In this document: positions 1 through 64,000 of the stretch, piece by piece
How the letters are laid out: each line of letters opens with the position of its first letter
Numbering within the stretch: position 1 is the stretch's first letter
From: Roseovarius confluentis
Lineage (GTDB): Bacteria > Pseudomonadota > Alphaproteobacteria > Rhodobacterales > Rhodobacteraceae
Reading direction: 5' to 3'
Assembly: GCF_002917925.1 (NCBI RefSeq)
Contig: NZ_PPFE01000002.1
Location: 62,001 to 126,000 of the forward strand
Length of the DNA stretch: 64,000 bases
Position numbers and translations under genes: made by a program
The notes under the pieces: generated by a model
The model's database searches: none
What the model was told of the DNA's origin: nothing
The model's input: the letters and a program-made list of their open reading frames with translations, nothing else

Positions 1-217
1 GGCGATGGGCGTGTTCCACGGTCACGCGCACGGGGCCGAGATTGGCAGCGCGGGGGCGTCAGCCTATCTTGCCGGGTTTGTCGCCGCGACGGCGGCGCTT
101 CATGCATTGGGGGCCGCGGCAGGTTGGACGCTGGGCCGTTCGGGCGGCGCGCTGATGGCGCGTGGCGCCGGGCTGGCCGTCGCCATGGGCGGGTCCGCAT
201 TGGTCATGATTGGATAA
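1..217 (+). CDS. ureJ: HupE/UreJ family protein, C-terminal part
   Basis: The reading frame is already open at the window edge, so only the last ~70 residues are visible. They include a short His-containing stretch (VFHGHAHG) followed by hydrophobic Gly/Ala-rich segments that look like two membrane helices. This is the pattern of the HupE/UreJ family of membrane proteins, thought to move nickel or cobalt for urease or hydrogenase. It lies 4 bp before ureB in a urease cluster, which favours UreJ. The 5' part, and probably ureA and ureD, lie upstream of the window. Confidence 0.75.
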
Positions 218-221
218 ATCG

Positions 222-527
222 ATGATCCCCGGAGAAATCTTTCCCGCCGAAGGCACGCTGGAGCTGAACGCTGACCGCCAGGCGATCACGCTGGAGGTGG
301 CGAATACCGGCGACCGGCCCGTTCAGGTGGGCAGCCATTATCATTTTGCCGAAACGAACCCAGCCTTGGATTTCGACCGTGACGCCGCACGCGGCCACCG
401 TCTTGACATCGCGGCCGGCACCGCCGTGCGGTTCGAACCCGGACAGCGGCGCGAGGTGCAGCTGATCCCGATGTCGGGCGCGCGCCGCGTGTACGGCTTC
501 AACCAGCACATCATGGGAGAGCTGTAA
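222..527 (+). CDS. ureB: Urease beta subunit
   Basis: About 101 residues, the normal length for free-standing bacterial UreB. It starts with the typical MIPGEIF and carries the family stretch with GSHYHF, NPAL and YGFN. UreB forms the structural (UreABC)3 urease trimer with UreA and UreC and does not itself hold the nickel site. I chose the ATG at 222 because it gives the standard N-terminus; a TTG at 210 would add four residues. The stop codon overlaps the ureC start (TAATG), suggesting coupled translation. Confidence 0.95.
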
Positions 528-2287
528 TGCCCGCCACGATCTCACGGGGCGACTATGCCGCGATGTTCGGCCCCACGACGGGCGACAAGGTGCGTCTGGC
601 CGACACGGACCTGATCATCGAGGTCGAACGTGACCTGACCGCCTTGAACGCAGGCGCCGCCACGACGGGCGGTACCGGAGATAACGCCACGCTCTACGGC
701 GAAGAGGTCAAGTTCGGCGGCGGCAAGGTCATTCGCGACGGAATGGGCCAATCCCAGGCGACCCGGGCCGAGGGCGCGGTCGATACGGTTATCACCAATG
801 CGCTGATCGTCGATCATACCGGCATCTACAAGGCTGATGTTGGCCTGAAAGCGGGGAATATCCACAAGCTCGGCAAGGCCGGCAATCCCGATACGCAGCC
901 CGGCGTCGACATCATCATCGGTCCCGGCACCGAGGTCATTGCAGGCGAAGGCCGCATCCTGACCGCAGGCGGGTTCGACAGCCACATCCATTTCATCTGC
1001 CCGCAACAGATCGAGGATGCGCTGCATTCCGGCCTGACCACCATGCTGGGTGGCGGTACGGGGCCCGCGCAAGGGACGCTTGCGACGACCTGCACACCCG
1101 GCCCCTGGCATATCGGGCGCATGTTGCAGGCGGCGGACGCTTTCCCGATGAACCTCGCATTCGCGGGAAAAGGCAACGCCTCGTTGCCCGGCGCGCTGGA
1201 AGAGCAGGTCAATGCCGGGGCCTGCGCGCTGAAACTGCACGAGGATTGGGGCACCACGCCAGCCGCGATCGACTGTTGCCTGTCGGTCGCCGACGCGATG
1301 GATGTTCAGGTGATGATCCACACCGACACGCTCAATGAATCGGGCTTTGTCGAGAACACGGTGGCCGCGCTCAAGGGGCGAACCATTCATGCCTTCCACA
1401 CCGAGGGTGCGGGCGGCGGCCATGCGCCGGACATCATCAAGATCTGCGGGCAGGAAAACGTGTTGCCGTCGTCTACCAACCCGACGCGACCTTTCACCGT
1501 GAATACGCTGGAAGAACACTTGGATATGCTGATGGTCTGCCATCACCTCGACAAATCGATCCCCGAGGATATCGCGTTCGCCGAAAGCCGCATCCGGCGC
1601 GAAACCATAGCTGCAGAGGATATTCTGCACGACATGGGGGCCTTTTCGATCATCGCCTCCGACAGCCAGGCCATGGGCCGCGTCGGAGAGGTGATCATCC
1701 GTACGTGGCAGACCGCGGACAAGATGAAGAAACAACGCGGGCGGCTGGATGAGGAGTCTGGCGAAAACGACAACCTTCGTGTCCGCCGCTACGTCGCCAA
1801 ATACACGATCAACCCCGCCATCGCGCATGGTATTTCGGGCCACATAGGCTCGATCGAGGAAGGCAAGCGGGCCGACCTTGTGCTGTGGAACCCGGCGTTT
1901 TTCGGGGTGAAGCCCGAGATGGTCCTGATCGGCGGCTCGATTGCCTGTGCGCAGATGGGCGACCCGAACGCCTCGATCCCGACGCCACAGCCGGTCTACA
2001 CGCGACCCATGTTCGGGGCATTCGGGCGCGCCGTCGAAGCGTCGGCCGTGACTTTCGTTTCGGCAGCCGCCGCGGATGCGGGCATTGGCGACAGCCTGGG
2101 TCTGGCCAAGCGGACACTGCCTGTTCAAAAGACCCGCGGCATCGGAAAAGCCGATCTGAAGCTTAACGATGCCTGCCTCGAAATCGACGTCAACCCCGAA
2201 ACCTACGAAGTGCGCGCCGACGGCGAGCTGCTGACCTGTGAGCCGGCCAGCGAATTGCCCATGGCGCAGCGCTATTTCCTGTATTGA
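527..2287 (+). CDS. ureC: Urease alpha (catalytic) subunit
   Basis: A 586-residue catalytic subunit that hydrolyses urea to ammonia and carbamate at a dinickel centre in the cytoplasm. The N-terminal PTTGDKVRL, the metal-binding HIHF, the carbamylated-lysine region ALKLHEDWG and the flexible-flap region [14 protein letters not shown] are all present. It is some 15-20 residues longer than common UreC proteins; the extra length appears to be an Ala-rich insertion at about residues 505-525 (VSAAAADAG). UreE, UreF and UreG for nickel insertion follow directly. Confidence 0.97.
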
Positions 2288-2292
2288 CCGCC

Positions 2293-2766
2293 ATGACCCA
2301 ACTCCCGATCGCCCAACACCTGCACAAGGCCGGAACCTGGACCGGTGACGCGGCACTTTGTGCGCTGTCCTACGAAGACCGGTTTTTCCGGCGCCGCAAA
2401 CTTACCGTCGATCAAGGATGGTCGCTCGTGGCCGATTTCGAACAGACGGTATCCTTGAACGACGGGGACGCGCTGGAAACCACCGACGGCCGTCTCGTGC
2501 GGATCATCGCGGCCCCGGAGGCGCTGTTGGCCGTGTCGGGGTCCGATCTGGCGCGGCTGGCCTGGCATATCGGCAATCGGCACACGCCTTGCCAGGTGGA
2601 GGCTGATCGGCTTTTGATCCGCGACGATCCGGTGATCGCGCATATGCTGGCGCATCTGGGGGCGACCATGACGGCGGTTGCCGAGCCCTTCAAGCCCGAG
2701 GGCGGCGCCTATGGCCACGGCCGCACGCACAGCCATGAGCACGGGGCGACGGCGCATGCCCACTGA
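2293..2766 (+). CDS. ureE: Urease accessory protein UreE, nickel metallochaperone
   Basis: 157 residues. UreE delivers nickel to the UreC apoprotein complex. The N-terminal half fits the UreE peptide-binding domain and the last ~15 residues are His-rich (HGRTHSHEHG, HAH), the usual metal-binding tail. The ATG at 2293 lies just after the ureC stop; a TTG three codons earlier is less likely. The 3' end overlaps ureF by 11 bp, so the His tail is encoded in DNA shared with the ureF start. Confidence 0.93.
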   Translation: MTQLPIAQHLHKAGTWTGDAALCALSYEDRFFRRRKLTVDQGWSLVADFEQTVSLNDGDALETTDGRLVRIIAAPEALLAVSGSDLARLAWHIGNRHTPCQVEADRLLIRDDPVIAHMLAHLGATMTAVAEPFKPEGGAYGHGRTHSHEHGATAHAH

Positions 2767-3394
2767 TGCCGAGCTGCTGACACTGGCGCAATGGCTGTCC
2801 CCGGCCTATCCCATCGGCGCTTTTGCATGGTCGCACGGGATAGAGCAAGCCATCCGGGATGAACAGATCAAGGAAGCCGACACCTTGCAGGCATGGCTGC
2901 GCAGCTGCCTGAACCAAGGCGGGGGCCGCAATGACGCGATCTGGTTGCGGCTTGCCGCCGGACCAGGCGATGTGACCGAGATCGATTCGCGGAACCGCGC
3001 CTTCGCGCCCTCCGCCGAACGCCTGTCCGAGACCGTGCGGCAGGGAGCAGCCTTCGTGCGCACGACCAACGCCGTCTGGGGGCTTGATCTTCCGCAGCTG
3101 ACCTTGCCGGTTGCAACAGGTCGGGCGGCGCATCTCATGAAGCTCGACATTGACGCCTGCGTGCTGCTTTACCTGCAATCCTTCGTCTCCAACCTTGTGT
3201 CCGCCGCGCTGCGCCTGATGCCGCTTGGCCAGACAGACGGGCAACGCGTGCTGGCCGCGCTTCAGGCTGACGTGATCCGGGTGGAGGCCGAGACGCGCGG
3301 CGCGGTCCCTGACGACATTTTCAGCAACGCGTTTCTGTCCGATATAGCGTCGATGCGGCACGAAACTCTCGAACCGAGGCTATTTCAGTCATGA
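2756..3394 (+). CDS. ureF: Urease accessory protein UreF
   Basis: 212 residues, typical for UreF. It has the family opening [24 protein letters not shown] and the helical body. UreF acts with UreD/H and UreG as the GTP-dependent activation complex for urease. I placed the start at the ATG at 2756, inside the end of ureE, because it gives a normal N-terminus; the open frame continues upstream only as a shadow of the ureE His-rich tail. It ends in an ATGA overlap with ureG. Confidence 0.93.
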
Positions 3395-4014
3395 CCAGGA
3401 TGAACGGCCCCTTGCGCATCGGAATCGGCGGTCCGGTCGGCGCGGGCAAAACCACGCTGACCGCCCGTCTTTCAGAGGCGATGAAAGACAGGTTTTCGAT
3501 CGGCGTGATCACCAATGACATCTATACTCAGGAAGATGCGGACGCCCTTGTGCGGATGCAGATCCTGCCCTCGGACCGGATCATCGGAGTTGAAACAGGG
3601 GGCTGTCCGCACACGGCGATCCGTGAAGACGCGTCCATCAACCTCGCCGCTGTCGCCGAGATGCGTGAACGCCACCCGGATCTCGAGGTTGTCCTGATCG
3701 AGTCGGGCGGTGACAACCTGTCCGCCACGTTCAGCCCGGAACTGGCCGACCTGACGGTCTATGTGATCGACACGGCGGCGGGAGAGGAGATCCCGCGCAA
3801 GGGCGGTCCGGCGATAACACGCTCCGACATACTGGTGATCAACAAGACCGACCTCGCACCCCATGTAGGCGCTTCGCTCGACGTGATGCGACAGGACGCC
3901 ACGCGGATGCGCCAAGGCCGCCCGTTCATTTTCACATCGCTCAAGTCGGGTGTCGGTGTCGACGAAATTCTTCAGGAAATCACGATGATTTCTGGTCTTG
4001 GCTCGACACAATAA
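3391..4014 (+). CDS. ureG: Urease accessory GTPase UreG
   Basis: 207 residues. UreG is a SIMIBI-class GTPase that couples GTP hydrolysis to nickel insertion. Visible motifs are the P-loop [10 protein letters not shown] near the N-terminus, the metal-binding Cys-Pro-His in [20 protein letters not shown], and the guanine-specificity NKTD. The start overlaps the ureF stop. It appears to be the last gene of the urease cluster. Confidence 0.96.
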
Positions 4015-4577
4015 CGGCTCTTCTGTTTTGGCGTACTTGCGTTTGCTTGCGTCACGATCCGCCCGTTTGTCTTTAGGTAACAAAGGACCCTCCGAACAAA
4101 TCGGCATTCTGATTTCCTTTCACATAGGAACACCACCCACCGGACTCCAGTCCGACGCTGCCCGAAGGCGGCGCCCATATTTTCGGGATTTGTTGATAAG
4201 GATCAATTGGCTCTTAGTTTTCGGTCACTTCAAGTTTATGATCCAAAGATCCGATTGATTAGACTAGGTAGGCAGTTCATGGCATTCACGTCGTCCTTCA
4301 GTCTCTTTCAATCGCCTTTCCTGCGCGCCTAGAGTGGAGCGCAAAGTGCCGTCCATGATGTCTTGATGGGCTGGAAGGATACAACAAAAGCTGGCCACCT
4401 ATTCCCGACGATAGCATCTGTTTGCCTCTTTAACATTCATGCCCACGTTACCGCGGTGGGAAATCCGGAATGCTAACATATCGGCCATGGTGTTGGGGTT
4501 CTCCTTTACCACGGAACGCCAGCAGCCCCGCACGCGTAACATACGCAGCCCGGTCAGGATTGGTGCGAGGACAGTTA
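4015..4577. other. Intergenic stretch after the urease cluster
   Basis: About 560 bp between ureG and a convergent gene. I see no supportable gene, RNA or clear hairpin terminator. The middle part (about 4190-4260) is more AT-rich than the flanks. Open frames that cross it read into the antisense of the neighbouring cyclophilin-like gene and look like shadows. Confidence 0.5.
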
Positions 4578-5033
4578 TCAGTCGGCGAGTTCGATGCGCA
4601 CGGAAAAATCCCCCGCCCGCATCAACGGCTCGAGCGAACCGTCAATCTCGCCCAGCCGCAGCAGGCCTGCCGAGGACTGGAATGGCTTGTAGAAGATCGC
4701 GAGGTTGCCCCATGGTCGATACTGCGTGATGTCACCCGGCTCGGGTTCATAGGCGCGCGGCGCGCCCGTGTCGTCGAGCTTTCGGTCAAGGTTGGCGACC
4801 TTCTCGATGCCGTGGTAATCGCTGAGCGTCAGGTCGATCGGGAGCATCGATTCGAAGTCCCGCGCGGCAGGGGTGTCGTCCAGCGTCGCGGGCATCACCT
4901 CGTCTCCGACAATAACGTTGATCCGGGTCATGGCACTCCTGCTATTGAAATCATCAGCATTTCCGGCCTTGGCCGGTGCAAAGAAAAGGGCCGCAGCGGT
5001 CAGTGCCAGTGGAATATCGGGTCTGCCGGCCAT
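4578..5033 (-). CDS. Secreted cyclophilin-like fold protein
   Basis: 151 residues from the chosen ATG. The first ~22 residues (MAGRPDIPLALTAAALFFAPAKA) look like a cleavable signal peptide, so the mature protein would be periplasmic. The rest has features of the small bacterial cyclophilin-like family: TRINVIVGD near the start, ARDFESMLP, LTLSDYHGIEKVANL, and GDITQYRPWGNLAIFYKPF. A longer in-frame start at 5114 would put ~27 polar residues before the signal peptide, so I reject it. Proteins of this family often sit next to aldehyde- or quinone-detoxifying oxidoreductases. It is divergent from the cupin/dehydrogenase genes, and two LysR-type palindromes lie between them. The biochemical role is not known. 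Confidence 0.75.
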   Translation of the reverse strand: MAGRPDIPLALTAAALFFAPAKAGNADDFNSRSAMTRINVIVGDEVMPATLDDTPAARDFESMLPIDLTLSDYHGIEKVANLDRKLDDTGAPRAYEPEPGDITQYRPWGNLAIFYKPFQSSAGLLRLGEIDGSLEPLMRAGDFSVRIELAD

Positions 5034-5112
5034 ACTGGGTTTCCTTCCTCGCCTCGCCAGCACTCTAACCGCTACGACGGCGGAGAATAGGGGGAAGATG
5101 TCGCTTCCACTC

Positions 5113-5127
5113 ATGAGCCACGGCCAT
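5113..5127. promoter_or_regulatory. Candidate LysR operator 1 (T-N11-A palindrome)
   Basis: The sequence ATGAGC-CAC-GGCCAT keeps the left half-site of the better palindromes at 6922, 7894 and 10108 and the T-N11-A spacing of LysR boxes. The right half has two mismatches to GCTCAT. It lies 80 bp upstream of the minus-strand cyclophilin-like gene. Confidence 0.45.
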
Positions 5128-5241
5128 CAGTATGACGGCATTCCGCCCTTCAGGTCCATGCCGGCCCGGGTGCCGGCCCTGTCGACAAGGATGCGACAGC
5201 GAGCCCGGCGGTTCACGATCCACTCGCAAGCGTACCCGTTC

Positions 5242-5256
5242 ATGAATGCGTCTCAT
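5242..5256. promoter_or_regulatory. Candidate LysR operator 2 (T-N11-A palindrome)
   Basis: ATGAAT-GCG-TCTCAT, flanked by C and G so that the outer CATGA...TCATG is palindromic. It has the T-N11-A spacing and lies about 120 bp upstream of the secreted cupin gene. The inner half-site bases are less well matched than at 7894. Confidence 0.45.
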
Positions 5257-5373
5257 GGGTGGATGCCGCCTGCGCCGCATTATCCCGGCTGATACGCACT
5301 CTACCTTGACTGTGAGCGGCGCGGGACGTGCCCCGCCGCAAGGCCGCAATTCGACGAAAGGAGACATCCCGTC

Positions 5374-5832
5374 ATGAAACACCTTATCGGAACGACCCTC
5401 GCGCTTGGGCTGGCCGCCCCGGCCGCTTTTGCGCAATCCCAGACCATCACCCAGACCGAAGATCGCGGCGGGCAGATCGGGAGCGAAGAAACCTTTACCG
5501 GCACCGCCTATGTCGCGCCCGTTTTCCCGCCCGAGATGAACGGCGTCAGCGCGGGCGAGGTGACATTCCTGCCCGGGGCCCGCTCGGCCTGGCACACGCA
5601 TCCGGTGGGGCAGATGCTGGTGGTCACCCACGGCACTGGCTGGGTGCAGGAACGCGGGCAGGAAAAGGAGGTCATCCAGGCCGGTGATGTCGTCTGGTGT
5701 CCGCCGGAAACTGAGCACTGGCACGGTGCGACCGACACCACCTCGGTGACGCACTATGCCGTCCAGGGAAACGAGGACGGCTCGGCCGTGACCTGGGGCG
5801 AGCATGTCACCGATGAGGAATATGCGCAGTGA
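5374..5832 (+). CDS. Secreted cupin-domain protein
   Basis: 152 residues with an N-terminal signal peptide (cleavage probably after AAPAAFA), so periplasmic. The body is a single cupin barrel: metal ligands are visible in [10 protein letters not shown] (first motif, HxH) and in [10 protein letters not shown] (second motif). Such small cupins are often found beside carboxymuconolactone-decarboxylase-like proteins and quinone/aldehyde reductases. A cytoplasmic relative is encoded at 9465-9860. The start ATG has GAAAGGAG about 10 bp upstream. The substrate is unknown. Confidence 0.85.
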
Positions 5833-5892
5833 CCTTTCGGCGGTCCGCGTTGTGCGGGCCGCCTACTCTCAGGCTTTGGAGCTTTCGTCGAC

Positions 5893-6894
5893 ATGAAACG
5901 CGTTCTGCACTTTTTGACCGCAGCGATGCTGGCGCTGCCCGCGCATGGCCAGACGATTGAAACGGTTCTGCCCGACCTGAACTACCCCTGGGACATCGAG
6001 GCCAGTAAAGGGAGTCTCTATATCACGGAAAAGGCCGGCACCCTGTCGGTGCTGGAAAACGGCGAGTTGCTGCGCCTGCCGGTGGTCACCAGTGTGCCGA
6101 TCCTCGACGACCGTGGCGGTGGGCTGCTTGGTCTCGCGCTGAGGCCGGATTTCACTGAAAGCGGGCGTGTGATCCTGTATCAGCACCATGGAACGCCCGA
6201 GAACCGCAGGAACCGGGTTATCGAGGTTGTGCGCGACGGCAATGCCTGGCGCGAGACGCGGGTTCTTGTCGAAGACATCCCCGGTCACCCGCTCTACAAC
6301 GGTGGCCGCGTCGCCTTTGGCCCGGATGGCATGCTTTATGTCACCACCGGGTGGACCGAGAACCGGGAGCGGCCGCAGGACCTGCAGAGCCTGGCGGGCA
6401 AGGTCCTGAGGGTCACGCCTGAGGGCGACGTGCCCGGCGACAATCCGTTTCCGGGCTCGCCAGTCTATTCGCTGGGGCACCGCAATCCGCAGGGCCTTGC
6501 CTGGAACGACGACGGCGTGCTGTTCGTCGCCGAGCACGGGCAGTCCGGCCAGGACGAGGTGAACCGCGTCGAGGCAGGCGGCAACTATGGCTGGCCGCTG
6601 ATAAAAGGTGACGAGACGCGGGACGGGATGCATGCGCCGCTGGCGCAGTCCGGGGGCACAACCTGGGCGCCGTCGGGCCTGGCCTGGGACGGTGAGACTC
6701 TGTTGTTGGCAGGACTTCGGGCGCAGGGTGTGCTTGCCGTGACCGAGGACGGAGAGGTGCGCGAAGCCTTCCACGCCGGCGAACGGATACGCGACATCGT
6801 TGTCACGCAAGAGGGTATTCTTGCCATCACCACCAACCGCTCCCCGCGCGGCGACGGCGCCTCGCGCGACCGGCTCATCCGGATCCTTCCGTAA
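5893..6894 (+). CDS. PQQ-dependent sugar/aldose dehydrogenase-like protein, periplasmic
   Basis: 333 residues. A short signal peptide (ending near ALPAHG) is followed by a six-bladed propeller of the soluble glucose/sorbosone dehydrogenase family. Family signatures include LNYPWDIE, YITEKAGTLSVLENGE, GGGLLGLALRPDF, YNGGRVAFGPDGMLYVTTG, YSLGHRNPQGLAW, and AEHGQSGQDEVNRVEAGGNYGWP. These proteins oxidise sugars or aldehydes in the periplasm with PQQ, although many family members have no proven substrate. It follows the secreted cupin by 60 bp and is probably co-transcribed. Confidence 0.88.
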   Translation: MKRVLHFLTAAMLALPAHGQTIETVLPDLNYPWDIEASKGSLYITEKAGTLSVLENGELLRLPVVTSVPILDDRGGGLLGLALRPDFTESGRVILYQHHGTPENRRNRVIEVVRDGNAWRETRVLVEDIPGHPLYNGGRVAFGPDGMLYVTTGWTENRERPQDLQSLAGKVLRVTPEGDVPGDNPFPGSPVYSLGHRNPQGLAWNDDGVLFVAEHGQSGQDEVNRVEAGGNYGWPLIKGDETRDGMHAPLAQSGGTTWAPSGLAWDGETLLLAGLRAQGVLAVTEDGEVREAFHAGERIRDIVVTQEGILAITTNRSPRGDGASRDRLIRILP

Positions 6895-6921
6895 CTCGCA
6901 AGCGCATAATGCATGGACTTT

Positions 6922-6936
6922 ATGAGCCAAGCACAT
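6922..6936. promoter_or_regulatory. Candidate LysR operator 3, autoregulatory position
   Basis: ATGAGC-CAA-GCACAT: one mismatch to a perfect palindrome, identical in the left half and centre to the 7894 site, T-N11-A spacing. It ends 21 bp before the lysR start codon, a place where binding would affect lysR expression. Confidence 0.55.
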
Positions 6937-6957
6937 ATATCCGGAGGCGAACCCGCC

Positions 6958-7887
6958 ATGATCACCGACAGAGAGATCAGAGCTTCCGCCATGCTACGAG
7001 AAAACATCAACGACCTCATCGCGCTGGCCGCCGTTGCGGAGGAACGCAGCTTTACCAGGGCCGCGGCGCGGCTGAACGTGTCGCAATCCGCGCTCAGCCA
7101 CACGATCAAGGGGCTGGAAAAGCGGCTTGGCCTGCGCCTGCTGACGCGCACGACACGTTCGGTTGCACCGACGATCGAGGGCGAGGATCTGCTGGCCACG
7201 CTGAATCCCTGCTTCGAGAAGATCGAGTCTAGGCTTCAGGCGCTGAACGATGCGCAGGACCAGCCGACCGGTACGGTGCGGATCGTCGCGGTGGAATACG
7301 CGATAGAGTCCCTTCTGTGGCCGAAGCTGTCCCCGGTGCTCAAGGCGCATCCGGCGGTAAAGGTCGAGTTCGTGGTCGATTACGGCTATTCGGATCTTGC
7401 GGAGTCGCAATGTGATGCCGGTGTGCGGTACGGCGAGCAGGTGAGCGAAGGCATGATCGCGATGCGGATCGGGCCGGACGAGCGGATGATCTGTGTCGGC
7501 GCCCCTGACTACTTCGAGACGGCAGGTGTGCCCGAGACGCCGCAGGACCTGACGAGCCATCGCTGCATCAACCTGCGCCTGTCGACGCATGGCGCGCTCT
7601 ACGCCTGGGAGTTCGAGGATGCTGACGGAAACGAGATCCGGGTGAAGGTGCAAGGGCAGGCTGTTTTCAACATGATCAACCCTGTCCTGCGTGCGGCCAC
7701 GGACGGTCATGGTCTTGCATTGGTGCCAGAACGCCTGGCGCAGGAGAAGCTCGATGCGGGTGAATTGCGCATCTGCCTTGACAGTTATTCGCCGTATTTC
7801 CCCGGTTTCCATCTGTACTATCCCAGCCGGCAACGCCCGTCCTCGGCGTTTCAGGTCGTTCTGGATGCACTGCGCGAGCGTGCGTGA
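6958..7887 (+). CDS. LysR-family transcriptional regulator
   Basis: About 309 residues. The N-terminal winged helix-turn-helix is clear: DLIALAAVAEERSFTRAAARLNVSQSALSHTIKGLEKRLGLRLLTRTTRSVAPT. The effector-binding domain follows, including the family's VDYGYSDLAESQCDAGVRYGE and PDYFETAGVPETPQDLTSHRCI. I chose the ATG at 6958 because GGAGG lies about 9 bp upstream; ATGs at 6922 and 6991 are alternatives. Palindromes resembling its likely binding site occur before its own gene and before the neighbouring genes, so it probably controls this whole locus. The inducer is unknown, perhaps an aldehyde or quinone. Confidence 0.92.
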   Translation: MITDREIRASAMLRENINDLIALAAVAEERSFTRAAARLNVSQSALSHTIKGLEKRLGLRLLTRTTRSVAPTIEGEDLLATLNPCFEKIESRLQALNDAQDQPTGTVRIVAVEYAIESLLWPKLSPVLKAHPAVKVEFVVDYGYSDLAESQCDAGVRYGEQVSEGMIAMRIGPDERMICVGAPDYFETAGVPETPQDLTSHRCINLRLSTHGALYAWEFEDADGNEIRVKVQGQAVFNMINPVLRAATDGHGLALVPERLAQEKLDAGELRICLDSYSPYFPGFHLYYPSRQRPSSAFQVVLDALRERA

Positions 7888-7893
7888 GGGTTC

Positions 7894-7908
7894 ATGAGCC
7901 AAGCTCAT
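7894..7908. promoter_or_regulatory. Candidate LysR operator 4, perfect palindrome
   Basis: ATGAGC-CAA-GCTCAT, a perfect inverted repeat with a 3-bp centre that extends to CATGAGC/GCTCATG at 7893-7909. T-N11-A spacing. It lies 7 bp after the lysR stop and about 90 bp before the secreted CMD-like gene. This is the best copy of the proposed motif. Confidence 0.65.
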
Positions 7909-7996
7909 GAGTGGCTTGGGGCCGGACGGCATTAACGTTTCTTCCGAAGCGACCAGATCATGGGGCAGTTACAACATGATCCGAAAGGTTTTCCCC

Positions 7997-8758
7997 ATGA
8001 AGACGCATTTTGCCGCTTCTGCCCTCTCCCTCCTCGCCGCGTCCGCCTCGGCGCAGACACCGGCTGAAACACTTCCAGACGCCGTCGGCAGCGTGGCCCC
8101 CGCGCTGGAGGCCTATTCCCAGGATTCCCTCTTCGGGTCCGTGTGGCAGTCCGAAGACCTGTCCGTGCGCGACCGTTCCCTGATCACCTTCGCCGCCCTG
8201 ATGACCCGGCACGAGACGGAAGACCTTGGCGATTACATCGCCCTCGCGCTTGATGCCGGTGTGACGCCCGCCGAGATTTCCGAGACGATCACGCATCTTG
8301 CCTTCTATTCCGGCTGGGGCAACGCAACCGCTGCCGCCGAGGCCGCCGCCCCGGTCTACGAGGAGCGCGGCGTGAGCGCCGAGGACCTGCCGGACGTCGA
8401 TCCGGAGCTCCTGCCGCTGGACGAAGAGTCCGAAGCCGCTCGTCAGGAGAACGTCCAGGGCACGTATGGCGAGGTCAGCCAAGGTGTGGTGGACAACACC
8501 GAGCAGCTGCTTTTCCTCGACCTGTGGCTGCGCCCGGCGCTGGCGCCGCGGGACCGCAGCCTCGTTACCGTGGCCGCACTGATCGCCGCCGGTCAGCCCG
8601 AGCAGATGACCTTTCACCTGAACCGCGCCATGGACAACGGCCTGACGCAGGAGGAAGCCGGCGCGGTGCTGTCGCACCTGGCCTTCTACACGGGCTGGCC
8701 GCGCGTCTTCTCGGCGATGCCGGTGGCCAAGGACGTGTTCGCAAACCGCTCTGAATGA
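7997..8758 (+). CDS. Secreted tandem carboxymuconolactone-decarboxylase-like protein
   Basis: 253 residues from the chosen ATG. The N-terminus is a signal peptide (ends ...ASASAQ). Two copies of the CMD/AhpD-type helical domain follow: LSVRDRSLITFAALMTRHETEDLGDYI...THLAFYSGWGNA, and LAPRDRSLVTVAALIAAGQPEQMTFHL...SHLAFYTGWPR. Neither repeat has the AhpD CxxC redox pair, so it resembles the gamma-carboxymuconolactone-decarboxylase branch rather than a peroxidase. ATG at 7976 would add seven residues before the signal peptide. It is the first gene after a perfect LysR palindrome. Substrate unknown. Confidence 0.85.
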   Translation: MKTHFAASALSLLAASASAQTPAETLPDAVGSVAPALEAYSQDSLFGSVWQSEDLSVRDRSLITFAALMTRHETEDLGDYIALALDAGVTPAEISETITHLAFYSGWGNATAAAEAAAPVYEERGVSAEDLPDVDPELLPLDEESEAARQENVQGTYGEVSQGVVDNTEQLLFLDLWLRPALAPRDRSLVTVAALIAAGQPEQMTFHLNRAMDNGLTQEEAGAVLSHLAFYTGWPRVFSAMPVAKDVFANRSE

Positions 8759-8765
8759 GCCTTTG

Positions 8766-8788
8766 CCGGCGGGGACAACCCCCGCCGG
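8766..8788 (+). terminator. GC-rich hairpin between two genes
   Basis: A perfect 9-bp stem (CCGGCGGGG / CCCCGCCGG) with a 5-base loop starts 8 bp after the CMD-like gene. There is no U-tract, so it could be a weak terminator, an RNA-stabilising element or an intercistronic spacer. Confidence 0.4.
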
Positions 8789-8808
8789 TTCATCAACAGG
8801 AGACCGGA

Positions 8809-9453
8809 ATGAAGATCGGCATCATCGGAAGCGGCCTGATGGGATCGCAGCTTGGGCGGCTCTGGGCTGCCAGCGGGCATGCGGTCACGTTCTCGTATTC
8901 CCGCAGCGCGCAAAAGCTTGAGCGGCTGGCGCGAGATGTAGGCGCCGCGCATGGCAGCGTGGCAGAGGCCGTGTCCGGGACCGATGCCGTTCTGCTTGCC
9001 GTCCACTGGTCGCGCATCGTCGATGTACTGGACCAGGCAGGAGACCTGAGCGGTGCGGTCGTGCTGAATTGCTGCGTGCCATTGGATGACAGCAATACCG
9101 ACCTCGTCGTCGGAACCACCACCTCGGGGGCCGAGGAACTGGCGGCGTTGCGGCCGCGCGCCCGCTGGGTGTCGTGCTTCAACACCGTGCCGTCTGAAGC
9201 CTTCGGACCGGTCTTCGACCGCAGGAACCAAAAGCCGCGGCCGCAGGTTCTTACCTATGGCGACGACGAGGGCGCAAAGGAAGTGGCGCGCGGCCTTATC
9301 CGCGAAGCCGGCTTCGAGCCGCTGGAGGCCGGTGGTTTGCGCACCGCTCGCTTCGTCGAGCCCTTTGCCATGGTCACCGCCGAACTGGCCTATGGCCAGC
9401 CCGGAGGTCCGGCCCTGACCTACCGTTTCGAAAAACTGCGCGCTGCGCATTGA
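8809..9453 (+). CDS. NAD(P)-binding, F420-reductase-like oxidoreductase
   Basis: 214 residues. The N-terminal Rossmann fold is marked by [24 protein letters not shown], followed by [10 protein letters not shown] at the place that usually selects NADP. The overall layout matches the NADPH-dependent F420 reductase-like family (also called NADP oxidoreductase coenzyme F420-dependent), which in proteobacteria is used with other substrates because F420 is absent. ATG at 8809 has AGGAG upstream. The gene lies in a run with the CMD-like and cupin genes. Confidence 0.82.
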
Positions 9454-9464
9454 AAGGAAAAGAC

Positions 9465-9860
9465 ATGAAGATCACCCGTTCCGGCAGCTCGCCGTCCAAT
9501 CCGGGACCGGAAGACTATTTCACCGGCACCGTTCGTATCGACCCCCTGTTCCAGGCCGAGGAGCCCGGCCGCACCAGCGGTGCGCACGTCACCTTCGAGC
9601 CCGGCGCCCGCACCGCCTGGCACACACACCCCGCGGGCCAGACGCTGATCGTCACGTTCGGCCGCGGGCGCGTCCAGCGCGACGGCGGGCCGGTCGAAGA
9701 AATCAGCCAAGGCGACGTGGTCTGGTTTCCCGCCGGCGAAAAGCACTGGCACGGTGCCGATGCAGATACGGCGATGAGCCACATCGCGATCCAGGAAAGC
9801 ATCGACGGTACGCCGGTCACGTGGCTGGAGAAGGTTTCGGACGCCGATTACAACGGCTGA
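9465..9860 (+). CDS. Cytoplasmic cupin-domain protein
   Basis: 131 residues, a single cupin without a signal peptide. Metal-ligand motifs are [10 protein letters not shown] and GEKHWHGA. It aligns by eye along its whole length with the secreted cupin at 5374 (FTGT, F-PGAR-AWHTHP-GQ, QGDVVW-P, HWHGA, VTW). The start at 9465 has AAAGGAAAAG just upstream. Probably translated with the preceding reductase. No substrate can be named. Confidence 0.85.
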
Positions 9861-10107
9861 TCCGGCGCCATATTCCGCCAAGGATGAAGCCGACGCCCGC
9901 GTGCCACGGAACTGGGAGGCGAGACCACGGCCCGCTGGCGCGCGGTGGACACTGTGCGAAAGCCTGCGACCCGCGGACCCGCAAGCCGAAGCCGACGTGC
10001 CGCTGCGACGCCGAAGACAAACCCGACCGGAGGGGCGTCACCATCACGGATGGATTGCACCTGCGTGGCAGCGAGACGTGCATGCGCTGCCCCGTGCCGG
10101 TCAACTC

Positions 10108-10122
10108 ATGAGCCCGGTTCAT
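10108..10122. promoter_or_regulatory. Candidate LysR operator 5, before the aldehyde dehydrogenase operon
   Basis: ATGAGC-CCG-GTTCAT, one mismatch from a perfect palindrome, with T-N11-A spacing. It lies 93 bp upstream of the paoA-like start, in a 355-bp gap (9861-10215) where I find no gene. Confidence 0.55.
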
Positions 10123-10215
10123 CGGTGCTATCGGCTACCGCAGACTGTGCAGCGGCGGCGGAGGCGCTACGTGAACCTGTACATGATTGCGAGACAGGTC
10201 AGGAAGGAAACTCAT

Positions 10216-10863
10216 ATGAGCCCGCCCCCCATCGAATTCGAACTTCGGCGCAGAACGCTGCTGGTTGGCACGGCTGCCGCCGCACTAGGAGCCGGCGTTG
10301 GCCGGAGCGTCGGCGCACAGACGGACAACGGAACCGCGCCGGCCGGCCCCGAGACGACCGACATCACCGTCACGGTCAACGGCACGCCGCAGGACATGAC
10401 CGTCGACAACCGCGTCACGCTGCTTGATGCCCTTCGTGAACATCTGCACCTGACCGGCACCAAGAAGGGCTGTGATCACGGCCAATGCGGCGCGTGCACG
10501 TGCACCGTCAACGGATCGCGGATCAACTCGTGCCTGAGCCTTGCCGTCATGCATGACGGTGACGAGGTTGAAACGATCGAGGGTCTCGGCACGCCCGATC
10601 AGATGGAGCCGATGCAGGCGGCTTTTGTCGAACACGACGGATTTCAGTGTGGATACTGCACACCGGGCCAGATTTCGTCTGCCCGCAAGGTGATCGAGGA
10701 GATCCGCGCAGGCATCCCCAGCCATGTCACCGCCGACCTGACGGCCGAGATCGCCATGACCGACGCCGAGATCCGCGAGCGGATGTCCGGCAATATCTGC
10801 CGCTGTGGGGCTTATTCCAACATCCTCGCCGCCATCACTCAAGTCGCGGAGGAGCAGACATGA
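10216..10863 (+). CDS. paoA: Aldehyde dehydrogenase iron-sulfur subunit, Tat-exported
   Basis: 215 residues. The N-terminus carries a twin-arginine signal ([15 protein letters not shown]). Two [2Fe-2S] domains follow: the plant-type cluster [15 protein letters not shown] and the helical cluster with [11 protein letters not shown] and [10 protein letters not shown]. This is the small subunit of the xanthine-oxidase family; with the next two genes it forms a PaoABC-type periplasmic aldehyde oxidoreductase that turns aldehydes into acids. Longer upstream frames exist but lack a signal peptide at the start. The stop overlaps the next start (ATGA). Confidence 0.9.
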
Positions 10864-11807
10864 GAGCGTTTTCCTACGAAAAGCCGGCCGATGTCGCCGC
10901 TGCCGCCCGCGCAGCCGAAGCAGACGGCGCGAAATTCATCGCGGGCGGGACCAACCTGCTGGACCTGATGAAGCTGGAGATCGAGACGCCGGCCCATCTG
11001 ATCGACGTGAACGGTCTTGGACTGGACGAGATCACGGAGACCGAGGACGGGGGGTTGCGCATCGGCACGCTGGTGTCGAACACCGATCTGCTGGCCGACA
11101 TACGGACCCGCCGTGACTATCCGGTCCTGACGCGGGCACTGGCCGCCGGCGCATCGGGCCAGTTGCGCAACAAGGCGACAACCGGTGGCAACCTGCTGCA
11201 ACGCACGCGCTGTCCGTATTTCTATGACACGGCGATGCCCTGCAACAAGCGCGAGCCCGGATCGGGGTGCGGTGCATTGACCGAGGGCGCGTTTTCGCGC
11301 CAGCTGGGGATCATCGGCACGTCGGACGCTTGCATCGCAACCCATCCTTCCGACATGGCCGTCGCGATGCGTGTGCTTGATGCCACGGTCGAAACGGTGA
11401 CCCCCACGGGCATGACGCGCCGTATTGCGCTGGAAGATCTTCACCTGCTGCCGGGCGACACGCCCGAGATCGAGACGGCGCTGATGCCGGGTGAGCTGAT
11501 CACCCATGTTAGCCTACCGGCGCCGGTCGGCGGAACGCAGGCCTATCACAAGGCGCGTGACAGGGCCTCTTATGCCTTTGCGCTGGTGTCCGTCGCGCTG
11601 ATCCGTCAGCCGGACGGCACGGGCCGCGTCGCGCTGGGCGGGATCGCGCCGAAACCCTGGCGGTCGGACGCGGCCGATGCCGAGGTGCCGAACGGCGCCC
11701 GCGCGGTGATGGCCAACTTGCTGGAAGGCGCGCGCCCGACCGAAGAGAACGCGTTCAAGATCACCCTGGCAGAGCGGACGCTTGCCGCCATGCTGGCAGA
11801 GGAGTAA
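10860..11807 (+). CDS. paoB: Aldehyde dehydrogenase FAD-binding subunit
   Basis: 315 residues, the FAD domain of molybdopterin dehydrogenases ([31 protein letters not shown]). It has the extra four-cysteine set [20 protein letters not shown]...DAC that in E. coli PaoB binds a [4Fe-4S] cluster, so it belongs to the PaoB branch rather than to plain CoxM/XdhB. It has no own signal and is probably exported with the Tat-bearing small subunit. Start at 10860 overlaps the paoA stop. Confidence 0.9.
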
Positions 11808-11811
11808 CCCC

Positions 11812-13992
11812 ATGCAGTTCACCGAACCCGCAGGACAGAACCTGTTCGACAATGCCCGCATCGTCGGCCGGCCCGCGCACCGCATCGACGGCCCGCTCAA
11901 GGTGACCGGCACCGCCCCCTATGCCCACGAACGGCATGACGTGGTGCCGGGCCAGCTCTACGGGTATCCGGTCGTTGCCGGCATATCGCACGGGCGCATA
12001 ACCGCCATGGACGCTGAATCCGCGCGGAACGCCCCCGGTGTCCGGGGTGTCGTGACGACGCTCGAGATCGAGCCGCTGGGTATCTGGGATTACAACGTCG
12101 CGCGTCTTTTCGGCGGCGACGTCATCGAGCATTACCACCAGGCGATCGCCGTGGTCGTGGCCGAGAGTTTCGAGCAGGCGCGCGCCGCGGCCGCGCTAAT
12201 CGAGGTCGATTACGAGGAGGGCGATCCGGCTGATTACGATCTGGACGCGGCCTTCGAGCGGCTGGAAGGCACGGGCGAGCCGGGCACGATGGTGGGAGAC
12301 GTGGACGGCGCGTTCCGCGACGCTGCCGCAGTGGTCGACCAGATGTATCATACCCCGTCCGAGAGCCATCAGATGATGGAGCCTTTCGCCTCGATCGTCG
12401 ATTGGTCCGACGGCGAAAACATGACTGTCTGGACCTCGAACCAGATGATCGAGTGGAACCGACAGGCGCTGGCGACCAATTTCGGAATCGAGCCGGACAG
12501 CATCCGGGTGGAAAGCCCGTATGTGGGCGGCGGCTTTGGCGGCAAGCTCTGGCTCAGGGCGGACGAGGTGTTGGCGGCGCTCGGGTCACGCGCGGTCGGA
12601 GCACCGGTACGACTGGCGATACCCCGACCAATGATGATGAACAATTCCACGCACCGGTCCGCGACCGTCCAGCGTATCCGGCTGGCCGCCGATGCCGACG
12701 GGCGGCTTCAGGGTATCTGGCACGAGGCGGCCTCGCATTCGCTGCCGGGGGGGCGGGGCGAGAATGCCACAGCGCAGACGCCTTTCTTCTACGCTTCACC
12801 GGCCCTGCGCGTGCAGCATCATATCGTCGAGATGCCGCTGCCCGAAGCCTCGGACATGCGTGCCCCCGGCGAAGCCTCCGGGTTGATGGCGCTGGAAATC
12901 GCCATGGACGAGATGGCCGAGACGCTGGGCATGGACCCGGTGCAGCTGCGCATCATCAACGACACGCAGGTGAACCCGTCGAACCCGGAACAGGATTTCT
13001 CGGATCGTCATTTCGTCGAGTGCCTGGAGCGGGGGGCGGAGGCCTTTGGCTGGTCGGAGCGCAATGAGACGCCGGGCGGCCGTCGCGAAGGTCAGTGGCT
13101 GATCGGGCACGGTATGGCCGGCGCCTATCGCGGCGCCCCCACGCTGGCCTCGGGCGCGACGGTGCGGCTGTCCGGCGGACAGCTGGTGGTCGAGACCGAC
13201 ATGACCGACATCGGCACCGGCTCCTACACCATCCTGGCGCAGACCGCGGCAGAGTGCCTAGGCCTGCCGCTCGACGCGGTGGAGGTCCGGCTGGCCAACA
13301 GCGCCTATCCGGTGTCTTCCGGCTCCGGCGGTCAGTTCGGGGCGGCGAGTTCGACCGCTGGTGTCTATGCAGCCTGCATTGGACTGCGCGAGCAGATCGC
13401 CGAGCAGCTGGGGGTCGACGACCTCGAGTTTCGCGAGGGCCGCGTCACTGGCGGCGACACCGACATGGCGTTGGCCGATCTCGAAGGCGAGCTTGAGGCA
13501 ACGGACACGATGGAATGGGGCGAGTTCAAGCAGGACTATGTCCTTGCCACATTCGGTGCGCATTTCGTCGAGGTGGGCGTGCATGTCGGCACCGGCGAGA
13601 TCCGGCTGCGCCGGATGCTGGCGGTCGCGGATGCAGGACGTATCCTGAACCCCATTACCGCCCGCAGCCAGGTCATCGGCGGTATGACCATGGGTGTTGG
13701 CGCGGCGCTGTCCGAAGAGATGGCGCTGGACAGCGGGCGCGGGTTCTTTGCCAATCACGACCTCGCCGGGTACGAGGTCGCCGTCCATGCGGACATTCCC
13801 GAACAGGAGGTCATCTTCCTCGACACGCTCGACGCGATCTCGACGCCGCTGAAGGCGAAGGGCGTCGGCGAACTGGGGATCTGTGGCGTGGCTGCAGCCG
13901 TAGCCAATGCCGTCTACAACGCCGCGGGCGTCCGCGTCCGCGACTATCCGGTCACGCTGGACAAGTTCATCGACCAGTTGCCCGAGGTCTGA
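11812..13992 (+). CDS. paoC: Aldehyde dehydrogenase molybdenum-binding subunit
   Basis: 726 residues, the molybdopterin-cytosine-dinucleotide subunit of the xanthine-oxidase family. Visible are the N-terminal hammerhead start (GRPAHRIDGPLKVTGTAPYA), the cofactor region YVGGGFGGK, RAPGEASG, the QTAAECLGLP region, and the catalytic glutamate in AKGVGELG near the C-terminus. Length agrees with PaoC. A maturation chaperone of the PaoD/XdhC type is not in the window. Likely last gene of the paoABC operon; a perfect inverted repeat follows about 90 bp later. Confidence 0.92.
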   Translation: MQFTEPAGQNLFDNARIVGRPAHRIDGPLKVTGTAPYAHERHDVVPGQLYGYPVVAGISHGRITAMDAESARNAPGVRGVVTTLEIEPLGIWDYNVARLFGGDVIEHYHQAIAVVVAESFEQARAAAALIEVDYEEGDPADYDLDAAFERLEGTGEPGTMVGDVDGAFRDAAAVVDQMYHTPSESHQMMEPFASIVDWSDGENMTVWTSNQMIEWNRQALATNFGIEPDSIRVESPYVGGGFGGKLWLRADEVLAALGSRAVGAPVRLAIPRPMMMNNSTHRSATVQRIRLAADADGRLQGIWHEAASHSLPGGRGENATAQTPFFYASPALRVQHHIVEMPLPEASDMRAPGEASGLMALEIAMDEMAETLGMDPVQLRIINDTQVNPSNPEQDFSDRHFVECLERGAEAFGWSERNETPGGRREGQWLIGHGMAGAYRGAPTLASGATVRLSGGQLVVETDMTDIGTGSYTILAQTAAECLGLPLDAVEVRLANSAYPVSSGSGGQFGAASSTAGVYAACIGLREQIAEQLGVDDLEFREGRVTGGDTDMALADLEGELEATDTMEWGEFKQDYVLATFGAHFVEVGVHVGTGEIRLRRMLAVADAGRILNPITARSQVIGGMTMGVGAALSEEMALDSGRGFFANHDLAGYEVAVHADIPEQEVIFLDTLDAISTPLKAKGVGELGICGVAAAVANAVYNAAGVRVRDYPVTLDKFIDQLPEV

Positions 13993-14082
13993 ATTCAGAG
14001 GGCGGACCCAGGGTCCGGCCCGTTGCATATCGTGGTGCCACTCGTGACCTGGCCCCCTGAGAGCATGACACCAAACCACGCC

Positions 14083-14112
14083 ATGGCTCCCGAAGAAATC
14101 TTCGGGAGCCAT
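14083..14112 (+). terminator. Perfect 14-bp inverted repeat after the aldehyde dehydrogenase operon
   Basis: ATGGCTCCCGAAGA is followed after 2 bases by its exact complement. As RNA this is a strong hairpin with a GAAA-like loop. It starts 91 bp after paoC and is not followed by a T-run, so termination is likely but not certain. The surrounding gap 13993-14377 contains no gene I can support. Confidence 0.5.
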
Positions 14113-14377
14113 CTACCCTCAAGGACGACTTGGCAGGAGATTCTTGCCGTTCAAGTGGCGGTCAAATTGACTTTTATTGCCTTGCGGTCAAAACCGCCCG
14201 CATGGTTGAGAAGGATTTCCACATAGTCGTCCGGTCAGCCTGTATCCCCTTGGCGGGATGCCAGCATGACGATCACGCGACCTGACCACGCCGATTGCCA
14301 GCCTCGGCCCTGCTCTTTTGGACGAGGGACACTGGTGTGGAAAACGTGCCTCGTATCCCCTTACTTTGGAGATGAAC

Positions 14378-15101
14378 ATGGCACAGAATATCTCCGACAA
14401 TCCCGAATTCTTCACCGGCTACAGCTAGCTTCCCCGGCAGGTGCAAGGGCTGGACGGGGCGCCGGAATGGAACGCCATCCTTACCGTGCAGCCGGACGTA
14501 GCAGGCAAGTGCGTGGCCGATCTGGGCTGCAGCTTTGGTTGGGCGTCCCGCTGGTTCCGCAAGAACGATGTGATCTCGGTTCTGGGGGGCGATCTATCGG
14601 AGAACATGATCAACCGGCCACGGGCCGACGCAGACGATGCTGCAATCGACTATCGCATTGCCGATCTCGACACGCTCGACCTGCCGGAAGCCGCGTTCGA
14701 TCTGGTCTGTAGCGCGCTCACTTTCCCTTGCGTGCGGGATTTCGGTCGGCTGATGGGCGCGATCCACCGCGCGCTGACACTCGCCGGAGATCTAATCTTC
14801 ACCATTGAACACCCGATCTTCATGGCGGCTTCCCATCCGCATTGGACTGAAGACGAAGACAGGCGAAAAACATGGCCTGTAAACGGGTATTCGGCGGAAG
14901 GTGAACGCCGCACCAACTGGTTTCCACGAAGGGGTTCTGAAGCAGCATCGGAAACTGGCGACCACGATCAATACCCTGATCGGCGTGGGCTTCACCCTGC
15001 GCCGGATCGAGGAGTTCGCACCGACACCGGGCCAAATCGCCGTGATGCCAGAGTTGGCCGACGAGGTGGGACGGCCAATGATGTTGATGGTTTCGGCATA
15101 A
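14378..15101 (+). pseudogene. Decayed class I SAM-dependent methyltransferase
   Basis: Read from the ATG at 14378, the frame hits an amber TAG at 14426 after ...EFFTGYS, where the family normally has Gln (YSQLPRQV), a one-base C-to-T change. The frame then reads a normal SAM-binding region (VADLGCSFGWASRWF, VLGGDLSENM, DLVCSALTFPCVRDF). Near 14920 a one-base insertion in the TTTCC run shifts the rest (HEGVLKQHR...LMVSA) to another frame, ending at 15101. Two separate lesions mean the gene is dead, unless one of them is a sequencing error. Upstream lies a weak GGAGATG element at 14368. Confidence 0.8.
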
Positions 15102-15210
15102 AAGACCTGATCTCGTTGCCTCCCGGTCCTACCGGCCAGGCGGCATGCTGTCGAATGTCGTGAAATGGCTCGTAGCGGTCGTCGAGTTGCGAGCCCTGAC
15201 AGCACTCATC

Positions 15211-15781
15211 TGGACTTGCCCTCGAAAAGTGGAGAGCATCAACTGAGGAACCAAAAGGCGTACTATGTCCAACGGGAAACGACCGACGCCGGAATTTCGT
15301 CGTGAAGCGGTGCGACTGGCGCTGACGAGCGGGCGCACGCGACGTCAAATCGCCGACGATCTCGGCCGACCGCTCAACGCTGACACGCTGGGTGAGGCAG
15401 GATCGCGACGCTGAGGAGCCTGTTGAAGACCTGCCAGCGTCTGCGGCAGGCTATGGTTCACCTTGCAAATAACCGCACGGCCTTCGCCCTGCCGAATGGC
15501 ACCTATGGTAACCCACGGATGCATCGGGATCTCGTCGGCGACGGCCATCGGATCGGGCGTCACCGCACGGCTTGGCTGATGCCGGAGGCTGGCCTCGTGG
15601 CCCGTCAGAAGCGGCCGTTCAAATGGACCACGGACAGCGAAAACGCCATCGCCAGATACATCGACGGGTTCCATAACCCCGTCAGGCGACACTCATCGCT
15701 CGGCTTCCTGAGCCCTATCGCCCTCGAGCGCAGGGCCCTCGAAGTGCGCTAAACGCTCTCCACAAGACTCGGGCAAGTCCA
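15211..15781 (+). mobile_element. Internally deleted IS3-family insertion sequence
   Basis: The ends are imperfect 27-bp inverted repeats: TGGACTTGCCCTCGAAAAGT... at 15211-15237 and, on the other strand, TGGACTTGCCCGAGTCTTGT... at 15755-15781. Inside are the start of an OrfA (MSNGKRPTPEFRREAVRLAL, from 15265) and, out of frame, fragments of the OrfB integrase core ending in RRHSSLGFLSPIALERRALE. At 571 bp it is less than half of a normal IS3 element, so the transposase is not functional. I see no clear target-site duplication. Confidence 0.82.
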
Positions 15782-15888
15782 CAAGTCCGATTGAGGCGCT
15801 TTCGCTGCAATAGTCTACTAATAAAACATTCCGATTGCTGCCCGCCGATCATCTCAGAGGCACAACTACTCTGGTGCAAAGCAAGCTT

Positions 15889-16809
15889 TCAAACGCCGTG
15901 CAGCGCCCGGTCCGCCAGAACGGCGGCAGAGGTACGGTTGTCCACCCCCATTTTGTGAAAGACCTGCTCGAGATGCTTGTTGACCGTCCGCGCGCTCAGC
16001 GACAGGATTTCCGCGATATCGCGGTTGGTCTTGCCGTGCGACAGCCACAACAGGACCTGCGCCTCGCGTGTGGTCAGCGCAAAGGTCCGCGCCAACTGCT
16101 CATCATCGCTGATCGCCGTCTCGACCTCCTTTAGCCGCACAACGGTTTCGCCCTGGACTTGCCCGAGGTATACAAGGCTCAGCCGCCCCTCGACATAGGG
16201 CTGCGCATCCGACATCGGCTGCGCCCCCAGCTTTGCCAGCCACGCCTGCACCGGCAGCGATGCGACGCCGTCTTCTGTCAGTGGTGTTTCCGAAAGGCGT
16301 TCGACCGCCTGCGGCGTGCCCCAGCTGATCCGTCCGTCAACTGCAAAGCTGACCACCGTCTGCCCGGCATAGTGCAGCGCGGCGCGGGCCGACTGGATCG
16401 CACGAGCGTTCAACACGTGCGTTGTGATCCGCGCGAGCAGTTCCTCGACGACTACGGGCTTGGTGATGTAATCCACACCCCCGGCCCGCAACCCTTTCAG
16501 GATATGTTCGCTTTCAGTCATTCCGGTCATGAAGATCACCGGCGCGGGTGTCGCGCCGGGCGCGGACTTCAGCCGCCGAGTTGTTTCGAACCCGTCCAGT
16601 TCCGGCATCAATGCGTCCATCAGGATGACATCCGGCTGCACCCTTTGTGCCAGCTTGATGCCTTCCTCGCCCGACCGCGCCACCAGCACGGTCATCCCGT
16701 TCTCTTCCAGCGCGCGGGACACGAGCCCCAGCGTTTCGGGTGCGTCGTCGATCACCAGCGCGATGAAACGGCCGGCGGCAACGGTGTCAAGCAAGGCATC
16801 AGGCGGCAT
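15889..16809 (-). CDS. Response regulator, receiver plus LuxR-type HTH
   Basis: 306 residues. The N-terminal receiver domain (about residues 15-135) has the acidic pair in LVIDDAPE, the phosphoacceptor Asp65 in VILMDALMPELDG, and the conserved Lys in DYITKPV. A middle segment (about 140-235) has weak PAS-like character. The C-terminal ~65 residues form a LuxR/FixJ helix-turn-helix (LTTREAQVLLWLSHGKTNRDIAEILSLSARTVNKHLEQVF). Its start overlaps the 3' end of the transporter-kinase gene by 11 bp, so the two form a two-component pair. A palindrome before the divergent ABC operon (20311-20330) is its likely target. Confidence 0.93.
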   Translation of the reverse strand: MPPDALLDTVAAGRFIALVIDDAPETLGLVSRALEENGMTVLVARSGEEGIKLAQRVQPDVILMDALMPELDGFETTRRLKSAPGATPAPVIFMTGMTESEHILKGLRAGGVDYITKPVVVEELLARITTHVLNARAIQSARAALHYAGQTVVSFAVDGRISWGTPQAVERLSETPLTEDGVASLPVQAWLAKLGAQPMSDAQPYVEGRLSLVYLGQVQGETVVRLKEVETAISDDEQLARTFALTTREAQVLLWLSHGKTNRDIAEILSLSARTVNKHLEQVFHKMGVDNRTSAAVLADRALHGV

Positions 16810-19800
16810 CTTGCATCATCTCCTTCAGTATCCGGGCGATCCCGGGCAGGTCAAACACCTCCAGGTGGCGGCGCACTCGCGCGACCTGCCCGCTTTCCGG
16901 TCCGGTCCCGGCCGTCATCGCATCCAGTTCCCGCGCGATACCCGCGGCGTGGCCGATCTCGGCCAGCCGGATCATCCGTGCCAGCGCATCGTCGGGTATT
17001 CCGGCCGCCGGCCCAGCCTCTGTTTCGGGAGCTTCGGTCGTAAGCTCCACCTTCAGCAGACCGGCCATCCGCGCCAGGAAATCGCTGAGCGAATAGGGCT
17101 TTACGATGAACGCGTCGTAAAGCTGTTCGCGGTCGATCGACTGCCGCGCTTCGAGAGCGTGGCCCGTCACCATCATGATGGGGGTCGAGCGGTACGCAGG
17201 CCGGTCGCGCAGTGCCTGCGCTAGTTCCCAGCCAGTCATCCCGGGCATGTCGATATCCAGCACGAAAAGGTCCGGTGTCACGTCCTCCAGCGCCTTCAGT
17301 GCATCCTCGCCGCACGGCATCGCCTGCACGAGGAACCCCAAAGGCTTCAGCGTGGCTTCCAGGAGGCGCAGGTGATTCATGTCGTCATCGACCACCATCA
17401 CCGTCTTGCGCACCCCGACATAGCCCACCGCCATGGCGCGCTCCTGCATGTTCCACGCGGCACTGGGAATGGCGCTCTCACGCAGCGACGGCAGCATCAG
17501 GCGCACCGAGAATGTTGTGCCTTCGCCCGGCACACTGTCCACAGTGATCTCACCGCCAAGGATATCCACCAGCAGCCGCGTGATAGTCAGGCCCAGCCCC
17601 GATCCGCCCGGAGAGCTGGTCGAGAATCGCTCGAACGGCTTCCAGATTCGTTCGAGGTTTCCTTCTTCGATCCCGGTCCCGGTATCGCTGACCTCGATCC
17701 GCGCGACCTCGTTGCGATAATGCAGGTGCAGGGTCACGGTGCCCTGGGGCGTATAGTTGATCGCGTTGGACAGCAGGTTGATGATGATCTGGCGTAGGCG
17801 CTTCTCGTCGAACTCGATCCACTCGGGCGGATTTCCCGAGGTCTGGATCCCGAAATCCAGCCCCTTTTCGCGCGCCTGCCGCTTGAAAACCGCCGCGATC
17901 TGCCGCAGCAGCTCGGGCAGGTTGATCCGGTCACGGTAGATTTCCAGCCGGCCCGCCTCGATCTTGGAAATGTCCAGCAGGTTCTCGATCAGCGCCGCCA
18001 GGTGCTCGGACCCGCGTCGAATCGCCAGTACCGCCTCGCGTCGGCCGGCGGGCATGTCGCGGTCCTGTTCCAGCAGCTGCGCATATCCGTAGATCGCGTT
18101 CAGCGGGGTGCGCAGCTCGTGGCTGATCCCGGCCATGTAGCGCGTCTTGGCCAGGTTCGCGGCCTCGGCCTTTTCCTTGGCGGCCTGCAACGCCGCGTCA
18201 GTTCGGTCGTGCGCCCGGATCTCGCGCAGCAGGCGCTGTGTCTGAAATTCGGCCTCGTCGCGCGCCTTGTGGTGGCTTTCGCGGAACAGGATCAAGGTCC
18301 AGACCACGATCCCATTCACCACCAGCAACGTGCAAAAGATAATCGTCAGCACCGCGTCCAGCTGTTCGCTCTGCGCCCGTGCGCGGATCAGAAGCAACAG
18401 CCCCGCCACTACCGACGACGGCACCGCCGTGGCCATGAAGAACACCGACAGTCGCGCGGTCAGCAGGTCGATCGCCCGTTGCGGCAACGTCCTGCGCAAG
18501 GCGCTCATCCACATCGCGCCCAGCGTGGCATGCGGTTTGCAGCTGTCCCGACACGAGGCATCCAACGTACAGCACAGCGAACAGATCGGCCCGGCGTAGA
18601 ACGGGCAGTCGGTCATGTCTTCGCGGTCGAACCGGTATTCGCAGACACAGCAGGTCTGCGCGCCTTCCGGTGTGGTAGGCTGCGGCGCGGTATCGGGGCG
18701 CGCGATGTAATACTTGCCACCCGTACCCCACGCGATCAGCGGTGCCACGACAAAGGCCGTGGCCAGCGCGATCAGCGCCGAGAACGGCTGCAAGATCGTC
18801 CCCGCCCCGCCCAGCAGCACAAGAATGGAGACCAGAACCGCGGCAAGCATTGCACCTGTGCCCACCGGGTTGATGTCGTAAAGATGCGCGCGCCGGAACT
18901 CGATGCCCTTCGGGCTCAGGCCCAGCGGCTTGTTCACAACCAGATCCGCCGTCAGCGCGCCGATCCATGCCAGTGCCACGTGCGAATAAAGACCAAGGAT
19001 CGATTCGATGACGTGAAAGACGCCCAGTTCCATCAGCATCAGCGCGATCGACACGTTGAACACCAGCCAGATCACCCGTCCGGGATGCGAATGGGTAATT
19101 CGGGAAAAGAAGTTCGACCAAGCGATGGACCCGGCATAGGCGTTCGTCACGTTGATCTTCAGCTGCGACAGGATCACGAACGCGCCTGTCAGGGCCAGTG
19201 CCACGAAGGGCAGGGTGATCACCTGGTCGAATGCCGTGAAATACATCTTTGTCGGGTCGGTGGCGTCACGCGGCGGCACCGCTGCATCGATCGCCAGCAC
19301 AAGCAGGAATGATCCCGCCAGCATCTTGGCCACGCCCAGAACCGTCCAGCCCGGGCCGGCGGCCAGCAGGGCGAGCCACCACTTGCGGCGCTCGGCAGGG
19401 GTCCTTGGTTCGCGCAGGAAGCGCAGGAAATCGACCTGCTCGCCGATCTGCGCGATCAGCGACAGCACCACCCCCATTGCCGCCCCGATCATCATGATCG
19501 TCGGCCCGTCGCCGCCGCGCTGGCCGGTGAACTGGGTCCACGTTCCGAGGTCGACGCCGGAATAAGCCAGCAAGGCAAAGGGCAGAATATGCAGCACGAC
19601 CCAGAACGGCTGGGTCCATGTCTGGAAGGTCGAGATCTTGGAAAAGCCGTTGACAACCAGTGGGATGACTACGACCGCGGACACTAGGTACCCGATCCCC
19701 AGGGGTACGCCGAAACAGAAATCCAGCGCGAAGGCCAGGATTGCGGCCTCTAGCGCGAAGAAGATGAATGTGAAGGTTGCGTAAATCAGCGAGGTGATGG

Positions 19801-20146
19801 TCGAGCCGATATAGCCGAACCCCGCACCGCGAGTCAGCAGGTCGATGTCCACACCGTATCGCGCGCCGTAATAGCTGATCGGCAGGCAGGTCAGGAACAG
19901 GATCAGCCCCGCCAGCATGATCGCGATGATAGCCGCGTCGAAGCCGTAGATCAGCGTCAGCGCCCCGCCGATCGCCTCCAGTGCCAGGAACGAGATTGAG
20001 CCGAGCGCGGTGTTGGCCACGCGTCCATAGCTCCAGCGCCGCGCACGCCGCGCGGTATAGCGCAGGGCGAAGTCCTCCATGGTCTCGTTGGCGACCCAGC
20101 GGTTGTATTTTCGCCGTCCGCCCGTGGCGCTGAATGATATGGCCAT
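16799..20146 (-). CDS. NCS1-type transporter fused to a hybrid sensor histidine kinase
   Basis: About 1115 residues. Residues ~20-475 resemble a purine-cytosine/allantoin permease (NCS1) with about 12 hydrophobic helices (e.g. NTALGSISFLALEAIGG, GAGFGYIGSTITSL). Residues ~499-536 form a cluster of nine cysteines (CCVCEYRF, DCPFYAGPICSLCC, CRDSC) that could bind metal or an Fe-S cluster. Two further helices lie at ~565-620. The kinase core follows: phospho-His ~676 (GISHELRTPLNAIYGY), N box (NLLSNAINYTP), DTGTGIEEG and GGSGLGLTI. A receiver domain has Asp ~964 (FVLDIDMPGM), and the C-terminal ~90 residues may be an Hpt-like helical domain. I used the ATG at 20146; a GTG sits one codon earlier. 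It is divergent from an amide-type ABC operon, which points to sensing amides or related N-compounds. Confidence 0.9.
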   Translation of the reverse strand: MAISFSATGGRRKYNRWVANETMEDFALRYTARRARRWSYGRVANTALGSISFLALEAIGGALTLIYGFDAAIIAIMLAGLILFLTCLPISYYGARYGVDIDLLTRGAGFGYIGSTITSLIYATFTFIFFALEAAILAFALDFCFGVPLGIGYLVSAVVVIPLVVNGFSKISTFQTWTQPFWVVLHILPFALLAYSGVDLGTWTQFTGQRGGDGPTIMMIGAAMGVVLSLIAQIGEQVDFLRFLREPRTPAERRKWWLALLAAGPGWTVLGVAKMLAGSFLLVLAIDAAVPPRDATDPTKMYFTAFDQVITLPFVALALTGAFVILSQLKINVTNAYAGSIAWSNFFSRITHSHPGRVIWLVFNVSIALMLMELGVFHVIESILGLYSHVALAWIGALTADLVVNKPLGLSPKGIEFRRAHLYDINPVGTGAMLAAVLVSILVLLGGAGTILQPFSALIALATAFVVAPLIAWGTGGKYYIARPDTAPQPTTPEGAQTCCVCEYRFDREDMTDCPFYAGPICSLCCTLDASCRDSCKPHATLGAMWMSALRRTLPQRAIDLLTARLSVFFMATAVPSSVVAGLLLLIRARAQSEQLDAVLTIIFCTLLVVNGIVVWTLILFRESHHKARDEAEFQTQRLLREIRAHDRTDAALQAAKEKAEAANLAKTRYMAGISHELRTPLNAIYGYAQLLEQDRDMPAGRREAVLAIRRGSEHLAALIENLLDISKIEAGRLEIYRDRINLPELLRQIAAVFKRQAREKGLDFGIQTSGNPPEWIEFDEKRLRQIIINLLSNAINYTPQGTVTLHLHYRNEVARIEVSDTGTGIEEGNLERIWKPFERFSTSSPGGSGLGLTITRLLVDILGGEITVDSVPGEGTTFSVRLMLPSLRESAIPSAAWNMQERAMAVGYVGVRKTVMVVDDDMNHLRLLEATLKPLGFLVQAMPCGEDALKALEDVTPDLFVLDIDMPGMTGWELAQALRDRPAYRSTPIMMVTGHALEARQSIDREQLYDAFIVKPYSLSDFLARMAGLLKVELTTEAPETEAGPAAGIPDDALARMIRLAEIGHAAGIARELDAMTAGTGPESGQVARVRRHLEVFDLPGIARILKEMMQDAA

Positions 20147-20310
20147 CACCTATCCAGTTTTCGCATTTCGAACCCGGGCGTTCTGATACACACGATGGTG
20201 TCCCCGAGCCGGCCCGTTCCTGCCGCAGACATCCCGCGCGTTCGCTTGCGCGTCTTCCCGGTACAGGCCCGATCTCGGGTGCCATACTGCCGGGTAAAAA
20301 CACCTAACCA

Positions 20311-20330
20311 TATACGTCATTCGACGTATA
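20311..20330. promoter_or_regulatory. Perfect 8-4-8 palindrome in the divergent promoter region
   Basis: TATACGTC-ATTC-GACGTATA is an exact inverted repeat. It lies 85 bp before the ABC substrate-binding gene and 165 bp before the transporter-kinase gene, inside an otherwise gene-free 269-bp gap (20147-20415). LuxR/FixJ-type regulators commonly bind such dyads, so the response regulator at 15889-16809 is the first candidate. Confidence 0.6.
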
Positions 20331-20415
20331 CTGCATCGCAGCAATCCCTGCCAGCTTGTCCTCCAGAGGCACACTCGTCCCGTCTCACCGACTGTTGCAC
20401 TGACAAGGAGGCACT

Positions 20416-21687
20416 ATGTCTGACAGCAAAAAATCAACCGGAATCAATAACCTCAGCCGCCGCGCCGTGCTCGCGGGCGGGGCAGCGCTTTCGGCGTCTC
20501 TGTTCGCGCCGAAAATGCTGCGAGCGCAAGATTACCCGACTGCGGAAATTAACACCACCGGTCTGGCCGTCACCGACGATACCGTGACCTGCGGTATCCT
20601 GCACTCGGTCACAGGCACGATGGCGATCTCGGAAACCGGCTCGGTTCAAGCCGAGAAGCTGGCGATCGAGCAGATCAACGCGCAGGGGGGGATCCTGGGC
20701 CGCAAGATCGAGTACATCCAGGAAGACGGCGCATCCGATTGGCCTACCTTCGCCGAAAAGGCGCGCAAGCTACTGGTGCAGGACAAGGTCGCTTCGGTCA
20801 TGGGCTGCTGGACCTCGGCCAGCCGAAAGGCTGTGCTGCCGGTCTTCGAACAGAACAACGGCTTCCTCTACTATCCCACCTTCTACGAAGGCCTCGAGGA
20901 AAGCCCGAACGTCATCTACACCGGCCAGGAAGCCACGCAGCAGATCATCGCGGGCCTCAACTGGGTGAACCAGACCAAGGGCGCCAAGTCGTTCTACCTG
21001 CTTGGGTCCGACTACATCTGGCCGCGCACCTCGAACAAGATCGCGCGCAAGCATATCGAGAACTTCATGGAGGGCTGCGAGGTCGTGGGCGAAGAGTATT
21101 ATCCGCTCGGCCACACCCAGTTCAACTCGGTCATCAACAAGATCCGTCTGCGCAAGCCCGACGTGATCTATGCCATCGTCGTGGGCGGCTCGAACGTGGC
21201 CTTCTACAAACAGCTCAAGGCCGCGGGCATCGACCCGGCCGAGGAAAGCCCGATCGTCCTGACCATCTCGGTCACCGAGGACGAGATCCGCGGCATCGGC
21301 GGCGAGAACATCGACGGCGCCTATGCCTGCATGAAGTATTTCCAGAGCCTCGAGAACGAGAACAACCAGGAATTCGTTTCGGCCTTCAAGGAAATGTGGG
21401 GCGAGGACATCGTCATCGGCGATGTGACGCAGGCGGCCTATCTTGGTCCGTGGCTGTGGAAGGCGGCGGTCGAAAAGGCCGGCTCATTTGACGTCGACAA
21501 GGTGCGTGAGGCCAGCCCGGGCATCGAGCTTCAGACGGCGCCGGAGGGCTATGTCAAGGTCCACGAAAACCACCATCTGTGGTCCAAGACACGGGTTGGC
21601 CGCGCAAAGACGGACGGCCAGTACGATGTGGTTTACGAGACCGCCGACCTCGTCGAGCCCGATCCCTTCCCAGAAGGCTACCAGTAA
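20416..21687 (+). CDS. Urea/short-chain-amide ABC transporter substrate-binding protein
   Basis: 423 residues. A twin-arginine signal (LSRRAVLAGGAALSASLFAPK) indicates export by Tat. The mature part is a UrtA/FmdD/AmiC-type periplasmic binding protein: VTCGILHSVTGTMAISETGSVQ, EQINAQGGILGRKIEYIQEDGASDWPTFAEKARKLL, GCWTSASRKAVLPVFE, NGFLYYPTFYEGLEESPN. AAGGAGG lies just before the start. It heads an operon with two permeases, two ATPases, a formamidase and FmdB, so the ligand is more likely formamide or another short amide than urea, although UrtA-like urea binding is not excluded. Confidence 0.9.
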   Translation: MSDSKKSTGINNLSRRAVLAGGAALSASLFAPKMLRAQDYPTAEINTTGLAVTDDTVTCGILHSVTGTMAISETGSVQAEKLAIEQINAQGGILGRKIEYIQEDGASDWPTFAEKARKLLVQDKVASVMGCWTSASRKAVLPVFEQNNGFLYYPTFYEGLEESPNVIYTGQEATQQIIAGLNWVNQTKGAKSFYLLGSDYIWPRTSNKIARKHIENFMEGCEVVGEEYYPLGHTQFNSVINKIRLRKPDVIYAIVVGGSNVAFYKQLKAAGIDPAEESPIVLTISVTEDEIRGIGGENIDGAYACMKYFQSLENENNQEFVSAFKEMWGEDIVIGDVTQAAYLGPWLWKAAVEKAGSFDVDKVREASPGIELQTAPEGYVKVHENHHLWSKTRVGRAKTDGQYDVVYETADLVEPDPFPEGYQ

Positions 21688-21777
21688 GCGCTGACCGCGC
21701 CCGGCCCGAATGCGTAACCGGGCCGAGCGCGAACTGCGCTCCGCCTGCGCCGCGTGCCCGAAATGCGCGGCGCAGGC
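21688..21777 (+). promoter_or_regulatory. Two tandem hairpins between binding-protein and permease genes
   Basis: The first (21688-21730) pairs GCGCT/AGCGC outside and CGGCCCG/CGGGCCG inside. The second (21743-21777) is a perfect 12-bp stem GCCTGCGCCGCG / CGCGGCGCAGGC with an 11-base loop. No T-run follows. In ABC operons such intercistronic hairpins often stabilise the binding-protein message and lower permease expression; that role is inferred here. Confidence 0.6.
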
Positions 21778-21826
21778 ATGACCTCCTGCGATCTGCTGCC
21801 CACTTCCAGAAACGGAAAGACGTTCC

Positions 21827-22753
21827 ATGTTCTCAGACTATTCCATGAGCGAGCTGACCGCGATCTTTGCCATGCAGGGATTTGCCGGTCTCATCTTGTT
21901 TTCGGTCTTCGTCCTCATGGCGCTCGGCCTTGCGATCATCTTCGGCCAGATGGGCGTCATCAACATGGCGCATGGCGAATTTATGATCCTCGGTGCCTAC
22001 GTGACGTACCTGATGTCGAACCTTTTTGCCGATTACATGCCGGCGCTGTTCAGCATCTATTTCTTCATCGCAATGATCTTCGCGTTCATCGCGTCCGGCG
22101 CGCTGGGGATGCTGGTGGAATGGGCACTCATACGTCACCTCTACAAGCGTCCGCTCGACACGCTGCTGGCCACCTGGGGGCTCAGCCTGATTTTACAACA
22201 GCTTTACCGCACTGTGTTCGGCGCGCGTGAGGTGGGTGTCACCATTCCCGATTGGATGATGGGTTCTCTGCCGCTCACGGACCTGATCGAGGTGCCGATC
22301 AACGGCATCTTCGTGATGGTGCTCGCGGTCGGCATATCGGTCGGCGTCTACGTCATGCTCTACCGCTCGGGCTGGGGCAAGCAGGTGCGCGCGATCAATA
22401 ACAATCGTCAGATGGCCGATGCCGTGGGCATCAACACCGCCTGGACAGACCGCATGACCTTTGCCATCGGCTGCGGCGTGGCGGGGGTGGCAGGTTCGGC
22501 CTTCACCATGATCGGCTCTACCGGGCCGACGGCGGGACAGCTTTATATCGTCGACACCTTCCTCGTGGTCGTGTTCGGCGGTGCGGGCAGCCTTCTGGGC
22601 ACCATCGCCAGCGCCTTCTCGATCAGCCAGGCACAGTCGATCATGGAGTTCTTCATCTCCGGTTCGATGGCCAAGGTCCTCACTCTCCTGACCGTGGTCG
22701 GCATCCTGATGCTGCGCCCGCAGGGTCTCTTCTCCCTGAAACTGCGCAAGTAA
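21827..22753 (+). CDS. ABC transporter permease, UrtB/LivH type
   Basis: 308 residues with about eight hydrophobic segments. Typical LivH/UrtB features are ALGLAIIFGQMGVINMAHGEFMILGAY near the N-terminus, RHLYKRPLDTLLATWGLSLILQQ, AINNNRQMADAVGINT in the cytoplasmic loop, and VVFGGAGSLLGT. It is one half of the inner-membrane channel with the next gene. Another ATG at 21845 would shorten it by six residues. Confidence 0.93.
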   Translation: MFSDYSMSELTAIFAMQGFAGLILFSVFVLMALGLAIIFGQMGVINMAHGEFMILGAYVTYLMSNLFADYMPALFSIYFFIAMIFAFIASGALGMLVEWALIRHLYKRPLDTLLATWGLSLILQQLYRTVFGAREVGVTIPDWMMGSLPLTDLIEVPINGIFVMVLAVGISVGVYVMLYRSGWGKQVRAINNNRQMADAVGINTAWTDRMTFAIGCGVAGVAGSAFTMIGSTGPTAGQLYIVDTFLVVVFGGAGSLLGTIASAFSISQAQSIMEFFISGSMAKVLTLLTVVGILMLRPQGLFSLKLRK

Positions 22754-22766
22754 GCCGGAGGCACCC

Positions 22767-23921
22767 ATGCAACCCATGCCGATCAAACACCCCTTCCTGA
22801 CCCGGCGCGACATTGTCGGCTATGCGATCCTCGCAGCGGTCATCTTCGTCGCCTTCCCGCTGCTGCTGGAACCCTTCCGCCTCAACCTCTTCGGCAAGTA
22901 CCTGACCTATGCCTTCGTCGCGGTCGGTCTCGTACTCTGCTGGGGCGTAGGGGGTATCCTCAGCCTGGGGCAGGGTATCTTCTTCGGGCTGGGCGGCTAC
23001 TGCATGGCCATGTTCCTCAAGCTCGAGGCGTCCACGCCGGAAAACACCTCGATCCAGTCGACGCCGGGCATCCCCGATTTCATGGACTGGAACCAGCTGA
23101 CCGCGCTGCCGTGGTGGTGGGAGCCGTTCAACTCGCTCTTCTTCACGCTCATCGCGGTGGTGATCGTGCCGGTGGCCTTTGCCTTCATCATCGGGGTGGC
23201 CATGTTCCGCCGCCGCGTGGGGGGCGTCTACTTTGCCATCATCACCCAGGCCATCGCGGCAATCCTGACGATCCTGATCATCGGCCAGCAGGGCTTTACC
23301 GGCGGCGTCAACGGAATCACCGACCTGCGCACCTTCAACGGCTGGGATATCCGCACCAACGACGCCAAGACGCTGCTTTACTTCGTCAACGGCGCGTTGC
23401 TCTTTGCGGTGCTGCTGATCGCGCAGTTCGTCCGCAAGTCCAAGCTGGGCCGCCTTCTGATCGCCATGCGCGACCAGGAAGATCGTGTTCGGTTCTCGGG
23501 TTATGACGTGGCCAACTTCAAAATCTTCGTCTTCTGCCTCGGGGCAGGTTTCGCCGCCATCGGCGGGGCGATGTTTACGCTGCAGGTGGGCTTCATGTCC
23601 CCGACCTTCGTGGGCATCGTGCCCTCGATCGAGATGGTGATCTACGCCGCCGTCGGCGGTCGGCTTTCGATCATCGGTGCGGTCTACGGCACGCTTCTGG
23701 TGAATTACGCCAAGACCACATTTTCCGAAAGCTTCCCGGAACTCTGGCTTTTCGGTCTGGGCGCGCTCTTCATCGCGGTTGTGATGGCCTTCCCGAACGG
23801 CCTCGCCGGTCTCTGGGCCGATCATGTCGAACCGCGGCTGAAATCGCTCTGGCCGCGCGGTGATGCAAAACACCCCGCATCCACGAGCCCGGCCACGACC
23901 GAAGAAACCCCGGCGGAATGA
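22767..23921 (+). CDS. ABC transporter permease, UrtC/LivM type
   Basis: 384 residues with about nine or ten membrane segments. Signature regions: LCWGVGGILSLGQGIFFGLGGYCMAMFLKLE, RRRVGGVYFAIITQAIAAIL, GGVNGITDL, LLIAMRDQEDRVRFSGYDVANFKIFVF and AVGGRLSIIGAVYG. Pairs with the upstream permease. ATG has GGAGG 6 bp upstream. The Thr/Pro-rich C-terminal tail is short and polar. Confidence 0.93.
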   Translation: MQPMPIKHPFLTRRDIVGYAILAAVIFVAFPLLLEPFRLNLFGKYLTYAFVAVGLVLCWGVGGILSLGQGIFFGLGGYCMAMFLKLEASTPENTSIQSTPGIPDFMDWNQLTALPWWWEPFNSLFFTLIAVVIVPVAFAFIIGVAMFRRRVGGVYFAIITQAIAAILTILIIGQQGFTGGVNGITDLRTFNGWDIRTNDAKTLLYFVNGALLFAVLLIAQFVRKSKLGRLLIAMRDQEDRVRFSGYDVANFKIFVFCLGAGFAAIGGAMFTLQVGFMSPTFVGIVPSIEMVIYAAVGGRLSIIGAVYGTLLVNYAKTTFSESFPELWLFGLGALFIAVVMAFPNGLAGLWADHVEPRLKSLWPRGDAKHPASTSPATTEETPAE

Positions 23922-23930
23922 GGTTAGGAT

Positions 23931-24683
23931 ATGCTGGATTACGATAACCAGAACTTCGTGCTGATGGTCGAGGACCTCACGGTGTCCTTCGACGGGTTCA
24001 AGGCGGTCAACGACCTCAGCTTCTATGTCGAACCCAACGAGTGCCGGGTGATCATCGGCCCGAACGGGGCGGGCAAGACCACCGTGCTCGATCTCATCTG
24101 CGGGCGCACCCGCGCCACATCGGGCTCGGTCGCCTTCAAGGGCAAGGACCTGCTGAAGATGCGCGAGGACCAGATCGTGCATGCCGGGGTAGGACGCAAG
24201 TTCCAGACGCCGTCGGTCTACGAGGATCTGACTGTCTTTGCCAATCTCGAGCTCAGCTATCCCAAGGGCCACGGTGTCTTCGGCGCGCTGTTCTTCAAGC
24301 GCGACCAGGCCGTACGCGACCGGATCGCAGAAATCGCCGAGATGATCTTTCTCAGCGATCACCTGACCCAGAAGGCCGCGTTTCTCAGCCACGGTCAGAA
24401 ACAATGGCTCGAGATCGGGATGCTGTTGATCCAAGATCCGGAGCTTTTGATGCTGGACGAACCCGTTGCGGGCATGTCGGTGGCCGAGCGTCGCAAGACC
24501 GCGGAACTCCTGAACCGGATCATCGCCGACCGCTCTGTCATCGTGATCGAGCACGACATGGGCTTCGTCGCCGACATCGCCACCCGCGTGACCGTCCTGC
24601 ATCAGGGCAAGGTCCTGTCAGAAGGCTCGATGGAACATGTGCAGGCCGACCCCAAGGTCGTCGAAGTCTACCTCGGACATTGA
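23931..24683 (+). CDS. ABC transporter ATP-binding protein, UrtD type
   Basis: 250 residues. Walker A IGPNGAGKTT, signature region FLSHGQKQWLEIGMLL (the UrtD-like variant SHGQKQ), Walker B LLMLDEPVAG and the switch His in VIVIEHDMGFV. The SHGQKQWLEIGM form is characteristic of UrtD/FmdE-type ATPases and separates them from the LivG branch. It lies 9 bp after the permease gene. Confidence 0.94.
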   Translation: MLDYDNQNFVLMVEDLTVSFDGFKAVNDLSFYVEPNECRVIIGPNGAGKTTVLDLICGRTRATSGSVAFKGKDLLKMREDQIVHAGVGRKFQTPSVYEDLTVFANLELSYPKGHGVFGALFFKRDQAVRDRIAEIAEMIFLSDHLTQKAAFLSHGQKQWLEIGMLLIQDPELLMLDEPVAGMSVAERRKTAELLNRIIADRSVIVIEHDMGFVADIATRVTVLHQGKVLSEGSMEHVQADPKVVEVYLGH

Positions 24684-24694
24684 AAGGACCTCCG

Positions 24695-25384
24695 ATGTTG
24701 AACGTCAAGGAATTGCGATCCGCCTACGGGCAAAGCGAGGTGCTGCACGGGCTGGACCTTAATGTGAAGCCTGGAGAGATCGTCGCCATCATGGGCCGCA
24801 ACGGCATGGGCAAGACCACGCTGATGAAAACGCTGATGGGCATCATGCCATCAACATCCGGCGCCGTCAGTGTCGAGGGCGCAGAGGTGACGGACCTCAA
24901 GCCGCACCAGCGCGTCAAGAACGGCATCGCCTACGTACCGCAGGGCCGGATGATCTTTTCGTCGATGACCGTGAAGGAGAACGTCGAGACGGGCCTTACG
25001 TCCACCGGAGAGAAATCCGTGCCAGAGGACATCTACGAACTCTTTCCGGTGCTGTTGGAAATGAAGTCGCGCCGTGGCGGCAACCTGTCCGGCGGCCAGC
25101 AACAGCAGCTCGCCATCGCCCGGGCGCTCGCGTCCAAGCCCAAGGTACTGCTGCTCGATGAACCGACCGAGGGCATCCAGCCGTCGATCATCCGCGAAAT
25201 GGCCCGCACCCTGCGCCGCATTCGCGACGAAAAAGGACTGTCCATCATCGTCTCCGAACAGGTCCTGACCTTCGCGCTCGAAGTGGCGGACCGGGTCGTC
25301 GTTCTGGAGAACGGCACTTTCGTCCATGACAGCCCGCGCGAGGGCATCGACGAGGCGAAAGTCTCGAAATTCCTATCCGTCTGA
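24695..25384 (+). CDS. ABC transporter ATP-binding protein, UrtE type
   Basis: 229 residues. Walker A MGRNGMGKTTLMKTLMG, signature NLSGGQQQQLAIARAL, Walker B VLLLDEPTEGIQPSII, then IVSEQVLTFALEVADRVVVLENG. The MGRNGMGKTT and TEGIQPSI wording is typical of UrtE/FmdF. It is the second ATPase of the importer and lies 11 bp after the first. Confidence 0.94.
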   Translation: MLNVKELRSAYGQSEVLHGLDLNVKPGEIVAIMGRNGMGKTTLMKTLMGIMPSTSGAVSVEGAEVTDLKPHQRVKNGIAYVPQGRMIFSSMTVKENVETGLTSTGEKSVPEDIYELFPVLLEMKSRRGGNLSGGQQQQLAIARALASKPKVLLLDEPTEGIQPSIIREMARTLRRIRDEKGLSIIVSEQVLTFALEVADRVVVLENGTFVHDSPREGIDEAKVSKFLSV

Positions 25385-25406
25385 CCAAAACTGAAGAGAG
25401 GACAAC

Positions 25407-26636
25407 ATGGCAGATACGCTTATCTCGGTCGATCTTTCCGATAGCCCGCACACCAACGAGGCGGTACACAACCGCTGGCACCCGGACATCCCGATCGCCG
25501 TCTGGGTCGAGCCGGGGGACGATTTCAAAATCGAGACCTACGACTGGACCGGCGGCCAGATCAAGAATGATGACGATGCCGCCGACGTGCGCGACGTGGA
25601 ACTGGAACAGGTCCACTACCTCTCCGGTCCCATCGGCGTGAAGGGCGCCGAGCCGGGCGACCTGCTGAAGGTTCACATCCTCGATATCGGCGCCAAGGAA
25701 GAGATGAACTGGGGCTTCAACGGATTCTTTTCGAAACAGAATGGCGGCGGCTTCCTGACCGATCACTTCCCCGAGGCGCAGAAATCCATCTGGGATTTCC
25801 ACGGCATGTTCACCTCGTCGCGTCACGTGCCGGGGGTCAAGTATGCGGGCCTCATCCACCCCGGCCTGATCGGCTGTCTGCCCGACCGCAAGATGCTGGA
25901 TATGTGGAACACCCGTGAAAAGGCACTGGTGGACACCGATCCCGACCGCGTACCGCCCCTTGCCGCTCTGCCCGACACCCAGTCGGCGCATATGGGCAAG
26001 CTGATCGGCGACGAGAAGATGAAAGCGGCCGGCGAGGCCGCCCGCACTGTTCCGCCGCGCGAACATGGCGGCAACTGCGACATCAAGGATCTTTCCCGCG
26101 GCTCGACCTGCTACTTCCCGGTCTATGTTGACGGCGCGGGCCTTTCGATGGGCGACCTGCACTTCAGCCAGGGCGACGGCGAGATCACTTTTTGCGGCGC
26201 GATCGAGATGGCCGGCTGGCTGCATATCCAGGTCGAACTGGTCAAGGGCGGGATGGAGAAGTACGGGATCAAGAACCCGATCTTCAAACCCTCGCCGATC
26301 ACGCCGAAATACGACGACTACCTGATCTTCGAGGGCATCTCCGTCGATGAAAGCGGCGAGCAACATTACCTCGACGTGCACGTCGCCTATCGCCAGGCGT
26401 GTCTCAATGCGATCGAGTACCTTAAGAAGTTCGGCTATACCGGTGCGCAGGCCTACGCGATTCTCGGCACAGCGCCGGTGCAGGGGCATATCTCGGGTGT
26501 GGTGGATATTCCCAACGCCTGTGCCACTCTCTGGCTGCCGAACGAGATCTTCGATTTCGACATCATGCCGGGTTCCGACGGACCGACCAAGCATCTCGAT
26601 GGCTCGGTCGACATCCCGCTGGCTCCAGATCTCTGA
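25407..26636 (+). CDS. fmdA: Formamidase
   Basis: 409 residues, full length for the FmdA/AmdA formamidase-acetamidase family, which releases ammonia from formamide (formate as second product) in the cytoplasm. Family motifs: HNRWHPDIP, GPIGVKGAEPGDLLKVHILD, HPGLIGCLP, REHGGNCDIKDLSRGSTCYFPV, GDLHFSQGDGEITFCGAIEM and DVHVAYRQACLNAIEYL. It follows the amide-type importer by 22 bp, so imported amide would be cleaved directly for nitrogen. Confidence 0.94.
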   Translation: MADTLISVDLSDSPHTNEAVHNRWHPDIPIAVWVEPGDDFKIETYDWTGGQIKNDDDAADVRDVELEQVHYLSGPIGVKGAEPGDLLKVHILDIGAKEEMNWGFNGFFSKQNGGGFLTDHFPEAQKSIWDFHGMFTSSRHVPGVKYAGLIHPGLIGCLPDRKMLDMWNTREKALVDTDPDRVPPLAALPDTQSAHMGKLIGDEKMKAAGEAARTVPPREHGGNCDIKDLSRGSTCYFPVYVDGAGLSMGDLHFSQGDGEITFCGAIEMAGWLHIQVELVKGGMEKYGIKNPIFKPSPITPKYDDYLIFEGISVDESGEQHYLDVHVAYRQACLNAIEYLKKFGYTGAQAYAILGTAPVQGHISGVVDIPNACATLWLPNEIFDFDIMPGSDGPTKHLDGSVDIPLAPDL

Positions 26637-26650
26637 GACCCCGATTGCCA

Positions 26651-26674
26651 GACGGGCCACTGATGTGGCCCGTC
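26651..26674 (+). terminator. 10-bp perfect hairpin between fmdA and fmdB
   Basis: GACGGGCCAC-TGAT-GTGGCCCGTC begins 14 bp after the fmdA stop; GATT/AATC bases extend the pairing on the outside. No T-run follows, so it may be a partial terminator or a message-stabilising hairpin that lets some transcription continue into fmdB. Confidence 0.5.
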
Positions 26675-26697
26675 AATCCAGTTATGCGGAGATTTCA

Positions 26698-27033
26698 ATG
26701 CCTTACTATGACTACAGCTGCCCTGAATGCGGACCCTTCACCGATTTCGCCGCGATGGCGGATTTCGACAAACCTTGCGTCTGCCCCACCTGCGCGGCAT
26801 CCTCGCCCCGCGTTTTGTTGCGCGCCCCAGCCTTTGCCAACATGGACGGAAGTAAGCGTGCCGCCATGGCCACCAACGAACGCAGCCAGCATGTGCCCAA
26901 ATCCAATAGGTCACATGGACCCGGCTGTTCGTGCTGCTCTGCAAGCTCAAAAAAGCTGCCCAGTCGCACACTCCACCGCGCGGACGGTTCCAAGAGTTTC
27001 CCTTCCTCCCGTCCTTGGATGATAAGTCATTGA
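26698..27033 (+). CDS. fmdB: FmdB-family zinc-ribbon protein
   Basis: 111 residues. The N-terminus is the FmdB zinc ribbon: YDYSCPECG and, 16 residues on, CVCPTC. A short polar tail with another Cys cluster (GPGCSCCSAS) follows. In Methylophilus the fmdB gene lies with the formamidase and amide transporter genes and was proposed to regulate them. The same neighbourhood here supports the name. The tail after about residue 70 is low-complexity. Confidence 0.85.
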   Translation: MPYYDYSCPECGPFTDFAAMADFDKPCVCPTCAASSPRVLLRAPAFANMDGSKRAAMATNERSQHVPKSNRSHGPGCSCCSASSKKLPSRTLHRADGSKSFPSSRPWMISH

Positions 27034-27786
27034 CCTGAGCAGCCTGATCTGACTGGTGCGGTTTGATTGTTAGTGCACCGTCAGCCTTGGGTCCATTGGA
27101 ACGATGGTTTCTGGCGCTGGTGCCTCTGTCCGGATGCTCGCAGCATACACCCTGTTCCGAAAATCACGACCCAGCATCGGCACTGGGATGATAATACCGT
27201 TTACGAGCCCGCTGGAACGCCGCAACAAAGAGATCAAGCGGCGCACCAAACGTTGTCGGGATCTTCCCCAACCGAGAGGCCGTCATCCGGCAGATCAACG
27301 GTCCATGAACCGGGGGCTAGGTATGCATCCGTGAGTGGTGCTCCCAGTTCCTCGGGCCGCATCTTGCAGCGCGTATCAATAAATCCTTCTAATCCAGCAA
27401 GTAAATCTTTGAAATATAAATACTTTTACAATCACTTTGTACTTTATAAAATAATCCCTGGTGAAATACAACGTATGATAGAATTTCGTGGCAGAGGACA
27501 ATGCCTACTGTGGCGCGGGGGCTTTGTGCCGCTTCGCCGCATTCCTGACAGGTGAAAATATTAGTTTTTGCAGCCATCCTTAAGAACAGCAAAAAAACCG
27601 TATGTAGCTTGCCCTATAGTCAACCTTTCCCTCGTTTGAAAACGATACGTGCGCTTCCTATTCACGCTCGGGACGAGCAACTAAGCCCAGTGCTAAAGAT
27701 GCCAGTGTTCAGCAAAGCAGAATATCCGATTGCCCAAACTTTGTGCTACGCTGTTTTATACAAGCTCCATTCAACGGTTTTGACAC
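27034..27786. other. AT-richer gene-free stretch
   Basis: About 750 bp between fmdB and the acetyltransferase. The part from about 27370 to 27480 and around 27560-27780 is clearly richer in A and T than the surrounding DNA. I find no gene, RNA or paired inverted repeats that I can support. It may be a decayed insertion or a boundary between ancestral and acquired DNA. Confidence 0.5.
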
Positions 27787-28431
27787 ATGCCTGACAATAC
27801 TTCCAAATCATTTTCATTGAGACCATTGGAAAAGCCCGACCTGACGTGCATCACACGATGGTTTCAGGAAGTGGGAGATTTGGCGCTCTTTGATCGACAT
27901 TCGCGCGTCCCCTACGATCTGGCGACGAGTGAGAGGCTGTGGAACATGTCTGACACCCCGCAAAACGCGTACGACAATTGCTGGTTCGCGATCACGTCCA
28001 AACCCACCGGCGTTGCCGGCATCGTAGGCCTTGAGCGCATTTCGCCCGTCAACCGCGATGCGGTCATCGCACTTTATGTCGACCACGCGATCCGGCGGCA
28101 GGGAATTGGCATTCGGGCATCAGCGCTGATACTGGATTTCGCATTTCGGCAACTGGGATTGAACCGGGTGACGTCCTTCTATCGCAAGGACAACGCGGGC
28201 AGCCGCGATCTGACCAGTCAGGCCGGCTTCGAAGTGGAGGGAACGATGCGGCAAGCGTGGTTTTCCGACGGGAAGTTCCATGACATGATCGTCGTCGGTC
28301 TTCTGGCGGAGCACTGGAACACTCGACGAGACGCGCTGGCAGAAGAACTCGGAGAAACAACAGTGATCGCGTTTGGCGATGGGAAGAGTTCGGGTTCTAA
28401 ATGGCCACCGCACAGGTCGGTAACGCACTGA
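27787..28431 (+). CDS. GNAT-family N-acetyltransferase
   Basis: 214 residues. The acetyl-CoA fold is seen in SLRPLEKPDLTCITRWF, WFAITSKPTGVAGIVGLERI, AVIALYVDHAIRRQGIGIRASALILDFAFRQLGLNRVTSFYRKDNAGS and LTSQAGFEVEGTMRQAWFSDGKFHDMIVVGLL. RRQGIG is the pyrophosphate-binding motif. The layout is close to the RimJ/RimL-like branch that acetylates protein N-termini, small amines or antibiotics; the substrate is unknown. It lies 15 bp before the cyclase gene on the same strand and may be transcribed with it. Confidence 0.88.
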   Translation: MPDNTSKSFSLRPLEKPDLTCITRWFQEVGDLALFDRHSRVPYDLATSERLWNMSDTPQNAYDNCWFAITSKPTGVAGIVGLERISPVNRDAVIALYVDHAIRRQGIGIRASALILDFAFRQLGLNRVTSFYRKDNAGSRDLTSQAGFEVEGTMRQAWFSDGKFHDMIVVGLLAEHWNTRRDALAEELGETTVIAFGDGKSSGSKWPPHRSVTH

Positions 28432-28446
28432 ATGAAAGCCGGATAG

Positions 28447-30210
28447 TTGAACGCACGCGAACCAACTTTCAGACAGCGGCTCGGGGCTGTCTTGTTTGCC
28501 GATGTCGTCGGGTATTCCCGGCTCATGGGGCGGAACGAGATTGACACCTACAAGGCCTTGCGCGCCCTTCTGGAACGTCTCGAGGCGGCGTGTGTCGAAA
28601 ACGGCGGACAATTCGTCGACGTCAAGGGCGACGGCATCCTCGCCCGGTTCGACACGGCGACCGATGCCGTGCTTTTCGGCGTGGAACTGCAACGTATCAC
28701 CGAGAGCAGCAATGCCGACTTGCCCCTGGCGCAAAGGATCAGCTTTCGCGTCGGAATCCACCTTGGTGAGTTCCTGCTCGACGACCGTGGCATTCATGGC
28801 GACATCGTCAACATCGCAGCCCGACTGCAAGAACTCGCCGAACCCGGCCGTGTCTTCGTCAGTTCCAGCGTGTATGAGCAGGTGCGCAACAAGCTGCGCC
28901 TGGGCTACGAGTTTCTTGGCCCGCAAATGCTTAAGAACATCGAGCAGCCCGTCCCCATCTTCTGCATCCGAACCGAAGTCGAGGGCGCAACCATGGCGGC
29001 CACGGTTCGGCCTTCGGCGCCCTCGATGGAGTACAGTCGGCCCGACACACCTTCGATCGCCGTTCTTCCCTTCGATATCCGCGGCGGCGACGAGTCCGAA
29101 AGCTGGTTGGCGGAGGGACTGACCGAGGACATCATTCTCGCGCTTTCCAAATTCAAGAACCTGTTCGTCATCAATCGGAACACAAGCTTCGCGTTCAGGG
29201 CGCAGGATCTGCCCCCAAGCAAAACTGCCACGAAACTGGGGGTGCGCTATGTCGTGCGCGGCAGCGTTCAGCGCGCGAAGACGAAGCTGCGCATCAAGGT
29301 CGAACTGATAGACACCGACTCGTCTCGGACGATCCGGGGCCAAACCTACGACCGGGATCAGGAGGACATCTTCGAGATTCAGGACGAGATGACCGCGTCA
29401 ATCGTCGGGGCGGCCGCTGTTCTGGTCGAGGCAGAGGAACGCCGGCGCTTCAGTGCTTCGATCCCGTCCGACCTTGCGGCCTACGGCTTCGTGCTGCGGG
29501 CACAGCAGCTGATCTTCAAGTACACGCGGCGTGACAACGAGCATGCGCGAATGCTCTACGAACAGGCTTTGTCACTGGACGGGAAATATGCCCGTGCCTC
29601 CGCGGCCCTGTCGCGGACCCTGAACATCGACTGGCGCTACTCCTGGAACGCGGACGGAGATCAGGCGCTCGACACCGCTCTTTCCTATGCCCGTCGGGCC
29701 GCCGACCTCGATCCCACCGATGCGCGTGCATTCGGAGAACTCGGATTCGTTCACCTTTACCGCAAGGAACACGATGCGGCGCTCGGGGCTTATGATCGTG
29801 CGCTCAAGCTCAATCCCAACGATGCCGATTTGCTGTCGGACTATGCAGATGCCTTGGCGCATTCAGGCCAGAATGAAGAGGCGATCCAGCACCTGCAGCG
29901 CGCCATGCGATTGAACCCGTTCTTCCCGGACCAGTACCTTTGGCATCTTGGCGGGGCTTACTACAATCTAAAGCAATATGACGCGGTGATCGAAACCGTC
30001 AGCAAGATGAACAACCCGACAGAAGGTCAACGGATGCTGGCGGCAAGCTACGCGCAGCTGGGCCAAATCGAGTTGGCAAGCAAGATTGCCGAGAAACACC
30101 GTACCGTGCATCCGAACTTTTCGATCAAGCATTGGGAGCAGATAATTCCCGACCGCCTGCCAGAAGACACGCAGCATTTCCTCGAAGGATTGAAAAAGGC
30201 CGGGTTCTGA
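28447..30210 (+). CDS. Class III nucleotide cyclase with TolB-like and TPR domains
   Basis: 587 residues from a TTG start; a TAG stands right before it in frame, and the next ATG (codon 27) would cut the catalytic fold. Residues ~10-180 are a class III adenylate/guanylate cyclase: metal Asp19 in VLFADVVGYS, Asp62 in VKGDGILARF, and VNIAARLQELAEPGRVFVSS with the transition-state Asn/Arg. A middle domain (~200-325) starts with SIAVLPFDIRGG and reads like the TolB/FlgO-type domain common in such proteins. The last ~250 residues are TPR-like helices (e.g. ARAFGELGFVHLYRKEHDAALGAYDRALKLNPND). It likely makes cAMP in the cytoplasm. It converges on the repeat-protein operon, with 36 bp between the stops. 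Confidence 0.88.
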   Translation: MNAREPTFRQRLGAVLFADVVGYSRLMGRNEIDTYKALRALLERLEAACVENGGQFVDVKGDGILARFDTATDAVLFGVELQRITESSNADLPLAQRISFRVGIHLGEFLLDDRGIHGDIVNIAARLQELAEPGRVFVSSSVYEQVRNKLRLGYEFLGPQMLKNIEQPVPIFCIRTEVEGATMAATVRPSAPSMEYSRPDTPSIAVLPFDIRGGDESESWLAEGLTEDIILALSKFKNLFVINRNTSFAFRAQDLPPSKTATKLGVRYVVRGSVQRAKTKLRIKVELIDTDSSRTIRGQTYDRDQEDIFEIQDEMTASIVGAAAVLVEAEERRRFSASIPSDLAAYGFVLRAQQLIFKYTRRDNEHARMLYEQALSLDGKYARASAALSRTLNIDWRYSWNADGDQALDTALSYARRAADLDPTDARAFGELGFVHLYRKEHDAALGAYDRALKLNPNDADLLSDYADALAHSGQNEEAIQHLQRAMRLNPFFPDQYLWHLGGAYYNLKQYDAVIETVSKMNNPTEGQRMLAASYAQLGQIELASKIAEKHRTVHPNFSIKHWEQIIPDRLPEDTQHFLEGLKKAGF

Positions 30211-30246
30211 TTGCTGGACCCCGCTGCGCAAAGGTCGCGTTTGCGT

Positions 30247-30819
30247 TCAGTCGCCGGAGCCGCGCGCCTTTGCCCCGCTGACCTTGGCACCGCTCACTTT
30301 CGCGCCACTGACCTTGGCGCCACTGACTTTTGCACCGCTAACCTTCGCGCCGCTTACGCCCGCTCCGTCACCGGCGAAGTAAGCTTCCAACAGTATCTGT
30401 TCGAACATGCCGGTCGACACATCCATGCGCATGGTCTGATCGGCCTTGTCATAGCTCCAGACCCGGATATCGTTCGCGATTTGAAAGTCGGCCGCGGCGA
30501 CCCCGCTTTTGGAGGGGTCGTTGGGCGCGCGTGACCCAAGGTTGCCGGGAAGGTCCCCGTCGGTGGCACTTTGACCTTTTCCGTGAACGAGAAAGATCAC
30601 GGGTTCCGGCAGGTCGAAATACGTGCCTTCGTGGGCGAAACCGTAGATCTTGGCGAAAGCGGGTGACTGCTCGCTTTCCTTGTCATCGGCCAAGGCGAAC
30701 TGGTCATCCAGATGCTTGTTGCCGCCAAGCGTCCTGGACGCTCTGCGTTGATACACCAGATCATCAAGAATTCTGCCAAACAACAGCACTTCTGAAAAGC
30801 TCAATAAAGACTCCGACAT
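30247..30819 (-). CDS. Protein with C-terminal SGAKV repeats, candidate YcaO-TfuA substrate
   Basis: 190 residues, with a good AGAGGG ribosome site. I do not recognise a family for the first ~145 residues (opening MSESLLSFSEVLLFGRILDD); they include FDLPEPVIFLVHGKGQ and VSTGMFEQILLEAYFAGDG. There is no signal peptide. The C-terminus is AGV, five SGAKV units and one SGAKA, then RGSGD. The protein has no cysteine. It is the last gene of the operon ycaO-tfuA-zincin-this gene. A folded or helical leader followed by a short repetitive Gly/Ser/Ala-rich tail is the layout of a precursor peptide, and TfuA-dependent thioamidation does not need Cys. That it is the modified substrate is inference. Confidence 0.7.
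   Translation of the reverse strand: MSESLLSFSEVLLFGRILDDLVYQRRASRTLGGNKHLDDQFALADDKESEQSPAFAKIYGFAHEGTYFDLPEPVIFLVHGKGQSATDGDLPGNLGSRAPNDPSKSGVAAADFQIANDIRVWSYDKADQTMRMDVSTGMFEQILLEAYFAGDGAGVSGAKVSGAKVSGAKVSGAKVSGAKVSGAKARGSGD
30265..30354 (-). repeat. Six tandem 15-bp units encoding SGAK(V/A)
   Basis: Reading the minus strand, the units are SGAKV x5 and SGAKA. The codons differ from unit to unit at nearly every third position (Ser AGC/AGT, Gly GGC/GGT/GGG, Ala GCG/GCA/GCC, Lys AAG/AAA, Val GTT/GTC/GTG) while the amino acids are kept. This is protein-level conservation of an old repeat, not a fresh DNA duplication. Confidence 0.95.
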
Positions 30820-30892
30820 GATGCCCTCTTTTTAAAATGGATTAACGACAAGGTGCCACAAACAACAAAGAACGCAAAACGTATTTAGACTA

Positions 30893-32194
30893 TTACAGGT
30901 GCGGCACTCGTGTGCGCACGGAAACCGCATGGCTGTCGCCATCGGGGTCGGCCAGTCTCGGACCCACCTGCGTAAGGCCGATATCGCGCATACGGAAATT
31001 ACCCTCGATGATCCGTTGGTACGCCCCGCCGGATATGTCGCGATCGACGGCCAGCAGCGCCTCTTCGACATGCGAATAGCTCAGCCCGTCCGCTTCCAGC
31101 ATATCCCATGCGTCAGCCAGGTAAGAACCCATCAGGTCCCGCGCTTCCAAGAGCGCAATCCGAAATCCTTCGGGGTTTTGCGCGTAGCGATAATCGAACA
31201 TGTCCTGCATGACGTCGCTGTACTCGGGCGAACCTTCGAGCCGATCCGACAGGTCTTCGATTTCCGGCGTAATCAGCCCGGTTTCCAGAAGCCTTTCGTG
31301 AAACAAGTCGATCAGGATGTCGAACAGGGCCCCGGTCAGCGGTTCCGACAAAGCGTGCTCGCTCGTCCAGCCAGCCGAGAAATCCGACAACAGTTTGTCA
31401 TTGGCCGCCATGCGGATCTGGGCTGTCTGCGCCGTTTCAGCAAACCGGTTGAGCCGATTGTAAGTGTAAAGGTTTCCCCGGGTTTCCTCCAGCAGAGCCT
31501 CGACTACCGATCCGAAATGCAACGAGGCCAGAAGCGCGACCATGTCCGCGGCGGATTCGTGAAAACCGTAATATTCGCCCGACGCGTCTCCTTCAGTGGG
31601 CAGGCCGATCACGCTGTAGATCAGCGCGTGCCCGATTTCATGGGCGACAACATCGAAGTTCAGGCTGTAGGGCCTGTACTCACCCTCGTGCTCGGTGGTC
31701 CCGCCGGTCTCCAGAAAACCCCAGCCGATATGCGCATTGTCGAGGCCGGGCAGCAGCGACAATTCCAGCTTGTCGTAGTCGGACTCGAAATGCCACGGGA
31801 TCCGGCGCCCGAAATACCCTTCCCAGACATCCATCGTGAAATGCGCCGAGCCGAATAGATGCGCCGCCTCGAATTCCGGGTCATCGGGCGCGATGTGGAT
31901 GAAGTTGCCGAACTCATCGGGGATGGCCGGCGCGTTGCGCTGCCCGTTCCAGGGCGGAAGGTACATGCCCGGCCCGACGGGCCCGGGCACGATGGCGCCA
32001 TAGGATATGGTCTTACCAATGGGGTCGACCACGTACATGCGCGGCCCTGACGGACCGGGACCGATCGTACCGGGCGGGGCCGAGATCTCGACCAGTTCCA
32101 GTTCCGCCGCGTCCTCGCCGAACGGAGATTGCGGAAACAGAAGAAAGCGCGTGCCCGGCGCTTCGTCCTCTGCCGCGTAATCTGGAAACTGCAT
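30893..32194 (-). CDS. Predicted cytoplasmic zinc metallopeptidase (gluzincin-like)
   Basis: 433 residues with a strong GGAGG site 7 bp before ATG. The catalytic motif HEIGH is at residues 185-189 (VVAHEIGHALIYS), and a likely third ligand is Glu213 in FHESAADMVALL, 24 residues later; the E-x3-D spacing resembles M4/gluzincin peptidases. Two short Gly-Pro stretches (GPGPSGPRM, GPVGPGM) lie near the N-terminus. There is no signal peptide or propeptide, unlike secreted M4 enzymes, so it should act in the cytoplasm. Its place between tfuA and the repeat protein suggests that it trims the modified repeat protein. It could instead be an unrelated housekeeping peptidase. Confidence 0.75.
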   Translation of the reverse strand: MQFPDYAAEDEAPGTRFLLFPQSPFGEDAAELELVEISAPPGTIGPGPSGPRMYVVDPIGKTISYGAIVPGPVGPGMYLPPWNGQRNAPAIPDEFGNFIHIAPDDPEFEAAHLFGSAHFTMDVWEGYFGRRIPWHFESDYDKLELSLLPGLDNAHIGWGFLETGGTTEHEGEYRPYSLNFDVVAHEIGHALIYSVIGLPTEGDASGEYYGFHESAADMVALLASLHFGSVVEALLEETRGNLYTYNRLNRFAETAQTAQIRMAANDKLLSDFSAGWTSEHALSEPLTGALFDILIDLFHERLLETGLITPEIEDLSDRLEGSPEYSDVMQDMFDYRYAQNPEGFRIALLEARDLMGSYLADAWDMLEADGLSYSHVEEALLAVDRDISGGAYQRIIEGNFRMRDIGLTQVGPRLADPDGDSHAVSVRTRVPHL

Positions 32195-32237
32195 CAGATC
32201 CTCCGTTGCGTTTCGGCCCCCATGCCTCGAGCCAGAA

Positions 32238-33566
32238 TCAGCCCTGGCTTCCGGCCCTCAGCGCGTCGTCTTCATCCAAGTTATACAGGAACTCGCGTGC
32301 GATCAGAGCGATAAGTTCATCGCGCCCGTCCAGCCCAAGCGACCGGGCGAATGCGTCCGGGTCGTCGGGTACAGGGCGGCCCAGGCGGGTTTCGAAAAAC
32401 CAGACAAGCAGACGCAGCCTGTCCGGCGATGCCTGCGCGCCATTTTCGACAATAGACCGGGCCTTGGCCTCGGCCCGCGCCTTCAACTCGGAATAGGCCC
32501 CGGACCAGCGCAGCTCGGACATAATATGCCCGTCCAGCCCGGATGACCGCGCGGCTCGTGTGTCTTCGATCAGCGCAGCCTCCGCCAGCAGCGCCTCATA
32601 GCAGGTCTCGTCTAGGTCGTTCGCCTCCAGCCAGTCCAGAACAGCGTCACGACGCGACAGGTTGTTCAAGCGGCGATGCCGGTCCATCACAGCGCGCAGC
32701 GTTTCGCGATCCGCCCGGGCACCGCGGCGCTCCGCATCCTCTATGGCAAGACCGCGCAACATGGCCTTGTTGCGCGTGGTCTCATACCTCTCCGGGTCCA
32801 GCCGCAACTCGTCCAGCACGGCCTTCGACGCAGCGGCTCCGGCATCGGTTTCGCCCTCGATGCGCCGGACCAAGCCTTGCCAGGCCAACGTCCGCTCGAC
32901 CCTATGGGCCTGGTCAGTTTGGATGTCATTCTCGAGGAACGCAGCCATGCGGACCAGCATGGCCCGGGCGTCTTCGCCTTTCGCGTCGACCTTGCCCGAA
33001 GGCAGCCAGGGGAATAACGCGGCAAGGCTCGGCTCATGCAGAAGTCGGGCGGAAATCTCATCCCAGGTTCGGCTCTTGTAGTGCAGCGATTTTGCCGTCG
33101 CGTTCAAGAGTTCGGCCGCCTCGGGCGTCAGGACCTTGGCAGCAACGGCGCGTTCCGCCGTGGCGCGGACGGATACCATCGGCTCGCTCAGGGCCATGAA
33201 CCCAAGCTCGGCCGGCCCGTGCTGGACCGCCACGTCGTCATCGTCGGCAATCTCACCTTTCAGGTAGGCCTCGAATATCGCACCGACGCCGATCATGCCG
33301 AAATCGTGCAGTTCGGCGGCCCGCAGGGCCCCTATACTGGCGCTTCCGAAAACTGGAATGCCCTGCTCCATCGCCCAAAGGATTTCCTTGTGCCAGACCG
33401 ACGGCACCCCTTCGAAATAGCCGTCGATAATGCCGATGGCCGGTGGGCACCGACGCGCCACGCGATAAACGTCGCCCTGTGCCACGGGCGGCAGAACCTC
33501 GGCGTCCAGTGCCGCGAGAATGGCCTCGGCGTCTATCGTCGGGCCTGCAAAAATCACTGGCTTCAT
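32238..33566 (-). CDS. TfuA-like protein, YcaO partner
   Basis: 442 residues. The N-terminal ~200 residues are the TfuA core: VIFAGPTIDAEAILAAL, PPAIGIIDGYFEGVPSVWHKEILWAMEQGIPVFGSASIGALRAAEL. The C-terminal half is a long helical extension. TfuA was first found in the trifolitoxin cluster; with YcaO it takes part in backbone thioamidation, as shown for archaeal methyl-coenzyme M reductase and for thiovarsolin-type peptides. The start overlaps the ycaO stop (ATGA), so the two are made together. Confidence 0.9.
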   Translation of the reverse strand: MKPVIFAGPTIDAEAILAALDAEVLPPVAQGDVYRVARRCPPAIGIIDGYFEGVPSVWHKEILWAMEQGIPVFGSASIGALRAAELHDFGMIGVGAIFEAYLKGEIADDDDVAVQHGPAELGFMALSEPMVSVRATAERAVAAKVLTPEAAELLNATAKSLHYKSRTWDEISARLLHEPSLAALFPWLPSGKVDAKGEDARAMLVRMAAFLENDIQTDQAHRVERTLAWQGLVRRIEGETDAGAAASKAVLDELRLDPERYETTRNKAMLRGLAIEDAERRGARADRETLRAVMDRHRRLNNLSRRDAVLDWLEANDLDETCYEALLAEAALIEDTRAARSSGLDGHIMSELRWSGAYSELKARAEAKARSIVENGAQASPDRLRLLVWFFETRLGRPVPDDPDAFARSLGLDGRDELIALIAREFLYNLDEDDALRAGSQG

Positions 33567-34762
33567 GCGGCACCGGCCTGCACGGCGCGCGCCCGTGGGC
33601 CCGGTATAAAATCCGGGTCGTCATGCGGTGCCTCCAGCCCCGGAATGACCGCGCGGATCACCGAAATCCCGAATTCCGGACGGGACAGGTCGACCGTCAC
33701 CACTTGGTCTATCCCGGCGGAGGACAGACGCGCCAACAACAATGCAAGGTCGTCCTCGAAGGTTTCCGTTGTCACATTCGGACCGTCCAGGAAACTGCCT
33801 GCTGGCGGCGCGTTGGCGATCAGGTGACGCACGTAGCGCCCTCTGGCCGCCACGGCCTCGGTCGTGAATTCCGAAGGGTCCAGATCGTCACGCGCCCCGG
33901 AAATATAGGTCAGCCGGGTCTGCGCCGCCTCTGTCACCGCGCGCAGAAGGGCGATGGCGCGGTCCGGGTGGCAGCCATCGCCGATTCCGATATGGCCATG
34001 GCTGTCGCCTGCCTCGCAAATCATGCAGCGAAAGCTGGGCACGCCGACATCCGACGTCGTGTCCCACAGCCCGACATCCAAGCCAGCACCGACCAATCGG
34101 TTGAGTGCATCCCGGCACCTTGGGTCGTCAACCGATGCGGGGTCGATCCGCGTGTCGCCGGACGCGTAATGCCACAAGGTTGTCGCGTCCCGCTCGATCA
34201 GTTCACAGATCGCATGGCAGGTCGCCTCGGTGGTGTCATTGCCGGACGCAAGCCCGTTCGTCGTGCGCGGAAACGCGCCGTGACCGCCATGCGGCGGCTC
34301 GGTATAGTCGGTATCGACCATCTCCAGCGGCACCCAACAGGCGGCATCCCGACCAAGGTCCCGCCCTTCGACCCACAAGATCCGCCGATGCGGGTCAAAG
34401 CTGGCGCCAGTGACTTTAGGCAGGCGAGAAACGTCCGCAACAGCCACCTCGGCCTGCAATTCGGCGAAAGATTCGCGGCGGATCGGCCGCACGATCCTTT
34501 CCGCATGCCAACTCTCGATGGCTTCCATGACACCCGAAACCTGCGCCGCCTCCAGCGACAGCCCTTTGCCCAGCGACACCGCGACCGAGCGGGAGTTCGG
34601 CCGCGTCACCATCACCGTGGGCAATCCGATACGATCCAGACCCGTTAGGTTGGCGATGCGTGTGATCCCCATGCGGGACAAGTGAGGCCTGACACGCTCC
34701 ATCGTTTGGGCCGGATCGCACAGGCGATGCGTATCAAGCAGATATTCTTTTCTCGACGACAT
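33563..34762 (-). CDS. ycaO: YcaO-domain ATP-dependent peptide-modifying enzyme
   Basis: 399 residues. YcaO proteins use ATP to activate peptide-backbone amides. Visible features: VSGVMEAIESWHAE (Glu80, Glu83), TNGLASGNDTTEATCHAICELIERDA (Glu179, Glu187, Glu190), and the C-terminal RAVIPGLEAP...PGPRARAVQ. The NGLASGN form and C-terminal PGPRA are seen in YcaO proteins paired with TfuA, in keeping with the tfuA gene next door, and argue for thioamide rather than azoline formation; there is no adjacent E1-like or dehydrogenase gene. First gene of the minus-strand operon. Confidence 0.93.
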   Translation of the reverse strand: MSSRKEYLLDTHRLCDPAQTMERVRPHLSRMGITRIANLTGLDRIGLPTVMVTRPNSRSVAVSLGKGLSLEAAQVSGVMEAIESWHAERIVRPIRRESFAELQAEVAVADVSRLPKVTGASFDPHRRILWVEGRDLGRDAACWVPLEMVDTDYTEPPHGGHGAFPRTTNGLASGNDTTEATCHAICELIERDATTLWHYASGDTRIDPASVDDPRCRDALNRLVGAGLDVGLWDTTSDVGVPSFRCMICEAGDSHGHIGIGDGCHPDRAIALLRAVTEAAQTRLTYISGARDDLDPSEFTTEAVAARGRYVRHLIANAPPAGSFLDGPNVTTETFEDDLALLLARLSSAGIDQVVTVDLSRPEFGISVIRAVIPGLEAPHDDPDFIPGPRARAVQAGAA

Positions 34763-34964
34763 GCGAATGACGGTGCTTTCAGCAGTTTGAACAATTTTAA
34801 GAAAGCAATTGCATCAACAATCCAGTTCTCGTTTCAAGAGTGCGTCATCATCCCTCGCCGGTCAATGTGACTGATGATGATCGCCCAAGGGCACCCGTTC
34901 TTCGCCAGACTTCGAAAAAGTGGTATACCGGATGCAAACCAGAGCCACCTGACGGAGCCAGCGG
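34763..34964. promoter_or_regulatory. Divergent promoter region of the ycaO operon and the membrane sensor
   Basis: A 202-bp gap, AT-richer than the genes around it, with the starts of ycaO (minus) and the cNMP-binding membrane protein (plus) on either side. Both promoters must be here or nearby. I see an imperfect dyad CATCATC...GATGATG (about 34846-34880) but no convincing canonical TGTGA-N6-TCACA Crp site. Confidence 0.45.
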
Positions 34965-35672
34965 ATGCTGTATGGTATCCCCGAAGACGTTTACCATTGG
35001 ATCGGATATTGCGGTGTCGCGCTTTATCTGGGGGCGTATGCCTTATTGCAAACCGGAGTGATCCGCGGACACGGCTATCCGTACGTCATCCTGAATTTCC
35101 TCGCGGCGTCGTTTGTCCTTGTCGGTTTGACCGTCGCCTTCAACCTGTCTTCCGCGATCATTCAGATTTTCTGGATCATCATCAGCCTTGTCGGCCTGAC
35201 GCGCATGTTGCTTCTGGATCGCATGGCCCGGTTGAACGAGGAGGAAAGCGCCTTGGTCGCGAGGATCTTTCCCGACTTTTCCAGGACAGCCGCGCGCAAC
35301 TTCTTTGATCACGGCATCTGGCTCGACGCCGAACCGGGCATCAGGATCACGCAGGAAAACGAACCCGTCACGCACCTGACTTACCTCGCTAAAGGTTCGG
35401 CTGACGTGTTTTCTTCGTCTGAAAAGATCGGTACGGTTGTCGGCGGGCTCGTCGGCGAAATGAACGTCATGCAAAAGGGGCCTGCCTCCGCGACCGTGCG
35501 CACGGCAGAGCCAAGCCGTCTCTTCATGATATCGTCTGAATCCCTCTCGGAACTGGCAAAGTCCGACATCGAATTCCGGCGCGCGCTGGAAAGCGGCATG
35601 CACCTGGATACCCGCAGCAAGCTGGTTGCGGCCAACAAGGCCCTGACACGACAGAAGGCAGCGGCAGAGTGA
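34965..35672 (+). CDS. Three-helix membrane protein with a cyclic-nucleotide-binding-like domain
   Basis: 235 residues. Three membrane helices (about 12-33, 38-60, 62-84; WIGYCGVALYLGAYALL, YVILNFLAASFVLVGLTVAF, IIQIFWIIISLVGLTRMLLL) are followed by a cNMP-binding-like domain (HLTYLAKGSADVF, VGGLVGEMNVMQKGPASATVRTAEPSRLFMI). The Arg that holds the cyclic phosphate in Crp-type pockets (PRSATV) is Ala here (PASATV). Three helices plus an atypical cNMP domain is the layout of Popeye-type proteins and of bacterial CBU_0592-domain proteins. Start chosen for GGAG upstream. It overlaps the next gene by 4 bp. Whether it binds nucleotide is open. Confidence 0.8.
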   Translation: MLYGIPEDVYHWIGYCGVALYLGAYALLQTGVIRGHGYPYVILNFLAASFVLVGLTVAFNLSSAIIQIFWIIISLVGLTRMLLLDRMARLNEEESALVARIFPDFSRTAARNFFDHGIWLDAEPGIRITQENEPVTHLTYLAKGSADVFSSSEKIGTVVGGLVGEMNVMQKGPASATVRTAEPSRLFMISSESLSELAKSDIEFRRALESGMHLDTRSKLVAANKALTRQKAAAE

Positions 35673-36043
35673 CCGAGACCGGGATCCTGATCTTTCTCGT
35701 CCTCGTACAGGTCAAACACTATTTCGCGGACTTTCGATGGCAGACGGGTGAAATGCTCGCCCACAAGGGGAAGTTAATGCACCCCGCGGGACTGGCGCAT
35801 GCGGGTCTTCACGGTTTGCTCAGTTTGCCGGTCATGGCGCTTGCGGGTCTTGGCGGGCCGGGTCTGATCGTCGCGCTGGGATTGGCCGAGGTTTTCGTGC
35901 ATCACGTGATCGACTGGCAGAAGGCCAACCTGCAGACAGAAAAGGCCGACCTTGGCGAGGCCGGGTTCTGGCGGCTGGTCGGCCTGGATCAGGCAGCGCA
36001 TCAGCTGACCTATGTGGCGATTCTTGCGGTCGGTTTGCTATAA
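35669..36043 (+). CDS. DUF3307-family membrane protein
   Basis: 124 residues from a GTG that overlaps the preceding stop (GTGA). It resembles DUF3307 proteins: LVLVQVKHYFADFRWQT near the N-terminus, several hydrophobic helices, and HHVIDWQKAN. The His-rich helices suggest metal or lipid-head contact, but no activity is known. Translationally coupled to the cNMP-type membrane protein and followed by a Crp/Fnr gene. Confidence 0.82.
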   Translation: MTETGILIFLVLVQVKHYFADFRWQTGEMLAHKGKLMHPAGLAHAGLHGLLSLPVMALAGLGGPGLIVALGLAEVFVHHVIDWQKANLQTEKADLGEAGFWRLVGLDQAAHQLTYVAILAVGLL

Positions 36044-36085
36044 TTGGTTTCACTGGTTTGCACACGCGCGCTAACGGAGCATTCG

Positions 36086-36787
36086 ATGAACATCGCGGAC
36101 AAGCAGAAGCGCAAATACCTCAGCTCCTGCCCGCTTTTCTCGGACCTGAAGAAAGACGTGGCCGAACGGATAGCGGGGCGGGCCCGCGGCGTGTTTCTTC
36201 CGCGCGGGCAGGTTCTGTTTCACGAGGGCGATCCGTCTGACGGTCTTTATGTCCTGTGTACTGGGCTGGTTCGGGTCAGTATCGTCAATACGGACGGTGA
36301 CGTGCTGACCCTCGCGGTGCCGGAACACGGCGCGCCCCTGGGCGAGATGACTTTGGTAAGCCCAGATCCGCGGTCGGCAACGGTGACCGCGCTGGAGGAT
36401 TCCAGCCTGCTTCACCTTGAAACGGGCACGATGGTCGCGCTTCTGGCCGAAGAACCGGCACTTGCTGCGCATTTGATCCAATTTTTGTCGCAGCGGTTGC
36501 GCGAGTCGAACGAGACGCTTCAGAACTTCGCATTCGAGAATCTGTCACAGCGGCTGCTTCAGAAGCTTGCGGAACTCGGATTGAAACACGGCACGCTCAA
36601 CGAAGAAGTGCTGGACCTTGGCCGGAAGTTTTCTCAAAGCGCGTTGGCCGAGATGCTGGGTGTCACGCGGGAGGCGATCAACAAGCAGCTGAAGCTTTTG
36701 CAGGACCAGAGCAAGATCACGATGCGGAAGGGCATCATTCAGATCGCGTCACCTGCGGATATCGTCAAGAAAAAACTCGGTCACTGA
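36086..36787 (+). CDS. Crp/Fnr-family transcriptional regulator
   Basis: 233 residues. The N-terminal cNMP-binding fold has LPRGQVLFHEGDPSDGLYVLCTGLVRVS and GEMTLVSPDPRSATVTAL, with the phosphate-contacting Arg present. The C-terminal winged HTH is seen in SQSALAEMLGVTREAINKQLKLLQ. There is no N-terminal cysteine set, so it is not an oxygen-sensing Fnr; binding of cAMP or a similar nucleotide is likely. I used the ATG at 36086 rather than an upstream in-frame GTG. It completes a block of nucleotide-signalling genes around the ycaO operon. Confidence 0.9.
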   Translation: MNIADKQKRKYLSSCPLFSDLKKDVAERIAGRARGVFLPRGQVLFHEGDPSDGLYVLCTGLVRVSIVNTDGDVLTLAVPEHGAPLGEMTLVSPDPRSATVTALEDSSLLHLETGTMVALLAEEPALAAHLIQFLSQRLRESNETLQNFAFENLSQRLLQKLAELGLKHGTLNEEVLDLGRKFSQSALAEMLGVTREAINKQLKLLQDQSKITMRKGIIQIASPADIVKKKLGH

Positions 36788-37653
36788 CGCCTCATTGCCT
36801 ATCCTGAACTCCAGACAAGTCTGAGAATTTTCCGGAGCGCAACACCTTCGGTTTACGCAACAAAATTGTTTCAAACGTGCCCATGGAGATAAAATCGAAA
36901 ACATGTGAACCCGTTCACAGTAGGAAGCGTGAGTTTGGTTAATACTGATTAACAGGAGGACAGAACTCGCCTCTGGGAATTCTGGTAGCAGCCTTGGGTA
37001 TAAGCCAGCTGCGATCCAGGCTAGGGCGGTCAAGGCCGTCTGGGCAAACCAGGGGAAAGGCAGTGAGTGGTCTGTGAGAACTGTTCTCTCGGGTTGGCAA
37101 GATACTAGCCGGCCGAGTTCTAGATAGGAAACATCTATTTCAATAACCAAATCTCCCGGGACGGGCTGGCAGCTGTGTCAAAGCAGTATGCGGCTCGGAC
37201 CCGGGTTTTTGCTTTCAATCCTGGAAGCGGCTCTGAGATGAAGAACGACCTTCAGAACGGCCACATCCTTCGCGTTACCGCGCCCGCGGACGGCATCGCC
37301 TCGGAACGCGCCTGCTATTTGAGAGCTGCGCGCTCCAAGGCGCGACGCCCAAACTGGCCGACATTTCCTCCGCCGCACTGGTAGGCTTAACGCCGCCGTT
37401 GACATGTTCGCCGCACTTGCCGGGGTCGTATATGCCGCGAAATCGATCCCTTCATTGGCGAAGAGATTTAAGCACGTCCGGAAACTTTCCTCTAATTTTT
37501 TGCCTGCGTCCCAGGCTGATTATCTCTGTGTCAGTGCTGCCAGAGAGGCTGCGCCCAATTCGCGACAAGTCAGGTTTGGTCGCGCCCGAAATGGACCTGT
37601 CGGGTATTTTTGCCGCTCCTTTGACCACTATCGTGTCGCAAAGGAGAACACAT
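36788..37653. other. Gene-poor stretch before an IS remnant
   Basis: About 870 bp. The first ~200 bp after the Crp/Fnr gene are AT-richer and contain TTCACAGTAGGAAGCGTGA, a loose dyad. Open frames such as 37404-37823 have no recognisable domain. I take the segment as decayed DNA. Confidence 0.45.
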
Positions 37654-38095
37654 ATGGCGTCACGACCGACCGAGGAATTCCGTGCCGAAGCAGTGCGCGT
37701 GGCTTCAACCAGCGGCTTGCCGCGCAAGCAGGTGGCAGCCGATTTCGGTATCGTCTTCTAGACGTTGAACCGCTGGATCCAGCAGGATCATCGCACTCCC
37801 GAGTAACCAGCCGTCCAGTCTGATCTTGAGCGCGACATCGCCCAGCTGGGGAAAGAAAACCGCATGCTTCGGGAGAAGAGGGACGTGGCAAAAAAAGGCC
37901 ACCCAGTTCTTTGCGGAGCGAAGCAAATGAGGTTCGCTTTCATCCATTGCCCGGCAGGCGAATCGTGGAACAAATCTGCCGAGATGGGCAAAGAACACCG
38001 ACATGTTGCCGTCGAACGGCTGTGCCAGATCATGGATGTCAGCCTGCGAGGGTATCGGGCCTTCTGTCGGGTAACAGATGGGGGCGACCGAGAAT
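37654..38095 (+). pseudogene. IS3-family transposase remnant
   Basis: From the ATG at 37654 the OrfA start of an IS3-type transposase is readable (MASRPTEEFRAEAVRVAS, GLPRKQVAADFGI). The frame meets TAG at 37759, resumes with TLNRWIQQDH, meets TAA at 37804, and continues with LERDIAQLGKENRMLREKRD before frameshifting into OrfB-like pieces (CQIMDVSLRGYRAF). It is clearly dead. I could not place the element ends; the right limit is approximate. Confidence 0.75.
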
Positions 38096-38546
38096 GAGAT
38101 AGCCTCTGAAGTCTGGCGAATGGTGGCCCACTTTGTGCCTGGGTCCTTCCCAGCCCCTGTCTGCACGCGGGTAATTCGCACCCTGGTTGGGGAGCTTTTG
38201 TTCTGACCCTGGCGTGTTGAGATTTGGGTTCTTGTTGTTTTTCAGCAAGGCCTCCCAAAAATAGTTTTCAAATTACAGACTTTGGACTTCAGGTAGCGGC
38301 AAAGGCCCGCGTCATGACCCAGAGGTTGGAAGGGAGCCTTTCTTTCAAGAGAACGGAACTTGAAAATAGAAACACAGTTCAGCAGAATTCGTTTCTTCGC
38401 CGCCGTCAACACAGCTACCGCCTCGTCGAGGGTCGGAACAGGCGGTAAAAGGGATTACTAATTGTGGCGGCGGCATTACCTGACCGCGCAATCGTGTCAC
38501 TCGCCAGGCGTTTCGAGATGACCAGATTTGACATGTCCGGTCTCGT
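38096..38546. other. Gap between IS remnant and cobF
   Basis: About 450 bp with no gene that I can support. Nothing resembling a terminator for the minus-strand cobF stands out. Confidence 0.45.
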
Positions 38547-39284
38547 TCAAATGCGACGCAACAGGTAGCTGTCCATTATCCAACCATTTGCGGCGCGCGC
38601 TTCTCCGCGTTTATCCACGATCTTCTGTCCGACATCGACCAAAGCTCCTTCGATAAGGATCTCTTTCTCGGAGCCGAGATAAGCGCCCCACCAGATATGA
38701 ATGCCGATCGGGTCGATGTGCTGAAATGAGCACAGTCCATCCAGCATCACGACTGCTGTGGTTTCATTTTTAGGCAGGCCGGTCTCGCGGAGTTGTCTCC
38801 CTGTCGTGATGCGCACGGGGCCGTCGACGGTGTTGAGCGGGATGGCATGGGCCGCGGTCAGCGCTTGAATGGCGGTGATGCCGGGCACGACGCGGATCGC
38901 CGGTTTCGGAAAGAGACGCTCGGCGATCCGAATGGTGCTGTCGTAGAGCGAGGGATCGCCCCAGACGAGCAGGGCAACCGGTCCGTCGACGGACTTCCCT
39001 TGCAGGGCCGTGATCCAGCGCCGGGCGATCTCGTCGTGCCAGGCGGCGACGCGTTCCATGTAGGGCAGGTCGGGGGCGCGCATCGGGTATTCGAAGGGGA
39101 CGATGCGGGCCGTACTGCCGGACGCGGTGATGATGGCGCGTCTGAGATGGGCGAGATCCTCTTTGTTGTCGCCCTTCGTCGGCAGCAAGATGACGGCGGC
39201 GTTTCGCAGCGCATCCGCGCCTTCGTGGGTGACATGCGCTGGGTTGCCCGTGCCGATCCCGATGAGCCAGAGGTTTTCGATCAT
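38547..39284 (-). CDS. cobF: Precorrin-6A synthase (deacetylating)
   Basis: 245 residues. CobF methylates C1 of precorrin-5 and releases acetate in the oxygen-dependent cobalamin route. SAM-methylase motifs: LWLIGIGTGNPAHVTHEGADAL, LVWGDPSLYDSTIRIAERL, VVPGITAIQALTAAHAIPLN; the C-terminal IHIWWGAYLGSEKEILIEG is CobF-specific. It is the most distal of the minus-strand cob genes, 67 bp after cobA. Confidence 0.94.
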   Translation of the reverse strand: MIENLWLIGIGTGNPAHVTHEGADALRNAAVILLPTKGDNKEDLAHLRRAIITASGSTARIVPFEYPMRAPDLPYMERVAAWHDEIARRWITALQGKSVDGPVALLVWGDPSLYDSTIRIAERLFPKPAIRVVPGITAIQALTAAHAIPLNTVDGPVRITTGRQLRETGLPKNETTAVVMLDGLCSFQHIDPIGIHIWWGAYLGSEKEILIEGALVDVGQKIVDKRGEARAANGWIMDSYLLRRI

Positions 39285-39351
39285 TGGCTGGGTCCGGTCC
39301 TGGCCCGTCGCGTCGCGCCGAGGGGGCGTGAATGTGGGGCGCGTCGTTGCA

Positions 39352-40071
39352 TCATGTGTCTGCCAGCGAACCGTAAAGGATGAGGGCGGGATGGTCGCTG
39401 CTCTCTTGCGCCAGCAGGTGCGACAGGGTTGCGACGGTGTGGCGGGTGATCTTCTGTTCCGGGCGGCTGACGGCTTCGGCCAGGATCGCGGGGGTCGTGG
39501 GCGGCAGGCCAGACTCGATCAGGCGCGCGGCCAGTTGTGGAAAGGTGCGCTTGCCCATGAAGACGACGGTGGTCGCGGCCGGGTCGGCCAGGGCGGCCAT
39601 GTTCACGTCCTCGGGCAGCGCGCCGGTGACGTCGTGGCCAGTGATGTATTGAACGCGACGGGCGGTCAGGCGGCGGGTCAGCGGAATGCCGGCGGCGGCC
39701 GCGGCGGCATTCGCGGAGGGAACGCCGGGGATGATCTCGTATGGAATTTGCTCTGCCTTGAGAGCGACTATTTCTTCTTCCAGTCGGCCGAACACACCGC
39801 TGTCGCCGGATTTCAGGCGCACGACGCGTTGATCCAGGCGGGCGTAATCCACGAGCAGGCGGCTGACATGGTCCTGCTTCGGCGAGTTGCGCCCGGCCCG
39901 CTTGCCAACGCCCACAAGGTCGGCGCCGCGCCGTGCGTGGGCCAGGATCGGACCCGAAGACAGGTCGTCGAACAGCACGGCGTCGGCGCGCTTGAGCCGA
40001 TCGACGGCCTTGAGCGTCAGCAGGTCGGGGTCGCCCGGACCCGAGGACACGAAGGAGACGAAGCCGGTCAT
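39352..40071 (-). CDS. cobA: Uroporphyrinogen-III C-methyltransferase
   Basis: 239 residues. Makes precorrin-2 by methylating C2 and C7 of uroporphyrinogen III. Opening FVSSGPGDPDLLTLKAVDRLKRADAVLFDDL, central RVVRLKSGDSGVFGRLEEE, and IPGVPSANAAAAAAGIPLTRR are present. The central motif is usually RLKGGDPFVFGRGGEE in CysG/SUMT enzymes; the SGDSGVFGRLEEE version here is a variant. It overlaps cobB (ATGA). Confidence 0.93.
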   Translation of the reverse strand: MTGFVSFVSSGPGDPDLLTLKAVDRLKRADAVLFDDLSSGPILAHARRGADLVGVGKRAGRNSPKQDHVSRLLVDYARLDQRVVRLKSGDSGVFGRLEEEIVALKAEQIPYEIIPGVPSANAAAAAAGIPLTRRLTARRVQYITGHDVTGALPEDVNMAALADPAATTVVFMGKRTFPQLAARLIESGLPPTTPAILAEAVSRPEQKITRHTVATLSHLLAQESSDHPALILYGSLADT

Positions 40072-41378
40072 GGCGTCTCGTCCCCGGTGATCAGGTGAAA
40101 GAACGTTCCGGACGCGTGACCCCGGGTCGAGCCGGTTTCCGGCACCGGGTTGCCATCGGCATCCGCCACCAGCGCCAGCGAGGCGTCGGGCTGGTCGAGG
40201 ATGGTGGAATAGTGGAACTCGTGACCGCGCAGGGTTGCGCCTGCATCGAATCCCGGCATCGGGCCCGAAAGGGTCGCGCGGCGGTATCCAAGGTGGAACT
40301 TGCGCTTTTCATAGGAGGTGACGAGGCCCAAGAGCCCGGCCATTTCGTGGCGCGTTCCGTCCTTGTCGATCAGCGCCTGGCCGAGGGCCATGTAGCCGCC
40401 GCATTCGCCGTGGACCGGCTTTGACTCGGCATGTTTGCGCAGGGCGGCGCGGAACCGCGTGGCGGCGGCAAGCTTGCCTGCGTGCAGTTCGGGATAGCCG
40501 CCGGGCAGCCAGACGAGATCGGCGTCGGGATCGGGGGCCTCGTCCGCCAGGGGAGAGAAGGGCAGGATCTGGGCCCCGGCGGCGTGCCAGCCTTCCAAAA
40601 GGTGCGGGTAGGTGAAGCTGAAGGCCGCGTCGCGGGCGATGGCGATGCGTTGCGCCGGGGGGCGGGGCAACGCGGCAGGCGCGGGCAGGGGCGCGCCTTG
40701 GGCGGCGGATTTGATCGCGTCAAGATTGACATTCTCGCGCAGGAAGGCGGCGTATCCGGCGATGGCGGCGTCGAGGTCGGGATGTTCGACCGCCTGGATC
40801 AGCCCCAGGTGCCGTTCCGGCAGGGTGAGGTCGCCGCGCCGGGGCAGGACGCCCAGCACCGGCAGCCCCGCGCGGTCCATCCCCAGCCGGGTCAGCCGCT
40901 CGTGGCGGGGCGAGGCGCAGCGGTTCAGGATGACCCCGGCGAAGGGCAGATCGGGCATGTATTGCCGGAATCCGAGAGCTGTGGCGGCGGCGGATTGCGC
41001 CTGGCCGCCCACGTCGAGCACCAGCACCACGGGCCAGCCCATGGCCTGCGCGGTTTCCGCACTTGACCCGAAGCCTTGCTGGCCGCGCGTGGCGACGCCG
41101 TCGTAGAGCCCCATCGAGCCTTCGGCCACGCAAATATCCGCGCCTGCGGCCTGCCCGGAGATGGCCTGCCAAAGGCCCTTGCCCATGGCCCAGCCGTCGA
41201 GGTTGAAGCTGTCGCGCCCGCAGGCGGCCTTGTGAAAGGCGGGGTCGATATAGTCGGGGCCGGACTTGAACGGTTGCACCTTGAGCCCGTCATCGGCCAG
41301 CGCCCGCAGGAGGCCCAGCATCACGGTCGTCTTGCCGGTGCCCGAGGAGGGGGCGGAGATCAGCAGGCCGGGACTCAT
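40068..41378 (-). CDS. cobB: Cobyrinate/hydrogenobyrinate a,c-diamide synthase
   Basis: 436 residues. Glutamine-dependent amidation of the a and c side chains. N-terminal ATP domain: [61 protein letters not shown]-terminal class I glutaminase: [15 protein letters not shown] and [19 protein letters not shown] with the nucleophile Cys; [10 protein letters not shown] and RGHEFHYS. I used the ATG at 41378, which gives the standard N-terminus and a 4-bp overlap with cobM; a longer upstream frame is a shadow. Confidence 0.95.
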
Positions 41379-42178
41379 GACGTGCCTTCGCTTTCCGGGG
41401 TCCAGTCCGACCAGGGACTGTCGGCGCTTTGGGGCCGGTAGCGGCGGTCGTAGCCCACGGCATAGAGGCAGGACTCGTCGAAGCCTTCGCCGGCAAGCGC
41501 GGGCCCGACGAGGATCAGTGCGGTGCGGGTGATGTCCTCGCCCAGGCGGGAGGCGATATCGCCAAGCGTGCCGCGGATGATCTGCTGATCCGGCCAGGAG
41601 GCGCGGTAGACCACGGCGACCGGACAGTCGGCGCCGTAGGCCGGGGTGAGATCGGCGATGACGGTTTCGAGGTTCTGGATCGACAGGTGGATCGCGAGCG
41701 TTGCGCCTGTGGCGGCGAAATTGGCCAGCGTCTCGCCCGCGGGCATCGAGGAGGCGCGACCGGGCGTGCGGGTCAGCACAACGGATTGCGCGATGCCGGG
41801 CAGAGTCAGTTCCGCGCCGAGGGCTGCGGCGGCGGCGGAGAAGGCCGGCACGCCCGGTGTGACAGACACGGGGATGTCGAGCGCCCGAAGCCGGCGCATC
41901 TGTTCGCCCATCGCCGACCAGACGGAAAGATCGCCGGAATGCAGGCGGGCCACATCGTGGCCGGCCCGGTGCGCGGTCTGTATTTCCGCGATGATCCGGT
42001 CGAGATCGAGCGGCGCCGTGTTGATGATTCGCGCACCGTCGGGGCAATGCGACAGCACTGCTTCGGGCACGAGAGAGCCTGCGTAGAGGCAGACCGGGCA
42101 GGACGCGATGATGTCGCGGCCGCGCAGCGTGAGAAGATCGGGCGCGCCGGGACCGGCGCCGATGAAGTGAACGGTCAT
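41375..42178 (-). CDS. cobM: Precorrin-4 C11-methyltransferase
   Basis: 267 residues. Opening [20 protein letters not shown], then [59 protein letters not shown]. These are CobM/CbiF motifs; the LHSGDLSVW segment is diagnostic. It converts precorrin-4 to precorrin-5. Overlaps cobE and cobB by 4 bp on each side. Confidence 0.95.
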
Positions 42179-42531
42179 GGGGTCTTTCCTTGGGCCAGGG
42201 CACAGGTGGCCATGCGGTCGGTTGAAACGGAGCGGGGGGGCAGCAGCGTCGCGCCGGGACCTGCGGCGGCAAGGGCCGCGGCTTCGGCGACAGAGCCGGT
42301 GCCGCGTGCGCGCAGGGACGCCGCGGAGGTGCTCTGCGTGGCTTGCTGCGCCAGGTCTTCGGGCGGTATCGCGTGCAGGGGCAGGCCAAGTTCACGGGCG
42401 AAGGGCGCCAGTTGATCGGCCTTGTCCTGCGCGGTGGCCAGCGCATCGGGCGCGCCGCCGGTCCGGGCCAGCGCGTCGCGGAACGATGCGCGCGTGGCGC
42501 GCGTGGTGAAACCCATCCCGGCGACGATCAT
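42175..42531 (-). CDS. cobE: CobE, cobalamin biosynthesis protein (CbiG C-terminal-like)
   Basis: 118 residues. [21 protein letters not shown] and the Ser/Ala-rich middle ([23 protein letters not shown]) match CobE, the small protein related to the C-terminal part of CbiG. Its exact role in the aerobic route is unsettled. I chose the ATG at 42531, which overlaps the cobL stop as ATGA; an ATG four codons earlier is possible. Confidence 0.88.
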
Positions 42532-43712
42532 GGAAAGCTCCATTGCGTGATCGGATAGGCTTGCGCCCAGCCGCGTTTGCGTCCCATGGGTTGGGCTTGT
42601 GCCACTTCGAAGCGGTGCAGCTCGCCGCCGCGGCGGGCATGGGCGTCGGCCAGAAGCGCCTCGGATTCCAGGGTGACCGCGTTGGCGACGATGCGCACGC
42701 CTTCCAAGGCCTCGACATAGGCCAGAAGCGGAGCCGACAGACCGCCGCCGATGAAGATGGCGTCGGGTTTCGGCAGGTATTTCAGAGCGGCGGGGGCCGA
42801 GCCTTCGACCACGTGCAGGCGGTCGACGCCGAGCGCGCGGGCATTGGCGTTGATCAGCGCGATACGGTCGGCGCGGGGCTCGACGACGCTGGCCGTGAGG
42901 GACGCGTCACACAGCAGCCATTCGATCCCGACTGTGCCAGAGCCGCCGCCGATGTCCCAAAGGTGCTCGCCCGGCCGGGGGGCCAGCGCAGAGAGGGTCA
43001 GCGCCCGGACGTGGCGCTTGGTCATGACGCCGTCGGTTTCAAAGAGCGTGTCGGGCAGGCCGCTGGCGAGGGGCAGGACGGGGCCGTCGCCCGCGACCTC
43101 GACCGCGGCGCAGACCGGGTGGGCGAAGTCGCCGGACAAGTTGTCGGCGGTGGCGTGCGTCGTCCGTTCTCGAGGTCCGCCCAGTACTTCCATCACGGTC
43201 ACCGCCGACGCGCCGAACCCGGTGTCGCACAGGTAGGCCGCAAGCTCTGTCACCGCGTCGCCGTCGCGCAGCAGGACGATCAGGCGTGCGCCCGGCGCCA
43301 GGTGCGAGCGCAGTCGCGTCAGCGGCGCTGCGTGCAAGCCCGTGCAGATCGTGCGGTCGAGCGGCCAGCCGAGGCGATTGGCCGCCAGCGAAAACGTCGA
43401 CCGGCCCGGATAGGCGTGCCACTCGTTTCGGTCCAGATGCGCGGTGATCGTCGTGCCCGCGCCGAACCAGAACGGGTCACCGGACGCCAGGACGACGCAG
43501 GGCGTGCCGCGCAGGGCCAGCAGGTCTTCGACCCCCTTGGAAAAAGGCACGGGCCAAGGGATCGTGCGGGCGGATGTCTCGATCAGCGACAGGTGCCGCT
43601 GTGGCCCCATGACGATTTCCGCGGTGTCCAGCGCGGATCGGCTTGCGGCGCACAGGCCGCCCGGGCCATCTTCGCCCAGACCAATGATCGTAAGCCACGG
43701 AGCCTCAGACAT
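42528..43712 (-). CDS. cobL: Precorrin-6Y C5,15-methyltransferase (decarboxylating)
   Basis: 394 residues, two fused methylases. The N-terminal CbiE-like half opens WLTIIGLGEDGPGGLCAASRSAL and has VVLASGDPFWFGAG; the C-terminal CbiT-like half has LWDIGGGSGTVGIEWLL. It methylates C5 and C15 and decarboxylates the C12 acetate. The start codon (complement of CAT at 43710-43712) overlaps the start codon of cobK on the other strand inside CATG. Its promoter or read-through must therefore come through cobK. Confidence 0.95.
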   Translation of the reverse strand: MSEAPWLTIIGLGEDGPGGLCAASRSALDTAEIVMGPQRHLSLIETSARTIPWPVPFSKGVEDLLALRGTPCVVLASGDPFWFGAGTTITAHLDRNEWHAYPGRSTFSLAANRLGWPLDRTICTGLHAAPLTRLRSHLAPGARLIVLLRDGDAVTELAAYLCDTGFGASAVTVMEVLGGPRERTTHATADNLSGDFAHPVCAAVEVAGDGPVLPLASGLPDTLFETDGVMTKRHVRALTLSALAPRPGEHLWDIGGGSGTVGIEWLLCDASLTASVVEPRADRIALINANARALGVDRLHVVEGSAPAALKYLPKPDAIFIGGGLSAPLLAYVEALEGVRIVANAVTLESEALLADAHARRGGELHRFEVAQAQPMGRKRGWAQAYPITQWSFP

Positions 43713-44460
43713 GACACCGACCGTTCTGCTGCTGGGTGGCACGACCGAAGCCATACTTGTGGGGCAGGCACTGGCCGCGCGGGGCGTCCGTACGACGATC
43801 AGCCTTGCGGGACGGGTCAAGACCCCCGCGGAGCAGCCGCTGCCGTTGCGCATTGGCGGGTTTGGCGGTGTGGATGGGTTGGTTGCCCACCTCAAGGCCG
43901 AAGGCGTGACCCATGTGATCGACGCGACCCATCCCTTTGCCGCGCAGATGAGCGCCAACGCGGTTGCCGCCTGTGATGCGTTGGACCTGCCCTTGCTGGC
44001 GCTGACCCGGGCGCCGTGGCAGGCCGGGGGGCAGGATCGCTGGACCCATGTGCCGGATGTAGAGGGCGCGGTGGCCGCGCTGGCCGGTCCGGCGCGTCGC
44101 GTTTTCCTGGCGCTGGGCCGGATGAACCTGCCCGCCTTTTCCGCGCAGCCGCAGCACGACTACCTGTTGCGGCTGGTCGATACGCCGGATCGGGTGCCGT
44201 TGCCCAAGGCCCAAGTCGTCGTAGATCGCGGCCCGTTCGAGGTAGAGGGAGATCTGGCATTGATGCGGGCGCACGGCACCGAACTGATCGTGTCCAAGAA
44301 CGCGGGCGGCACGGGGGCGCAGGCCAAGATCTTCGCCGCGCGCCAACTTGGCCTTCCGGTGGTCATGATCGACCGGCCCACCATCCCGGCCCGTGCGGAA
44401 ACGCATAGCGTCGAAGAGGCGCTGGACTGGCTTCATGGCGCCACCGCGCGCGGCGTATAG
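43711..44460 (+). CDS. cobK: Precorrin-6A reductase
   Basis: 249 residues. NADPH-dependent reduction of precorrin-6A. Motifs: VLLLGGTTEAILVGQALA, TTISLAGRVKTPAEQPLPLRIGGFGGVDGL, HVIDATHPFAAQMSANAVAAC, LVDTPDRVPLP, IVSKNAGGTGAQAKIFAARQLGLPVVMIDRP. It is the only plus-strand gene inside the minus-strand cob operon: its start overlaps the cobL start, and its last 28 bp overlap the end of cobJ. Its ribosome site and promoter must lie within the cobL coding sequence. Confidence 0.95.
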   Translation: MTPTVLLLGGTTEAILVGQALAARGVRTTISLAGRVKTPAEQPLPLRIGGFGGVDGLVAHLKAEGVTHVIDATHPFAAQMSANAVAACDALDLPLLALTRAPWQAGGQDRWTHVPDVEGAVAALAGPARRVFLALGRMNLPAFSAQPQHDYLLRLVDTPDRVPLPKAQVVVDRGPFEVEGDLALMRAHGTELIVSKNAGGTGAQAKIFAARQLGLPVVMIDRPTIPARAETHSVEEALDWLHGATARGV

Positions 44461-45185
44461 ACGAGGGTCGCGCCGCGCCGTTCGATGAGCCGGGTGGTAG
44501 AGTTGCCGACAAGGACGACCGTGCGCATATCGGCCATTTCGGGTGTGCACTGTGACAAGGGCACGATCTGCAACGTTTCCTCGGGGGTGCTGACGGCGCG
44601 GGCGAAGATCACCGGGCGATCGTCGCCACAGGCGTCGTTCAGGATGTCCAGTGTTTTGGCAAAGCCTTCGGGCCGGGATTTCGACCGTGGATTGTAGAAG
44701 GCCATAGCGAAATCAGCCTCTGCCGCGAGACGCAGCCGCTTTTCGATCAGCGCCCATGGCTTGAGGTTGTCGCTGAGGTTAATGGCGCAGAAATCGTGTC
44801 CGAGGGGTGCCCCGGCGCGCGCGGCGGCGGCCAGCATGGCGGTGATGCCGGGAAGGACGCGGATGTCGAGCTCGCGCCATTCGGGCGGCCCCGCCTCGAC
44901 CGCCTCGAACACTGCCGAGGCCATTGCAAAGACGCCTGGATCGCCCGAGGACACGACGACCACGCGCTTGCCCGCGCCGGCCATGTCCAGCGCGTGGCGA
45001 GCGCGGTCCAGCTCGACGCGGTTGTCGGAGGGGTGCAGCGTCAGTCCCGGACGTTCGGCCACGCGGGCGACGTAGGGAATGTAGCCGACCACGTCCGTGG
45101 CCTGGGCAAGTGCTGCGGTAACCTCGGGCGTCACCAGGTCGTCCGCGCCGGGGCCGAGGCCTGCTATGACAACGCTTCCCGTCAT
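44433..45185 (-). CDS. cobJ: Precorrin-3B C17-methyltransferase
   Basis: 250 residues. Ring contraction and C17 methylation, giving precorrin-4. Motifs: VVIAGLGPGADDLVTPEVTAAL, VVVVSSGDPGVFAMASAVFEAVE, VLPGITAMLAAAARAGAPLGHDFCAINLSDN, AFYNPRSKSRPEGF. The 3' end overlaps the convergent cobK by 28 bp. The start overlaps the cobI stop by 4 bp. Confidence 0.95.
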   Translation of the reverse strand: MTGSVVIAGLGPGADDLVTPEVTAALAQATDVVGYIPYVARVAERPGLTLHPSDNRVELDRARHALDMAGAGKRVVVVSSGDPGVFAMASAVFEAVEAGPPEWRELDIRVLPGITAMLAAAARAGAPLGHDFCAINLSDNLKPWALIEKRLRLAAEADFAMAFYNPRSKSRPEGFAKTLDILNDACGDDRPVIFARAVSTPEETLQIVPLSQCTPEMADMRTVVLVGNSTTRLIERRGATLVYTPRAVAP

Positions 45186-45913
45186 GGGCGTCGACCCTGC
45201 CCATGCACGAGGATGATCGAGAAATAGGGCGTGATCTTGTCCTCGGCCTCGGACAGGCGTTGCACCGTCTGGTTGGGCATCGAGGCGTATTCCACCAGCC
45301 ATGCCGCGTCGTACCGGCCTGCGCGGCGCAGCGCGCGGCGGATCTTTTCGATGTTGCGGCCGATCTTCATGATCACCAGCGCGTCGGCCCGCGTCATGTG
45401 TTCGGCCAGCATATCCTCGGGCAGGGTGCCCATCAGGGTCGAAAGCACGTCGTCGCCCCAGGTGATCGGCGCGTCGGTGGCCGTCCATGCGGCGGACATG
45501 CCGGTGATGGCGGGCACGACCTGCACCGGGCAGTGGTCGCAAAGGCGTGAATGCAGGTGCATGAAAGAGCCGTAGAAGAACGGATCGCCTTCGCAGACGA
45601 TCACCAGGTCCTCGCCCGCGTCGGACAGGGCGCGCAGGCGGTCGGTGCAGGTCTCGTAGAATACCGACAGCATTTCGTTGTAGCGCGGATCGGTCAGCGG
45701 AATTTCGGTTGTGACGGGGTATTCCATGGCGATCTCGGTCACGTCGGGGCGCAGCATCCCCTCGACGATTCGCCGGGCCTGTCCCTGCCGCCCCGCCTTG
45801 CGGAAAAACGCGACGTGCCGCGCGCCGCGCAGCAGGCGGTCGGCCTTGACCGACAGAAGCTCGGGGTCGCCGGGGCCGAGGCCCACGCCCCAGATCGTGC
45901 CGGGCGTGCTCAT
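45182..45913 (-). CDS. cobI: Precorrin-2 C20-methyltransferase
   Basis: 243 residues. IWGVGLGPGDPELLSVKADRLL, YNEMLSVFYETCTDRL, LVIVCEGDPFFYGSFMHLHSRL and VVPAITGMSAAWTATDAPI mark CobI/CbiL. It forms precorrin-3A. Start overlaps the cobH stop. Confidence 0.95.
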   Translation of the reverse strand: MSTPGTIWGVGLGPGDPELLSVKADRLLRGARHVAFFRKAGRQGQARRIVEGMLRPDVTEIAMEYPVTTEIPLTDPRYNEMLSVFYETCTDRLRALSDAGEDLVIVCEGDPFFYGSFMHLHSRLCDHCPVQVVPAITGMSAAWTATDAPITWGDDVLSTLMGTLPEDMLAEHMTRADALVIMKIGRNIEKIRRALRRAGRYDAAWLVEYASMPNQTVQRLSEAEDKITPYFSIILVHGQGRRP

Positions 45914-46539
45914 TCCGCGCGGCTCGCGACGGCGTTGATGGCGGCCACGGTGATGGCGCTGCCGCCAAGGCGACCCTCGACGATGCAGCAGGGCACGGGC
46001 TGATCGGCCCAGAGCGCATCCTTCGATTCGCGCGCGCCGACAAAGCCGACGGGACAGCCGATGATGGCCGCCGGGCGCGGGCAATCCGGATCTTCGAGCA
46101 TGTTGAGAAGATGGAAAAGAGCGGTGGGCGCGTTGCCGATCGCTACCACGGCCCCGGCGAGTTTTGGGCGCCACAGTTCCAGTGCCGCGGCGGAGCGCGT
46201 GTTGCCCATCTCGCGCGCACGCTCGACGATGCCGTCGGCGTGAAGGGTGCAGATCACCTCGTTGTCGGCGGGAAGACGGCTGCGCGTGACGCCTTCGGAG
46301 ACCATGCGCGCATCGCAGAAGATCGGCGCGCCGTTTTCAAGCGCGGCGCGGGCGGTTCTGGCGAAGCCGGGGGAGAAGCGCACATGCTCTTCCAGCCCGA
46401 CCATGCCGGCGGCGTGGATCATGCGGACGGCGATGGATTCTTCATCGCGGTCGAACCGCGACAGCGCGGCTTCGGCCCGTATGGTGGCGAAGCTTTCGCG
46501 GTAGATGGCCGCGCCGTCCTTTTCGTATTCGTATGGCAT
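45910..46539 (-). CDS. cobH: Precorrin-8X methylmutase
   Basis: 209 residues. Moves the C11 methyl to C12 to give hydrogenobyrinate. Seen: SFATIRAEAALSRF, the catalytic His in AVRMIHAAGMV, IFCDARMVSEGVTRSRLPADNEVICTL, and PAAIIGCPVGFVGARESKDAL. The start shares TGATG with the cobG stop. Confidence 0.96.
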   Translation of the reverse strand: MPYEYEKDGAAIYRESFATIRAEAALSRFDRDEESIAVRMIHAAGMVGLEEHVRFSPGFARTARAALENGAPIFCDARMVSEGVTRSRLPADNEVICTLHADGIVERAREMGNTRSAAALELWRPKLAGAVVAIGNAPTALFHLLNMLEDPDCPRPAAIIGCPVGFVGARESKDALWADQPVPCCIVEGRLGGSAITVAAINAVASRAE

Positions 46540-47669
46540 CAAATGGTCTCGTTCAGGTCTTCGGGACGGAGGCCCCGTGCGCAGGGTGTGTCCCACGGCG
46601 CTCCGTTGCGGACAAGGTCGAAACGTCCGTCGCGCCCGGTCAGGGTGGTGTCTGCGGCGCGAGGAAGGGCGCAGCCCTTGGCGCAGCCGGAGACGTGCAA
46701 GGTGCCGGAAACGTGGGGGGCGATATGGCGGGCGATATCCATGGTGGCCACGGTCGCCTGCGGGCAGAAGGGCGCACCGGGGCAGGCGTGGGCGGACATG
46801 AGCGGATTGCCGGGTTCGATGACGAAGGGCGTGTCACCGGGCGTGCCGCCCAACAGCAGGAAGAGACGGTTCAGCATCAGGCGGATGTGCGATGCGCCGC
46901 TGGTTTCCAGCAGGGTTCGCAGGTCTTCGGCAGCCAGTTTTCCGAAAGGTGCGCCGAGGATGAAACCTTCGGAGACTGCGCCCGGGATGCAGGAGGCGCT
47001 CTGAGGTCGCGGTTTTGCCTGGGTCCAGGCTTGGGGAAGGGGTTGCTTGGCGAGGTGCCGCGCCATGCGGCCCGCCGCGTGGCCGCCGGTGTCGGTGAAC
47101 CATCTAGCCAGGTCCAGAAGGGCGGATGTGGCCGAGGCCTCTGTCACGGGGCGGGCCTTGAGCGCGCCGTCGGCGCGCAGGAGAAGCGCGCCGGAGGTGT
47201 CCAGTTCGAACCGGAAATCCGCCGAGCCGTCGCCAAGGCAGGCGTCGGGGCCGGTGTCGATGGTAAAGCCCATCTTTTGAGGCAGATCGGGCAGGTCCGG
47301 AATGGTGGCGAGGACCCTGTCATAGAGTCGGTCGGTCAGCCCGCCCGCATCGCGCCGAGCCGGGACGAGGATGTTGCGATGCCCCTCGATGGCGGGGTCG
47401 GCATCAATTAGGCCGAGCGCGTCGAGCGCGGCGAGCAGGGCGGAATGGTCGGCCTCGGCGACGCCGCGCAATTGCAGGTTGGCGCGCGAGGTGAGGTCGA
47501 TCACGCCGTTGCCGTAACGCTGCGACAACTCGCACAAGGCCAGCACTTGCGCCTTGGTCAGCTCGGCCCGGAAGGGGCGCACGCGCACGACCAGCCCGTC
47601 GCCCGACAACATCGGGCGGTGCGCGCCGGGGCACCAGCCCTTGACGATTGGGTGTGTCGCGCCGCTCAT
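46539..47669 (-). CDS. cobG: Precorrin-3B synthase (oxygen-dependent)
   Basis: 376 residues of the nitrite/sulfite-reductase-like fold. The N-terminus (GWCPGAHRPMLSGDGLVVRVRP) and the [4Fe-4S] set near the C-terminus (ACPGAPFC and SGCAKGCALP) are clear. CobG hydroxylates precorrin-3A using O2, so its presence makes this the aerobic pathway. I used the ATG at 47669, overlapping the cobN stop; a longer frame adds an unlikely N-terminal segment. Confidence 0.93.
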   Translation of the reverse strand: MSGATHPIVKGWCPGAHRPMLSGDGLVVRVRPFRAELTKAQVLALCELSQRYGNGVIDLTSRANLQLRGVAEADHSALLAALDALGLIDADPAIEGHRNILVPARRDAGGLTDRLYDRVLATIPDLPDLPQKMGFTIDTGPDACLGDGSADFRFELDTSGALLLRADGALKARPVTEASATSALLDLARWFTDTGGHAAGRMARHLAKQPLPQAWTQAKPRPQSASCIPGAVSEGFILGAPFGKLAAEDLRTLLETSGASHIRLMLNRLFLLLGGTPGDTPFVIEPGNPLMSAHACPGAPFCPQATVATMDIARHIAPHVSGTLHVSGCAKGCALPRAADTTLTGRDGRFDLVRNGAPWDTPCARGLRPEDLNETI

Positions 47670-50600
47670 GTGCTGTCCTCCAGCCCGGCCCGGATCGCGT
47701 TGCGACGGGTTTGCCAAAGCCTAGCCTCAAGCAACGCGCGGAACCTGTCTTGCATGGCGGCATGGGCCTCGGGGTTGGCCTCTCGCAGAAAAGCGTCGGT
47801 GTCCGGGTCGCCCAGGGTCGCATCATGGTAGGCGTCGAAGAGATGCGGACCGACGACCTGAGCCAGATGGGCGAAGGCGCCCATGTGGTCGAGCGTGGCG
47901 GCGATTTCGGCGGCGCCTCGGAACCCGTGCCGCTTCATGCCTGCGATCCAGCCGGGGTTGGTGGCGCGGGCATGGACGACGCGGGCGATCTCCTCGGGCA
48001 GGGTGCGGGCGCGGGGGCGCGCGGGATCGCTGTTGTCGAGATGGTAAAGCGCGGCCCGCCCGCCGGTCACCGATTGCGCGGCGGCGAACCCGGCCTCGTG
48101 CGTGGCATAGTCGGCAGCGAGCAAAAGGTCGGTTTCGGGCAGATCCTGAAGGTGAACGAAGCTGTCGGCGTTTTCGACTCGGGCGCGTATACCGGCCTCG
48201 TCGCGGGTGGCGTGGTCGCCGTCAAGCGCCCATGCGGAGGCGGAGAGCCAGGCCTTGCCCGCTTGGGTGCGGGCCTCTGCGGTATAGGTTTCGGGCGCTG
48301 TGCCCATGCCGAGGCCGAAGCTGCCGGGGGCGGGGCCATAGACGCGCGCGCCCGAGGCGTGACCGGCATAGGGGTTCCAGTCGGGGGCTTCGTCGCGCTG
48401 TTCCAGCGCACGTACCGCTTGTGAGTAGAGGCCCGAGAGCGTCGGAAATACGTCTCGGAACAGACCCGAGACGCGCAACGTGACGTCAATGCGGGGGCGG
48501 TCGAGTTCGGCGATGGGCAGGACCTCAAGCCCCGAGACCCGTTCCGAGCCCGTGTCCCAGACCGGCTTGACACCCAGCAGGTGCAGGGCCATGGCAAATT
48601 CCTCGCCCGCCGTGCGCATGGTGGCTGAACCCCAAAGATCGACAATCAGGCCGCGGGGCCAGTCGCCTTCTTCCTGAAGATGACGCCGGATCAGTTCCTC
48701 AGCCAGCTTGACGCCTTGTGTGTGTGCGGCTCGCGTGGGAACCGAGCGGGGATCGGTGGTGAAGAGGTTGCGCCCGGTGGGCAGAACGTCGTCGCGGCCG
48801 CGATAGGGCGAGCCGGAGGGGCCAGCCGGGATGCGCCGCCCGTCGAGCGCGTCGAGGAGGGACTGCCGCTCGGCCTGGGCGCTGCAAACCATCGGTTCCG
48901 CGTCGGTATCCGGTTGGCCCCAGATGTGCAGGCCGTCGCCGAACATGCTTTCCTTTATGTCGCAGACAAAGCGGTCGATGCGGGTGATCGCCTCGGCGGT
49001 CGATGTGGCGCGGTCGAGGCCCAGATCGTCCTCGACACCCAGGGCCTGCGCCTCGGCGCGGATATCGGCCTGCAGGCGGTCGCGGCGGCGGGGGTCGAGC
49101 CCGTCGGCGGTCGAAAATTCGTCCAGCAGCGATTCCAGCGTCGACAGGCGGTCGGGTGCTGCGCTGGCCTGCATCGGTGGGGGCACGTGGCCCAGGGTCA
49201 CGGCGCCGATGCGGCGCTTGGCCTGCGCGGCCTCGCCGGGGTCGTTGACGATGAAAGGGTAGATGACGGGCATCGTGCCGGTCAGTGCCTCGGGCCAGCA
49301 GGCGGGCGACAGGGCGACGGCTTTGCCCGGCAGCCATTCCAGTGTGCCATGCGCGCCGATGTGAACGAGCGCGTCGGCCTGGGTTTGCAGCCAGAGGTAG
49401 AAGGCGACATACGCGTGGCGCGGCACGCGGGACAGGTCGTGGTAATCATCGTCGCGGGTCTTGGGCGTTCCGCGTTCGGGTTGCAGCGCGACGATGGCGT
49501 TGCCGAGGCGCAGAGCGGCGAAACGGAACTCCCCGCCCACTGCATCGGCGTCGTCTTCGGGCCGGCCCCACGCCAAGTACAGGTCCTCGCGCAGAGGCGC
49601 GGGTAGGCGCGCCAGCAGCGTCTTGTACTCCGATAACGCCAGGCGCATGTCGCGCGCCAGCAGGCGGTCTTCCAATGCCGCCGGAGTCTCGTCCACCGAA
49701 TAGCCTGCCTCGCGCAGGTCCGACAGGATGGCGCGGGCCGAGGCGGGGGCGTCGAGGCCCACGGCGTGGCCCATCTGCCAGTCCTTGCCGGGATAGGTGG
49801 AGAGGATGATCGCTGGCCGGCGCGTGGCGGCGGGTGTTGCCGCGAGGTCGAGCCAGCCTTGCACGCGGGCCACGAGTGCGGCGGTCAGGTCCGGTTCGGC
49901 CCGGTGTGCGAAGCGGGAGAATTCCAGGTCGGGATCGCGCACGCCCGGTTCCTTGAACGAGATCGTGCCGCCGGTCAGCCGCCCGTCGACCTCGGGCAGG
50001 ACGATGTGCATGGCAAGGTCGGCGGGCGAAAGACCGCGCTCGGACCCGTCCCAGGCGTCGCGGGTGGAGGTGGCCAGCGCTGCCTGGAAGACCGGCACGT
50101 TGCCGGCGTCGAGCGGCGAGGTGCCGTCGTCGCCCTTGCCGGAAAATGCGGTGGCGTTGACGATGGCGTGGGGCGCGTAAGCCTGCACCTGCCGGCGCAG
50201 CCAGCCCGCCGCCTCGGGGGCTTTGAGCGACGGGGTGAAGAGGGCGCGGACATGATGGCCCCGTGCCTGGAAGGCCCGCATCAGCGCCTCGATCGGGGCG
50301 AGGTCGGCGGCCACCACGTAGGAGCGGTAGAAGACGATCAGGATGCGGGTCTGCGTGACGGGCAGGTCGGCGAGAGGGCAGCAGGCGCCATGCTCGGGCG
50401 TCCAGGCGCCGACCATGGGCAGCACCTTGGCCCCGCGCACTGGCGCGGCGTAAAGGCCGGCGGCGAGCGCCAGTTGTTGCAGGGCGGCCTGTGCCGCGAC
50501 GCTGCCGCCGTTGTCGCAAAGCTCTGCAAGGCGCCGCAAGGTCGAGACGGGCAGGGTGGAATAGGCGTCAAGCCGGGGGTCGGGCCGGCCGTCGGCGGGC

Positions 50601-50941
50601 AGGACGGCGAGCGCGATGCCTTTTTCCTGCGCCAGGGCCAGCACCTGCTGTAGCCCGTATTCCCAGTAGGGCACGCCGCCGATCAGCCGGATCAGGATGC
50701 CCTTGGCGCCGGCCAGCGTCTGTTCGACATAGGTGTCGAGCGACAGCGGATGCCGCAGGGCGGTGAGGTTTGCCAGGCGCAGGTCGGGCAGGCTGTCGCG
50801 CCGCCGGTGCCATCCTTCCGCGAAGGCGCCAAGGTCGCTGTCGGAAAACGACAAGACCACCAGGTCCGCCGGGCTTTGTCCCAGGTCGGTCGGGGTGTCG
50901 GTTTCTTCCAGACCGTGGCTTTCGCGGAAGACGACGTGCAT
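47666..50941 (-). CDS. cobN: Cobaltochelatase subunit CobN
   Basis: 1091 residues, at the short end of the CobN range. The largest subunit of the ATP-dependent chelatase that puts cobalt into hydrogenobyrinate a,c-diamide. Family motifs: DLVVLSFSDSDLGAFA, GGVPYWEYGLQQVL, ILIVFYRSYVVAADLAPIEAL, YPGKDWQMGHAVGLDAPAS, HIGAHGTLEWLPGKAVALS, and GRNLFTTDPRSVPTRAAHTQG. The partner subunits CobS and CobT are not in the window. It lies 3 bp after cobW. Confidence 0.95.
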   Translation of the reverse strand: MHVVFRESHGLEETDTPTDLGQSPADLVVLSFSDSDLGAFAEGWHRRRDSLPDLRLANLTALRHPLSLDTYVEQTLAGAKGILIRLIGGVPYWEYGLQQVLALAQEKGIALAVLPADGRPDPRLDAYSTLPVSTLRRLAELCDNGGSVAAQAALQQLALAAGLYAAPVRGAKVLPMVGAWTPEHGACCPLADLPVTQTRILIVFYRSYVVAADLAPIEALMRAFQARGHHVRALFTPSLKAPEAAGWLRRQVQAYAPHAIVNATAFSGKGDDGTSPLDAGNVPVFQAALATSTRDAWDGSERGLSPADLAMHIVLPEVDGRLTGGTISFKEPGVRDPDLEFSRFAHRAEPDLTAALVARVQGWLDLAATPAATRRPAIILSTYPGKDWQMGHAVGLDAPASARAILSDLREAGYSVDETPAALEDRLLARDMRLALSEYKTLLARLPAPLREDLYLAWGRPEDDADAVGGEFRFAALRLGNAIVALQPERGTPKTRDDDYHDLSRVPRHAYVAFYLWLQTQADALVHIGAHGTLEWLPGKAVALSPACWPEALTGTMPVIYPFIVNDPGEAAQAKRRIGAVTLGHVPPPMQASAAPDRLSTLESLLDEFSTADGLDPRRRDRLQADIRAEAQALGVEDDLGLDRATSTAEAITRIDRFVCDIKESMFGDGLHIWGQPDTDAEPMVCSAQAERQSLLDALDGRRIPAGPSGSPYRGRDDVLPTGRNLFTTDPRSVPTRAAHTQGVKLAEELIRRHLQEEGDWPRGLIVDLWGSATMRTAGEEFAMALHLLGVKPVWDTGSERVSGLEVLPIAELDRPRIDVTLRVSGLFRDVFPTLSGLYSQAVRALEQRDEAPDWNPYAGHASGARVYGPAPGSFGLGMGTAPETYTAEARTQAGKAWLSASAWALDGDHATRDEAGIRARVENADSFVHLQDLPETDLLLAADYATHEAGFAAAQSVTGGRAALYHLDNSDPARPRARTLPEEIARVVHARATNPGWIAGMKRHGFRGAAEIAATLDHMGAFAHLAQVVGPHLFDAYHDATLGDPDTDAFLREANPEAHAAMQDRFRALLEARLWQTRRNAIRAGLEDST

Positions 50942-50944
50942 CGG

Positions 50945-51997
50945 TTACTCGGCCGCCTCGGCCGGAGCCAGTACGGCGCGGATCGCGTCGATATTCACGT
51001 CGTCATGCTCGGCGATGACAACGAGGCGCCCGCGGCGGGCCTCGTCCGGTTTCCACGGGCGGTCATATTGATGGCGCACGCGCGCGCCCACCGCCTGCAC
51101 CAGAAGGCGCATCGGCTTGCCGGCGACGCTGGCATAGCCCTTGACGCGCAGGATGTTCTGGTTGTTGGCGAGATCCTCGATGCGGCGCACCAGATCGGAA
51201 GGATCACCCAGTTCCGGGATGTCGATGACGATGGATTCGAAATCGTCATGCTCGTGGTCGTCGTGATCGTCGTGGTGGCTGGGTCGGGCGTCCATGTCAT
51301 CCTCGGCGGCGGCTTCGAGCCCGAGGATCACGCGGGGATCGACGACGCCCTCGGCGACCTCGACCACGGGCAGGGGGCGGGGGGCTTCGGCGGCGATGAC
51401 CTCTTTCGCCTTGGCCACGCCGTCGGGGCCGGCAAGGTCGGGCTTGGTCAGCAGGATGATGTCGGCGCAGGAGATCTGGTCCTCGAACACCTCCGACAGA
51501 GGGGTTTCGTGGTCGATGCTGTCATCGGCGAGGCGCTGGGCATCGACCCGGGCCACATCGGGGGCGAAGCGGCCTGCCGCGACGGCCTCGGCATCGGCCA
51601 GCGCGATGACGCCGTCGACGGTGATTTTGGAGCGGATATCGGGCCAGTCGAACGCCTTGAGCAGAGGCTTGGGCAGAGCCAGGCCGCTGGTTTCGATCAG
51701 GATGTGATCGGGGCGCGGATCGAGCGCCATCAGCGCCTCGATCGTCGGGATGAAATCGTCGGCCACGGTGCAGCAGATGCACCCATTGGCCAGTTCCATG
51801 ATATTTTCCGCCGGGCAATCGGGAATGGCGCAGCTTTTCAAAATGTCTCCGTCGACGCCTACATCGCCGAACTCGTTGACGACCACGGCCAGACGGCGGC
51901 CGCCGGGGTTCTGCATCAGGTGGCGCACCAGGGTTGTCTTGCCGGAGCCCAGAAAGCCCGTAATGACGGTGACGGGAAGTTTTGCAAGATCGGTCAT
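50945..51997 (-). CDS. cobW: CobW, COG0523-family GTPase/metallochaperone
   Basis: 350 residues. P-loop FLGSGKTTLVRHL, metal-site motif NGCICCTV (CxCC), guanine motif LLTKPDL. A His/Asp-rich loop (PSHHDDHDDHEHDD, about residue 245) precedes the C-terminal domain and would bind metal. CobW probably supplies cobalt to the CobNST chelatase; cobN follows after 3 bp. The start overlaps the DUF1636 stop by 4 bp. Confidence 0.95.
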   Translation of the reverse strand: MTDLAKLPVTVITGFLGSGKTTLVRHLMQNPGGRRLAVVVNEFGDVGVDGDILKSCAIPDCPAENIMELANGCICCTVADDFIPTIEALMALDPRPDHILIETSGLALPKPLLKAFDWPDIRSKITVDGVIALADAEAVAAGRFAPDVARVDAQRLADDSIDHETPLSEVFEDQISCADIILLTKPDLAGPDGVAKAKEVIAAEAPRPLPVVEVAEGVVDPRVILGLEAAAEDDMDARPSHHDDHDDHEHDDFESIVIDIPELGDPSDLVRRIEDLANNQNILRVKGYASVAGKPMRLLVQAVGARVRHQYDRPWKPDEARRGRLVVIAEHDDVNIDAIRAVLAPAEAAE

Positions 51998-52371
51998 TGG
52001 TCAGCCTTTGCAGTCAGGGGTGGGATGCGCGCAACGCAGTTGCGCTTGAAATGTTCGGGGCGTTGGCGCCACGGGATCAGCCCGTCCTCGGTCTGCTGAT
52101 AGAGGACCGCGCCCTCCAGCAGCATGTCGGGATGCGACGTTTCATCGAGATTTCCGTACAGATACGTCCAGCGTTCGTCGCCGCGCATGGCGGCGGTGCA
52201 GCCAGCGTCGCAGTTTTGCAGGCATTCGACGGGGGTCACGGTGACGCCGTCGGGCAGCGCACGCGCCGTAACCTCGTCATAGAGGCGCTGGCCGGGGCGG
52301 CGCTCGTCCTCGGGAGTTTCCTGCCCCTTGCGGCACTTGATGCAGATCAGCAGTTCTATGCGCGCGCTCAT
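51994..52371 (-). CDS. DUF1636-family metal-binding protein, first copy
   Basis: 125 residues. Cysteines CIKCRKG near the N-terminus and CLQNCDAGC in the middle suggest a thioredoxin-like ferredoxin or metal site; the C-terminus ends KRNCVARIPPL. It is the first gene after the cobalamin riboswitch and is coupled to cobW, so it most likely works in cobalt supply or insertion. A relative at 63030-63368 shares the Cys spacing and the C-terminal CV(A/G)R(I/V)P motif. Confidence 0.85.
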   Translation of the reverse strand: MSARIELLICIKCRKGQETPEDERRPGQRLYDEVTARALPDGVTVTPVECLQNCDAGCTAAMRGDERWTYLYGNLDETSHPDMLLEGAVLYQQTEDGLIPWRQRPEHFKRNCVARIPPLTAKADQ

Positions 52372-52462
52372 GTGTCCTCCACTGTCGGGGGTGCGCGCGG
52401 GGGTGGCGGGTGGCCACCCATCCGAGCCCGGCACACCCCGTCCGGTCCGTCTGTTCCTTCTT

Positions 52463-52633
52463 GTTGGCAGGTCTCCCGGCTTGCGGTTTCGGGCCCTTCG
52501 GCCCACGGTTTCCGGCCTTCCCGGCATTGCGCCAGTGGCGGTGGAAACCTTCCCGGTTCACGGTCGCGGGGGCGGCTGTGCCTGGCGCAATGCGCTGCAC
52601 ATTCCCTTTTCACCTGTTTACACAGGCACCAAC
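52463..52633 (-). promoter_or_regulatory. Cobalamin riboswitch controlling the large cob operon
   Basis: On the minus strand the conserved B12-element blocks occur in order: CCTGT/ACAGG hairpin, AAAAGGGAA, CAGCCGCCCCCGCGACCGTGA, CACTGG, GGGAAGGC, and AAGCCGGGAGACCTGCC. GTTGG (left) and CCAAC (right) can close the first stem. It ends 92 bp before the DUF1636 start. Binding of adenosylcobalamin should switch the operon off. Confidence 0.93.
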
Positions 52634-52681
52634 ACGGTGCGACATGCTGCGAAAACCCACCTTGTGTCAAGGAGACGTCCC

Positions 52682-53305
52682 ATGTCCGACCCGTCCGAAG
52701 CGGAAAAGACTGCCCGCCACAACGAGAAGATGAAGAAGATAAAGGCCGCGCGGGACCGGATGATGGCGGACAAGACCGAGGAGAAAGGCTTGGTCATGGT
52801 CCATACCGGACCGGGCAAGGGCAAGTCGTCTTCGGGATTCGGGATGATTCTGCGCTGCATCGCGCATGGGATGCCCTGCGCGGTGGTGCAGTTCATCAAG
52901 GGCAACTGGGTGACCGGAGAGGCCGAGATGCTGCGCAACCGCTTTTCGGACGAATGCCGGTTCTTCATTTCGGGCGAAGGGTTCACCTGGGAGACGCAGG
53001 ACCGGGAACGCGATATCGCCGCCGCGCAGAACGGCTGGACCATCGCCAAGGAGCAGATTCGCGATCCCGAGATGAAGTTCGTGCTGCTGGACGAGATCAA
53101 CATCGCGTTGCGCTATGACTATATCGACATCGACGAGGTCGTGGACTTTTTGCTGCACGAGAAACCGGCGATGACGCATGTCTGCCTGACGGGGCGCAAT
53201 GCCAAGCCCGAACTGATCGAGGCGGCCGACTTGGTGACCGAGATGAGCCTGGTGAAGCATCCGTTCCGGGATGGGATCAAAGCCCAGAAGGGTGTCGAGT
53301 TCTGA
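52682..53305 (+). CDS. cobO: Cob(I)yrinic acid a,c-diamide adenosyltransferase
   Basis: 207 residues. CobA/CobO-type corrinoid adenosyltransferase: P-loop VHTGPGKGKSSSGFGMILRCIAHG, VVQFIKGNW, EGFTWETQD, FVLLDEINIALRYDYI, VCLTGRNAKPELIEAADLVTEM. Divergent from the DUF1636-cobW-cobN operon; the riboswitch lies on the other strand of the shared gap. Confidence 0.96.
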   Translation: MSDPSEAEKTARHNEKMKKIKAARDRMMADKTEEKGLVMVHTGPGKGKSSSGFGMILRCIAHGMPCAVVQFIKGNWVTGEAEMLRNRFSDECRFFISGEGFTWETQDRERDIAAAQNGWTIAKEQIRDPEMKFVLLDEINIALRYDYIDIDEVVDFLLHEKPAMTHVCLTGRNAKPELIEAADLVTEMSLVKHPFRDGIKAQKGVEF

Positions 53306-53369
53306 TGCGTCCTATCGTGGTCCTCGGGGATAGTCGCCAGAGGCCAATACCTGGTATCGAGGTCCGCCC

Positions 53370-54815
53370 ATGCCTGCAATAATGATTCAGGGCACGGGGT
53401 CCAATGTCGGCAAGTCGATGCTGGTGGCCGGCCTGTGCCGGGCCGCGCGGCATCGAGGCTTGAGTGTGGCGCCGTTCAAGCCGCAGAACATGTCGAACAA
53501 CGCCGCAGTGACGGCGGACGGTGGCGAGATCGGCCGTGCGCAGGCGTTGCAGGCGATGGCCTGTGGGGTGACGTTGCACACCGATATGAATCCGGTTCTG
53601 CTGAAGCCTGAAACGGATGTCGGGGCGCAGGTGATCGTGCAAGGCAAGCGTCTGACCACGGCAAAGGCGCTGGAGTATTCCAAGTTGAAACCGACGCTGA
53701 TGTCGGCCGTTCAGGACAGTTTTGCCAGACTGAGGGCACAGCATGATCTTGTGATTGTCGAGGGGGCAGGCTCGCCCGCCGAGATCAACCTGCGGAAGGG
53801 CGACATTGCGAATATGGGCTTTGCCGAGGCGGCGGATGTGCCCGTGGTCCTGTGTGGCGATATCGATCGCGGCGGTGTCATTGCGCAGATCGTCGGCACG
53901 CAGGCGGTTCTGCCGAAGGCGGATGCCGCGCGTATCGGTGGCTTTCTGGTCAACAAGTTCCGCGGCGATCCGACGCTTTTCGAGGATGGATACCGGGAAA
54001 TCGAAGCGCGCACCGGCTGGCGCGGCTATGGCGTGGCGCAGTGGTTTCCCGAGGCGTGGCGGTTGCCGGCGGAGGACGCGCTGGATATCGCCGACAGCCC
54101 GGTTCAGGGCGCGTTTCACATCGTCTGCCTGCAATTGTCACGGATCGCGAATTTCGACGACCTGGACCCGCTGACGCAGGAGCCGGGCGTGCGCGTGACC
54201 ATGTTGGAACCGGGGCAGGTGTTGCCGCTTGATTCGGATCTGGTGATCATTCCGGGCTCGAAATCGACACGCGGTGATCTGGACTTCCTCCGCCGGCAGG
54301 GGTGGGACGTCGACCTTTTGGCGCATCACCGGCGGGGCGGCAGGGTGCTGGGCATCTGCGGCGGTTACCAGATGCTTGGCCGTAACGTCTCGGATCCGGA
54401 AGGAATCGAGGGGCCGCCGGGGGACTCGCCGGGACTCGGATTGCTGGATATCGAGACGGTCATGGGGGGCGACAAGAGCGTGACCCAGGTTGACGCGCAC
54501 CACGTGGGGCTGGATCTTCCATTTGCCGGGTACGAGATTCATATCGGCCGCAGTGACGGGTCGGACCGCGCGAGACCGTTCGCCAGGGTGGATGGCGTGG
54601 CCGAGGGGGCGGTGTCTGCCGATGGTCGCGTGGCGGGCAGCTATCTGCACGGGATGTTCGGCGATGACAGGTTCCGAGCGACTTGGCTTAACTCGAACGG
54701 GGCCGATGCCTCGGATCTGGGATATCAAGCCATGGTGGAGCGCACGCTGGATGAACTGGCGGCGCATCTTGAGACGCATCTGGATGTTGCGGGTCTTTTG
54801 GCGCTTGCAAGATGA
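53370..54815 (+). CDS. cobQ: Cobyric acid synthase
   Basis: 481 residues. Amidates side chains b, d, e and g. [67 protein letters not shown], then the glutaminase half with GSKSTRGDL and [15 protein letters not shown] at 53370 gives the usual N-terminus. Its stop converges on cobC with only 2 bp between. Confidence 0.96.
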
Positions 54816-54817
54816 GG

Positions 54818-55792
54818 TCAGGCGGCGCCGATTGCCTCGTCCAACTGCTGCCAGCGGGTTTGCGGTGGCAGTCCGAGGCGTAGCCAACGGTCTGAATAGG
54901 GGAAGATGCGCGACCACACTCTGTGCATTGCGAGGGTCTCTTGTACCTTATGCGCATCGGGCACTTCGTAGGTGCGAAAGAGCGGGGTACCTCCGACCAG
55001 CGTCCAGTTGGCGCGGGAGGCGAAGGAATCCAGCCGCGCGGCGTCTTGGGTCAGCCTTTCGACCGTGCGCGCCTGCCACCCGGTGTCGGCCAGCGCCGCG
55101 CAGGCTATTTCGATGGCGGGACCCGAGACGGGCCATGGGCCTGCCAGATCGCGAAGACGGTCGGCGACCGCCCCCGAGGCGAGGGCGAAACCGAGCCGCA
55201 GGCCCGCGAGACCGTAGAACTTTCCGAAGGACCGCAGGACGACGCAATTGACAGGACAGTCTATGGAGCCGATGGAAAGGTGCGGCTCTGGATCTGCAAA
55301 GCTTTCGTCGACAATAAGCAGCCCCACATCGGAGGCGAGGTCGAGTAATGCCTCGGGCGCGGTGCGACGGCCGTCGGGATTGTTGGGGTTGACCACCACC
55401 GCAAGGTCCGAGCCACGCAGGGCGTTTACCGACGCGACCTCTTCGACCTGCCAGCCGCAGGCCCTGAGGGCGGCGGCGTGTTCGTTGTAGGTGGGTGCCA
55501 GGACGGTGGCGCGGCCTGGCTTGGCCAGCCACGGCACCAGTTGGATGACGCCCTGTGCGCCGTTCATCGGGATGACGCGCAGGGACGTGGCGTAGGCGCT
55601 GGCCGCCGCGTCGCGCAACCGCGCCAGGTCGGATTTGCGCGGCAGAACTGCCCAGGCGTCGCCGGAGATCGGCGGCACAGGGTAGGGTTCGGGATTGATG
55701 CCCGTCGACAAATCGAGCCAGTCGGCGGGGGCACCGCCCAGCCTTGCAATGGCGGCGTCCAAGTTGCCGCCGTGATCTCGGACTTCCGTCAT
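54818..55792 (-). CDS. cobC: Threonine-phosphate decarboxylase (CobC/BluC)
   Basis: 324 residues, a PLP fold-type I enzyme that makes (R)-1-amino-2-propanol phosphate for the nucleotide loop. Signs: DHGGNLDAAIARLGG, DLSTGINPEPYP, VVVNPNNPDGR, VDESFADPEP, and the PLP lysine in RSFGKFYGLAGLRLGF. ATG at 55792 avoids a 12-residue upstream extension. Called CobD in Salmonella naming. Confidence 0.93.
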   Translation of the reverse strand: MTEVRDHGGNLDAAIARLGGAPADWLDLSTGINPEPYPVPPISGDAWAVLPRKSDLARLRDAAASAYATSLRVIPMNGAQGVIQLVPWLAKPGRATVLAPTYNEHAAALRACGWQVEEVASVNALRGSDLAVVVNPNNPDGRRTAPEALLDLASDVGLLIVDESFADPEPHLSIGSIDCPVNCVVLRSFGKFYGLAGLRLGFALASGAVADRLRDLAGPWPVSGPAIEIACAALADTGWQARTVERLTQDAARLDSFASRANWTLVGGTPLFRTYEVPDAHKVQETLAMHRVWSRIFPYSDRWLRLGLPPQTRWQQLDEAIGAA

Positions 55793-55799
55793 GATGCCC

Positions 55800-56735
55800 T
55801 TAGAGCAGCGCAAGACCGGCCAGCGCAAGGGCGCAAAGTGTCATCGCGCGCCGGTAGAGCGACAAGGCGCGCAACAGATCTTCGGGGGTCGGATCGGGGG
55901 CGGCGCCGTTCAACCAGGGCTCGTCGTTGGCGCGCCCGTCATAGATGCGGGGGCCGGACAGCCGGACGTTCAGGGCACCGGCCATCGCGGACTCGGGCCA
56001 GCCCGCATTCGGGGACCGGTGCCCGGGCGCGTCCTGCTGCATCACGTGAAGCGTGTGAAAGAACGCCCCCGAGACCAGTGCGAAGAAGATGCCGGTCAGG
56101 CGGGCGGGGAGCCAGTTGACGCAATCATCCAGCCGGGCGGCGGCTTTGCCGAAGGCCTCGAACCGGTCGTTGCGGTGGCCGATCATGGAATCCATGGTGT
56201 TGATGGCCTTGTAGGCGGCGATGCCGGGCAGGCCCAGGATCACGCCCCAGAAGACAGGAGCGATGATGCCGTCGGAGGTATTCTCGGCAAGGCTTTCGGT
56301 GGCTGCCCGCGCGATGGCCGGCGGATCAAGTTGGCACGGGTCGCGCCCGACGATCATGCTGACGGCGTGACGGGCAACTGGCGTATCCCCGGCGGCCAGC
56401 GGGCGCGCCACGGCGGCAACATGTGCGTGCATGGAACGCATGGCGACCAGCGGCCAGGCCAGCCCTGCGCCGATCATTGCGCCGACCCAACCGTGGGGCA
56501 GGACAGCCTGAACGAGCAGAGCGGGCAGGCCAGCGAGAAGGGTGATGCCCGTGACCGTCACTGCGCCGGCGATCAGACACCGGCGGCGGGAGCCGGTGTT
56601 TAGCCGGCGCTCGGCCATGTTAATGGCCTGGCCAAGCCAGGTGACGGGGTGGCCGATACGGGCGTAGAGCCTGTCGGGCCAGCCAAAGGCGAGGTCCAGC
56701 GCCAGAGCGCCCAGCATCATCAGTGCGAAACTCAT
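55800..56735 (-). CDS. cobD: Adenosylcobinamide-phosphate synthase (CobD/CbiB)
   Basis: 311 residues, integral membrane protein. LALDLAFGWPDRLYARIGHPVTWLGQAI, ESLAENTSDGIIAPVFWG, YKAINTMDSMIGHRNDRFEAFGKAAARLDD, PNAGWPESAMAGALNVRLSGP. Joins the aminopropanol arm to cobyrate. It overlaps the upstream kinase by 4 bp. Confidence 0.95.
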   Translation of the reverse strand: MSFALMMLGALALDLAFGWPDRLYARIGHPVTWLGQAINMAERRLNTGSRRRCLIAGAVTVTGITLLAGLPALLVQAVLPHGWVGAMIGAGLAWPLVAMRSMHAHVAAVARPLAAGDTPVARHAVSMIVGRDPCQLDPPAIARAATESLAENTSDGIIAPVFWGVILGLPGIAAYKAINTMDSMIGHRNDRFEAFGKAAARLDDCVNWLPARLTGIFFALVSGAFFHTLHVMQQDAPGHRSPNAGWPESAMAGALNVRLSGPRIYDGRANDEPWLNGAAPDPTPEDLLRALSLYRRAMTLCALALAGLALL

Positions 56736-57505
56736 GCGCGGCCCGTCTCGAAGTTGAAAACGGATGTGAGGCCCGCTTCTTGCAACGCGGCTGCGCCTTC
56801 TGGCGGGATGGTTCCCGGTGCAAAGATCAACCCGCGAGCGGATCCAGTATGGGCGCGCACTGTGCCCAATGCGCCGAGATCCCTTGCGAGATCGGCCATC
56901 GGATCGCACGGGCCACGACGCGCTGTGCAGCGACGCGCGGACTCCGAGGCGATGGCAGCAACACGGGGAAGGTCGCGTGCCAAGGTCGCATCGGCCCATT
57001 CATCGGCTAGGTCCGACACGTCGTCGAATGCATCGTCCTGTGCGTCGGTACAGAGGGGCGCGCCCCACAGACCGCCAAGGATCGTGGCACTGGGCGGGGC
57101 GGGCATCGCTCTGATCACCTCACCCGACCGCGACGCCCAGAGGTGCTGATCGGGCGCGTAGAACATTAGCGGGTCGGTGGCGCCCTCGATGGCGATGCAA
57201 GCCTTGGCCAACTGTTCGGGTGTGCCGCCATACCCTGCTGCTCTGGCGGCCGCCACCAGCGTTGCCGTCGATCCGCCTGCCCCGATGCCAAGCGCGAAAT
57301 TGCGGCTTGCGCCGGGAAGGGCACCCAGCCCCAGGTCGCTTGCAAAGCGGGCGAGTTGATCCGCGTTGAAAGGCAAGGCCTCCTCGGACGGGGCCGTGAC
57401 GCGCATCGCGGAACAGGCCAGGGTGATCAGGGCGACGGGCCCCGAAGGCCCGAGCCGGCCCTGAATCCATTCACCGAAATGACCGCAGACCGTGGCATGC
57501 GTCAT
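56732..57505 (-). CDS. bluE: L-threonine kinase-like GHMP protein (BluE/PduX)
   Basis: 257 residues. The N-terminus CGHFGEWIQGRLGPSGPVALITLAC and the Gly/Ser loop FALGIGAGGSTATLVAAARAAG are the GHMP-kinase signature. PduX-type enzymes make L-threonine phosphate for CobC. The order bluF-bluE-cobD-cobC matches the blu operon of Rhodobacter capsulatus. The start overlaps the bluF stop by 4 bp. Confidence 0.88.
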   Translation of the reverse strand: MTHATVCGHFGEWIQGRLGPSGPVALITLACSAMRVTAPSEEALPFNADQLARFASDLGLGALPGASRNFALGIGAGGSTATLVAAARAAGYGGTPEQLAKACIAIEGATDPLMFYAPDQHLWASRSGEVIRAMPAPPSATILGGLWGAPLCTDAQDDAFDDVSDLADEWADATLARDLPRVAAIASESARRCTARRGPCDPMADLARDLGALGTVRAHTGSARGLIFAPGTIPPEGAAALQEAGLTSVFNFETGRA

Positions 57506-58080
57506 GTGCGGTTGACCTCGATCACCGAAAACGGGCCGTCGGGGCCACACCGCAGCCGCGTTACCGACAGGTGCGCCACCTCGAATGCCAGCCCGCCGGG
57601 GCCGTGTCCGGTCACGAAGCCGAGCGCGGCGCGGATCACGCCGGCATGAACGACCAGCGCCACCGGGCCGTGCGCCGCGGCGTGGCGCCCATACTCGATC
57701 AGGGTGGGGGACACGCGCGCGCAGAGGTCGTCGAAACTTTCGCCGCCGGGTGATCGGTGGGCTGCCAGGGTCGCGCTGTCCAAAACGCCGATGTCGGGTA
57801 GCGCGTCAAGCGCCATGCCGTCATGCGTGCCGAAGTCCTGCTCCCAAAGCCGTGTATCCTGTTCGTATGTGCCGAAAATCGCGTCGGCTGTCTGGAGGCA
57901 GCGTCGTGCCGGACTGCTGATGACCCGCGAGATGGAGGTCAGCCGATCTTTGAGTTGGGCGACCGCCTTGGTGTCGAGGGCAGCCTCGACATCGGTGCGG
58001 CCATAGAGGCGTCCCGGAACGGCCACTTGGGCGTGACGGATCAGGACAAGCTCTGGCCGGATGGGCGCAACGGGTTCCAA
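57502..58080 (-). CDS. bluF: Histidine phosphatase, alpha-ribazole-phosphatase-like (BluF)
   Basis: 192 residues from the TTG at 58080, which has AAAGG about 8 bp upstream; a TTG at 58134 would add 18 polar residues. Histidine-phosphatase motifs: LVLIRHAQV, GRLYGRTDVEAAL, ISSPARRCLQTADAI, WEQDFGTHDGMALDAL, and VVHAGVIRAAL. The third motif residue is Ala rather than the usual Gly (RHA for RHG). Probably removes phosphate from the cobalamin nucleotide loop. Divergent from cobU. Confidence 0.85.
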   Translation of the reverse strand: MEPVAPIRPELVLIRHAQVAVPGRLYGRTDVEAALDTKAVAQLKDRLTSISRVISSPARRCLQTADAIFGTYEQDTRLWEQDFGTHDGMALDALPDIGVLDSATLAAHRSPGGESFDDLCARVSPTLIEYGRHAAAHGPVALVVHAGVIRAALGFVTGHGPGGLAFEVAHLSVTRLRCGPDGPFSVIEVNRT

Positions 58081-58133
58081 GACGTCGCCTTTCAGCTTTC
58101 TTTTTTCCTCGAAAAGTGCTTTCCCACGCTGCA

Positions 58134-58664
58134 ATGAAAAAGTCGATACTCATCACCGGGGGGGCACGTTCCGGCAAGTCCGCACTGGCAGAACGGATGG
58201 CTTTGCAGCCCGCCGGCCGGGCGATCTATATCGCCACGGCGCGTCTGCACGCTGGCGATGACGAGATGGCCGAGCGCGTGGCGAAACACAAGGCGCGGCG
58301 CGGTGCGGCGTGGCAGGATGTTCATGCGCCGACCGACCTGGCCGGAGCATTGCAAGACACCGATGGTACACTGCCTCGGCTCGTCGATTGCCTGACGCTG
58401 TGGTTGACCAACCTCATCCTGGAAGACAGCGATTGGTGGGGCGAGACCGGCAGGTTGGTCAAGACGCTGGAGCGCCAGGCCGCGCCGGTCGTTTTTGTTA
58501 CCAACGAGGTGGGGCAGGGGATCGTCCCGGAGAACAAGCTGGCCCGGCTGTTCCGCGATGCCGCGGGGCAGGTGAACCAATCCGTGGCGCAGGCCTGTGA
58601 AGAGGTTTGGCTGACCGTGGCGGGCTACCCGATGAAGGTGAAGCCGAATGACCATTCTTTCTGA
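58134..58664 (+). CDS. cobU: Adenosylcobinamide kinase / guanylyltransferase (CobP/CobU)
   Basis: 176 residues. P-loop LITGGARSGKSALAERMA, IYIATARLHAGDDEMAERVAKHKARRGAAW, VDCLTLWLTNLI, VFVTNEVGQGIVPENKLARLFRDAAGQVNQ. ATG at 58134 gives the family N-terminus. It overlaps cobT by 17 bp. Confidence 0.95.
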   Translation: MKKSILITGGARSGKSALAERMALQPAGRAIYIATARLHAGDDEMAERVAKHKARRGAAWQDVHAPTDLAGALQDTDGTLPRLVDCLTLWLTNLILEDSDWWGETGRLVKTLERQAAPVVFVTNEVGQGIVPENKLARLFRDAAGQVNQSVAQACEEVWLTVAGYPMKVKPNDHSF

Positions 58665-59664
58665 CGTCTCGTCGCTGGACGAGGTTGCGGGCCTCGCCGG
58701 TAGTTTGCCCCTATCCGACGATAAGGCGGCCGAGGCGGCGCTGGCGCGACAGAACAGCCTGACCAAGCCGCCGGGCGCGCTGGGGCGGCTGGAGGAACTG
58801 GCTATCTTCATGGCGGGTTGGCAAGGCAGGGAACGGCCCGCCATCGCCAGCGCGCAGTCCCTGGTCTTTGCGGGCAATCACGGTGTCTGCGCGCAGGGGG
58901 TCAATCCGTTTCCACAGGATGTGACGGCGCAGATGGTGGCGAATTTCGAGAACGGCGGCGCCGCGATCAATCAATTGTGCCGCGCGAACGAGGCCAATCT
59001 GTCGGTGATTGCGCTGGAGCTGGACCGGCCGACTGCGGATATCACCGCCGCGCCGGCCATGTCGGACGCTGATACACTGGACGCCCTGCGCCGCGGGGCC
59101 GCGGCCGTCGATCCCGCCGTCAGCGTCTTGATCCTCGGCGAGATGGGTATCGGCAATTCGACCATCGCCGCCGCGATGGCCAAGGGCGCATTCGGCGGAG
59201 ACGCGGCGCTTTGGGTCGGGAAGGGAACGGGGTCAGATGACGCAGGGGTCGCGCGCAAGATCGACGTGGTGTCACGCGCCTGCACGCTTCACGCGGATGC
59301 CGTTGGGCTGGACATTCTTGCCCGGCTCGGCGGGAGGGAGCAGGCGGCGATCTGCGGCGCCGTGCTGGAGGCGCGGGCGCGGCGTATTCCGGTCATCCTC
59401 GACGGGTTCATCTGCACGGCCGCGACCGTGCCGCTTTTTGCTGCCGACCGGCAGTTTCTCGACCATTGCCTTGTCGGTCATGTCAGCCGTGAGCCGGGCC
59501 ATGCGCGGCTTTTGTCGGAACTGGGGATGCGGCCGATCCTGTCGCTGGACATGGCGCTGGGCGAAGGGTCGGGCGCGGCGATTGCGCTGGGCGTGTTGCG
59601 CGCGGCGCTGGCCTGCCACAACGGGATGGCGACATTTGCCGAGGCGGGGGTGTCGGGTCAATGA
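58648..59664 (+). CDS. cobT: Nicotinate-nucleotide:dimethylbenzimidazole phosphoribosyltransferase (CobT/CobU)
   Basis: 338 residues. NSLTKPPGALGRLEELA, VFAGNHGVCAQGVNPFPQDVTAQMV, NFENGGAAINQLC, LGEMGIGNSTIAAA, GTGSDDAGVARKIDVV, and the catalytic Glu in ALGEGSGAAIAL near the end. It makes alpha-ribazole phosphate from DMB and NaMN. Note that it is the phosphoribosyltransferase, not the chelatase subunit of the same name. Confidence 0.95.
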   Translation: MTILSDVSSLDEVAGLAGSLPLSDDKAAEAALARQNSLTKPPGALGRLEELAIFMAGWQGRERPAIASAQSLVFAGNHGVCAQGVNPFPQDVTAQMVANFENGGAAINQLCRANEANLSVIALELDRPTADITAAPAMSDADTLDALRRGAAAVDPAVSVLILGEMGIGNSTIAAAMAKGAFGGDAALWVGKGTGSDDAGVARKIDVVSRACTLHADAVGLDILARLGGREQAAICGAVLEARARRIPVILDGFICTAATVPLFAADRQFLDHCLVGHVSREPGHARLLSELGMRPILSLDMALGEGSGAAIALGVLRAALACHNGMATFAEAGVSGQ

Positions 59665-60386
59665 ACCTGCAAGCGCGCGTTGCCGAGTTTCAATTGGCGG
59701 TGATGCTGCTGACCCGGCTTCCGGCGGGTCGGATCGGTGACGACCCGCCGACGATGCTGGCCGCAAGGTGGGCGTTCGTGCCGGTGGGGTCCGTTGTCGG
59801 CGCTCTGACGTGGATGATTTTCAGTCTGGCGGAGGCGATTGGCGCGCCGGATCAAATTTCGGCTCTCCTGGCGTTGGGCGCAATGGCGCTGGTCACTGGA
59901 GCGCTGCATTTCGATGGGCTTGCGGATTTTGCCGACGGCCATGGTGGCGGACGTGACAAGGCGCACGCGCTGGAGATCATGCGCGACAGCCGCATCGGCA
60001 GCTACGGCGTGGTTGCGGTGGGGGTGGTCGCGGCGCTGTGGGCGGTGTCCGTGGCCGCCGCCGATCCCGGCTTTTGGGCGTTCGTCGGCGCAGCGATGCT
60101 GAGCCGGGGGGGCATGGTCGCGGTCCAGGAGAGTCTTACCCCGGCCCGCGCGGATGGTCTGGGGAAAAGCGCGGCGGGCCGCAGCAGGGCCGCGCGGGGC
60201 GTTCTCGCGGCTTTGGCGGCTGTGGCGCTGGTGATTTCGCCTTGGACGCTGCTGGCCTGCGCGATGGTGACAGTTGCCATCGGCTGGCTGGCATGGCGAA
60301 AAATCGGCGGACAGACCGGCGATGTTCTGGGGGCCGTGCAAATGGTCTCGGAAACCGCGATCTGGGTCACGCTGGCGTGCCTTTGA
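59661..60386 (+). CDS. cobS: Adenosylcobinamide-GDP ribazoletransferase (CobS/CobV)
   Basis: 241 residues with several membrane helices. FQLAVMLLTRLPAGRI, WAFVPVGSVVGAL, and the metal motif ALHFDGLADFADGHGGGRDKAHALEIMRDSRIGSYGVVAV. Joins adenosylcobinamide-GDP to alpha-ribazole. It overlaps cobT by 4 bp. Confidence 0.95.
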   Translation: MNLQARVAEFQLAVMLLTRLPAGRIGDDPPTMLAARWAFVPVGSVVGALTWMIFSLAEAIGAPDQISALLALGAMALVTGALHFDGLADFADGHGGGRDKAHALEIMRDSRIGSYGVVAVGVVAALWAVSVAAADPGFWAFVGAAMLSRGGMVAVQESLTPARADGLGKSAAGRSRAARGVLAALAAVALVISPWTLLACAMVTVAIGWLAWRKIGGQTGDVLGAVQMVSETAIWVTLACL

Positions 60387-60405
60387 CGGCCTTTTTGCCG
60401 GGCTG

Positions 60406-61110
<705 letters not shown>

Positions 61111-61352
61111 TCAGGCGACCCTATCGGAGGGCGATGTCGTGTGAAAAGCGTCGGCAAGCGGCATTGCTTTGATGTCCGGCGCGGCGGTTGTCGTGTCTAT
61201 GTCAGAGTGGGGCGGGACTTTGCAAGCCTGACACAGAGTACGTTTCCAAGCCGGCCAGGGACGTTCGCTTTGCGGTTCAGTCGCTGGGTTCGAGATTCGC
61301 CTATCGTTTTGCGTTGTATTGTTGACAGGTCGCGGTGCTTGCTAGACTAACG

Positions 61353-61545
61353 ACAGTGATCAGTTCCATTTCCGCAAGAAATGGAGAACAGGGAACGCGG
61401 TGCGCCTGAAAACATTCGGCAATTCCGTGGCTGTCCCCGCAACTGTAGGCGGCGAATCAGGCTGAATACGTCACTGGAGCAATCCGGGAAGGCCAGCCAG
61501 ACGATGAAGACCCGCAAGCCAGGAGACCTGCTGATCGCGACTGAA
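61353..61545 (+). promoter_or_regulatory. Cobalamin riboswitch before cbtB
   Basis: The B12-element blocks are in order: hairpin CCATTTC/GAAATGG, GGGAACGCGGTGCGCCTGAA, ATTCCGTGGCTGTCCCCGCAACTG, CACTGG, CCGGGAAGGC and AAGCCAGGAGACCTGCTGATC. CAGTGATCAG at the start can pair with CTGATC...ACTG at the end. It ends about 40 bp before the cbtB start. AdoCbl should repress cobalt uptake. Confidence 0.95.
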
Positions 61546-61585
61546 ACCACAAGGCCTTCGGGTGTGAAGGCAAAGAGGTACTACT

Positions 61586-61762
61586 ATGATTGTAAAGACT
61601 GCATCCACCGCACAGGCAACATCGGCCTCCGGGCTGGTTTCGGTGATCGCCATCGCCGCGCTGGGCCTTGGCGTGATCTTCGTGGCAGGCCACGTTCAGG
61701 CCGCGGCGCTGCACGACGCGGCGCATGACGTGCGTCACGCCACCGGCTTCCCCTGCCACTGA
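61586..61762 (+). CDS. cbtB: CbtB, small subunit of the cobalt uptake system
   Basis: 58 residues, below many gene-finding cut-offs. One membrane helix (ASGLVSVIAIAALGLGVIFVAGH) followed by a His-rich tail, HDAAHDVRHATGFPCH, the CbtB metal-binding signature. AGAGG precedes the start. It lies between the riboswitch and cbtA. Confidence 0.93.
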   Translation: MIVKTASTAQATSASGLVSVIAIAALGLGVIFVAGHVQAAALHDAAHDVRHATGFPCH

Positions 61763-61766
61763 ACCG

Positions 61767-62468
61767 ATGTTCACGCGTCTGCTGACCAGCGCCTTGTTCG
61801 CTGGCGCTGCCGCAGGGTTGATTATCGCCCTGGTGCAGCTTTTTTTCGTTCAACCGGTCCTTCTTCATGCCGAGCTTTATGAAGGTGGCGACCTGGTGCA
61901 TTTCGGGACCGAATCGACCGCTTCAGCCACGCCAGAGCTGCCGGGCTTCGATGCCGTGCGGGATGGTTTGAGTATCATTTTCACGATGCTGATCTATTCC
62001 GGTTACGCGATGATCCTGGTGGCGCTGATGTCGCTGGCTGAAAGCCGTGGTGCGGCAATCGACGCTCGCACGGGCCTGATCTGGGGCGTTGCCGGGTTTG
62101 TCGCGGTACACCTTGCACCGGGCTTTACCCTCGCGCCGGAAGTTCCGGGCGTGGCTGCGGCGGATGTCTACGAGCGCCAGATCTGGTGGTTTGCAACCGT
62201 GCTGACGGCCGCGATCGCCATGTGGCTGATCGCGTTCAGCCGGAACTGGGCCGGATGGGGTGCAGCCGTTGTGCTCTTACTGGCGCCGCATGTCATCGGT
62301 GCGCCCGAGCCTGAAGTCTTTACCGGACCGGTTCCGACCGAGATCGGCGCCTTGTTCGCGTCGCGCGCTCTTGGAACCGGACTGGCCGCCTGGGTCATGC
62401 TGGGGGCCTTCGCGGGCTTCTTTTGGTCGCGCGAAAGTGAAACGACCGGCCAGGCTCAGACCGTCTGA
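61767..62468 (+). CDS. cbtA: CbtA, cobalt transporter membrane subunit
   Basis: 233 residues with about five membrane helices. Opening MFTRLLTSALFAGAAAGLIIALVQLFFVQPVLLHAELYE is CbtA-like; LIWGVAGFVAVHLAPGFTLAPEVPG is another family stretch. With CbtB it is a B12-riboswitch-linked cobalt importer. Follows cbtB by 4 bp. Confidence 0.93.
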   Translation: MFTRLLTSALFAGAAAGLIIALVQLFFVQPVLLHAELYEGGDLVHFGTESTASATPELPGFDAVRDGLSIIFTMLIYSGYAMILVALMSLAESRGAAIDARTGLIWGVAGFVAVHLAPGFTLAPEVPGVAAADVYERQIWWFATVLTAAIAMWLIAFSRNWAGWGAAVVLLLAPHVIGAPEPEVFTGPVPTEIGALFASRALGTGLAAWVMLGAFAGFFWSRESETTGQAQTV

Positions 62469-62524
62469 CACTGGCACATCATTGCTCGGGCGCGTGCCTT
62501 GCGCGCCCGTTCTCTTTATCGAAC

Positions 62525-63040
62525 ATGACGTTGGATTCGCCCATGGACCGTTCCATTCCAATGCTTCTTATCGGCCTCGTTTTCGGCGGGGGACTTGGAT
62601 TCACGGTGGCTGCGGCGAACGGCGTCACCTTTGACGGGCATGATCATGGCGATCCGGCTCCTCATGGCGGTCCTGAGCAGCACGCCGGCGCGGCCATGCA
62701 CGATCATGGCGCCATGTTGTCGGTCCCGGCGGGCGCCGATGCGCCGAAGCTGGAGATCGAGGTGACGCCTGATCCGTCCGCCGGCTGGAACCTGCATATC
62801 ATGACCGAGAACTTTCGGCTCTCGCCGGAGAATGCCAGCCGCGCCCATGTTCCGGGCGAAGGACATGCCCATGTCTATGCCAACGGCGTCAAGCTGGCTC
62901 GCGTCTATGGCCCCTGGATGCATCTGGAGACCCTGCCCGAAGGCGAGGTGGAACTTGAGGTGGTATTGAACAGTAACGATCACCGGCCACTGGCCGTGGG
63001 CGGTGCTCCGGTTGCGCAGAGCGTCATGCTCAGCAACTGA
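62525..63040 (+). CDS. Membrane-anchored His-rich periplasmic protein, cobalt-linked
   Basis: 171 residues (165 if the ATG at 62543 is used). An N-terminal hydrophobic anchor (IPMLLIGLVFGGGLGFTVAAA) is followed by a His/Asp-rich segment (FDGHDHGDPAPHGG, EQHAGAAMHDHG) and a small beta-rich domain with WNLHIMTENFRLSPENASRAHVPGEGHAHVY and VYGPWMHLE. It lies in the riboswitch-led cbtBA unit, so a periplasmic cobalt-binding or scavenging role is reasonable. The final 11 bp overlap the convergent DUF1636 gene. Confidence 0.75.
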   Translation: MTLDSPMDRSIPMLLIGLVFGGGLGFTVAAANGVTFDGHDHGDPAPHGGPEQHAGAAMHDHGAMLSVPAGADAPKLEIEVTPDPSAGWNLHIMTENFRLSPENASRAHVPGEGHAHVYANGVKLARVYGPWMHLETLPEGEVELEVVLNSNDHRPLAVGGAPVAQSVMLSN

Positions 63041-63368
63041 GCGCCGGGACGCGGCCGACCAGACAAAACCGAAGTCTACCGCATGGCTGCGCGTCCTCGA
63101 TCCAGCCGTCGGGGGCGGCAAGATAGGCGTGCAAGGTTGCGACGATATCTTCTGCATCCGCCGCCGGATCTACCCCGTTGAAGAAATATATGGCCCGGCC
63201 CGGCCCCTGCATAGCCATGGAAACCGGACTGGCACAGCCATTCATGCACCCGCGTTCGACGATACTCACCGCGTCTGCCAGCCCTGTGGCCGTCAATTCC
63301 TCGCGCAGAGGTCCAAAGTCCAAAGGACCGCAGTTCTGACAGAAATGGACAGTGGCGGAGGGGTTCAT
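63030..63368 (-). CDS. DUF1636-family metal-binding protein, second copy
   Basis: 112 residues. Cysteines HFCQNCG near the start and GCMNGC in the middle, and the C-terminus RFCLVGRVPAL, match the first DUF1636 protein in spacing. It is shorter by 13 residues. It converges on the His-rich gene with an 11-bp overlap and is near the second riboswitch, though on the opposite strand. A role in cobalt or B12 metabolism is likely but unproven. Confidence 0.78.
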   Translation of the reverse strand: MNPSATVHFCQNCGPLDFGPLREELTATGLADAVSIVERGCMNGCASPVSMAMQGPGRAIYFFNGVDPAADAEDIVATLHAYLAAPDGWIEDAQPCGRLRFCLVGRVPALSC

Positions 63369-64000
63369 TCGGTGTCTCGCGTTGCGTCGTCACGTTGAGG
63401 CATACAGATCCTGCGCCTCTGGTCAATTCGGGCAGGATTTTGAGGCGTGGCCCGGACCGCTCAGCGTCTCGGGCTTTCCAGTTGGGCATCTGCCTCCCTG
63501 CGGTCAAACGCAACCGCACAGGCGTTCAGCAGGGCGCTGTCGCTGTGCCAAGGGCGATTGGCGGATCGCGTATCGATGACCGTCACCGTTTGAAGTCAGC
63601 GCCAAGGGGACGGTTTAAGCTGGTTTGATAAGGGAACGTTTCGAGAACCTGAGTTGAGGCAACGTGTCGGCATGCTAGCTGAAACGCTGCATCGGGCTTT
63701 CCAGCCAACCCGATCTCTCTCGGGATTGCCCTTCTAGGCATGTTGTATCCTGATGATGCAAATAGATGGAGCGGCAAAAGAACCGATGAAGGGGTGTGTA
63801 GATGGGGTATCTGGCTGCTGACCCGTGGCATCGGGCGGCATGGCCGTGGCACCACCGCCCGATCACTTGATACACGCAGGAAATAGACAAAACGCGGTGC
63901 ATCCAAATTTGTCGCTCGGCCTTTCGTCGATACCGATTCAGAGAATTTCCTGCCGATAATCCGATCGTTGGGTGTCGAAGCTATCATGTTCGTCGCCTCG
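63369..64000. other. End of window without a recognised gene
   Basis: About 630 bp. A minus-strand open frame (63583-63987) has no recognisable domain and reads like non-coding DNA (many Pro, Arg and Ser, no family motif). From about 63640 on, base use is less GC-rich than in the cob genes. Confidence 0.45.

Follow-up and report, generated by a model that had tools for sequence, protein, structure and literature searches.

A YcaO-TfuA gene cassette with a repeat-tailed putative precursor protein and a convergent nucleotidyl cyclase in Roseovarius confluentis

Layout of the gene cassette

The window, which is the whole stretch of 64,000 nucleotides analysed from Roseovarius confluentis, contains four consecutive minus-strand genes encoding a YcaO protein, a TfuA protein, a zincin, and a repeat-tailed protein, here called REP (Table 1). 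All four open reading frames are located where the original prediction had placed them; ycaO and tfuA overlap by 4 bases, and gaps of 43 and 73 bases separate tfuA from the zincin gene and the zincin gene from REP, respectively. The predicted gene set was incomplete, however, since it overlooked two plus-strand genes, namely that of the cyclase CYC, which ends 36 bases from REP, and that of a GNAT acetyltransferase, located 15 bases ahead of CYC. As had been expected, a scan of the nine proteins encoded from 27787 to 36787 yielded no E1/ocin-ThiF partner, and no exporter gene is seen within the cassette. A scan for promoters and terminators revealed no excess over shuffled sequences (2 versus 1.3; 4 versus 4.0).

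Table 1. Genes and features of the cassette and its neighbours in the window.
Feature	Position (strand)	Length	Assignment
YcaO gene	33563-34762 (-)	399 aa	Pfam YcaO, 1.7e-84
TfuA gene	32238-33566 (-)	442 aa	Pfam TfuA, 1.2e-45; PDB 6xp8, 3.3e-25; C-terminal extension
Zincin gene	30893-32194 (-)	433 aa	HExxH...ExxxD metallopeptidase-like; putative maturation protease
REP gene	30247-30819 (-)	190 aa	Putative precursor; residues 1-154 conserved leader/scaffold domain, then core
REP repeat tail	30268-30357 (-)	six 15-base units	Putative multi-copy core
CYC gene	28447-30210 (+)		Class III nucleotidyl cyclase with TPR; convergent with REP
GNAT acetyltransferase gene	27787-28431 (+)		Upstream of CYC; retained in close clades only
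Membrane protein gene	34965-35672 (+)		cNMP-binding domain; system membership uncertain
CRP-family regulator gene	36044-36787 (+)		System membership uncertain

The encoded enzymes and the repeat-tailed protein

The YcaO protein is the sole PF02624 match in the 4.46 Mb genome. Its closest solved relative is MJ1094 (6pe3), to which it is nearer than to TruD, LynD, or MusD. It is a putative backbone thioamide-forming enzyme, and TfuA, by homology, would be its sulfur-delivery partner. The arrangement by which thioamidated RiPPs are recognized, i.e., adjacent ycaO and tfuA genes without an E1/ocin-ThiF partner, is present here. A McrA-type pair is rejected, as both proteins score under the equivalog cut-offs of the McrA thioamidation models TIGR03266 and NF033432 (225.2 versus 365 and 190.1 versus 235.2, resp.).

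The zincin carries a HEIGH motif and, downstream of it, ESAAD. Within an alignment of 73 sequences, at least 95% agree in the HE..H and E...D residues. M4-like gluzincins are recognized by an HExxH motif with a downstream ExxxD, together with a match to the M4 family; the window zincin itself gives no M4 match, the distant relative L112 reaches 0.0011 (19.9 bits versus a cut-off of 22.4), and the only Pfam match is a sub-threshold one to Reprolysin_4 (0.014). A signal-peptide-like start was detected neither in the zincin nor in REP by a crude hydropathy scan, and PDB profile searches with the alignments of the two proteins yielded nothing useful.

Residues 155-184 of REP consist of six VSGAK units, corresponding to the six-unit SGAK(V/A) tail described originally, and are followed by ARGSGD at the end of the protein. 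The array is the top-scoring tandem repeat in the window. Its units are encoded by six distinct DNA sequences with no amino-acid change (pS 0.93, pN 0); since they differ in DNA and not in peptide, the array is due neither to chance nor to fresh duplication. Across 59 REP genes the peptide units are near-identical (mean pS 0.75; mean pN 0.06, inflated by serine codon switches), and 5-12 copies are caught by the pattern. At the same position, distant relatives have YSGGKA, RAVMAS, GMNV, DLVGRS, GMSV, or SRSGG repeats, with units of 4, 5, and 6 residues, or unrepeated tails (L094, L097, L108, L109, L111, L124-L126, L162, L166); in L095, L108, and L124, REP is assigned by position, with hhalign values of 90, 96, and 29%, respectively. 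The N-terminal domain contains 13 invariant columns in an alignment of 11 sequences, and searches of Pfam, NCBIfam, and PHROGs gave no significant match to it; Cys is absent from the protein. REP has what is required of the precursor of a thioamidated RiPP, that is, a conserved leader and a variable core encoded within the cluster. The REP tail evolves like a RiPP core, in line with the repetitive core proposed earlier. Identity of its leader with the Nif11 or NHLP type is rejected, the respective models giving no match to the window REP at E values up to 1.

CYC is the sole PF00211 match in the genome (G000, the only genome from which this base rate was taken; some of the groups considered here commonly have TPR and class III cyclase proteins). 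Its C-terminal half aligns with TIGR04510, "putative peptide modification system cyclase" (1.7e-10; 40.1 versus a cut-off of 400 bits). With TIGR03903, for which the cut-off is 705.75 bits, the window CYC scores 27.9, the cyclase of L167 107.7, and that of L095 418 bits, the latter being matched along nearly its entire length, at residues 38-1037. In clades elsewhere, a cyclase-AAA_16-TPR protein is encoded immediately upstream of ycaO. The position that is taken here to be the site of the usual purine-selecting Lys is occupied by Arg in 41 of 49 cyclase sequences.

Recurrence of the gene set

Genes for YcaO, TfuA, and the zincin are adjacent to REP in 48 of 52 genuine REP loci. In three others these genes share the contig with REP at a distance of about 20 kb, and a contig end probably divides the remaining locus; because the loci are related, counts across them are not independent. 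A neighbourhood check of this kind had been suggested originally, and REP homologues do not occur mainly without ycaO and tfuA. CYC is present and convergent with REP in all 52 loci, and GNAT accompanies 48 of them, with a relative by sequence in one of 21 distant loci; a different, shorter GNAT is present in Paracoccus. The 52 loci include L018 but not L014, which is the same contig, and exclude L070-L073, which match in an SGAKV-like stretch only and have no cassette.

Within the genus, REP occurs in 7 of 60 genomes (E 1.7e-28 or better) and TfuA in 8, comprising all 7 with REP and one of the 53 others. The REP genome search matched 10 of 100 genomes, three of which (G033, G041, G092) were excluded as tail or near-tail matches only. 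As the tblastn queries were mostly derived from this cassette, very diverged members could be missed by the searches. In the class scan, a strong zincin was found in 8 of 385 genomes (E 3.1e-104 or better). TfuA is adjacent in all eight and YcaO in seven; G292 has only one YcaO in its genome, encoded on a separate contig that carries a CYC relative (40%) at a distance of about 2 kb. A cyclase is seen in seven, the contig of G130 being only 4.6 kb long. Weak zincin matches (G205, G243, G343, G638, G709) were set apart, with no ycaO or tfuA in the stretches examined.

Proposed pathway, alternatives, and known systems

Gene content and order, their conservation, the core-like evolution of the tail, the intact catalytic motifs, and the constant cyclase partner are direct observations, on which the following scenario is built. 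A short, chemically modified peptide derived from REP is the probable product of the gene set. REP would be a RiPP precursor, with the N-terminal ~150 residues serving as a long leader and the C-terminal tail as multi-copy core. YcaO would activate the backbone in an ATP-dependent manner and TfuA would deliver sulfur, by which amides of the repeat would become thioamides; it is likely that REP is the substrate of the two enzymes. The cytosolic zincin would remove the leader or liberate the units, and release of short peptides from REP is slightly favoured. In close clades, GNAT may cap the peptide by acetylating it or its lysines. Finally, the TPR part of CYC might read the product, or modified REP itself, inside the cell, upon which CYC would produce a cyclic nucleotide. 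A YcaO/TfuA-modified repeat core that is functionally coupled to the cyclase is slightly more probable than not; sensing of the product by CYC is a possibility just short of even. That all parts combine into a self-contained peptide-signalling module, in which a thioamide-hardened multi-copy peptide, cut in the cytosol, would be the ligand of a TPR-carrying cyclase and elicit a cyclic nucleotide, can be put forward only tentatively. Overall, the original RiPP interpretation is partly supported.

Alternatively, REP could serve a structural or regulatory function and keep its thioamides, like McrA or uL16, in a tail that stays uncut, with the zincin being a chaperone-like or regulatory protease relative. 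The conserved N-terminal domain is indeed long for a leader, an exporter is absent from the cassette, and protein thioamides are documented (PMC5589413, PMC13063428). Yet copy number and unit sequence of the tail vary while the domain stays, and the metal-binding residues of the zincin are retained, making a protein-borne modification unlikely.

According to another scenario, cyclase, zincin, and REP would form the core, to which YcaO and TfuA are mere accessories acting on a different substrate. Here, some Rhizobium plasmids are instructive, which also qualify the predicted link of REP to ycaO/tfuA: R. etli p42c and R. leguminosarum 4B carry cyclase-zincin-REP without adjacent ycaO and tfuA, YcaO is encoded on other contigs in three genomes of this type, and in the genus TfuA is found in 124 of 130 genomes versus a zincin match in 69. 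However, ycaO and tfuA lie directly upstream of zincin-REP in Rhodobacterales and in most of the distant loci, the genes of strong zincin relatives directly follow tfuA except in the said Rhizobium type, and Paracoccus L163 keeps ycaO-tfuA-REP together with the zincin absent beside REP. An accessory role is rather improbable.

Still less probable is a purely structural repeat, in which a short pentapeptide-repeat beta-helix or a sticky linker would make up the tail, YcaO chemistry would have nothing to do with it, and the neighbours would constitute a signalling operon. AKVSG matches the pentapeptide pattern, and one of six REP relatives scanned (L065) passes the PF00805 cut-off of 20.2 with 25.5 bits; the window REP, in contrast, scores only 11.8, its sole Pfam match being that of the tail to Pentapeptide below threshold (0.19). 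Furthermore, the differing units and unrepeated tails at the same position, and the co-occurrence of REP with tfuA within the genus, argue against this reading.

Pycsar systems combine a PycC cyclase with a cNMP-binding effector. PycC models match CYC (1.1e-7) and the L095 cyclase (7.7e-22), and close Roseovarius loci have the membrane cNMP-binding protein next to the cassette, as does L167; the CRP-family regulator is a neighbour in the same loci. As a fixed member, the membrane gene is rejected, as full-length homologues occur without TfuA in five genomes of the genus (G001, G010, G025, G029, G040). A Pycsar-like defence island with REP and YcaO as sensor module, with which the patchy distribution would agree, is very improbable, given that the effector models cover just the cNMP-binding part of the membrane protein, PycC models seem to hit class III cyclases generally, PADLOC reports only general cyclase and cNMP-domain matches, and the membrane gene is found in only 6 of 78 loci searched (L014 and L018 being one contig).

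Returning to REP as a RiPP precursor, precedents exist in the thiovarsolins and in NCBIfam models for cyclases of peptide-modification systems. Precursors with repeats were already on record for YcaO/TfuA systems (PMC6511847), which qualifies the original remark that no described system with this gene set was known. Thiovarsolins are short N-acetylated thioamidated peptides that are cut from precursor repeats encoded by the var genes of Streptomyces varsoviensis; according to PMC6511847, their cluster has no specific protease, and acetylation is ascribed to an endogenous enzyme. YcaO, TfuA, and a precursor with repeated core are common to both systems. However, thiovarsolins are actinobacterial with an APR core, whereas REP has a conserved ~150-aa domain and a linked cyclase; membership of REP in that family is rejected, its repeats being without the APR or GPR core (PMC6511847). 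Glycine thioamidation of McrA is comparable in its overlapping ycaO-tfuA genes, in MJ1094 as nearest solved YcaO, and in the Gly of the repeat, but there the substrate is a large archaeal enzyme (PMC5589413). NHLP/Nif11-leader RiPPs share a long protein-like leader, a variable core, and YcaO (PMC2887384), whereas the window REP matches neither leader model. The antiSMASH "TfuA-related" regions of Rhizobium and Ruegeria have the same anchor gene; in the available parts of PMC12993520 and PMC8120280 their precursors are called Nif11-like, and a zincin, a cyclase, or a REP-like precursor is not named.

If true, the proposed pathway would add a RiPP precursor family of Rhodobacterales, Rhizobium, and other Alphaproteobacteria, with R. 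etli p42c and R. johnstonii 3841 pRL11 as well-known plasmids among its carriers. Precursor mining tuned to short precursors would probably overlook the REP type. If the cyclase reads the product, this would offer a testable explanation for cyclases recurring beside YcaO systems. TIGR04510 and TIGR03903, the latter termed "TOMM system kinase/cyclase fusion protein", likewise represent cyclases that curators put in peptide-modification systems; unlike in TIGR03903, no kinase domain is seen here, and precursor, zincin, and TfuA pairing differ from both. Neither model is named in any paper of the literature searched, and no published mechanism was found there. RRNPP-type regulators are TPR peptide receptors, to which CYC may be likened by description only, as a TPR protein that is a possible receptor of a processed peptide; in contrast, the output of the cassette would be a cyclic nucleotide, and export/import genes are absent from it.

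Strain SL42, which has the antiSMASH "TfuA-related" region 2.2, also carries L125. In L167, YcaO-TfuA and a cyclase-type protein accompany a precursor of the NHLP type. As a signalling module, the design would recur with precursors that are unrelated to each other (REP and the NHLP type of L167) and with three cyclase architectures.

The cassette and its wider gene set

The ycaO-tfuA-zincin-REP cassette is real and conserved. Its best reading is a new family of RiPP precursors for YcaO/TfuA, accompanied by a zincin and with a cyclase attached; the chemistry and signalling are putative. As originally predicted, the ORFs of YcaO, TfuA, the metallopeptidase-like zincin and REP, the 190-amino acid putative precursor, lie at the positions first given; ycaO shares 4 bases with tfuA, the next gaps are 43 and 73 bases, and the four genes look co-transcribed. 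YcaO (the sole PF02624 match of the genome) and TfuA are clear members of their Pfam families. The zincin has no Pfam match above cut-off, but in an alignment of 73 sequences at least 95% carry the same HE..H and E...D residues. The C-terminal extension of TfuA (residues about 208-442), which some relatives (such as L065, L067 and L093) lack or have in shortened form, faintly matches TIGR04500 peptide-maturation proteins (0.0012).

The proposed repeat tail is found as six VSGAK units followed by ARGSGD, and the VSGAK array is the best tandem repeat within the window. Six distinct DNA sequences encode this one peptide (synonymous change between units, pS, 0.93; nonsynonymous, pN, 0), and the means over 59 genes are 0.75 and 0.06, respectively; the peptide unit is thus held by selection. 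Many Ruegeria and Leisingera REP proteins carry inserts of about 100 amino acids; those of L032 and L044 resemble phage virion families (phrog_2647 head decoration; tail fibre in L044), and that of L060 matches such families only weakly (0.093).

Relatives' loci reveal a larger gene set, to which CYC, a class III nucleotidyl cyclase with TPR, and the acetyltransferase GNAT also belong. A REP search of genome contigs gave 56 loci, 52 of which were counted; L070-L073, matching SGAKV-like stretches only, were left out. CYC is convergent with REP in 52/52 (48 within 400 bases, four at 1.0-2.4 kb), and GNAT is matched in 48/52, with L041, L065 and L066 stopping near a contig end and L063 having no GNAT within the locus. 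The expected neighbourhood of ycaO, tfuA and zincin is complete in 48/52 loci; in L039, L048 and L050 these genes lie about 20 kb off, on a contig of equal length taken as the same one, and in L054 a contig break has probably left them on the other piece. In three genomes (L118, L119, L120), ycaO-tfuA-zincin and REP-CYC-GNAT are on opposite strands and about 20 kb apart, probably by a shared rearrangement.

Among CYC sequences, the class III cyclase residues D19, N122 and R126 are each kept in 49/49 and D62 in 47/49. The Lys that usually selects the purine is replaced by Arg in 41/49. CYC is the sole PF00211 match of the genome. Of the genes adjoining the cassette, those of a membrane cNMP-binding protein and a CRP-family regulator are kept in L012-L014, L018 and L028.

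Coordinates of the cassette and of related features
Feature	Sequence	Coordinates	Strand	Remark
GNAT	window	27787-28431	+	
CYC	window	28447-30210	+	convergent with REP
REP	window	30247-30819	-	
zincin	window	30893-32194	-	
TfuA	window	32238-33566	-	C-terminal extension
YcaO	window	33563-34762	-	
adjoining genes	window	34965-36787		membrane cNMP-binding protein (34965-35672), DUF3307 protein, CRP-family regulator
REP with insert	L060	7725-8660		
REP with insert	L032, L044	8001-8849		
parallel system, another precursor	L167 (G003)	1830-15164		YcaO-TfuA-methyltransferase, NHLP-leader-like precursor, large cyclase-type AAA_16-TPR protein, CRP, membrane cNMP-binding protein
zincin relative	L165 (Nostoc plasmid)	7391-15154		radical SAM, ferritin-like, PAP2/vanadium-peroxidase-like genes
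small protein after REP	L122	10983-11321		Rhizobium
small protein after REP	L124	9694-10143		Rhizobium
small protein after REP	L126	9698-9988		Rhizobium
small protein after REP	L166	8690-9085		Rhizobium

Distribution and distant relatives

Within the genus, REP is found in 7/60 genomes (E 1.7e-28 or better) and TfuA in 8/60, comprising 7/7 with REP and absent from 52/53 others; with genomes taken as unrelated, the chance of this overlap under random placement is 8/C(60,7), about 2e-8. The one TfuA genome without REP, G003, holds a parallel system of the same design with another precursor. Its ycaO-tfuA pair is accompanied by a cyclase-type AAA_16-TPR protein of 1301 amino acids, the cyclase part of which is based on TIGR03903 and a 55-residue CYC match (no PF00211 match), and by a precursor of 285 amino acids. 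The leader of this precursor is nitrile-hydratase-like (TIGR03793 3.7e-10, 39.5 of 50.9 bits), and its RRVAE-like repeats are numerous. G003 also has a CRP and a membrane cNMP-binding protein, the latter 41% identical to that of the window.

In the class scan, the zincin profile matched 11/385 genomes, eight strongly, and the REP profile found 6 genomes. TfuA adjoins in 8/8 strong zincin genomes and YcaO in 7/8; in the eighth, G292, the genome's only ycaO lies on another contig, with a CYC relative about 2 kb away. The phylum scan (9/299) added four further strong genomes within one family. Directly upstream of ycaO in L095, L097, L098 and L108-L111, one sequence cluster of 1002-1115-amino acid proteins is encoded; the three scanned (L095, L098, L111) are cyclase-AAA_16 proteins with TPR matches below Pfam cut-offs.

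Tails at the REP position vary: VSGAR x8 (L093), YSGGKA x5-7 (L015-L017), RAVMAS-type x12 (L095), GMNV x4 (L096), DLVGRS x4 (L098), GMSV x3 (Paracoccus L163) and SRSGG x3 (REP of L122 and L123), with unrepeated tails in, for example, L097 (KRSPTMYAGRMQLGHRGGRLNE) and L094 (basic). By hhalign, leader homology is moderate for L095 (90%) and L108 (96%) and weak for L124 (29%). A window-type GNAT occurs in 1/21 distant loci (L093), and in Paracoccus no zincin was found beside REP. The gene group around the Nostoc zincin relative is perhaps another peptide-modifying cluster.

Cassettes without adjoining ycaO and tfuA

No ycaO/tfuA adjoins the cyclase-zincin-REP genes on plasmids of R. etli CFN 42 (p42c) and R. 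leguminosarum 4B. Of 130 genomes in G670's genus, the zincin is matched in 69, strongly in 59; 21 of the latter are of the closer type seen on these plasmids and 38 of a second type, which has TfuA within 1 kb in at least 23/38. TfuA is found in 124/130 genomes, including 21/21 of the closer type, and thus has other roles in this genus. In G725, G759 and G838 (first type), YcaO is found solely on contigs other than that of the zincin; in G725 and G759, ycaO and tfuA are paired on another contig together with a TPR regulator, and in G838 the YcaO and TfuA found lie apart. In this type, then, REP is modified in trans or the modification is dispensable. Rhizobium ycaO and/or tfuA genes also stand beside large TPR regulators, with no REP match, in L157, L159, L168 and L170; the N-terminus of these regulators is BTAD-like by eye, and for L157 Pfam gives nothing but TPR.

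Predicted chemistry, sensing and precedent

The nearest PDB relative of YcaO is MJ1094 (1.7e-38), before TruD, LynD and MusD, and that of TfuA is 6xp8. REP contains no Cys, which excludes thiazolines from Cys, and, as first noted, no E1-like partner was found among scanned neighbours; together with the MJ1094-like YcaO and TfuA, this would make thioamides in the REP repeats the likeliest modification. TfuA is described as a hydrolase passing sulfur together with a thiocarboxylated carrier (PMC13063428). In thiovarsolins, a repeat core yields N-acetylated thioamidated tripeptides from a cluster without a specific protease (PMC6511847), whereas the REP cassette has a linked protease-like gene and, in close clades, an acetyltransferase gene too. 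Three cyclase architectures recur (cyclase-TPR, cyclase-AAA_16-TPR and, in L094, BTAD-cyclase-TPR), and TPR regulators adjoin other Rhizobium ycaO or tfuA genes; the product might be sensed by these cyclases or regulators.

No account of this gene set was found in the accessible text of the literature searched, which takes in neither bioRxiv nor the majority of subscription papers. The link to a cyclase is in itself not new, since NCBIfam holds models named for cyclases in peptide-modification systems; CYC of the window matches TIGR04510 (1.7e-10) and TIGR03903 (5.3e-7), and the L095 cyclase matches TIGR03903 (8.7e-125), all below cut-off. Ruegeria and Rhizobium TfuA clusters are mentioned in PMC8120280; their precursors are Nif11-like, unlike REP.
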